A stretch of DNA of 64,000 nt from Doris montereyensis. Lineage: Eukaryota; Mollusca; Gastropoda; Nudibranchia; Dorididae. The stretch lies in the NCBI GenBank assembly GCA_037039925.1, contig JAXRKP010000342.1, positions 162,001-226,000 of the forward strand, in the 5' to 3' direction. Below are positions 1 through 64,000 of this stretch, in pieces (position 1 is the stretch's first letter; each line of letters begins with the position of its first letter). Made by a program: the position numbers and the translations under genes. The notes under the pieces were generated by a model. The model made no database searches, was not told the DNA's origin, and was given only the letters and a program-made list of their open reading frames with translations.

Positions 1-15120
<15,120 letters not shown>

Positions 15121-15134
15121 TATTGCCATAAATT

Positions 15135-15520
15135 TAGAGCTTTATTAACAACAGATGACAGTAAACCCTTACAAACAAGTTATATCCCAGGTAATACCAA
15201 GTATGATTATTAAATCGAGTCAATATTCAATACAGGCTACACAGGTAAGCGTGAGCAGCAGGTCTACTACTCCAAATTTTTAATTATAAAACCTATTTAA
15301 AATGGCGGCTCAGGTGAATGAAAAGTCTACTCAAAGACGGAGAAACAATGAAATATTCATTAATTAAACATCACTTTTGGTAGGAAAATTCATTAAATGA
15401 AAACAATCTTGAGATTATTTAGAACCTACATGCAAAATATGGTTACTCTTAGTGACCTAGAAATAGAGCCCTTGAAGAACAAAGAACAACCAATTCAGGA
15501 AAAATATATAGTATAGAATA
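15135..15520 (+). repeat. Dispersed repeat family 'AAAATGGCG', uninterrupted copy
   Basis: Marks 'cacaggtaagcgtgagcag', 'ttaaaatggcggctcaggtg', 'ttgagattatttagaacct' and 'atgcaaaatatggttactct' in order. It serves as an empty-site reference for the insertion at 9572. Confidence 0.75.
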
Positions 15521-15838
15521 CTTTTCAAGGTAAACACAGACTTCAATATACAGAAGAATGTATTAATGCATTTTTTATGCAGTGGTTGACAGCTATGTAT
15601 TTTGTTTGGTCATTATTAGCTCAGTTGATAAGGACTTGGAGCATCACCAACAATGCCAGGGGATTCATCCAAGCCAGCAACAATGGTGGTCTTTTACATT
15701 GTGTTAAAAGAGACAAAACAAAATGAAACTTAAGAACAAACAAAACAATCTCATTTCTATGAAAACTCTATCAAAGGAATCCCTATTTGAAAAATTTTGT
15801 AATTGTGAAATTTCCAGCTAGCCAATAAATAAATGACA

Positions 15839-16027
15839 TTATGGAGTACTGAGCTGTGGGAGGTGGGGTGGGTGAGGGCAGTTCAGAACGGTAGTAGTGT
15901 ATATCCAACTATAAGAGTCCTTCCTCACTTCAGCAGTGCCTAGCAAAGATCCAAATCTTTCGTTTACTGCATCTAACAATAGTGACAACAAAGAACACAA
16001 TAATGGGCCATGGCTGCTTTCCATCAT
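15839..16027 (-). CDS. Small unassigned open frame
   Basis: 62 codons starting MMESSHGPLL, ending at a stop, with near-normal composition. No domain, splice context or homologue is recognised. It could be chance. Its flank holds a cluster of agatct repeats (16046-16075). Confidence 0.15.
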   Translation of the reverse strand: MMESSHGPLLCSLLSLLLDAVNERFGSLLGTAEVRKDSYSWIYTTTVLNCPHPPHLPQLSTP

Positions 16028-16992
16028 TTTTAGCCTTAACTCACTAGATCTAGATCTAGATCTAGTCTAGTCTAGGTGGATTGTTGTATCTATAAAATCT
16101 TCTATATCCATGGAAATTGGATTTCATGAAATTTTAAGATGGTTTGAAATATAAGATTTAGATTATTATGTTCACTGAGATTCTGATTTTAATGATTATA
16201 ATGAATTTCCGAAAGAGCGAAAATTAATTGGTGTGTGAGACTGACGGTGTGAGTCAGACTAGATTCTAGATTCTAGTCAGAGTGTGCTCACCGTGTCTGA
16301 CTTTTTGTTTAGAAATAATAAAACAAACAACACAAAAAAACCTGTAGCAGTCAGTCCAGTAAGAACAAAGGAAAGCGATTAAATCTATAGATGAACTAGG
16401 CGTACAAGATAATCAAAGTTCAAGAATGGTTACAACTTACATTTTTATTTCTAGGAATAAGGGAAATCTAGATCTAGTTCTACTTTCATTTTCGTTACAT
16501 TTGCAAAAGGGAAATAACATTTGCTGCTCAACAATATGTTGTTTGGAGATATTAAAACCATTATAGTTTTTGAACGTTGAAACATTCTTATTTCAATTAG
16601 ATCCAATTTTGGAAAAAAATAGTGACGTTAAGTAGGGTGTTCAGAAGGTAGAGCTTTATTTCAAGTGTGTTATTTTCCTTGTGGTCAAAACAATATCTGC
16701 CGAACTATCTAAATGAAGCTTGCAGGAAGTGGCACGTTCTCTGAGGAATCTGTCCTTCACATTCTGGAACTCGGAACCATCAGCGGAGCGAAACGAAGAA
16801 CTCCCTTAAATAATATTGCTTTAAAGCGTGTTAATCAACGGTATAAAGAAAGAGGTTTAAGTTTAGTTATGATATCATTTAAATCTAGATATATTTCTAT
16901 ATGTTCTTTCGTCATTCATATAGATCTAGATCTAATATAGATCTAGACGATGATGGACGGTCTGACCTAAATCGCGGCCAGTCGGGGAGTGG

Positions 16993-17010
16993 CTACTACC
17001 GCACTGTCAA
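16993..17010 (+). mobile_element. Left tip of PIF/Harbinger element PIF1 (split off by insertion)
   Basis: TACCGCACTGTCAA at 16997-17010 continues, after removal of the 13.6-kb insert and one CTGTCAA copy, into CTAAACAGTT at 30593. The joined end matches the reverse complement of PIF1's right end (34798-34820) at 22 of 23 positions. This is the only part of PIF1 left of the insertion. Confidence 0.8.
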
Positions 17011-17880
17011 TAGGTACCACAAACCAATTTCTCAATTAGGAAATATCTTAAAAACAATGTTTACAATCAGACAGAACTTGTAAAAACATGAACAACAAAC
17101 TTTACTTCATCAAAATCGACCAACAAATAACAAAGTTATGAATTTGTAAAGTTTATTTTTGGACTTAGTTTTTTTCGAGACTCGAAAAAACGTTATTTTA
17201 GACAATATTTACAGTTGAATTAATATAAATTGAATGATTTTGATAAGGAAGTAATCCAACAATGCAAAAATACTGTATGTCAAGTTCATAAATTATAAAG
17301 GACAATAAGCTAGCATGAATATTAAAAAAGATACGAAGGTACGAAATTGTAAAAAAATCCTTGGACTTAGCCAAAAACGCAGGATTTTCATAGAACAGCA
17401 CTCTAGATGCTATTTTGAGGACCGCATAAAAATGTCCACAAAGGGAATGATTGGGTCAGCATTCAGTAAATCACTTTAAAAGCATATAGAGACAATGCCT
17501 ATTTTTTTCCACAGCAATACGTGAAAACATTTTAAAGTTATTGAAGGATGATTGTGGGGGTGAGGGTCAAAATCGGCCACTCGGCAGAATAATCTTAGAA
17601 TTTAGGGAATCTGGAACTTAAAATCTTAATAAAACGAAAACTAATGAAGCTATGAAGGCATATTATATACCAAAATAAACATGCATTTGAGGACTATTTA
17701 AAGAAAACAATTAAATACATATCTTTCTCATACTTAAACCAGTCAGGGGTAGAAAAGAAAAAGTTACCGGTTAAAAATTAAAATGCATGAAAAAATTATG
17801 GATTCCGATCACCAAAATGTTAATAACTTTTGAACTATACAAGCTGTCTAGCTATAATATACATCAAATTAGTTATCCCC

Positions 17881-18780
17881 CAGACTAGCAGCGGGCACTT
17901 GCCGTCATCGACCGAAAAAACGTCTTAATCGTTCTATTCTCTTTTAAATCAAACTCAACCTGCAAAAAACTACTAGGTTATAATTAAAGATCTGCTCTGT
18001 ACGAAGATCAGCGGTTTTACTAGTATATTAGTAGTAAAAGAGATATAGCTCTTCAAAAATAGCTAACTTAACGGTGTACATCGCCGATTTTCATCGCTCA
18101 AAAACGGCTGGCACACACTATAAATTCATGTGTTTCTCCAATTTCGTTGAACTTAGCTATCGCTTTGCAATGAAGTGTGTTAAATTAGCCTTTGAAAGCT
18201 TTCCTGTGCTATCAATTTCTCCAAGCTCGATATCTATAAATAGCTTTAAACTTAGCGGAAAGTTGACCTATTTAGAGTCGGGAAAATCCGATCTTTGCCG
18301 ATTGAAAATGACTAAGAGTCCCAGACTCTTAGCAGCGGGCGACTTGCCGTCATCGACCGAAAATAAGGTCGTCTTTCTATCTCTCTTTTAAATCAAACTC
18401 AACCTACACAAAAAACTACTAGGTTATACTTAAAGATCTGCTCTGTACGAAGATCTAAGCGGTTTTACTAGTATATTAGTAGTAAAAGAGATATAGCTCT
18501 TCAAAAATAGCTAACTTAACGGTGTACATCGCCGATTTTCATCGCTCAAAAACGGCTGGCACACACTATAAATTCATGTGTTTCTCCAATTGCCTCGCGC
18601 GATGCGTTGAACTTAGCTATCGCTTTGCAATGAAGTGTGTTAAATTAGCCTTTGAATGAGCTTTCCTGTGCTATCAATTTCTCCAAGCTCCGATATCTAT
18701 AAATAGCTTTAAACTTAGCGGAAAGTTGACCTATTTTGAGTCGGGAAAATCCGATCTTTGCCGATTGAAAATGACTAAGA
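17881..18780 (+). repeat. Two-copy tandem repeat, unit about 440-460 bp
   Basis: Copies at 17881-18317 and 18322-18780 are nearly identical ('agcagcgggc', 'gccgtcatcgaccgaaaa', 'ggtgtacatcgccgattttc', 'gattgaaaatgactaagag'). They differ by short insertions in the second copy, e.g. 'gcctcgcgcgatgc' after 'ctccaatt'. No gene seen. Confidence 0.85.
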
Positions 18781-19071
18781 GAATTATATACTCGAATACA
18801 GTGTCCTCTTCTCGATTTCAGTTATCATGTCCAAAAATGACTTCATGATTGGTTGAATCAAAATTCTTTTCTCCATCAAAAATGGATATGGAAAGCTTTG
18901 CAAAAATGTGCAGTGCCTTCCGATATCCTTTTCGATTGAAAATCGAGATTTCAGTACTTTCACTTTCACTTTGAAACTGACTGCCTAGCGATCAGCACCA
19001 GAACAACACCACTCTCCCGCTCTACTTCATTCCGATTTTAGATCTAGATAAACTTCTTTTCTCATTCAAAA

Positions 19072-19680
19072 ATGGATATGGATCTTCTTGAAATGTGTGG
19101 TAAGTATTTCCTCTATTTTCTTTTAAATATTAAGATACATAATATGACCCACTTGTTGCTTCGATTGTTGACAAATTTGACTGGAGAACGATTGTTTGGT
19201 GATTTGGAATTAGACTATGACATGCATAAGCGTAGAAGAGCTAATTTACACTTAAGGTCCACTATCAATATGTGGAAGCATAATAAGACTGTACATTGGT
19301 TTTTGTAGTTTGCGTGAAAAAGAGCAAAATACAATTTTAGTGGCAGCCAAAAAGAATTCAGAAAATTTAGTGTTACAAAGTAAACATTGTGAAGCCCAGG
19401 TTCGTGAGAAAAGTAAAACACAAAATGCAGGAGAATAAGAGAAAAGATGTGAGATGAAAAAAGAAAGATTTAAAAGATAGGAGAAAAAAGCTGACATTTT
19501 AGATGCAATTATTTCAGATGGTGGATTGTGTAAGACTAGAGAAGATTTGGATAACTTAAGGAAAAATGGCACCGCAGATAGTTTAAGAAATCAGATAAGA
19601 TACAGGAAAATATTTTTCATGGATGAAAAAAAGCTTAAAAGTAACAGGGACCATCAATACACCGTATACATGTAGTTGTT
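19072..19680 (+). pseudogene. C-terminal fragment of the TAGGTACC-element gene (copy A)
   Basis: Begins with MDMDLLEMC followed by a donor-like gtaagt. From 19165 it reads LTNLTGERLFGDLELDYD and RSTINMWKHNKTV, then in other frames REKEQNTILVAAKKN, ADILDAIISDGGLCKTR, LRNQIRYRKIFFMDEK. The same order occurs at the end of the inner element's gene (25570-26040: RSTINMWKHND, ILDVILEKG, LKNQIRYRKLFLNEK). Several breaks. Its orientation is opposite to the outer element's own gene, so it is a rearranged or separately inserted piece. Confidence 0.65.
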
Positions 19681-20035
19681 GATTGATAATATTGAATGAT
19701 TTTAATTTTGTTATATATACATGATGTAATTGTGAGTTCCTCGAGCTTGTGTAATTTTGTCTAAATTTAATATATTCCTTATTCTTTTCTTTTCATTTTA
19801 ATCGTGTATCCGGCTGCTTGGTCGACTTTGAGAGACATTTCTATTACTACTATGTTTATTTCGTCCCTGGGATATTACCAAACCCAAAGCTGCCATATCG
19901 TCTGCAACTGCAACAACTGATCTCAAAATTTCAGCTGAGTTTCACCAACACTTAAGATAAGGCAGGCGACAAACAGTTGACCTAAAAGCTCTTACTCTTA
20001 TAATTATTATTTGTTTTTTGCCCGGTACAAAGGGC

Positions 20036-20690
20036 AAAGTTTCATTGATTTATCTTACCATTTAACATTTTTATAATGGAAAAACTGATTTGGCACAAAA
20101 TATTTTCATTTGAGGGAAGTTATTAATTTTTTGCCAACGACTCTGTATGATTTAGTTCCTATTATGATTAAACCCACCATTTCTTGACCCTCAAAGCATA
20201 AATAAGTATGCAAAGTTTCATTGATGTATCTTTGCGGATAAATATGATGAAAAACCTGATTTTTTGTCAAAATATTTTTCTAGCGTAAATTACTATTTTT
20301 TGCCCACAACTCTGTTGATTTAGTTCCTATCATAATTATAACACCATAAATGTATTTCTTGACCCTCAAAGCATAAGTATGCAAAGTTTCATTTTTTATC
20401 TTACCATTTAAGATTTTAATAATTTAAAAACTGATTTTCTGGGAAAATATTTTCCCGCGCGTAAATTATTAATTTTTGCCCACAACTTTGTTTATTTAGT
20501 TCCTATCATAATTAAAACACCACAGTGTCTTGACTCTCAAAGCATCCGGTTGACTTCAAAAATGACTATGAAATCATGCAAATGCTTTTCATTGATGTAT
20601 CTTACTCATTTAACTTTAATTTAAGGTATGGTCTTTCATAATGATGAAAAACCTGATTTTCGCCAAAATATCTTCCAATGAGCCCAAATT
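20036..20690 (+). repeat. 178-bp tandem repeat array (first block)
   Basis: Units start 'gcaaagtttcattgat' and contain 'aaaaactgatt', 'ttttgccca', 'tttagttcctat' and 'cctcaaagcata'. Three to four units, diverged. The same unit forms the array at 27441-28090. Confidence 0.8.
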
Positions 20691-21310
20691 ATGCTGGAGA
20701 ACCTTGTTTGGTGATTTGGAATATTTCTTTATGTCTCTGAAAAAAACTATGACATGCATTTAAGTCTTTCTATGATTTAGAAGAGCTAATTTACACAATT
20801 AAGGTCCACTATCAATATGTGGAAGCATAATAAGACTGTACATTGGTTTTAGCGTAAAACTTTTAGAAACATTTGTAAAATTCATAACTTTTTTATTTAT
20901 CAACCGATTTTGATAATTTAAAAAGAGCAAAATACAATTTTAGTGGCAGCCAAAAGAATTCAGAAAATTTAGTGTTACATTAAGATACATAATAAACATT
21001 GTGAAGCCGCTTGTTTGGTGATTTGGGTTCGTGAGAAAGTAAAACACAAAATGCAGGAGAATAAGAATTCAGAAAGATGTAAGTAAGAAAGATTTAAAAG
21101 ATAGGAGATTTAAAAAAGCTGACATTTTAGATGCAATTATTTCAGATGGTGGATTGTGTAAGACTAGAGAAGATTTGGATAACTTAAGGAAAAATGGAAC
21201 CGCAGAAAGTTTAAGAAATCAGATAAGATACAGGAAAATATTTTTGGATGAAAAAAGCTTAAAAGTAACAGGGACCATCAATACACTGTATACATGTAGT
21301 TGTTGATTGA
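20680..21310 (+). pseudogene. Scrambled second copy of the C-terminal fragment (copy B)
   Basis: From 20690 to about 21130, short pieces matching copy A (19175-19520) alternate with pieces matching 28085-28530. After that it follows copy A closely ('agctgacattttagatgc', 'gatttggataacttaagg'). The tail 21310-21540 matches 19680-19925. No usable frame. Confidence 0.7.
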
Positions 21311-22149
21311 TAATATTGAATGATTTTAATTTTGTTATATATACATGATGTAATTGTGAGTTCCTCGAGCTTGTGTAATTGTGTCTAAATTTAATATATT
21401 CCTTATTCTTTCTTTTCATTTTTTGCGTCGTGTATCCGGCTGCGGGGTCGACTTTGAGAGACATTTCTATTACTACTATGAGCCGTCGTCCCTGGGATAT
21501 ACCATACCCAAAGCTGCCATATCGTCTGCAACAACTGATCTCACAGTAGGTACCACAAACGGCAGGCCGGACTGGGCAGCCGTTTCGCTCAGATCGGTGA
21601 AAATCCGAGATAATAGGCGACGTTAACAAAGCACAGCTCCTCTTTCATTTGATCAATTACAATGAAATAAAAAAGAATCTGGAAGGCTTTGTTTTGTCTG
21701 TCTTATGTATATTTTAATGTTATCGTGTCTTATATAGATCGTTTTTATTTTTACAATGAAAAATATGTGGAATAGTCATTTTTGACGAGACTCGGCCGCG
21801 ACCCAGCACGTAGATCTAAACTGCATTCGTTGATTAACGGATTTCTCCGTGGCGATTCCTCGCACAAAAATAACCGTGACATCACCAGAAAGGTCAGAAT
21901 CTGACCTTTATTATTATACTAGGCATCCCATGATTCATTTACGATGGCAAGCGTGGTTGAGTGAGGAACGTCAAATTTCTCGCAGAACTGTTTAAAACTA
22001 GCGAAATATAAATTTTTTCACGCTGTGCTATACTTCATAAGAAAGCCCATGATGTATGTTATTCGGGCATGACATAGTTACATGGCTTAATTTCATCGCC
22101 ACCGAGTAATTGGAACATAAAAACAACACCCCATCGTCGATTCAAAGCA

Positions 22150-25100
22150 ATGGCGAAAGAGGGACAAAGCATGAAGCCCAGCTCCCACGACGGCAGCGAC
22201 CATGATAACACCCTACATTGCAGTATAAATGATCAAAATCCGTCAACCATTTCAATATCTACAGAACTGAAAGGTAAGTTGATTTATATTTTGCCTATTT
22301 CCTAAGTTTTAGCTTTTTAATTTAGATAGATGAAAAAATAAACATCACCACAAGTTCAATCAGTAACAGGGGGGGCATTTTCATTATCGGAATAGCCAAT
22401 TGAACAGCCGGGTCACTGTGGTCGACCGGAAATCCGCTAAAATGCTTATCAGCGAACATAAACAATCTCCCTTGTCCCTTGCATACTCTACACTACACAC
22501 TTCAATTTTAACGAATTCACTCTTTTTTTGTGTGTGTAATGAATACTCCTGAAGTTTATTGAAATATATAATATTTAAACAAACGGCTGGTTACTAGTAC
22601 TAGAAAATTGTGGATCTATTACTATTACCTGGTATTATTATTACGCCTGTGTCTGTTACTGTTCATCAATCTTCCCTCCCCCCCCCCCCCCTTTCCACCC
22701 CCGCAATATATAACTTAGTGTATTACGTTATTTGTTCTCCCTCTAGATGATGAAGTATACCAAGCTCTTAAGAGACACTTTCATCGACATGGGAAGGGTC
22801 GACCGCCAGATTTGCCCAAGGGACTTATTATCACCAACCGACTGCTGCTTCAGCTTTTCTTCTTGAAGGAGGAAACTCATCACAGTTATTTGCAGGTTAG
22901 TATTAGTATTGTTGCCTCATACATTCTGCTCTTGTTTCACTGCTTCATTTTCACATTTTTACTAGCGAAATGAAGACGACATACTGCTTTGATGGATGCA
23001 AATAACAGATCCGCAGATCAAGTCTCAACTTATTCAATCACTGTTCTCAATCACTGTTCCTTAGTTTCATTTTTCCATCATTTTGTATTGCCTTTTATTC
23101 TATTGCTTTAACTTTAACTATTGATACGTACGTGCGAATAACAACAGTCTTATTTTTTTGAAGGGGCTTAAAAATATCCTATTTTTATCTTCCTCAGCTC
23201 AAATCTTGGCTGGAAAAATTGGCTCCTGAAACCGTGGCAGTGACTGAGGGCCGCATTAAAAATAGAATTCAAACCATTTTGAAGCTGTGTTCTAAAAGGA
23301 CTACAGCAGACACGCTTCGCTTCCTTGGGGAAAGCTATGACTTCTTCGCCCTTGCTGAACCTCTAGCCCTCCTTGGACTAACACGTCGTCATTTGACTGG
23401 CCTAGATCAGTTTGACAAATCCCCACAGTCCATGATATCTAATGCTGTAGTTATTGCCTTAGAAAACTTTAAATCTCAGGTAAGGAGACAAGTGCCTTTG
23501 TCACAAGATGGTTAGCGAATCTGTGTGTACCATGTAAAGACCTCACACCAAAACAGCTTAAATTAAAAGTAGAGAAGATTGTCAAAACTGCAAGAAAATA
23601 TAAGAATAATCAGAATTTCATTGACACTTTGTTAGCCTCCCCATTTTATCCTCTTCCCCGCCAAGCATCCCTTTAGAAAACGCTGTAGAGGATAGACAAA
23701 ATGCCATACTTAAAAGGGAAGTACAGACCCAGTTGTCCAAAAATGAAGCTTCAGAAATTAATAATAAGCAGTTGCAACTTAAAGTTGATGTCCTTACTGA
23801 AGAATTGAAAGCTAATTTTAACAGTTTTGAGGCTATGAAGAGAAACGTTAATGAATTACAAAATACAGAAAAAGCAAATAAGAAACTAAGAATGCAAAAG
23901 GTAAAATTACAAAACAAAATAGATGATTTAAAGACCACTAAGATATATAAAAATAACGCTAAATTAAGAAATGAAATAGCCTGTTTGGAAAATAAAGTAG
24001 ATCAATTGGAAAAAAGAGATTAGCAGAGCTCAGAAATCAGACACAAAAGAAAATTTAGCCAAATTAAAACGAAAAATCAACAATGAACAATCAGAAAAAT
24101 GTAAGTGGAAGGCAAAGTTTAGTAAATTAAATGATTCTTTAGTCATTGATGATGATGATAGGCATGAGTTTGATGAGGATTTAAGTTTACGAAGAATCAT
24201 CAAATAAATTTAAACCCAATGTAAGACTAACGTACATGGCCCTACAACAAGGAATTGCAGATATTCCTGCTGGCAAATGCAGCAAAGTTGTAGATATAGT
24301 TAGTGAACACCTTCACGGTAAAAAACTTAGAAACCTGCCAAGCACTTCAAGTGCTTTGAATATGGCAGATGAAGGCCATCACATTGCGAAGCAACAGGTC
24401 GCATACCAGATGCTTAATTGCGAGCAATTTACTTTTTGCATCAGATGGCACTAGTCGTCAGAAACAACATTATGTGGAGCGACATATTGTTCTAGAAGAT
24501 GGCTCACACCTTAGTTTAGGTTTTAACGAACTGGCTACTGATGACGCAAAATCTCTTTTAGAACAATCAGTGGAAATCTTAGAAGAGATTACAGAAGTCC
24601 ATTGCTCTGCTAATGATGATTTGGATAGGGATGCTATTCTTATCCAAATCTTACGAAAGATGAAGGCATTGATGTCTGATCGGGCTGCAAACATGAAATG
24701 TTTTGATAAGGCCTTTCATGAATTTAAAAAAGAAAAATTAGGGGCTGATGATGCCAGTACTATTTTCCTTTTTTGCAATGCGCATTTTTTGTTAGGTCTG
24801 TCTACAGCAGTAGAGAAAGTTGCTGCCGAGATAGAGTCTGAAATGTCAGAACCTGGGACATCATTTGGTGGACCATTTCTGTTTTTTGACCAGAAGGCCA
24901 GCATGGCACTCATCCGATGTGCTGCTGACATATGTGGCCCTAGAGGCGATGAGAAAAACGGTTGCCGTCAACAGTGGCTTGCTTATTGTCAAAAAATGAG
25001 CTTGAAGTCTTTATTTTGTAGTTTTAGAAGTAACAGGTTCAATAACGTTTTTGAAAATGCTTTTGCTTTAGTTGAACATAAAGATCACATTATTGACTTT

Positions 25101-26051
25101 TTAGACAACTTCTGCACCATTGCAAACAAAAAAGTGATGGCTGTGCGCTCTGCTCTTGATAATAATAAAATTGTTTCTTCTGTTTTATCAATTGCCATAT
25201 ACAACAGTATCCTCACAGGGCCATATTGGAATCTCATGAACAGTCAAAAGCCTTACTCTGCGTTTCCTATGTCACGTTCAACAGATTAGTTCTGCTTTGT
25301 CAGAGTGGGCATCTTTATCTGACCCTGAGGATTTACTCCGACTCAGACCCTGCATAAGTGAAGTTGAATTTTCTTCACAAGCAATGGATAACTCTTTTGT
25401 AGAATCGAGGGCATTCTGTGCTGAGACATTTTTTAAGAGTTTTACCTCAATTGCTGAGGAGGTGAATGTTGTCCTCAAGAGACAATTATGTGAATTTTTG
25501 GACGATGGTATTTTTGCTGGAGATATTCCCTTGGATGTTAGACAAGTTTTAGATAAATGTCCATTAACTAATCTGACAGGCGGCGTCTCTTTGGAGACTT
25601 TGACTATGATGTGAACAAAAGACGACATTGTTCAACTCATCATCGTTCCACTATTAATATGTGGAAGCATAATGACACCCTGGCATGGCTAATGAAGAAA
25701 AGTAAAGGAGAACAAAACAAAATAATGATTTCAGCCTACAAAGGTGGAAAATTATTAAGAAAAGAGCACAACGAGGCTGTTTTAAGAGAAAAACAAAAAA
25801 TTCTTAGACTAATAGAAGAAAATGAAACGAAAAAGAACGAAAAAGAACTTTTAAGCTTAGAACAAAGGAATCGAATTCTTGATGTCATTCTAGAGAAAGG
25901 TGTATGCTCCAGCAAGGAGAATATTGATTATTTGTTTAAATTTGGAACGTCAGAAGATTTAAAAAATCAAATTCGATATAGGAAACTCTTTTTAAATGAG
26001 AAGAATCTTAAGACATCAGGTACAAAAAGCAGCTTTTTGACCAACTCATGA
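22150..26051 (+). CDS. Putative transposase of the inner TAGGTACC element, several frame breaks
   Basis: Exon 1 22150-22273 (ATG at 22150, donor AAAG|gtaagt), exon 2 22747-22895 (ctctag / GCAG|gttag), exon 3 from 23198 (cctcag) to the stop at 26049-26051. In order the protein has: a short N-terminus; a domain with GRPPDLPKGL and NRLLLQLFFLKEE (exon 2); LKSWLEKLAP; a coiled coil (23680-24200); KLRNLPSTSS; LFASDGTSRQKQ (24436); MSDRAANMKCFDKAF (24672); FCNAHFLLGL (24772); NRFNNVFENA (25035); RSTINMWKHND; LKNQIRYRKLFLNE. The two Asp, CxxH-like and Glu blocks look like a DDE/RNase H-fold transposase, which is inference. About seven one-base breaks (near 23510, 23670, 24020, 24190, 24440, 25285, 25590) interrupt an otherwise clean protein of roughly 950 residues. 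No named family is claimed. Confidence 0.7.
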
Positions 26052-26249
26052 GTGTCATTAATCATGATTAATTTGCATTAAATGTTTTGACATTGAAGAT
26101 AGATGAAATAATTGAAACTGTTGTAGTTGTAAGGTTTGACCACAATATGCAAAATAATCACATTCCAATAGCATTTTTAATAAGTTTTAAAAAAAAGTAA
26201 CACTTCAATGCTTGTAATCTATTATCCTCACATATTTAATATATTAATA

Positions 26250-26700
26250 GAGCTCAGATTTCTCTCTAATTTGATATATGATATGACTGGATAGCTTTTA
26301 CGGTTCTAAATTTATTGAAGGTTTTGTTCTCGGAATGCATAATTTCCGTTAACAATTTTTATCAATTACTTTTTTTCCTTTTGGCTTGGCTGAAAGACAT
26401 TTTAAGGAATATAATACTTATTTGATTAACTTAATTAAATAGAGCTTAGATATTTCTTTAATTTGATGTATAACATGACTTCATAGCTGTTACAGTTTTT
26501 AATTTATTGAAGTTTTTTGTTCTCGGAATTTGTAATTTGGCAAACATTTTCTCTCAAGGACTTACGAGTTATTTTGCCCTAGGTGAATTTTTATGAGGAA
26601 TACAATTCTTTAATTCATATCATTAGATAGACCTTAGATTTCTCTTTAATTTGATATATGATGTGACTTAATAGCTTTGTTAGTTTTCTTTTATTTAAAT
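26250..26700 (+). repeat. Tandem repeat near 188 bp in the inner element's 3' part
   Basis: Two and a half units marked by 'gatttctctctaatttgata' / 'gatttctctttaatttgata' at about 26255, 26445 and 26632, with 'tgttctcggaat' recurring. Confidence 0.7.
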
Positions 26701-27440
26701 TTTAGTTCGAAATTGCTCAAATCAGTCCATTTTTTTGCCAGTGGCCAATTTTAACTTTGGATCCTCAATCATTGTACGATGAGTTCAACATTTTTTCATG
26801 AAACACTGCCAAAAAAATTAGGCTTTGTCTGTATATACTTTTGGTGTGATTTACTGAATTCTAACTCTCTCAATTCATTCGTTACATTTCTGTGAGCTTC
26901 TAAATATGGCATTCTGAACCGTTTTCTTATGAAATATGAAAAAAAATTCAAAGTCCGGGTGGTTTTTTCAATTTTGTAACATCATATCTTTGTCAGTATT
27001 CATGTCAGAATGTCTTCCTTTATAATTTGTGAAGATAACAAAGCAAAGTCATGGATTATATGCTTATATCCTGTTTCCAATCATTCAATTTGTTTTAATT
27101 TCACCACATAATGGCATAAAAAATGGCCTAAAATTGCTTTTTTTATTTTGTGAAAAAATTTTAAGTCCCAATAAACTTTGAAATTTCATAACTTCATTAT
27201 TTGTTGATCGATTTTGTTGAAGTAAAGTTTGTTTTTCTTGTTTTTACAAGCTCTGTCTGAAAGTCATATTGTATTTAAGTTATCTGCCAATTGAAAAAAG
27301 GGGTTGTGGTACCTACTCACAGGTTTCAGCTGAGTTTCACAACATAAAGATAAGGCAGGCGACAAACAGTTGACCTATTAGCTCTTACTCTTATAATTAT
27401 TATTTAATGTTTTCTTTTTTAGAGACACAAGTACTAAGTA

Positions 27441-28090
27441 GGCAAAGTTTCATTGATTTATCTTACCATTTAACATTTTTATAATGAAAAACCTGATTTT
27501 TGCCAAAATATTTTCACGAGCGTAGTTATTAATTTTTTGCCCGCAACTCTGTATATTTAGTTCCTATTATGATTAAACCCACCAGAATTGTATTTCTTGA
27601 CCCTCAAAGCATAAGTATAAGTATGCAAAGTTTCATTGATGTATCTTTGCGTTTAAGATTTTTATGATGAAAAACCTGATTTTTTTGTCAAAATATTTTC
27701 CCAAGCGTAAATTACTATTTTTTGCCCACAACTCTGTTGATTTAGTTCCTATCATAATTATAACACCATAAATGTATTTCTTGACCCTCAAAGCATAAGT
27801 ATGCAAAGTTTCATTGATGTATCTTACCATTTAAGATTTTAATGATGAAAACCCTGATTTTTGCCAAAATATTTTCCAGCGCGTAAATTATTAATTTTTG
27901 CCCACAACTTTGTTTATTTAGTTCCTATCATAATTAAAACACCAGAATTGTATGTCTTGACTCTCAAAGCATAAATATGCAAAATTTCATTGATGTATCT
28001 TACCATTTAAGGTTTTTATGATGAAAAACCTGATTTTTGCCAAAATATCTTCCCGAGCCCAAATTATGCTTTTTGCCCGGTTTGGTGGTA
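27441..28090 (+). repeat. 178-bp tandem repeat array (second block)
   Basis: Unit starts at about 27441, 27625, 27802 and 27980 ('gcaaagtttcattgatgtat'). Each contains 'gatgaaaaacctgattttt' and 'tttagttcctat'. It is the continuation of the outer element to the right of the inner insertion. Confidence 0.85.
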
Positions 28091-28799
28091 TAATAATTCA
28101 GAAAATATTTCTTCTATGTCTCTGAAAAAATTGGGCTAACTGTCTGGCACCATATCTGCATTTAAGGGAAATTATATGGTCTTTCTATGATTTATGGCAT
28201 GTTTATGTACTCCCAAAAATGCCATTTTTTGACAATTTTGACCAAAATCATGTGTCGCACAATGTATTTTTTCTCTATTTTGGTGCTGTGTCACAATAAA
28301 TATGTGAAAGATAACAGTCTCATTGCTTGTTTTTTTGCTTTTCTATGTGTATGGCTGACGTATGCATGTAAAGTATTTAAGCTCATACCATTTTTATGGA
28401 TTCTAGAGCCTCGTAAAATTGGCATAATTTCACATTTTGAATCATAGGCGTAAAACTTTTATTTAAGTGGAAACATAATTGTAAAATTCATAACTTTTTT
28501 ATTTATCAACCGATTTTGATAATTTAAAAACTGTTATTCATGGTCTGGGAAGTACTATCTGTTTTACATAAAAGAAACAGACTTTTGAAATTAATTTTTT
28601 TCAGTCTGGAACAGCTAATCAAATTAAAGACAAATCTTAGCTCTATTCAGTACAGTACAAGTGATCAAATAAACATATTTCCCATAGTACACCAAAGAGG
28701 CTTGGATTAGTTAAGACATGATTTTGTAATTTGTAGTGATTAAAAATTCCGATAAACGTCAACATTCTGTAGACCCTTGATTTATTTTCTTATAGGTAT

Positions 28800-29985
28800 G
28801 GATTCTATAAGAGGTAACATGATAATCCGGCTCAAGGTAACGCTTGACAAAGTTGGGTTCAGTCTGCATGCCCATTCTTGAAGCTGAAAAATAAGAAGAA
28901 AAAGAAAAGAAAAAATTAATTAAGTGAAAAAGGTGAGCAAAATCAGAATATCACTAATATCAGGGTTTACTGCATGTCCATTCCAGAAGCTAAAAAATAA
29001 GGATAAGAAAAAATATACATATTTGATGAATAGGTTGAACATATCCCAACATTTCCCTTCATACCTTATAGGCCGCTATAGTACCGGTATTAGTATTGCT
29101 CGAAAAAAAATTATATTGTCCTGTGGAGTTAGAAATATGTGATGGCGCATCTGAATAAAAAAAAAGAAAATAACAGATCTACTTACATCAGCAAATGTGC
29201 ACAGGTTATCCTCTTCTTTAAGAAAATACAACTGCACCAACAGTCTGTGGGTCACCTGCACCGATGAAAGTAAAATCTGGGATGATTTCTTTGGCCGACC
29301 TCTTCCTTGGGGTGTTAAGAAATTTTCCTTTAACACAATGTATGTGTCATCCTCTGAAATATGAAAAAAATGTGAAATTGTTAAATATGGACAGAAAATA
29401 AATAATATCTTGTTGGTAGGCATTTATGTAGAACACCCCCCCCCCCCCCCCCCCACCCTTTTCAATTGATGGATTTTTATAGAGATCGTTTTATTTATCT
29501 GACTGTTGTGCTCCTGACTCCTCCTGAGTAAAATTGTAACTAATAAATAGTAATAGTATAGATCTAGATCTAAGTAGAGAACGATAGAATTTGTAGTGAT
29601 ATGACATTCATAAGAGTTACTTAATCCCACACTTAGTAGAGAGAGAGAAAGAGAGATACATCTAGGGGAGTTCTATCTGATCCGTAGCGACTAAGTAAAA
29701 GTAAAAGTAGGGCCTATCCCGCTATTCTCGAATCAGAATCACCTCCCCATACGGCCCACAGTACGAAGTATAGTAAGTATAAATAGTAGAAACAACAATT
29801 ATTTCATATTTGTGTCGCTGATATAGAAATTATACAATTAGTTCAAAGTAAGATTCAAAATCTTAAATAAATAACATACCTATTAGCAGTTTCAGTTTTT
29901 CCATAGACAAATTCAATCCATTTTTATGCGAGGTAAGTGTGGAAGTTTCGACGGGAGTAGGTTCGCCTCTGGTAACAGCCGCCAT
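28800..29985 (-). CDS. 5' exons of the outer TAGGTACC element's gene (copy D, truncated)
   Basis: Exon 1 29985-29880 (ATG; MAAVTRGEPTPVETS, ends ATAG|gtatgt), exon 2 29353-29187 (tttcag / GAT|gtaagt; EDDTYIVLKENF, GRGRPKKSSQ, VQLYFLKEED), exon 3 from 28883 (tttttcag; LQEWACRLNPTLSSVTLSRI). Each pairs with the same exon of the inner element's gene (DDEVYQALKRHF, GKGRPPDLPKG, LQLFFLKEE, LKSWLEKLAPETVAVTEGRI), with the same intron phases. Protein similarity is clear but distant, so the two are different subfamilies. Nothing downstream of exon 3 is recognisable on this strand, so the gene is truncated. Confidence 0.75.
28950..28989 (-). pseudogene. Duplicate start of exon 3 of copy D
   Basis: A second acceptor (tttttag) followed by CTTCTGGAATGGACATGCAG repeats the beginning of exon 3 about 105 bases upstream of it, then hits a stop. 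Confidence 0.6.
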
Positions 29986-30573
29986 TTTCCCCAAGCGTCG
30001 AAGCGTCGAATGACGTTTTTTTGTCTTCTTTGAGGCTCGTTCCGCTGGCTGTTTTTTAATAGATTTGGATGTCGTTCATATGATTAAAGAGGGTAAAGGA
30101 TCAAGTTTGTAACGATGTCAAACAAAGTGTGAATTTAAGATTCTGAGGGGACATTTTTGCAAATCAAAATTTCAAAACGCTCTCTTCACCTCGTGCTGAT
30201 TAAAACCCTCAGGTTGTTTGGTATCAAAAGAAAGCGTAGTTATTTCCCTTTGACATCGTGTGGCTTTCGACGATTTTCGGCTGTAAACGGCGAACGAGAA
30301 AACCGAAAGTAATTTGAGGTCGCTGCCAAAATGCCGATGTCTACGCGAGATAGCGCTTTGTAGTTGCGTTAGATCTAATAGAATCACCGGGCCGTGAATT
30401 TGTTACAGTTATCAATTTTAACACATATAAAAAGAAGAAAAGGACAGCTTTTAAGTAGTTTTGTTTTATTTCAAATAACCGATTCTGTGAAAAGATATTG
30501 TAGTGGAAAGATAGACAAGTTTTTCAAATTTTTGCCGTGTTCACTGCCAGTTCCGTCGCTCGATAGCGGGCAG
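29986..30573 (-). promoter_or_regulatory. Probable 5' control region of the outer element's gene
   Basis: About 590 bp between the terminal repeat and the ATG at 29985, mirroring about 590 bp in the inner element (21559-22149). It should hold the promoter by position only; no certain TATA or initiator motif is seen. Confidence 0.35.
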
Positions 30574-30715
30574 TTGTGGTACCTACTGTCAACTAAACAG
30601 TTAAGTCGATGTCGAGTCGTTGTCGTGTCGAGCACATTTACCCTACTGCACTAGGACTAAACTGTCGAACGACTTTCATTACCTACTTTTATTGCGAGGT
30701 GTGTTTTATTTGAGC

Positions 30716-33205
30716 ATGGATGTAGAAGAAGTTGCATGTGTTTGTGCTCTTCTCATTTCTTTGAGGAAAAAGAAACCCAGAAAGCGTTTCTGGGTTCACC
30801 CCATCATCAGTGCAAGATTGTTAAAGGGCAATTTCATTGTTTATATGAGGACCTGAGATGTTACCCGCAAAAATTCTTCGGGTATTATCGAATGAGTAAA
30901 AGAAAGTTTCGATGATCTTCTTAGACTCGTTGGGCCTTCAATCACTTTCCAAGATACAAGCTTCAGAAAAAGTGTACCGCCAGAGGAGCGATTGTCTGTG
31001 ACACTGAGGTAAGTAAGAGTTAGTGCCAAAGTGTGTTGGTTTGTTGTACATTGCATATAATTTGACTTCATGTATCCACTTTAAAATGCAATTGCTTATT
31101 TTGATAGGTACCTGACTCAGTGGTCACACGTCAGTTTGGTTCTGAAAAACGTTACAAATAAACCAGACATAAGAAAACATTAATATCCCAAACATGGACA
31201 TACGCATCCATCAGTTCATCCATCCATACATCCACACATGCATACCTAACTTCACACACACACACACACACACACATACAAACATACATATAAACATACA
31301 TACATATAAACATACATACATACATACATACATACATACATACATACATACAATATACATACTATACATACAATATACAACACATACAAGATACACAAAA
31401 ACATGTCTCAAAGTAATGATGCATTTATTGCTACGGTATTGTGATATGACAACTGGGAAGCTGCAATGGAAAAAAGCAGGAGTTAGCGCCACTTAATGGT
31501 GCATAAAGAATTCAGATGGAGGGGAACGGTCATTAAAGGTATTGATTGACTGGGCAGAACTTGATGATGGCGATGGAGATGGCGTGAATGATCTTTGAAC
31601 GGAAATAGGATGATAAGGTTGGTTGCTGACGTCAACACTAGTAGCTGAAGCTGTTGATCCCGAATATGTCTGGTATGATGGAACTTGCAAGGAACTGGAA
31701 GGAGTTTGCATTGTGTGCCTGTGTAGAACTCCCATGAGCTCCATCTTTACCTGAAACTTTTTTTCCACACTCAGTCTTTCAACGCCGGCACCAGACTCAG
31801 AACAAAGCTTTTATCCTCGTCGATTTCTTCAGCTTGGTCCTTTTTCTCTTATATGATGTCAAGCAAAGATTGTTTGTAAGAAATGTGTCTTTTCTTTTGG
31901 CGAACAGAGCTGGGAGGGGACAACATGGCATCAGGTCTGCACCATCGACCTGACAATCGGTGACGTTGTCATCTTCCTCAGGGCAACTTTCCGGGGCCTC
32001 CAGATTGGATTCTGTTTCTTTTTCATCAAGCACGGAAGGAGGAACAGCAGTTGATCAAAATAAATGTATTTTCTGCGTTTTTTGGCTGCCTGTCCGGACG
32101 TGTCTTTTTTCTGTTCCCTTAGCTCCCGTTGAAAGCAGGAGCGTAAATTTGTCCATCTTTGTTTAATCTCTTTGCCTGAAAGAAATGGAAAGATAATATT
32201 GAGTTACCGGGACTTGCATAATATGAATATAACTTACGCATTAATACATAAAAGACTTGAAAGAGCTATCGAACTTATCTATACCTTATTCTATTTCAGA
32301 TATCTAGCGACAGGATGCAGCATGGTATCACTTCACTATGAATACCTCCTTGGCATTGAAACAATTCGTGAAATAATCAAGGATGTCACTGAAAAACTGT
32401 GGACATACCTCGTACCAGTTTGTATGCCAGAGGTGGACGAAGATTCGTGGCTGAGAACTGCCAATGATTTTTATCAGAAGACACAGTTTCCGAACTGTAG
32501 CGGTGCTGTAGACGGAAAGCACATTCGAATTTGTCAGCCGAACAACACTGGAAGTTTGTTCTTCAACTACAAAGAGTTTCTTTTCGATTGTGCTGCTGGG
32601 TGTTGTGGACGCAAATTACTGTTTTTTATCAGTTGACATTGGCTCATTTGGAAGTTGTAGCGACTCATATGCTTTTAAGAAATCAAACTTTGGTCAGAGG
32701 CTTGAGAGGGGTCAATTAGGTCAGAGGGGGTCAATTAAAACTGCCTGCAAACGACAAACTACCAGGAGATGTTGATGGTCCTGAAATGCCATTTGTACTA
32801 GTTGGTGATGAAGCATTTGCGCTTTCAGAAGACGTTCTCCGTCCTTACGCTAGAAAGAACCTTACGCAAGCAAAGAGAATTTTCAATTACCGCCTCACTC
32901 GTGCGAAAAGAATGGTAGAATGTGCCTTCAGGATTCTGGCAAATAAGTCGAGAATTTTCCATGGTCCCATAAATGTCAATCCTGACTTTTGCAACAACAT
33001 CATTAAAGCATGCTGCGTATTACACAATTATGTAAGACGGAGAGATGGAGTTTCCTTTGACGACGTACTGTTTGAATGTCCAATGCAGGGAATAGATCGT
33101 TGTCGTGTGCGCTCTCCTGCATCAGCAGTGTCAAAAAGGGAATATTTTACTCAATATTTCACCTCTCCAGAAGGATCAGTGTCTTGGCAATATGACAAAA
33201 TCTAG
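30716..33205 (+). CDS. PIF1 transposase (HARBI1-like, DDE_Tnp_4 type), frame breaks
   Basis: Exon 1 30716-31008: MDVEEVACVCAL, RFWVHPIISARLL, then after a shift RMSKRKFDDLLRL and PPEERLSVTLR, donor TGAG|gtaagt. Exon 2 32300-33205 (atttcag): YLATGCSMVSL, CSGAVDGKHIRI (first Asp), then after a shift LGVVDANYCFLSVD (second Asp), DEAFALSEDVLRPY, RMVECAFRILANKSR (Glu), stop at 33205. This is the full HARBI1/PIF domain order at normal length. Breaks occur near 30850, 32580 and 32700-32760. It acts as the cut-and-paste nuclease together with its MADF partner. Exon 2 of the partner gene lies inside the intron. Confidence 0.85.
31255..31385 (+). repeat. (CA)n / (CATA)n microsatellite in the PIF1 transposase intron
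   Basis: About 11 CA units, then a long CATA run. Frames across it (Tyr-Met-Cys-Val or His-Thr repeats) are not genes. Confidence 0.9.
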
Positions 33206-33887
33206 TCTCTCGCCTGTATATATATATATAATTCTTACTAGTTTTATCACTTTAACATAATGAAAATAGTTCAAGTAGCTGACTGCATCGAAAAACTGAA
33301 TTTTGAAAAAAATAAAAGAAAGAAAAGAAAAAAAGAAACACCCCAAATCAAAATATACCCCTAGCAAACAAACCAAAACACAGAAACACATGATTAACGA
33401 TAGGGAAGAATGGAAGGAGGAGACAGGTGGGACGGAGGGAGGAAGGGAAAGGGAGGGAGTGAGATCGAGAGATTTTGTTTGTTAGTCAACAACTCAGGTC
33501 ATTTCAGGCTTTTACACTTTTAGGGGAAAAGTAAGATGATCTACCTGGTTTAATCTAATTGACTCACAATTTAACAGAATTTATATTATCATTTCTAATC
33601 GTAAGTGAAAAGCCAGGGAGTTTTCAGTCACATCAATTACAATTTTATTTGTTTGCAAATGAATATGATCAACTTTTTTTTACTTTTTTGGAAACGAATT
33701 CTCATGTTTTATTCATTATTGCTGTTAATGTTATGCATTGAAAGTTTAGAATAAACTGCAAGTGCAATTCATGAAGTTGTGTCTTCTTTTAATTTGAGAA
33801 TTAGCTTCTAAACGTCATATTCGTTACCGTGGAATGTGCTAAACAGAATGATAGTCAAAAGATGGAGTGAAAGAGAAGAAGGAAGAA

Positions 33888-33972
<85 letters not shown>

Positions 33973-34180
33973 GAGAGAGAGATTTACTTTTTTCACTTTC
34001 ATTCTTTTGGCTTTCTCAGTCAAATCTCCCCAGTCAGGAATGACATGTTCGAAAATTTCAGTCCATGCCTTGTCCTTTTTGTCTTTATTTGAATAGTCCC
34101 AGTAGGGATTTACTAAATAACAATGGCTTTTTTTCGATAAGTGAAATCAAAGTTTCCACCCAGTTGACATCTACGTCCAT
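31493..34180 (-). CDS. PIF1 MADF-BESS protein (DNA-binding partner of the transposase), frame breaks
   Basis: Exon 1 34180-33988: MDVDVNWVETLISLIEKKP, then after a shift NPYWDYSNKDKKDKAWTEIF and a basic end, donor AAAA|gtaaat. Exon 2 32175-31493 (ttcag): KEIKQRWTNLRSCFQREL, RKYIYFDQLLFL (MADF second half), an acidic linker with breaks, SFVLSLVPALKRLSVEKKF (BESS), and a Ser/Pro-rich tail to the stop. MADF binds DNA; in PIF/Harbinger elements this second protein assists transposition. Exon 1 lies beyond the transposase stop and exon 2 in its intron, so the two genes interlock. Confidence 0.8.
33880..33982 (+). repeat. (GA)n microsatellite inside PIF1
   Basis: About 95 bp of GA. On the minus strand it is a (CT)n run starting a few bases after the donor of MADF exon 1. 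Confidence 0.95.
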
Positions 34181-34820
34181 TTTTGTCGGTGTACAGTATA
34201 GGAAGTGAATGTAATACAGATACTTGACGATACGACACACAATGAACTTAGATCTACATGTTGATAGGGATGCATTGGCGCGCTTGGCAAAACAAGCACA
34301 CACAGACAATAGTGAACAACATACTGACATGCACACACTCTATTAATCTTATTTTTAAAAAAAATAATTTGAAACTTCGTTATTCGTCCTCGCGTAAACT
34401 TTATTAATTTGAGGTCGCTGAATCCAAATACATGTATGTAATCAGATTTTTCTACGACAATGTCCAGCCGAGTTATGGCCATACAAACGTGGCCATACCT
34501 GGGCTAGCCAGCGCCTCTCTGCCAGCCCATCCTTTCACTTTCAGACTTTCACTTTCACTTTCACATCCGGTGGTGCCAACTTGTGCTGTCGAGTCGTGTT
34601 TGGGTAGTGCGGTAGGCCTCTATTATAATTTTCCCCTATCTATCAATATCAGTACTATCACAGAATTGCGTTCGACAGTTGTGTTGAGCACGGTTTGTGG
34701 CTTGGCACAGACTTTCCGGACAGAACAGTTTGGTTTTTTAGTGGAGAAGGCTCTTCTTATGTTGATTATCCACAGATGGCCCAAAGACAGGACAAAACTG
34801 TTTAGTTGATAGTGCGGTAC

Positions 34821-35922
<1,102 letters not shown>

Positions 35923-36097
35923 TTAGGGCGAGTTTATAGTAATAGTAATAGTAGTGGCGCTGGTGGCGGGTTGCCGCGCGAGGGCGAATCGCGCTGGGAA
36001 AAATCGCGCGTCATCACCAGCCGAGTGTGGTGTACATAGCAAAGTGGGAGCAGCGTGCATAGCACCCACCGCTACAACTACAACACAACACTGCAAT

Positions 36098-38748
36098 ATG
36101 GCTTCCTCGTTTGAAGATGACTTTTTGTTGGCAGACAGCAGTGTGACCAGGTTTCTTCTACTTGGCATCGGGAGAAGGAGGACAAATAGCGTTCATGACA
36201 TTAACAAACGAAGGCGAATTGACGGCGAATACCACCACCTTTTCCAGCAATTAAAGCTGTACCCAGAGAGATTCATTCCTATACACGAATGAGCAAAAGT
36301 ACATTTGACTACATTTTAAAGAAGGTCGAATCTAAGCTGAGCAAGGCATGGTGCAACTTTCACGACGCAATTTCACCCGAGGAAAGGCTTGTTGTCACCT
36401 TGAGGTAAGAGTTAAACTGTATTTTGTCACATGTACCTTGTATCAAAAACAGTGCACCTAAGGATACATTTGAAAGTTTTCTCTGCACCCCCTCTTTATT
36501 TCATTTTAGCTGTTCTTGATCTTTGACTTGGACGCAGCTAATTCAATTCCAGTACATAATTCCCCTCAATTAGGTGCACAGCATTTGATGTCAGGTCTAA
36601 TAAAAGCCCCTTTCCAATACAAAGCAAAACAAACAAACAAACGAACCGACGAAAGTGTACACCAAAAAAAAACACAACAAAAACACAGTGTGAAATATTG
36701 ATGATACGTATTTTAATGGAAACGAACAACAACCAAAAAAAAAAGATAACCATTGATTCATTAATAGAACTGTAGTATGTTATTTCGATGTTTGGGTTGG
36801 GTCAGTTAGGGTACACACTGTCGCTACATCATACTACATGACTGGTATTAGTGGTATGTGTCAACAGATGGGAATGAAGAGAAAGGTCTGTACACTGATG
36901 GCAATTGCTCATATTGATTTGTATCCCTTCTATCACTAAATAAACTAAATTCTTCAATGAGCAGTTGCAGTCTGCTCCTAAAGGCCATTTTTCTTTCAAA
37001 GGGAATTCGTTTCACGTAGGGATGCAGAGACTTCAAAAAAAGAAGATCATCATCATCGAGTACATCGGTACGTTGACACCTCTCAGTAAGTAACTGCATT
37101 TTTTTGCTGTTCAATTTCCAGAAGTTTTTCATAGTGTGACGAATCCGCTCTTCTCTTTTTAACTCTGGTGTCTTGTGGAGGAGGTGTAGGTGTTTGTACT
37201 GGTGTTGATGTGGGGCTGGTAGCGCAAGACACCATGGAATTGGTATCAGTGCCAGCGTTGATGTTAAGGCCCAGATCGACGCTTTCAGCATGGCTTGTTG
37301 GCTCCAAAACTTGGAAACTGTTCTGGGAGCGTTCTGATTCGGTATCTACATCTTTACCGTTGGCAAGGCTACATAGAGAGCCAGAGCATTTCCTCGGTGC
37401 CACAATGTCTTTGAGAAATAGCAACTGGTTAAAATATTGCCATTTGGATTTCCATGGAGGACAATCAGCCCCGTCCCCTGAACGAACCACAGGTCTCTTT
37501 GTGTATTCTGTCGCAAAGTAATCTCTCAAGTTCTTCCACTTTTTTCGTAGCACTGCATCTGCAAAAAGAATAATCCGATACATGGTTTTATTTCTGTATT
37601 ATCAAAATAAGAAATTAGCTGCTGAAGTCTATTGATATTGTAGTACCCTAAGAGATTTGTTTCTTGTGTGCGAGCGTGTGTATGTGCGCGTGTGTGTTAG
37701 TGAATGGTCAATGCACGCGCGCGCGCGCGCGCGTGTTTTTAAATTTCAATATCATTATGCCACTATTATCCTAAATTTTTCAGGTTTAAAAAACACAAAT
37801 GAATAATTCATTGAATTAAAATTCTATACAATGTACAGCAATATTGTATTTTTCTTTCTGTTTCAGATTCCTCAACACAGGCGCATCGTTCAGATCACTG
37901 GCATTCACATTTCGGATGGGTACGGCTACAGTAGCAAGTATTGTGTCAGAAACAGTTGACATCCTGTGGGAAGAATTGCAGCCTGTGCACATGGCTGTCC
38001 CATCATGTGAATCGTTCAGATCAATCGCTCAAGAAATGTGGGATATTTGGAAATTTCCTAATTGCATTGGTGCGCTGGACGGAAAACATGTTAGAGTTCG
38101 ATGCCCAGAAAACTCTGGGTCTATGTTTTATAACTACAAGCATTTTTTCTCAATTGTTCTCCAAGCCCTTGTGGACGCAAATTACAAATTTGTTGTGATT
38201 GATGTAGGAGGCTACGGGAAGCAGAGTGATGGGGGAACGTTCCAAGCTTCAAGTCTATATCAAAACATAATGAGTGGGAAATTGAAAATTCCGGAGCCAG
38301 CACCTCTGCCAGGCTCAACTGAAATGGCATCCTTTGTATTCGTTGCTGATGAGGCCTACCCCTGCTGCACTGTCTGCTGAAACCATATGGTGAACAAAAC
38401 CTGTCTCTCGATGAAGAATGTTTCAATAAACGGTTGTCCAGGAGTCGGAAGACTGTTGAATGTGCCTTTGGCATATTGACTTCCAAATGGCGTCTGCTAA
38501 ACAAACCAATTGAGACAAGAGCTGAACTGGCAGATCGCATTATAAAATGCATCTGCGTTTTGAACAATACTATCATTGATAGAGAAGGAATAGATCATAA
38601 TTACACAGAGGTTTCAGTAACAAAATCTACAATGACTTGGGAACGAAGTGGAAGACCGAGCAATGATGCCAAGTCAACAAGAGAAGTTTTCACTTCTTAC
38701 TTCAAGAACCACCCACTAGTTTATTCAGGAAACGAAAGTGTTGGTTAG
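36098..38748 (+). CDS. PIF2 transposase (HARBI1-like), two frame breaks
   Basis: Exon 1 36098-36404: MASSFEDDFLLADS, a basic NKRRRIDGEYHHL, ERFIPIHE, then after a one-base shift near 36290 MSKSTFDYILKK and SPEERLVVTLR, donor TGAG|gtaaga. Exon 2 37867-38748 (tttcag): FLNTGASFRSLAFTF, CIGALDGKHVRVRC (Asp), LVDANYKFVVIDVGGYG (Asp), FVFVADEAYP, after a shift near 38365 KTVECAFGILTSKWR (Glu), stop near 38748. Normal family length and domain order. Intron position and phase equal those of PIF1. Confidence 0.88.
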
Positions 38749-38811
38749 TTGCTGTTTTGCTGTTTGGTCCAATAGAGAGGAAGAGATAACCAAAAGAGGA
38801 GAGGAAACGGG

Positions 38812-38887
<76 letters not shown>

Positions 38888-39165
38888 GAGAGGGAGAGGG
38901 AAGAGGGGGGAGAGGAGAAGGAGGGAGAATAGAAGAGAAGAGATAGAAAGATAGAGAGCAGATATATATGCAAAAAGGTGCAATGCATTTTTGTCTCTGA
39001 TTTAAATTAGAAATAAAACAAAGATAACTTGCCTTCAATGTCCTTCTCCTTGCTTATTTCCTTCCATGCCTTGTCAACCATGTTTCTGTTGGCGTTTTCT
39101 TTTGTCCTCTTGTCCCAAATGGTCGGTCTTTGGAAAACAGCGACAATTAGTTGATCGACATTCAT
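36848..39165 (-). CDS. PIF2 MADF-BESS protein, one frame break
   Basis: Exon 1 39165-39033: MNVDQLIVAVFQRPTIWDK, then NMVDKAWKEISKEKD; donor GAAG|gcaagt is a GC-type donor. Exon 2 37558-36848 (ttgcag) continues the split codon: DAVLRKKWKNLRDYFATEY, PPWKSKWQYFNQLLFL (MADF completed), a Thr/Pro-rich linker, RVKKRRADSSHYEKLLEIE, then after a shift near 37090 a helix and DDLLFLKSLHPYVKRIP (BESS), stop at 36848. Exon 2 lies in the transposase intron; exon 1 lies beyond the transposase stop. Confidence 0.85.
37709..37734 (+). repeat. (GC)n run in the PIF2 transposase intron
   Basis: About ten CG units in a self-complementary block, preceded by TG-rich sequence. Alternating purine-pyrimidine sequence of this kind can adopt Z-DNA. 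Confidence 0.9.
38813..38885 (+). repeat. (GA)n microsatellite inside PIF2
   Basis: About 70 bp of GA just after the transposase stop, within the MADF intron, a position comparable to that in PIF1. Confidence 0.95.
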
Positions 39166-39445
39166 TCTTGTGGCCTAGATATGAAGTGTAAGTAAGTTGC
39201 TACAGTGATCACACGTGGGCATATGTGTGTGACAGGCTACACACCCCGGCGCGAGACGAGCGTCAAGAACTAAAATTTGGTTCTGGTAAATTTACCAGCC
39301 GGGCGGCAAATTAGCAGCGCCTCGAGACACGCGTTGACTATAGACACCTACAGGGACAGTGTGTCACATTACCCGCGTGGCGGCACGCGGTTGAAATCGC
39401 GCTTGTGAATTGCCGAAAACCCGAGCCACTATAAACTCACACTAA

Positions 39446-41190
<1,745 letters not shown>

Positions 41191-41199
41191 GTGGGGGCG

Positions 41200-44100
41200 A
41201 CCATTCGTGCACAAAGTTGCAGATAGTGGAATGGTCTCTAGATATAGAGGTTAGCTGCAAATAACCAATAAGCGGTCGTGGACAATCTGGTGCTGGTCAT
41301 AGAGGGTGGGGTGGAGTTGGAGAATGGGAACTCAAAAAGCTCTTAGAAAATATCCCAACATACCCACAGAAATGACTAGAAGGCGAATCGAGGCGCCCTT
41401 ATAACCTCTCCCCGGGTAGATAGATCTCCTCAGCCTGGTAGGATAGAAGACGGAGACGGAAAATTCCGATGTCAAACCATGTGCAGACAGGGCTTATTAA
41501 TCTTGGATGGTAGCCTGTCTAGGGAGTGAATCTCCAAAACTAAATCAAGGACCTCCTAGTCAGGAGGTTGGGCGTGGGGTCAGCAACCCTACCCTGCTAA
41601 AATCAGATTGCTACAGAAACGTCAACAAAGAATTTAGTTACGCCAATCTTGAGAACAGTTGGTGTTCCTCATAAGTGTCAGGGACGCACGCCACGTCCTT
41701 GGGACAGTGGACAGTGCAATATGAAGCCTAGCAGGCCGACTCACCTTCTTAACCCAAGGAAAATCTCCGGAATTGGCACCTGGAATGTCCGTACTATGTA
41801 CGAGACAGGAAAGTGCTCACAAATATCCCCAGAATTCAGGGATTATCAGTGAAACTTATTGCATGGGATTAGGAGAAACAAAATTGACAACCTGTAAAAC
41901 AAAAATTTATTCAGGAAACACTGACAACAATGCAACCCACTCTGGAGGAGTTGGTTTTATGTTTTTAAGAAAAGCCCAAAACCTCACTTATTTCATGGAA
42001 ACCAATGGGACCTCGGATTATATCAGCCACTCTTTGAACCAGCAACCGGCGAATAAATCTAAATGTCATCCAATGCTATGCCCCAACGAATGACAAGGAG
42101 GAATATGTCACAGTAGATTTCTACGAGCAGCTCATGCAAAAGCTGGAAGACATCAAGTCGATGGACATTTCAATAGTAATGAGAGATTTCAATGCCAAAA
42201 TAGGGGATGACAACAACTGATTTGAACAAGTCATGGGAAAGCACGGATTAGGGACAATGAATGAAAACGGAGAACATTTTGTGGACATGTGTGCAAGCTA
42301 CAACTTTATGATAGAAGGCAGCCTTTTCAAAGAACACATCTTACCACTTGGTTTTCACCAGATCCAAAGACACAGAATCAAATTGGCCATATGTATACCA
42401 ACAAACGATTTAGATCCTCTCTCATCGATGTTAATGTTCATCGAGGAGCAGATGTCAGTTCGGCCCACCACCTTGTTATAGGGAAAGTAAAATTTAGACT
42501 GAAACGATACAGAGACACACCAACAACTATAACCAAGAGGAAATACGCTATCAGCCTTCTAAGGTAAGAAAGGGAAAAAAGTAGAATTTTTTCTCTCACA
42601 ATTTCCAATCGATTCGAGGCTCTGACAGGACTAGAGGATAGTAACATAGAAGACCATTGGAGAGACTGAAAGATGTGTGGACAGCAACATGTGAGGAAAC
42701 GCTCGTCAAGAAACAAAGCACCAGAAAAAATGGATTTCTTAAGAGACCTCCATAAAGATAGAAACACGCAGGAAGGCAAAAATGCGGCTACTTATGTCAA
42801 GAACCAAGAACCAGAGAAACCAAAGAATGCTCAAGTAAAGTAAGAACAGACAAAATACATTATTTTGAAGAATTAATCAAAGAGGCCAGTGAAGCAACAG
42901 AAAAGGAAATATGAGAGATGTCTATGTTGTAACTAAGAAGCTAACAGGGAAGTACAGGCAAGGAAATAGAGCCATAGAAAGCAAAAGCGGCAATTTTCTT
43001 ACCACAAAAGAGGAACAAATGTCTCGTTGGAAGGAACACTTTTCAGAACAGCTGAATCGACCACCACCTGCACAACCCCAAACATAGAGGAGGCAATAGA
43101 AGACCTAGATATAGCTACAGTTGCCCCAACACCAGCGGAGATTTCACATGCAATCGCAAAGAGTAAGAATGGAAAGGCAGCAGGACCGGATTTCATACCT
43201 AGGAAAAGCACTGAAAACAAACACAGAGTGCTCCGTTGCCATGTCACATAGCCTTTTCACAAAGATCTGGGAAAAGGAAGAATTTCCAAATGACTGGAAA
43301 GATGGTCATGTTGTCAAATTACCTAACAAGGAGACCTCAATGAGTGCACTAACTACATGTGGATAATGCTACTGTCAATTCCAGGAAAAATTCTCAACAG
43401 GGTTATCCTTGAAAGACTTAAAAGGGCAATCGATGCCCAACTACGAGATGAGCAAGCAGGATTTAGACAAAATAGATCATGTACTGACCAAATAGCCACA
43501 TTGCGCATCATTGTTGAGCAATCGTTAGGGTTATGGTATAATTCACCCCTGTACATCAATTTCATCGACTTTGAGAAAGCATTTGACAGCCTCCAAATGG
43601 ATTTTCTGATTTTCTTTGAAAACTCCTGCGACACCATGGAGTACCCTTAAAACTTACAAGGATAATACAGAAATCATATGAAGATATGACTGCGAAAGTA
43701 ATACATGCTGGAGAAGTCTCTGAATCTTTCAGCATCAAGACGGGAGTTCGCCAAGGCTGTCTTTTTTTTCCCTTTCTGTTTCTTTTAGCCATTGACTTCC
43801 TGATGGCAAATGCAACAGACGGGAGAAGAAATGGCATTCAATTGACTCTGACACAACAAGTTAACGACCTAGACTTCGCCGATGATATCGCTTTACTTTC
43901 ACACACGCACAAGCAAATGCCGGTGAAAACGGATACCAATGAGACCATAGCATCATCTGTGGAACTCAAACTATCCTACAAGAAAACAAAGACTTGTCGT
44001 AACTGCAAAACCTGCAACACTCTGCCAATAACCTTAAAAGGAAAACCGGTGGAAAATGAGGACAAATTTTGCTACCTGGGTAGCATGATTCATGGCAAGG

Positions 44101-44690
44101 AGGTGTTGAATAAGGTCAAAAACCAGAAGATGTCAAAACCAGGATACAGAAGGTACGACAAGCATTTTTAAGCCTTAACAAGGTATGGTCCAGCAAGAGT
44201 TTACCAGAAAGAATCAAACTAAGGATATTCAACTCAAATGCCAAGTCAGTGCTAACATGTGGCTCAGAAAAATGGAGAACCACAAAAACTACTCTACAAA
44301 AAATACAATCATTCATAAATTAATTGATTGTCAAAATATTCTGGCCTTAAGCTATCTCAAACATTAATCTATAGGAAAGAACTGGACAAGTGTCATCTGA
44401 AAAATATTTAAAACGAAAGAAATGGAGGTGGATAGACCACACGCTTAGAAAGGACCACAACACAATAACAAGACAGAGCCTTACACTTTCATGAAACCCA
44501 CAGGGTAAAAGATCGAGGTGTCAGCCAATGGCTACATGGAGAAGAGAACTGAAGGGAGAGATCAATTATGACGGGGCAAACATGGAAATCTATGGAGAGA
44601 CTGATCCAGGAGAGCAATGGTTGGAGATTATTTGTTGATGGTCTGTGCTTCCCATCGAGCTAAAAGACAAAAGAAGAAAATGATCATTTT
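41200..44690 (+). mobile_element. RTE-like non-LTR retrotransposon, full-span but decayed
   Basis: A leader of about 450 bp is followed by a single reading frame broken many times. Endonuclease: GTWNVRTMYETGK (41770), then GLGETKLT, GGVGFMF, QCYAPTNDKEEYV, a changed catalytic block RDFNAKIGDDN (42185), MGKHGLGTMNENGE, and a final block with SSAHHLVIGK. Reverse transcriptase: LLSIPGKILNRVILERLK (43368), DEQAGFRQNRSCTDQIATLR, YINFIDFEKAFDSL, KTGVRQGCLF, DLDFADDIALLSHTHKQM (43868; the FADD box). The C-terminal RKRWRWI-type block is at 44400-44450 and the end is near 44650, followed by ACTCT/CT repeats. The frame needs at least ten shifts. Confidence 0.85.
43357..44171 (+). pseudogene. Reverse transcriptase domain of the RTE-like element
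   Basis: Two frames, 43357-43650 and 43686-44171, together cover RT motifs from the N-terminal SIPGK block through QAGFR, FIDFEKAFD, GVRQGC and FADD to the GSM-type end block (CYLGSMIHG). A break lies at about 43640. It cannot give a functional protein as read. Confidence 0.85.
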
Positions 44691-44732
44691 CTTCTTCACT
44701 CCACTCTTCTTACTCAACTCTACTCTACTCTA

Positions 44733-44958
<226 letters not shown>

Positions 44959-45439
44959 ACCCAATGACACTCTCTTTTCTCTCTAACAGTATTTCTCTCT
45001 TTCTTATTTTCTTTGGGTTTTTTTTTTGTTAGATCTAAATCTAAATCTATTGTTTAAATTAGTCTTAACATAGAGTCAGATGTAGATCTAGATCTAGGTC
45101 TAAATATCTATTTTTGATCTAGAACTGGAATAGAAATCTATGTTGATCAGGTAGATATAGGCCTACACGATGCATATTTAGATCTAGACCGGGCCATCAG
45201 CGGACCGGGCCATCAGCGACACGTGCGATGGCTTTCTTTCTTGTAGGCCGTGAACACGGTGATCTGGCTTGATAGATAAGTAGGCTTAGAGCCTAAACAA
45301 TCAATGCCTGTCAACTCACCTGGAAGACAGTGGAGTCGGTTGGTGCAAAAATTGTGCAAATTGTGATAAAAGCACCAAACTTGGCAATATTGTAGCTAAT
45401 ACCAATATAAATGATTGACGATATAGAACCGCCCTGAGA

Positions 45440-46310
45440 AAGTACCCTGAATGACCAAAACTGACCAGTGAAATGTCCACTATATTTGTATAGTAACAAA
45501 CTTCCTGAGTTGACCAAATTGTGAGAACAACGTGTATAATCGTCAATAAATGCTTCATGGAAGGGCAGAGTAAAGTTATCATAACTTATTATTGACAAGC
45601 GCAAACACTATGATGACCGTTTGACCGTGAATGACCAAAACTGGCCAGTGAAATGCCCACTTTATTTGTATAATTGTTTTTAAACTTCCTGATCGTCAAT
45701 GAGTGCCTCATGGAAGGGCAGAGTAAATTTATCATAACTTATTATTGACAAGCGCAAAGACTATGATGACCATTTGACCGTGAATTACCAAAACTAACCA
45801 GTGGAGTGTCCACTTTATTTGTATATTTTAATTTTAAAAATCCTGAGCTGACCCAATTCTGAGAGAACGTGTATAATCGTCGATGAATGTTTTATTGAAA
45901 GCGGAGCAAAGTTATCCTAGCTCACTATTGACAATCTATGATGACCGTTTGACCGTGAATAACCAAAACTGACCAGTGACATGTCCACATTATTTGTATA
46001 TAAAAAAGAACCTTCCTGATCGCCAATAAATATCTCATGGAAGGTCAGAGTAATTTATTATAACTTATTACTGATAAGTGCTGAGACTATGATGACCGTT
46101 TGATCGTGAATGACAAAACTGACCAGTGAAATGTCCACTTTATTTTGTATATATAGAAAAAAACTTCCTAGACTGACCAAATTTTGAGAACAACGTGTGT
46201 GAATGTCAATCAGTTTGTTATAGAAGGACAAAGTAGGTTTATCATAACTTAACATTGACAAGCGCAAACACTATGATGACCGTATGACCAGTATTACTGA
46301 ACGTCCGGCT
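45440..46310 (+). repeat. Tandem repeat of about 155-180 bp, five to six units
   Basis: Units are marked by 'ccaaaactgaccagtgaaat' (and variants) at about 45450, 45635, 45788, 45962 and 46113, with 'gactatgatgaccgtttga' and 'cttattattgacaagcgc' recurring. Internal deletions vary the length. No coding capacity. Confidence 0.85.
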
Positions 46311-46786
46311 AAATTGACCAATTGAACAAATAAGCAAGATTTAAACAGAAAATTGAAATATAAGTATTTGGGCTTTGCTTATACTTAACAATCAAACGTC
46401 AAAACGATAGTAATAAGTCCTGAACTGACCATTAGACTGACCAATACAGAAAAAGAAAATCCTTTATTTTGGCTGCTTGGTGTTACAATTTGTTAGATTT
46501 AATCTTATTTCACATTTTAACTAACACTGAAATTGTGAAGAGGAAAACATATGTAAGACTAGAGAAAACATCGTGTTTTGTATTCGTGGTTAAATAATAT
46601 TGACCATAATGACCACTAGAGAAATTGCTTTAGTCTTCTAGCCAAGGTAAGTGGTTGTTATTTGTTTAAAATCATACTCTTATTTACAAAGAAAGTCACC
46701 TAATTATATAAGAACGCAAAATATCTTATTCAGCACCGGTATCTACAAAAATAATCATACATCAACTTTAAGAGCATTACTTTGTC

Positions 46787-46789
<3 letters not shown>

Positions 46790-46824
<35 letters not shown>

Positions 46825-46848
46825 ACACACACACACACACACACACAA
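46790..46848 (+). repeat. (CA)n microsatellite
   Basis: About 28 CA units with one CAGA interruption. Confidence 0.95.
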
Positions 46849-46926
46849 GCGCACATAAACAAACACACATAAAAATGTACACTTTGTACATCGCGTTACA
46901 CAAATCTTATTTTTTTCTAGTTACAT

Positions 46927-49757
46927 TTACATGCAAGACCCTCCACAAAAGCACATTTCTGAACAAAGAATTGCAGCCTTCCTGCAGCCACAGCTTGTTT
47001 TACACACTTTACGGCAGCCGCACTTGATCAGTTCCTGGCAGGATTTGGATGCTTCAGGCATAGGTGTCCAGAATGGAGCAATGCTATTGTCATTGAGAAT
47101 CCAGCCCCATTCAGTGGGGATTTCTTTTGAGTTAATAGCTGACAGAGAATTTCAGCCATCGTGTGTAATTTGTGTGGTCCATGTCAAACAGCAAATGCAT
47201 TAATTGATAAAGTGAATCTACATATAATTCAACATCACCTTCTCTTACTGATCTGATGAATTTTAAGATCGTGAGCTCAGTTTCAAGGATCAATGACTAG
47301 TAGAAAAATGTTCCACGACATTGCTTTGACTCCTTGCACCATATTTCGAAGGCTTTGTCGTTTCTAATTGTTTCATCGTCAATTGCCTGAAGGTATGCGT
47401 CTTGTTGGAGACAATAACGAGCTGCGGCGGTAACTTCATGCGCATGCCTGCAACGCTTGAGATGAGAAGCTTTCAACATTGAACCTGCTGTACCAGGCCC
47501 ACACAGGCCAGATTTTGTTATCGCCTCGGTCCATCTACTTCCGCCAAGTACAAATCCAACCATTTTAAGAAGAGCCATCTCTATATGCAACCCACCAAGA
47601 AAGATATCAATTTTGTTTTCTCCATATTCTCCTGACCATGTCCATTGAACTTGTTTGGCAAGCGCGTATAATGGTTGATCAACGGCAATGACTGGTGTCT
47701 GTCCTGGATTGAGATATTCAACAGCTTTCTTAATGACATCCATACAATGCTTCACGGTGGCGATATGATTGGCACTGTCATACAACATGGGTAACATACT
47801 AATTATCGAAATGTCCCATGCTTCATTTTCTGTAGCAACAGCATTGAAAGCTGCAAATGTTAGGTTTTCCGATGAAGCTTGCAGTTTATCTGAGACGTGC
47901 TGTGACCATGTGCTCTGCCGGCAGAATGTGACTAAAAAAGTATAGGTTAGTGAACGCTAGGCATTTGATGCTTAAACACATTGTTTGGAATATGCATCAC
48001 TTCTGTAAATTCTGTTGGCAAATCCATTACATTCTTGCATGAATGGCTAATTTTTAAATTTTTCTTTGGGATGCCATGCTGTTTTTCTGTTGAATTTTGA
48101 AATAAGGACATCCCTATGCCATGAAAAGAATCTTTGGCGGTTGCCGATGATGGTTTATAATCAATATTGTCCACAGCAGCAGTTGTAAAAACTTTTTTTC
48201 CGCAATGATGATGGACAAACAAAACCCTCGGATTCATACTCAGGGCATACCGAATTGGCAGTGTCCGTTTAAAAAAGTCATAACTCTCGTATATGAGACA
48301 CAGATGCCTAAGTGAATGAGTGTATCAACTAAACCTTTCGATCGTGGTTGGCCGTGGATTTTTAGTTCAACGTATAGAGGGGTGGACGTTTCTTTGTACT
48401 TGATATAGCGTTTCTGTTTCTCTGCGCTGTCAGTTTCTGCTCTTGCTCTCTGTACAGAGTTAAAAATAATAAGTTGACCGAGCATCATTGCCTCTTTCTG
48501 GCGAATGCTTAGATCATCTTCTACACTACTTCCAATCAATATCATTTTCATCAACACCAGCAGAGAATGGGGATCACTACTGTCAATGGGATTTGAAAAT
48601 GTTCCTTCAAAAGAGAATACTTGATGGTTGATGATATCTCTCCGGATTAGTTTTGCTGTGTGCATAATATTGACTACATCACTATCAGACTTGCCTTCTA
48701 AAGCTGTCTTCATCAAGCCTATCTTTCAAATGGGTGGTATGTATTCTCTCAGTTCCTTTTGATCCATATTCTTTTAAACGGTCATTGAACATTTTCCCGA
48801 TGTGTCGCAAGTGTAAATTCTTGGCGTGTCCCCCGAAGCGCCCTCCTCCAGAAACGAGACAAGTTCTGCTAGAACAGTATTTTCCACTTGGTTTATATCC
48901 GGTTCGATAGAATGCCTTTCCCTTACTTCATGACACAAAGTTAGCAGGCATTTTCGATGATAATGAGCCTCTTGCGCAACCATATCGCCATGTGTAAATT
49001 TTGCCAGTAGCTTTGCGTCTTTTGTTTTCTCTGCAATCATTTTACCTTGTCTCTTACCTCTAAAGTCATGACAAAATGCAGTTTCATTTCTATCATCTTC
49101 CTCCTTTTCACAGAAAAAAACCAATTTGCTCTGTTAGCGTCTATTGCCGAAATTGCTATGTTAGCGTCTATTGCCGAAATTGCTATGTTAGCGTCTATTG
49201 CCGAAATTGCTATGTTGGTGTTAGCGTCTATTGCCGAAATTGCTATTGTTAGCGTCTATTGCCGAAATTGCTATGTTAGCGTCTATTGCCGAAATTGCTA
49301 TGTTAGTGTTAGCGTTAGTGTCTATTGCCGAAATTCCTACGCTGGATTTGCCGAAATAAATGTTGGCGTAGAAGTCGCACGTCTACGTGTTTGTGCTTCA
49401 TGGCCAGTTTTGTCAGAATGAAGAAATGTGCCAGAGGAGGAGCTTTCCGATACCTTTTTCATCACCGTTGAAGTTTGGTGTTGTTGAATCTTGCACCACA
49501 TGATTTGTGCCACTTGTCAGCATGCTCCCTTAGCGTTGTTGCAAGATCATCTCCTTCATCCATTGATGAAATGGCTAAGCTTAACTCATCTTCCGTCGTG
49601 TGGGAAAGACATTCGTGTATGATCATTTCGAAGGTTTTGTACCCTTGAACTTTGAAGCGTTTTGTTTGGCAGGGCATTCTAAGTTTTCATGTGTATCGGT
49701 CTGGCATATAGTACATTTAGTACATTCAAGGGTTTCTATAAAATTATTTTTAGACAT
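46927..49757 (-). pseudogene. Multi-copy invertebrate gene family member with Cys-rich C-terminus, broken
   Basis: Start MSKNNFIETL, CTKCTICQTDTHENL (Cys pairs), MIIHECLSHTT, LREHADKWHKSCGARFNNT; then FCHDFRGKR and EAHYHRKCLLTLCHEVRER (zinc-ligand-like); helical middle 48716-48240; LFVHHHCGKKVFTTAAVDN (48210); VSDKLQASSENLTFAAFNAV; LNPGQTPVIAVDQPLYALAK (47690); FLGGLHIEMALLKMVG; ASHLKRCRHAHEVTAAAR; then after a gap WGWILNDNSIAPFWTPMP and a Cys-rich end CGCRKVCKTSCGCRK..CFCGGSC. I know this architecture from many predicted proteins of cnidarians, molluscs and lancelets, usually of unknown function and high copy number, possibly mobile. A segment normally found between the AAAR block and the Cys-rich end appears missing, and about six frame breaks occur. 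A 27-bp minisatellite sits inside the gene. Confidence 0.6.
49137..49345 (+). repeat. 27-bp minisatellite, eight to nine copies
   Basis: Unit 'gtctattgccgaaattgct' plus 'atgttagc', repeated with small length changes. It lies inside the broken gene, between its N-terminal part and the EAHYH block. Confidence 0.9.
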
Positions 49758-50212
49758 TATCGATGACATGTAAAGATCAGTTCAAAGCGATCTTAAAATG
49801 AGATTCAGCATAAGAACACAGAATGAATGCTTTCACTGAATTTAGATATCAAAGGTCATGTCTAACAAGCAGCAGACAGAACCTATACAGCAACCGCTTG
49901 ACTCTGTTGTCGTTATTAACAAGGCAGCGGAAAATGTTATCCTGGAGAAACGGAACAAATTTGAGTGAACACCGTTTTGAACCCTGACACAAATCTTCAC
50001 ACACATTCAAGAGGGACATACCAAAGGCAACTGACGTTGAACAAGACGCACAATGCTTTGGGTTGCGTAGTGCGGTAAGAAAGAAGAGAAAAAAGTAAAA
50101 TGTATTGCCTTGAGACTGCCACGAGTGACACTGGCACTGCGCTTGCCTCTGCGTTTGCCGTTGAGGGGGGGGGGGGCATCATCAGATCGAGAGTAGATCT
50201 ACTCGATACTGG

Positions 50213-50480
50213 GGTTAGGCGGGTAGGCATGAATGATACTTTTTCCACCTTTTAAATTTATAAAATCTGTAATGGTGGCTTAGATGAATGAAATTTCTAC
50301 TCAAAGACGGCAAAACATAAAAATGTTCCTCAAATGTCATTTTTGGTAGCAAAAATTCCTTAAATGAAAACAATCTTGGGATCATTTAAAATGAAAATTT
50401 ACATGCAAACTATGGTTTCTCTTGATGGCCTAGCAAAAGAGTCTTACAAAGAACGTCCAACTCAGGAGTCATAATTATTA
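50213..50480 (+). repeat. Dispersed repeat family 'AAAATGGCG', partial copy
   Basis: Marks 'gtaggcatgaatgatact', 'tctactcaaagacgg', 'aatcttgggatcatttaaa' and 'tgcaaactatggtttctctt' in the usual order. Confidence 0.75.
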
Positions 50481-50650
50481 ATGTAGATGCTACATACGTA
50501 TTGCATGTAATATATTTACATGGTAAGAGAAAGATGTGTGTGTTTTTTTTAACATTAAAGGTGGTGACAGTTTGAGTTAACACTTTCCTTCCTCAACGGA
50601 CGTGTGTGAAAACGTCATCCTTCATCGTCTGCATAATGATAATGGTTGTG

Positions 50651-50998
<348 letters not shown>

Positions 50999-51155
50999 TT
51001 GTATCAATCATCAATTACTTGAAACAGTCATAATGCGTTCTTTGCGTTGCCGTCACTACTACAACTCATCGTACGACAAAATTTACACGTATTTCCCCAT
51101 GCATGCCTAGCGGAGTAAATCTAGTCTACACTACAAATACTGCCATAGAGGAAAC

Positions 51156-51275
51156 ATGATGTCGACGCTTAAATCCTTGAAGCGGGATATTGTATCAGTG
51201 TTGAAGAAACCTGGGCTTGTGATGTCAGTGATCTCAATATGGTCGATGTTAGCATGGCTGGCCAACCAACAGGTG
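51156..51275 (+). CDS. Possible first exon of a small membrane protein
   Basis: ATG at 51156, 39 codons with no stop, ending CAACAG before gtgagg (a good donor). It has a basic start (MMSTLKSLKRDIVSVLKKP) followed by a hydrophobic stretch (VMSVISIWSMLAWL) that could span a membrane. A candidate next exon in phase starts at 54677. No family recognised. Confidence 0.35.
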
Positions 51276-51399
51276 AGGTTTAAACTTTTGAATTTTTTCC
51301 GTTCATTATTTCGTGTATTGATATCACCATCTAATTACGTGTGCGAGGTCCATGTCACAAGTCATTTCCCATGTCCTTAAGGTGGTTGGGGGGGGGGAC

Positions 51400-52100
51400 G
51401 GCACCTGGACTGGCCAGTTTTGGACCAAAACGTTGATTTTCTGTTCTTGGCATATTCGGGTAGAACGATCATTTATCTACAAGTTCATGGCAGAAAAATA
51501 TCCATATGACGTATAATTTTTTTGACAAAATATTTTGTAGGCGAGGGTAGGTAAAAACGGTCAAAATTTTGACGTAATTTACCTTAACACTGACTGAGAA
51601 AATGGCAGTAAAAACCTGTATATTGGCGGTTAATCGCCAAATGTGGCAGCACACGACATTTTACCTCGTTTGCCGACGCCGATCAACGCGTCTCCCATCG
51701 ATGTGTGATATAAGGGGCGTTGCGCGTCAGTGTGTATGTAAACACACGCACAAGCATAGAATATAGAGGAAAAAAACAAATAACTGGTCATTTCGACGTC
51801 TGTTTTCACAACAGTGCACATCTAAACTTAGATTTATAATCATATTTACATAAGTAACAATGCCAGAGACTGTCGAAAGAGTAAGGGGGCTGCTACAACA
51901 AGGGAAACCCGTCCGAAGCGTTTGTTTTGTGCTATTTTCTTTCGATTTTTTTTACTTGATTTTTTCTCGAAATGTAGTTTTTCCACACTAAACTTCTATC
52001 TCCTCCGCCAGCTACCGAACGATTTGTCTTATATTTGGCACACAGGTTCCTCTTGTCAGTGTGAATAGAATGACATCGGGCGTTTTTTGATTATATTGTA
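51400..52100 (+). repeat. Dispersed repeat, inverted partner of 7560-8245
   Basis: Matches the reverse complement of the HELB intron copy in the same block order. An extra segment (about 51620-51870) is absent from the other copy. Confidence 0.7.
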
Positions 52101-52249
52101 AACTTTTTGAGAATTTTTTTTTTGTAATAAAAATGCCGTTTTTGTATATTCGACAACAAAAGGTGTAATTTTGCTACGGCCTGTCCCAGCTACTTTTAAC
52201 ACCCAATACAAATGTACTATAAAATAGTCCTACAAGAACAAATTGAGAT

Positions 52250-52488
52250 CACCTATCCAGAAAAAGCGACCTGGTCTGCTGGAATTTGGTGTTGTGCTCA
52301 CCACGACAATGCCCTCGTCCACAAAGCCAGGATAGTGACAGAACGGCTCCCTGCGACTTCCATCTTTTCCCCAAGATGAAGGAACACCTGCGTGGGCAAA
52401 TATTTGAATCAGAAGGAGACATTAAACTTGCCACTAAAGAGGTCATCAGGTACCTGGGTAAAGCCACGTATGTCACTGTATTAATTTG
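52250..52488 (+). pseudogene. Mariner-type transposase fragment
   Basis: Reads LEFGVVLHHDNALVHKARIV in one frame, then after a deletion and shift CDFHLFPKMKEHLRGQ and FESEGDIKLATKE. These are the second and third catalytic regions of mariner-family transposase (HHDNAxxH and DFHLFPxLKxHL). The linking PYSPDLAP block is missing. Dead relic. Confidence 0.8.
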
Positions 52489-52877
52489 ACGGTTAGTTAC
52501 GGAGAATACAAAAGTGCATTGATAACAGCGATGGTTACGTTCAAAACAGCATAAGATAAATGTATGATTTTGCCAATTTTCGTATAATTTGTTCCAATGG
52601 CTTTTCTTTTATGAATGAGGGGAATTCACTTAGAATTGGACCTTCGTAATATGCTAAGAATGTGGCGATTCTCTTGAGACTCTAAACTGAGTTCACTGTT
52701 ACATGCGTAATCATGTGACAATTAACGAATACGCACACGACAGTAGACGTTCGAGCCCTTTGGGACAAAACAAGACATTATGGACAACAGACGGAATAGA
52801 ACCAGTGACCTCTGAGAAACCGATCACATCGCCATGAAACAGGGGCGTTCTGTGACCTTCTGTGACCTTCGTGACTA

Positions 52878-53138
52878 CAGTAGTCGCTGAATAATTACAC
52901 GCTGCATAACTGCACGATTTTCACAAATACACGCTGACGGCTGGTGACCGAACTTTTTCTATTTATTAGATATCCATAAATGCACGTTAGGTATGCATAA
53001 TTGTACGCTCAAAACTACAAAACTGATACAATTATACCTTCTTGCTGGAGTCACTTGGGTAGTTTCCTATAACTGCACGGTACGTGTTATTGCACGCTTT
53101 TTCTTCTCCCAAACTGTGCAATTATCCAGTGACTACTG
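52878..53138 (+). mobile_element. Pogo-like MITE, 261 bp
   Basis: Flanked by TA on each side (52876-52877, 53139-53140). Ends CAGTAGTCGCTGAATAATTA and the inverted CAGTAGTCACTGGATAATTG. Internal repeats of 'ataactgcacg'-like motifs. No coding capacity. Confidence 0.8.
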
Positions 53139-53192
53139 TACTTTCCTGGAAAACATAAAGTTTCATTAACAAGGTCTTTCGTGACTTTTAGT

Positions 53193-53705
53193 AGTTATGT
53201 TCACTCCTTTCAGGGCTAGGCGACTGGTGCCGACGCGGAGGTCGCCGTTGTGGTTTCTCTGGTACAAATTAATGTGTACCTTAGAGTACCTACCCATATT
53301 TGTTCAGCTTATTCCTTTGATTCATCTTTGTCCCAATGTGACTCTAGCATTAGTTATAATTCTTTTAACGTCCTTTTCGTCCCTATCGACTCTGCACATG
53401 GTCTCGCTGGCTTATCTAAACAATGTGATCTCACTGAGTGATAGGGATAAAATCATACCCTTGTCATTACAAGAAGATAATGACCTTTGTCATTACAAGA
53501 AGATAATGACACCATATCCATTTTTCTTAAAAGTGGATTATGTTGCAATCCTATAGGCATTGAAAGACGTGGAGTAAGTTTTGTCATAATATTCAAATCA
53601 TTTAAATCTAAACTATGCAACACCAATAAGTATGAAACCCTAGATTACTACAGCCAATTGACACGATACGACATAGCGTTTACCACTAGATTTCCTCTCA
53701 CGTGA
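53193..53705 (+). other. Unassigned open-frame region
   Basis: Several overlapping frames of 60-119 codons on the plus strand (e.g. RARRLVPTRRSPLWFLWY.., then GIERRGVSFVIIFKSF..). A 28-bp unit containing 'tgtcattacaagaagataat' is duplicated at 53460-53508. Arrangement suggests a decayed transposon reading frame, but no motif is identifiable. Confidence 0.25.
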
Positions 53706-53789
53706 AGGAAATAATAACGTATGGTGGGTCTTTGAATTGTGTGGATCTTAGGCGCAATAACCACTCCCAGGCAGCTTGCTTGATCGTGC

Positions 53790-53950
53790 TACACACACAG
53801 CTGCTGTCCAGGAGAAGATCCAGGTGCGATATGACCTTACTTTGTAAGAGTTAAGGGTGTGGGGGGGCGGGGGACACAGCTGCTGTCCAGAGAAGATCCA
53901 GGTGCGATATGTCCTTACTTTGTAAGAGTTAAGGGTGTGGGGGGGGGCGG
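53790..53950 (+). repeat. Two-copy tandem repeat of about 80 bp
   Basis: 'acacagctgctgtccag' through 'gttaagggtgtgggggg' occurs twice, nearly identical, each ending in a G-rich run. Confidence 0.9.
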
Positions 53951-54676
53951 GGGTGTTCCTTCATCTTGGGTTCAAGAATATATATATATATATGTATATT
54001 GTAAGAAGTCAGTTAAGTCAGCTATATTCGAACCCAGCGAAAGGAAAACGAATCACCTCAGAACATGTGGACTCGACTCTGGCTGTTCTCGTCTCGTCCC
54101 CAAGTACACAGTACATGACGCAATGCGTATGACAGGCCAAAGATGGCGGGGGTCCTTAGATTTAAAGTGGGATCAAGTAACCAACCAATGCGAATAGCAA
54201 ACCATGCCCATTTGGGTCCGAGCAAGTGTTGGATGGTGTTCATCATTGCCATCACTTTGGTTGCCAGTGGTTTTTTTAGTGGTGACGCACGATCGCAGGC
54301 TGCAGCTGTGGGCGGCTTCGACGCCATCTGACAGAGATTTGAAAGAGCATGATACTGATGGTCGCCTTTTCCAGAGTTTTCTTAAATTTAAATGACTCCA
54401 TCTGTCATGACAAGGCACGAGGGAATGCAGAAAGAATAATAAACCTCATTGTACAGGATTCAAGTTCATTGGGGGTTTTTTTCTCAGTGGTGTTTGTACC
54501 CTTTTGTATTTTATTGATATTGGTCTCTTTTTTTTATTTAGAGTTACGCAGTTAAGCGTGAAGTGAAAATTGAAAAAAAAGAATAGATATCAAAACTTCA
54601 ACGTAGAACTAAGAAAACTCAATTAAATGTTTTACATTTTTTGTTTTGTTTTTAAAGAATTGACTTTTCCTCCAGG

Positions 54677-54895
54677 TAAATGCTGTGGTGTGGTTCTTCG
54701 TTCGATTCAATTCGATTCGCGAGAAACACACAGAAAACCAGAGGTACCAGATCCAGACAGAGCTTTTACCTTGCTGGTTATTTGCTTCATTTGGATAAAC
54801 TTGCATTTACTGAATTTATGTTCACTGTCAATATCCATGGCTTTCCAACTGCTTGAAAGGGATCTGACGGATGAGTATCAAAATAGGCACGCAGG
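54677..54895 (+). CDS. Possible exon downstream of 51156
   Basis: Bounded by cctccag and CACGCAG|gtaagt. In phase with the 51156 exon it reads VNAVVWFFVRFNSIREKH and stops at TAA near 54799. In another phase it stays open for the whole exon (KCCGVVLRSIQ.., LLVICFIWINLHLL..). Which is right cannot be told here. Strong splice sites on both sides are the main support. Confidence 0.3.
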
Positions 54896-54959
54896 TAAGT
54901 TTGCAAGCTAATATTTAATTTTAATGCGCTTGCACTATCACGTGCACGTGGTTTTTATG

Positions 54960-55285
54960 TTTTTAATTTGATTTGATTTACCCATCACGTCCACAACTAA
55001 GGTGATCTCAGGGTTTTGGGGTAGGATTTTTAATTTTGCCCGACCGCCCCGTTAACTGCCAAGGGATCTTTAACGTGTGTTGTGATCTGCACACGGTACC
55101 TACTTTTTATCGTCAGTCTCCGATGGGACTAGGTGTCGATCCACCCTACCTGAACCAGCGAAGATGATTTTGCTGGGGGGAGAGCGAAATGGAGAAATTT
55201 TTTCAACCATGGGCGGGGCTCGAACCCGTTACCTATTGGTTGAGAGGCCGACACCTTGTCTCTGGACTATCGAGTCCCCAGTCCA
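54960..55285 (-). mobile_element. tRNA-derived SINE, family B (best copy)
   Basis: On the minus strand it starts GGGGACTCGATAGTCCAGAG, carries B box 'gggttcgagccc', and ends near 'gtggacgtgatgggtaaa'. The other copies at 5430 and 59350 match block by block. Confidence 0.8.
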
Positions 55286-55289
55286 CGTA

Positions 55290-56240
55290 GTTCCCAACGA
55301 AAAACTAAATAAAGAAGAAGAAGAAAAAAGGGAAGATAGGAGACGTTTTTTCAACTTGTCTTCTTGATCTTACTACATGTAACAGGTTGATCGCTTCCTC
55401 TTCCCTTATTCTTCTTCATAAATAGCTGACCAACTCAATTCTTAATTAAAATATTTATTATTGTCAGAGTACATAATTTTAATTCAACCCAAAGATGTTA
55501 GTCGAATTTTGATTTTAAAGTGATGCTTTTATAAAGTCGTCAGTGCTATGTTGAGATTCTGACGGTATCCCTGGTCGGTAGGACAGGGGGGGGGGGGGGC
55601 ATCACAAAACACCATTGTTCTATCTTTTCCTGTTTAAAATTCATCGTGCGTGCGTTTAAAATTTGCCACTGAAAGGAATTTTAACTTAAAATTGTGGTGC
55701 ATGTATTCCATTTAGTTAGGTACGCCTGAACATGTTTGTCTAAAAAGTATAAGCGTCGTTTTCAAATATCATGTTTCAATTTTTTACCCCCCCCCCTTTC
55801 CCCTCCCCATGCGCCGGGTGAAGAAGGACAGTGCGTTGTAATTCATATCCGTTATCGATCTGGTGTATCCAGACCAACAGACGTCATTCATTTATTTAAT
55901 TGATGGGCGGATAGCAAATAGCATTCTCGGGTGGGTATAGAAGGGAAAAGAGTATTGCACTGACTTGCATCTCCATTACCAAATCACTACATGTATCAGC
56001 ATCACTAGTATCAGTCTCATCGGCAACTAATTCATTTTGTTCTCTCTCTCGTCAAGCACGCACATACATACATACACACCCATGCTCAGAGATGCATGCA
56101 CGCCGACTCTTCGTTATGATAAAAAGAGAAAAAAATCAACAACAACAACAACAATCAAATTCTTTCTACAAACAAGCAGGAGAATGTAATGTAAATATAA
56201 GTGAAATAACAACCCATGGGTACCTGCTCCAATAGTACTG
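55290..56240. other. Non-coding stretch
   Basis: No gene, RNA or transposon end recognised. Poly-G at 55587-55599 and poly-C at 55787-55797 only. Confidence 0.5.
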
Positions 56241-56244
56241 CTTA

Positions 56245-57020
56245 TATTATAATGTTACAGGCATGTTACACCCCTGTGGTGATACCACAGACGATTATAA
56301 GTTGGGGTTAGTATTAGTAGTATACTAAGGTAACGCAGTAGACGCCAACGATAACTATTCCAACTTATTGCTTTTGACCTGTTCAAAATGGCGACCTGGG
56401 TGAATGAAAATTCTCCTCAAAGACGGGGAAACAATGAAAATTATCCTCGGGGAAACAAGAAAACGGGGAAACAATGAAAATCCTCCTTAAAGATGGGGAA
56501 ACAATGAAAATCCTCCTTAAAGACGGGGAAACAATGAAAATGTCAATTAAAATTACATTCTTAATGTCCAATAAACACGTCCTTTTACTTTCAGTAGAAA
56601 ATTTCAAATGAAAATGATCTTGGGATCATTTAAAAACCTACCTGCAACATATTATGATTATTCTAACGACCTAACAACACAGCCTTTGGCGAACAAAGAA
56701 GGAGCAACTCAGAAAATAATTATATAATATTTATAATATAAAACATGTTACACCCCGGGGTGATACCAAGGACGAGTATTGGATCGAGTCAGTATTCGAT
56801 ACTGAGGTTACACCGGTAGGCGTGAATGACACTATTCCAACTTTTGAATATAAAACCTTTTTTTTTTCAAAATGGCGGCTTAGGTGAATGAACATTCTAC
56901 TCAGAGATAAAGGAAACAATAACATGTTCAATAATTTAACGTCACTTTTTGTAGAAAACTTCCTCAAATGAACACGATCGTGGGAATCTACTGTACATGC
57001 AAAATATGGAAACTTCTTAT
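56245..57020 (+). repeat. Two adjacent copies of the 'AAAATGGCG' dispersed repeat
   Basis: The first copy at 56245-56715 and second at 56743-57020 each start near 'catgttacacccc' and pass through 'ttcaaaatggcg', then 'cttgggatcatt' in the first. A 30-bp subrepeat ('gacggggaaacaatgaaaat') is expanded four to five times in the first copy (56397-56545). Confidence 0.8.
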
Positions 57021-57647
57021 CATCCAGATGGCAATCTGAATGTCCAGGGCATGTTGGTCCCAACACATTGACCAGAGAAACACACTGCACCCAAGGCGTA
57101 TCAAAATGTCCGACACTTCTTTTGTTATAGACCTTCACGCTTGTTATTGTTATGTTATATTATAGTTTATAGACGTTCACCTTTGTTATTATATTACAGG
57201 CCTTCACCTTTTTCAAACAATCGTTTTTTTGTTTGTTTTTTGTTGTTGTTTTGTTCTTATCATCACCCTGCATCATTGTTGTTTTTTTTTCCAGCTGTTA
57301 GTTATAGTTTTACATTTTTTTTAGTTTTATTTTGTTTGCCTTCATAAACCAATATTGCCTGGTCCAAAATAAACGAAACCAATTTAATTCAATATTTTAA
57401 GCTTGACCTCGAATTTCAAAAATTGCGTATTATCTGTTTCTTGTGGAATAATATTTTATTGTAAATGTAATTGTATTTAATTTACAGTACATGTACATAT
57501 GTTTCATCAACATGCGCAATTCACCACTTCCTCTCTCGCTTTACGTACCGTAATCAATCATAGGTGAATGGAAACAAGAGGTTGCTGTCATTAATGGCAA
57601 ACCTACTTAGTACTACTACCGGTACTACTTTGTCACATCGATTGTCG

Positions 57648-58036
57648 AAGTTTCCCTGCCCACCATATGCCGTAAGTTTCCCTGCCCACCATATGCGTTA
57701 AGTTTCCCTGCCCACCATATGCCGTAAGTTTCCCCTGCCCACCATATGCGGTACGGGTAAGTTTCCCTGCCCACCATATGCGGTAAATTTCCCTGCCCAC
57801 CATATGCGGTGAGTTTTCCTGCCCACCATATGCGGTAAGTTTCCCTGCCCACCATATGCGTTGAGTTTCCTGCCCACCATATGCGGTGAGTTTCCCTGCC
57901 CACCATATGCGGTGAGTTTCCTGCCCACCATATGCGTTGAGTTTCCCTGCCCACCATTGAGTTTCCTGCCCACCATATGCGTTGAGTTTCCTGCCCACCA
58001 TATGCGGTGAGTTTCCCCTGCCCACCATATGCGGTG
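57648..58036 (+). repeat. Minisatellite, about 24-26 bp unit, about 16 copies
   Basis: Unit 'ctgcccaccatatgcggt' plus 'gagtttcc' with variants (gccg, gcgt, gcggt). The array ends at 'gcggtgacgtcac'. Minus-strand frames over it (repeating HMVGRET/YGGQGN) are repeat artefacts. Confidence 0.95.
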
Positions 58037-58775
58037 ACGTCACAGTGATTTTAGAGGAAACAACAAGATGAAATGTTAAGTGGAAGACCGAAGAGTGAAA
58101 GTGAAATGAAAGAAGTAGGATCTACCAGCACCCCCGCCAATCGCCCACACTACGTCTACTACTACATGTCGTAGTACTACTACTACTATTACATGTACGA
58201 CTACTTCTACCTTGTAATACAAAAGCATTTCACATGCAGTACATTGTCTTACAGCCGGTCTTTATAGTACAATTATAGATCTATATGACTTTTACACTGA
58301 CACTGATTATCTTTATTATTGTAGGAACTTTTCGTTATAACGCCATACCTTTTATAACGTCAAGTTACCACTGGCATAACAGTTGTCGGTATAACGAGGT
58401 TCTTAAGTGTAGTGTTTGGCTCAAATTCAGTACTGAATTATATACTACTAATTACTAGGTCAAGCTAGTGTAAAACTTGCTCAAGGGTCGATCCACATTG
58501 CTCTTTCAAACATATAACAATAAATATAATATTATACAACCACTACAGAAACAAACAAAAAGGAAACTTCCATGCAATTGCCACACCGAGGACACAATCG
58601 ATTGGGAAAGGAGAGTATTCTAAACATCTATGAATACTATGATGTCTATGCCTTTTCGCGGTCAAAGCTGTTAGTTTTAGTTTAGAACATTCGATTGGTT
58701 TTTTCAGTCTCAGTCTCAGTCTCAGGTTTATTTTCTCCGAAATGCAGCACATTAGAACGATATTTAAGCTTCTTA

Positions 58776-58777
<2 letters not shown>

Positions 58778-58872
<95 letters not shown>

Positions 58873-58882
58873 AAGAGAGAGC

Positions 58883-58920
<38 letters not shown>

Positions 58921-58938
58921 GGCAGGCAGACAGACAGG
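58778..58938 (+). repeat. (GA)n followed by (GACA)n microsatellite
   Basis: About 110 bp of GA grading into seven or more GACA/GGCA units. Confidence 0.95.
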
Positions 58939-59349
58939 AAAGAGACTCAAATTTTAGTTTCAAATTACAATGAATACAATACAATGAAATTAGAGGCCGC
59001 AACTGAAGTTAAACAAAACCAAAAGCAATGCAAAGTATCCAACAAATACAACAAAAACAGGAGACAAGAAAAACAAAAAGAAACAGGACGTAATGGGTGT
59101 CTGTTCCGGTGTTACTGTGTTATTGTTCTAAAATTGCCTGGTGTAGACTGATACTGATACTGATACTGAGTGATAGCGATACTGATAGTAATGATAGAAT
59201 CTACCTATTACAATTTCCTATGTATCAACCAGGTCGGTCGTTTTGAAAAGTAATTAAACATTTCTTTCTACTTCTACCTCTACAGTGACCTCCGCATCAA
59301 AGACATCAGTGTGACCATCCAAATGACGTCATAATATATATTACAAACG

Positions 59350-59665
59350 GGTACTGGTAAGTCCAGAAGCAAGGTGTCGCCCTCTCCACCCAAAGGTCAT
59401 GGGTGCAATCCCCCCACGGTTCAAAACTTGTCCTCAGCTTCTATTCGAGTAAAATCTACCCTCTTGGTCCAGGTAGTGGATCGACACCTAATCCCATGGG
59501 CGACGGACGATAAAAGGGGTCCCATGTGCAGATCACAACACTCTGTGCACGCTAAAGATACCTTGGTTGTTTAGAAGGCAGCCCATGCAAAATTCTTTTT
59601 TGAAATCCCACCAATAGCTCTGACATCACCTTAGTTGTGAATGTGGGTAAAATTAATAAATCAAA
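59350..59665 (+). mobile_element. tRNA-derived SINE, family B
   Basis: Opposite orientation to the 54960 copy. Head 'aagtccagaagcaaggtgtc' with a decayed B box, then 'ccaggtagtggatcgacacc', 'cagatcacaacactctgtg' and 'gttgtgaatgtgggtaaa'. Confidence 0.75.
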
Positions 59666-60600
59666 TGTCCATATAAGAAGAAGTTGGTAAAAGTTTTTTT
59701 AAAAGACAAAAGGGGATGAACGCAAATTAACAAAGGGAAATAATTGTGGTTTTTAATGATCTCCTTGCTTACCTTAGTATTGCTGAAGTGGGCCTAAAAG
59801 AGTCTGTCTGAAGCAAATTTGTTACATGTATTACATATGGTCATGTATGTATTTAGCTGAGTTTTCAAAAGACACACCAACAACAACATCAACAGACAAT
59901 AACAATAACAATAACAGCAATAAAATAATTTGCAACCAGGCATGACAAGAAGCAATGGCGAACAATTGGATGGCAAGTTGAATAACAATTTAATTCTCCT
60001 TAGGGGTTACACCATGAAAATTTGGAAATGAAGGGATGCAGTTTTTTATATAAATAAATGGTCACAATACACATTGGGAGTCGTGGCAAGAGAATGGAAT
60101 ACGTAGTAGCATGGAAAACTGCACTCAGTTTGGCATAAAAACACACAACTCTCTTATTTAATGGGAATATTTTTTTAAAAGCTTTAATAAAAATGGACAA
60201 ATCATCAAAAACAAAGAAGTTATAATATATGTAATTAAATAATGCGAGTGGGAGTTTATAATATAAACACAATATAATAACGCCTATCATCATTTTTTAA
60301 AAAACGTGACAAAATTCTAGACACACAATGCTTCCACACCGTTTCCCACAAGGCGTAGATATAAAAATTAAATGATAAAATTTTAATAATGAATAATATA
60401 CCGTACAAATGATGAAGAGATTAAAAATCAAAAGTTCAAATTTACATTTACATGTTATTTTTCATAGCCCTAACCCGCTAAAAAGACGCATTGCCTTTCA
60501 GTCTTTGACATAGGTTTAAAATACATAATATATTGTCTTGGAAAGAGAGTCCAGGGAAAGAGGGGGGGGTTGTTTGTTTGTTTCATTAAAATTTATCATT
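59666..60600. other. Non-coding A/T-rich stretch
   Basis: No gene recognised; short frames on both strands lack domain content or splice support. Confidence 0.5.
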
Positions 60601-60659
60601 GTGGTGATATCAGGGTGAATTGAGAGGAAACAGCAAGATAAAACGTAAGTGAAAGAAGG

Positions 60660-60782
60660 AGAGGACCTACCAGCAGGGCCCACAAAACCGCCCCGCAAGA
60701 GGGGGACGGGAGAGCAGGCGGAGTTGGGGAGAGCAGGCGGAGTTGAGAAGAGCTTGAATGTCATCAGCTTTGTAGGATCTAA
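60660..60782 (-). other. Weak exon-like segment
   Basis: Between a minus-strand acceptor (tttgttag) and donor (CTGCTG|gtaggt), open: SYKADDIQALLNSACSPQL, then Arg/Pro-rich. An 18-bp unit is repeated inside it. A similar border sequence occurs near 58060-58140. Probably a repeat family rather than a gene. Confidence 0.2.
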
Positions 60783-60934
60783 CAAAACAACAAACGACGG
60801 ACAGACACACACTGAGACAAGATGGGAAAGACGGGAGAGGGGACAGTGCAAATGAAAAAAACAAAGAAAGAGAAGGAGGACCATTTAAAAACAATGCATT
60901 CATCCTGAAAGAAGAAACAGTGGAACCCACAAGA

Positions 60935-61096
60935 AGTCAACTCTCTTAAATGTTAAAGTCAACTGTTCTCATCGGTCCCATTGTTTCGTGGATTACAATG
61001 TATATCCCCTGACTACGTTTCATGTCAACCTTGCTTAAAGTCAACACGTGCTATCGGTCCCAAGGTGTTGAATGTAGCTTAGTCTCACTGTACTAA
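60935..61096 (-). mobile_element. Right-end fragment of a pogo-like element
   Basis: On the minus strand the end reads TACAGTGAGACTAAGC, followed by two diverged copies of 'cggtccc'/'aagtcaac' motifs. No opposite end found. Confidence 0.35.
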
Positions 61097-61099
61097 AAA

Positions 61100-62760
61100 G
61101 GGGAAGGAATGGTGGTTTCATTAATTTATTGTGTTTTGGGGGAGGGGGTTCACATGAGGAGAGATAGGAACGATTTGGTGGAAGAGTCACGTCTTCGTGA
61201 CGTTTTCGTCAGTGTGGAATAGGAAAGCTTCCATATTTTTTAGAACAATAATAATCATCATAGAAAGTAATGTAAATGTGGATAATATATCAATTGAAAA
61301 GTAAGAAAAATAAAATGAACATCAACTTTATAGATAGTACCGGTACATGAAACAAATTGACAAAGTGACCTATATTTAGCTTGGTACATAGATGAATGGA
61401 TAGTAAATACCTGTATGTGGGTCAGGCAAATAGTTTACTAATTGTGTACCGGTAATCGGAGAGCCATCTCATGCTTTGTAAAAATTTATAATACAATAAT
61501 TTAATTATTATGTTTACTGACTGATTTGCGATGTTGATTGACACTTACTTTAAATGAGATGGTTGAAATAAAATCCTTTTACATTGCAATTTATGCAATT
61601 ATATTCTCAACATTGTGATCTAATCGGGAATAATGAAGAGTGTACAAATGAATGCACCCTGGATGCAAATTATATAGAACTGTAAATTGAGGATGAAGGC
61701 AGATCAAAATAGTTGGAACAAAGTACATGTACATGTATTGACTAAAATAAAATAGGATTTGCAGTTAAATAAAAAGCCATTTTTTCCACATCTTACTATT
61801 GCTGAAAAATATTGCAAGGAGTAATAAGGAGCCGTCCGCAAGATTGTTACGTCATAATATGATTTCAAATATGTGTAGACATAATAATAATATATGCAAT
61901 GATATTTAGTCTGGGTAAGTTTCACAAACTCACAAATAATCGGTTGTCAACTACTTTATCCTCAAAAATAATGTTAAATGATGTAACACCATATGCAGGA
62001 ATGTAGGCTACACAAATACCTACACCATATAACACATAAATAGGATCATCATACATAAAGGATAAATGTTCGTATTTTATGACTTGTGAGAAGGAGATGA
62101 GTGAAATCCATAGAGTAGTTTTACACTATCACATATATGCTGGATGCATATTATCATACAATTACGTTGTAAATATCAGATCACCGTCATATGCGCTGAG
62201 AAAGTAACACAAAATTAACGAAAGATCTTGGTTGAAGACATAAACAATCAAAACAAAATCCTTCATAAACACAGGCCATAGACTTGTGTTGTGTCTCTAG
62301 TCTAACTCTAACTGAATCAAATATATGTTAATAATATCCTCTGGTAAATTCATACTTTTCCGCTGCTACGAAAGGTAGAATTCTTTTTTATCTTTCCATT
62401 GCTTGGTATGAAACTCTTTTCAAGCATCTTTTCAAGCATCCATTCAAAAATTTTCAGCAAACAGAAACTTTCATTCTCTCTATCTCAGGTCAGTAAATTT
62501 TAACAATAATTCCTTCACCATACATACATGTTGCAACGAGGGCAGTTTGCAAAGCATTTTAAGGAAGTTTTTAAAACGGCAATGCTATTTGTAGCTGGAT
62601 GAGGATAACGATCATTTTAAAATGTAAGAGAATTTTTAAATTGTCTTCGGAAATTCCCTGGGAGAAATAGATCTAGATAAAACAGGAAAAAATTCCTGGC
62701 ATCATGCACATTTATTTAAACACTTATTAGTAATATTATATTCGATTCTCTTGAGAGAGA
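61100..62760. other. Non-coding A/T-rich stretch
   Basis: No gene, RNA or transposon end recognised. Confidence 0.5.
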
Positions 62761-62764
62761 AAAA

Positions 62765-62871
62765 CTAAATATGAAGAGAAAAAGAATTAGAATTATCTTA
62801 ATGTTGACAAACTCATTTCTTTTACTTTTAGGTTAAGATAATTCTAATTCTTTTTTCTTCTTCATATTTAG
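62765..62871. repeat. Long inverted repeat (hairpin), arms about 37 bp, loop 31 bp
   Basis: The left arm 62765-62801 begins CTAAATATGAAGAG. The right arm 62833-62871 is its reverse complement, ending CTTCATATTTAG. Only two small length differences in the A/T-rich middle. Confidence 0.9.
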
Positions 62872-62879
62872 CTTTTTAA

Positions 62880-64000
62880 AAATCTTATCAATTGACATTC
62901 AAAATACTTGTACATGTAGCAACCTATTTTAATGCCATAATGCAACACTTTTTATGCACTGCTTTTCCAACTTTTTATTACCGCTGACATAAATCTATGT
63001 ATATTTTTTTTTCTTTTCTAAAAATCATAGTGGAGATTGAGCTATTCAGTCGTAAAGTTTTAGTAGATTTGAATTTCTAATTTTTTTTTATTATTATCCT
63101 TGCAAATCTTGAATTTTTATTTCTTTTGTTTCTTTCTTCCAATAGTTAAATTTATTACATGATAATTTTATTTCTTTTTGGGTTTTTTTTTTTGTCGCCT
63201 TATTCTTACTACTGTCTTATCCCCCCCCCCCTTGTGCATTCCATGTGCATTACATGCTCGACCACTGTTCATCAATTCAATTAAAGCTGTTGAATTATGT
63301 AAAATATATATAATATATAAAAGCACATAGACACTGGTGTATTTCATAAGCATAAATAATATCTATTAAAATGTTTTAAAAAGAATGAGAATGTGACAAT
63401 AAAAGCTTTGATAATATTCATAAAAATATTGATAAGAATCATGACAGCAAAACCATTTTCCTGAGTGTCCCTATGATAAAGCAAGTTTATGGTAATAAAA
63501 AGCATAAAAATAGCGAGTATACAGGGTGTGACAATTACCACTACAAACCCATTGCATCTTTTTAAATAGTTTAATTTAAATGCAGCAGAAAACAATTCAA
63601 AACAAAGAATTTCTCAAGCCTTTTTTTAATAAACATTAAGTTCCAAGACAACTGTCCAATGGAAACCCAGGGAAGGTTCTTGACAAAAATTAATTTCTAG
63701 TAAAAATTTGGAAGAAAATTTTGAAAATTGAATGAGGCGACCACTTCAATGGATTCCTTTAAAGGAAATGCCTACAAATCCATCTGAATTCTTTACAGAA
63801 GTGTATAAACAATTCCCTTTTGAGCAAAAAATCTGAAACACAAAATACCCTTAGCGAAAACAAAACCGAAACAAGCGGCTTCTTTATCACATCCTCTTGT
63901 AGGAAAGTGTACCGGTATAACAGACAGACATTTAATGTACACAGTCTTTTGTTGTAAGAATGTCGTCAATGTACAACACCTTGCAGATTTCAGGTGCAAA
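62880..64000. other. Non-coding A/T-rich stretch to window edge
   Basis: Poly-T and poly-C runs (63180-63231). Short frames only; nothing recognised. Confidence 0.5.

Follow-up and report, generated by a model that had tools for sequence, protein, structure and literature searches.

The window, by which is meant the whole 64-kb stretch of Doris montereyensis DNA analysed here, holds four cut-and-paste DNA transposons, each lying in the prior one in the order PIF1, outer, middle, inner, and it is very probable that the outer, middle and inner elements belong to one lineage that works like hAT. The nest is genuine, and of an ordinary kind. The sequence-only reading had counted three elements, since the middle one was overlooked; the elements and their target duplications are as follows.

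16991 to 34825, forward strand: PIF1, a PIF/Harbinger element, recognised by its ends, by TTA/TAA flanks in other copies and by its DDE_Tnp_4 and MADF domains.
17011 to 30585, reverse strand (5' end at 30585): outer element, inside the left terminal repeat of PIF1, oriented by its inverted match to a copy on contig C1389.
17004 to 17010 (left) and 30586 to 30592 (right), unstranded: outer target duplication CTGTCAA, from junction reading and the flank cross-pair control.
17870 to 28617, forward strand: middle element, termini TAGTTATCCCCCAGAC ... GTCTGGAACAGCTA, from the empty site in C1389 and the 3' end of a C1014 copy.
17863 to 17869 (left) and 28618 to 28624 (right), unstranded: middle target duplication ATCAAAT, single copy at the C1389 empty site.
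21547 to 27315, forward strand: inner element, 5769 bp, 12-bp terminal repeats TAGGTACCACAA, from junctions, translations and the end-pair search.
21540 to 21546 (left) and 27316 to 27322 (right), unstranded: inner target duplication CTCACAG, single copy at the C1014 empty site.

The borders of the outer and inner elements had been given to the base, and all four junctions are reproduced from the letters: CTGTCAA is followed directly by TAGGTACCACAA at 17011 and TTGTGGTACCTA by CTGTCAA at 30585, just as CTCACAG is followed by TAGGTACCACAA at 21547 and TTGTGGTACCTA by CTCACAG at 27315. The proposal of separate insertions, each flanked by its own direct repeat, is thereby upheld. The exact 12-mer occurs in the window at these four ends and nowhere else. 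Positions 17011-17732 match 27315-26592 in inverted sense at 70%, from which follows that outer and inner have opposite orientation.

The middle element was revealed by two pieces of the outer element that are adjacent in the C1389 copy and 10.7 kb apart in the window. The C1389 copy aligns inverted to the outer element at 30229-28823, 28824-28618, 17871-17736 and 17737-17048, and the empty site of the middle element reads ACATCAAATTAAAGAC there, where the window has ATCAAAT, 10,748 bp from TAGTTATCC to CAGCTA, and then ATCAAATTAAAG. The match of a related copy on C1014 ends at the identical CAGCTA 3' end, and C1014 also keeps the unbroken target of the inner element, GATCTCACAGGTTTCAG. The stretch that is identical on both sides of the middle element is 9 bp (ATCAAATTA), but the duplication is taken as 7 bp because the element then begins with TAG and ends with CTA like outer and inner. 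The middle element contains C-terminal fragments of a transposase, a segment duplicated in tandem, and 176-bp satellites; the satellites, in tandem arrays, lie at 20034-20544 (about 3.0 copies) and 27435-28078 (about 3.6 copies).

The host of the nest, PIF1, is an ordinary PIF/Harbinger element. When the inserts are subtracted its length is about 4.25 kb. Its bounds, previously 16993-34820, are corrected to 16991 and about 34825, and its terminal repeat, previously 23 bp, is extended to about 30 bp from the ends of other copies, GGCTACTACCG... and GGCCGGTACCG.... The right end of the window copy is decayed, with degenerate last bases and no duplication visible there. When the outer element and one CTGTCAA are removed, the PIF1 left end TACCGCACTGTCAACTAAACAGTT agrees with the right end TACCGCACTATCAACTAAACAGTT at 23 of 24 positions, consistent with the 22 of 23 noted before. 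A DDE_Tnp_4 transposase together with a MADF protein is what a PIF/Harbinger element usually encodes, and both are present here.

32133 to 33205, forward strand: PIF1 transposase fragments, with DDE_Tnp_4 at 32720-33205 (E 5.8e-17).
31931 to 32203, reverse strand: PIF1 MADF (Myb/SANT-like) protein fragment (E 1e-8).

The 3-bp TWA duplication of this superfamily is seen in several other PIF1 copies as TTA/TAA beside GGC ends and is not preserved in the window copy, so that the two genes and the 3-bp flanks are shared with PIF/Harbinger elements and the insert alone sets PIF1 apart. Elsewhere in the window there is a second Harbinger remnant at 37083-38576 (MADF, reverse strand, 37083-37583; DDE_Tnp_4, forward strand, 37844-38380), and a reverse transcriptase fragment at 43686-44171 (RVT_1, E 1.1e-8).

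The genome searched comprises 513 Mb in 3500 contigs. A DNA search with PIF1 gave 92 rows, and ends were read at 15 loci (L039-L052 and L054), 13 of them with a readable left end (L042 and L050 being the two without). An unbroken left end had been predicted for other PIF1 copies, and in 12 of these 13 the terminal repeat indeed passes unbroken into CTGTCAACTAAACAGTT, one of the 12 having TTGTCAAC and one a diverged upstream stretch. The remaining copy, L040 (contig C2800, position 1479-1517), reads CACTGTCA followed by CTGTCAACTAAAC, a 6-bp duplication CTGTCA at the insertion site of the outer element. This could be a 7-bp excision remnant minus one base, or a 6-bp tandem duplication that arose by chance. 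The idea that L040 shares an excision footprint with the window copy was dropped, as a comparison of four PIF1 copies shows the two ungrouped. PIF1 also has many short derivatives, about 800 bp long, that retain both ends (L043-L052 and other rows of the genome search).

What the nesting establishes is the kind of host that each insertion had: a PIF1 element for outer, an outer element for middle and a middle element for inner. These relations stand as part of the order PIF1, outer, inner given earlier; the full order at this locus does not follow from them, and middle and inner may have been carried in by outer rather than arriving after outer had entered this PIF1. Under the assumption of star-like divergence among four PIF1 copies, the window PIF1 has private substitutions at 45 of 3205 sites (1.40%), the inner element has 18 in 1229 (1.46%), and the outer element differs from its nearest fetched copy (C1389) by 37 mismatches in about 2353 aligned sites, a difference that two branches share. 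These private substitutions leave the order undecided: the divergences agree with outer entering PIF1 after PIF1 had landed, and are silent on a later arrival of middle and inner. There is thus a real, if lesser, chance that outer, middle and inner were assembled elsewhere and that outer entered PIF1 preloaded. The inner element having as many private changes as PIF1 speaks for such an assembly, but the differences lie within error, and an insert of 13.6 kb may be less mobile.

Many further pairs of TAGGTACCACAA ends, which the sequence-only reading had asked for, are present across the genome. Genome counts of the end sequence are inflated, because the unit of a 32-bp minisatellite at locus L053 (contig C491:80550-81150) includes the 12-mer TTGTGGTACCTA. 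Fifteen end pairs were tabulated in the fetched loci, pairs with two or more mismatches in one end being left out, and 11 of the 15 have an exact 7-bp duplication: outer, inner, middle, C14, C1001, C505, C1061, C1079, C1884, C340 and C2811. The C1884 repeat, lying in a GA run, is of little use for judging length. Among the inexact pairs, C1169 has one mismatch, C1438 has 6 bp, and C1047 and C2917 are without a clear repeat; none of the excluded pairs, at L024, L026 and L031 and at sites in the window that match by chance, has a convincing repeat. A search that required a repeat was the first to turn up four of the 15 pairs; in an independent recount free of that bias, over every pair whose two ends each have no more than one mismatch, and with two wrong in-window pairings set aside, the proportion is 10 of 14. 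As a control, the left flank of one insertion was combined with the right flank of another, and none of the 210 combinations shared an exact 7-mer. From this, and from the restriction of the 12-mer to four ends in the window, follows that the junction repeats exceed chance. The favoured target is C-T-n-W-n-A-G, and T2 and A6 are found in 20 of 24 strand-symmetrised positions; for Hermes, the part of PMC8721813 consulted gives T at position 2 and A at position 7 of 8 as preferred. When the 12-mer was used as a key in a literature search, only primer-like chance matches were returned.

The coding parts of the three elements are the following.

23162 to 24020, forward strand: N-terminal helical domain and coiled coil of the inner transposase, in several frames or exons, also in relatives.
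24185 to 24451, forward strand: start of the inner catalytic domain, compared with relatives; frame change near 24440, just ahead of SDGTSR.
24360 to 25286, forward strand: inner catalytic core with SDGTSR, MSDRAANMK, CNAHFLLGLS, GPRGDEKNGCR and RSNRFN, from translations and relatives.
25240 to 26048, forward strand: C-terminal part of the inner transposase in two frames, 25240-25611 and 25572-26048, from relatives.
19048 to 19305, forward strand: C-terminal transposase fragment in the middle element with the family motif TNLTGERLFGDL, from translations and the duplicated segment; a second, diverged copy lies at about 20778-21306.
29076 to 29423, reverse strand: N-terminal coding fragment of the outer element with GRGRPKK, a weak AT-hook match (E 0.1, below cut-off).

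The inner transposase gene is interrupted by frame changes. The transposase core of the C1389 copy (33032-33889) falls in the part, 32041-34906, that has no match in the outer element, which means that the outer element lacks the core that this related copy has. With one gene broken and one core region absent, the three elements at this locus are, as far as their letters tell, probably passengers today.

A search with the inner core (24360-25286) gave 46 proteins, and a search with their alignment gave 87. The relatives come from Elysia, Nucella, Littorina, Plakobranchus, the bivalve Sinanodonta and teleosts, and among named species it is gastropods whose proteins come closest to the inner transposase (the classes of Nucella, Elysia, Sinanodonta and Esox were looked up). 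The genome itself holds at least 134 core matches of the lineage. The relatives conserve DGTSR, MSDRAAVMK, CNAHFLLGL, GPRGDEKxGCR, SNRFN and GExxFGxLD, the last of which we take to resemble the motif that surrounds the catalytic E in hAT. All 28 transposase rows with a residue at the position of the first D have that D, the second D is present in 31 of 31, and C and H of CxxH occur in 31 of 33 rows. Four relatives (P0047, P0053, P0057 and P0061) have a common stretch GEWVAVFYDxxFYIGQV... after the catalytic part. In the family tables no Pfam family reaches cut-off for the transposase proteins, and because of this the lineage is left as hypothetical proteins in genome annotations; a DDE_3 match in a single window fragment stays below threshold at 16.7 bits (E 0.0066; cut-off 28.6 bits). 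The sequence search of solved structures returned nothing relevant, and similarity to hAT was not found at the sequence level. At the level of fold, a confident model of the relative P0008, which is not the window copy, matches Hermes far above the other listed entries, and so does a longer model of the relative P0051, likewise not the window copy, with about 12-14% identity to Hermes across the fold match. On these models, outer, middle and inner would represent a poorly described transposase lineage with a hAT-like fold.

From the ends, repeats and empty sites, from the fold of a relative, and from the two D, the CxxH and the candidate E, all of which are directly seen, we infer the chemistry and the occurrence of excision. 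The enzyme, a DDE transposase whose RNase H core carries a large helical insertion, would bind the TAG...CTA ends, cut the element out and join the ends to target strands 7 bp apart, so that repair of the gaps would leave a 7-bp direct repeat. What had been called an unfamiliar element retains its borders and can now be placed as a hAT-like DNA transposon.

Although it works like hAT, the lineage is not filed as a member. The models of the two relatives have the RNase H-like DDE core with a large helical insertion over most of the Hermes length, but two Pfam hallmarks and the 8-bp duplication of hAT are lacking. The dimerisation domain PF05699 (Dimer_Tnp_hAT) is absent in the family tables and in the best 25 of 120 families (40 members, E up to 10), and so is the BED zinc finger in the same tables and best 25 of 120, where many proteins are incomplete at the N-terminus. 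Where Hermes has Dimer_Tnp_hAT, BED and 8-bp duplications, this lineage has an N-terminal helical and coiled-coil region and 7-bp duplications, which fit the hAT7 subgroup only. According to excerpts of PMC12730594, 7-bp hATs are already known and named in fungi: hAT7 of rust fungi makes 7-bp duplications as here, but is classed by transposase similarity and clusters with fungal and plant hATs of the Ac/Tam3 type, whereas the present hosts are animals, and that description sets it apart; the duplications of hAT5 and hAT6 are also shorter than 8 bp, but 5 and 6 bp long. The family may already be deposited in Repbase, since the Repbase paper uses 'hAT ... 7-bp TSD' as an example query.

The absence of both Pfam matches from the family tables, the 7-bp rather than 8-bp duplications, the N-terminal region of its own and the low identity to Hermes would also be expected of a separate superfamily that is a sister to hAT rather than a branch within it. 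This we regard as unlikely, though worth keeping in mind; repeat length by itself does not separate the two, since the consulted part of PMC12730594 places inside hAT families whose duplications are 5, 6 and 7 bp long. Much less probable is a place for the three elements in the P superfamily, where Galileo also makes palindrome-like 7-bp duplications, and where, in the part of PMC10045372 seen, the C/DxxH motif is common to P and hAT. But Hermes tops the fold matches well above all others listed, and the Pfam families in the transposase tables and the best 25 of 120 include neither THAP, which together with a GTP-binding insertion marks the P superfamily, nor any P-element family; Galileo, as excerpts of PMC2775673 describe it, has the consensus GTAGTAC and long, internally repetitive ends, in contrast to CTnWnAG here. 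That P-element structures are missing from the listed fold matches counts as neither proof nor evidence. A precomputed THAP domain is recorded for one fish protein (P0194). The weakest account, one large composite or tandem rearrangement in place of successive insertions, could appeal to the tandem duplications and satellites in the middle element, but it was already disfavoured and is extremely improbable, as three boundaries each have their own direct repeat and an unbroken counterpart elsewhere.

Of the other known groups, Dada shares with the hAT-like lineage a DDE transposase with C/DxxH and duplications of 6-7 bp, but its insertions lie in multicopy small RNA genes and it lacks terminal inverted repeats (PMC3706591), whereas here there are 12-bp terminal repeats and varied 7-bp targets. 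In the window neither a tRNA nor an Rfam match at gathering score was found. In the portions of their descriptions consulted, IS3EU has TA...TA ends and was rejected for its 6-bp duplications and its tie to IS3/IS481, and Kyakuja has 7-bp duplications and was rejected for its CA..TG ends without terminal repeats.

The lineage extends to a teleost gene. A search with a Siniperca protein gave 236 proteins, and several among the best 120 of these are named Zgc:109744; the species-named rows among the same 120 are, as far as we recognise them, presumably all teleosts. In an alignment of 122 fish-group rows (P0100, P0106-P0111 and P0127-P0241, unnamed fish rows counted) with 33 transposase rows, the first catalytic D is present in 0 of 122 fish sequences and the second also in 0 of 122. 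Because both aspartates are gone in every one, zgc:109744 looks like a domesticated, catalytically dead relative of the window transposase. In a tree, thirteen fish rows form a single clade on a long stem, with a long-branch warning for one mollusc row, and such a clade together with the lost D residues fits one old domestication. Three fish rows (P0161, P0190 and P0219) carry a riboflavin-transporter name or domain, which suggests a putative fixed neighbour gene. A literature search found no paper with the term 'zgc 109744'.

The worth of the nest lies in the transposase lineage that it brings to light, and the end sequences together with the repeat length allow this lineage to be found in other genomes. 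As a tentative and rather doubtful proposal, it may be an unnamed hAT-like superfamily of animals that is marked by TAG...CTA ends, 7-bp duplications and its own N-terminal region and is still diverse in molluscs; teleosts would have captured an old member once, which would persist as the now dead zgc:109744. A teleost gene would thereby gain a likely transposase origin that is open to test.
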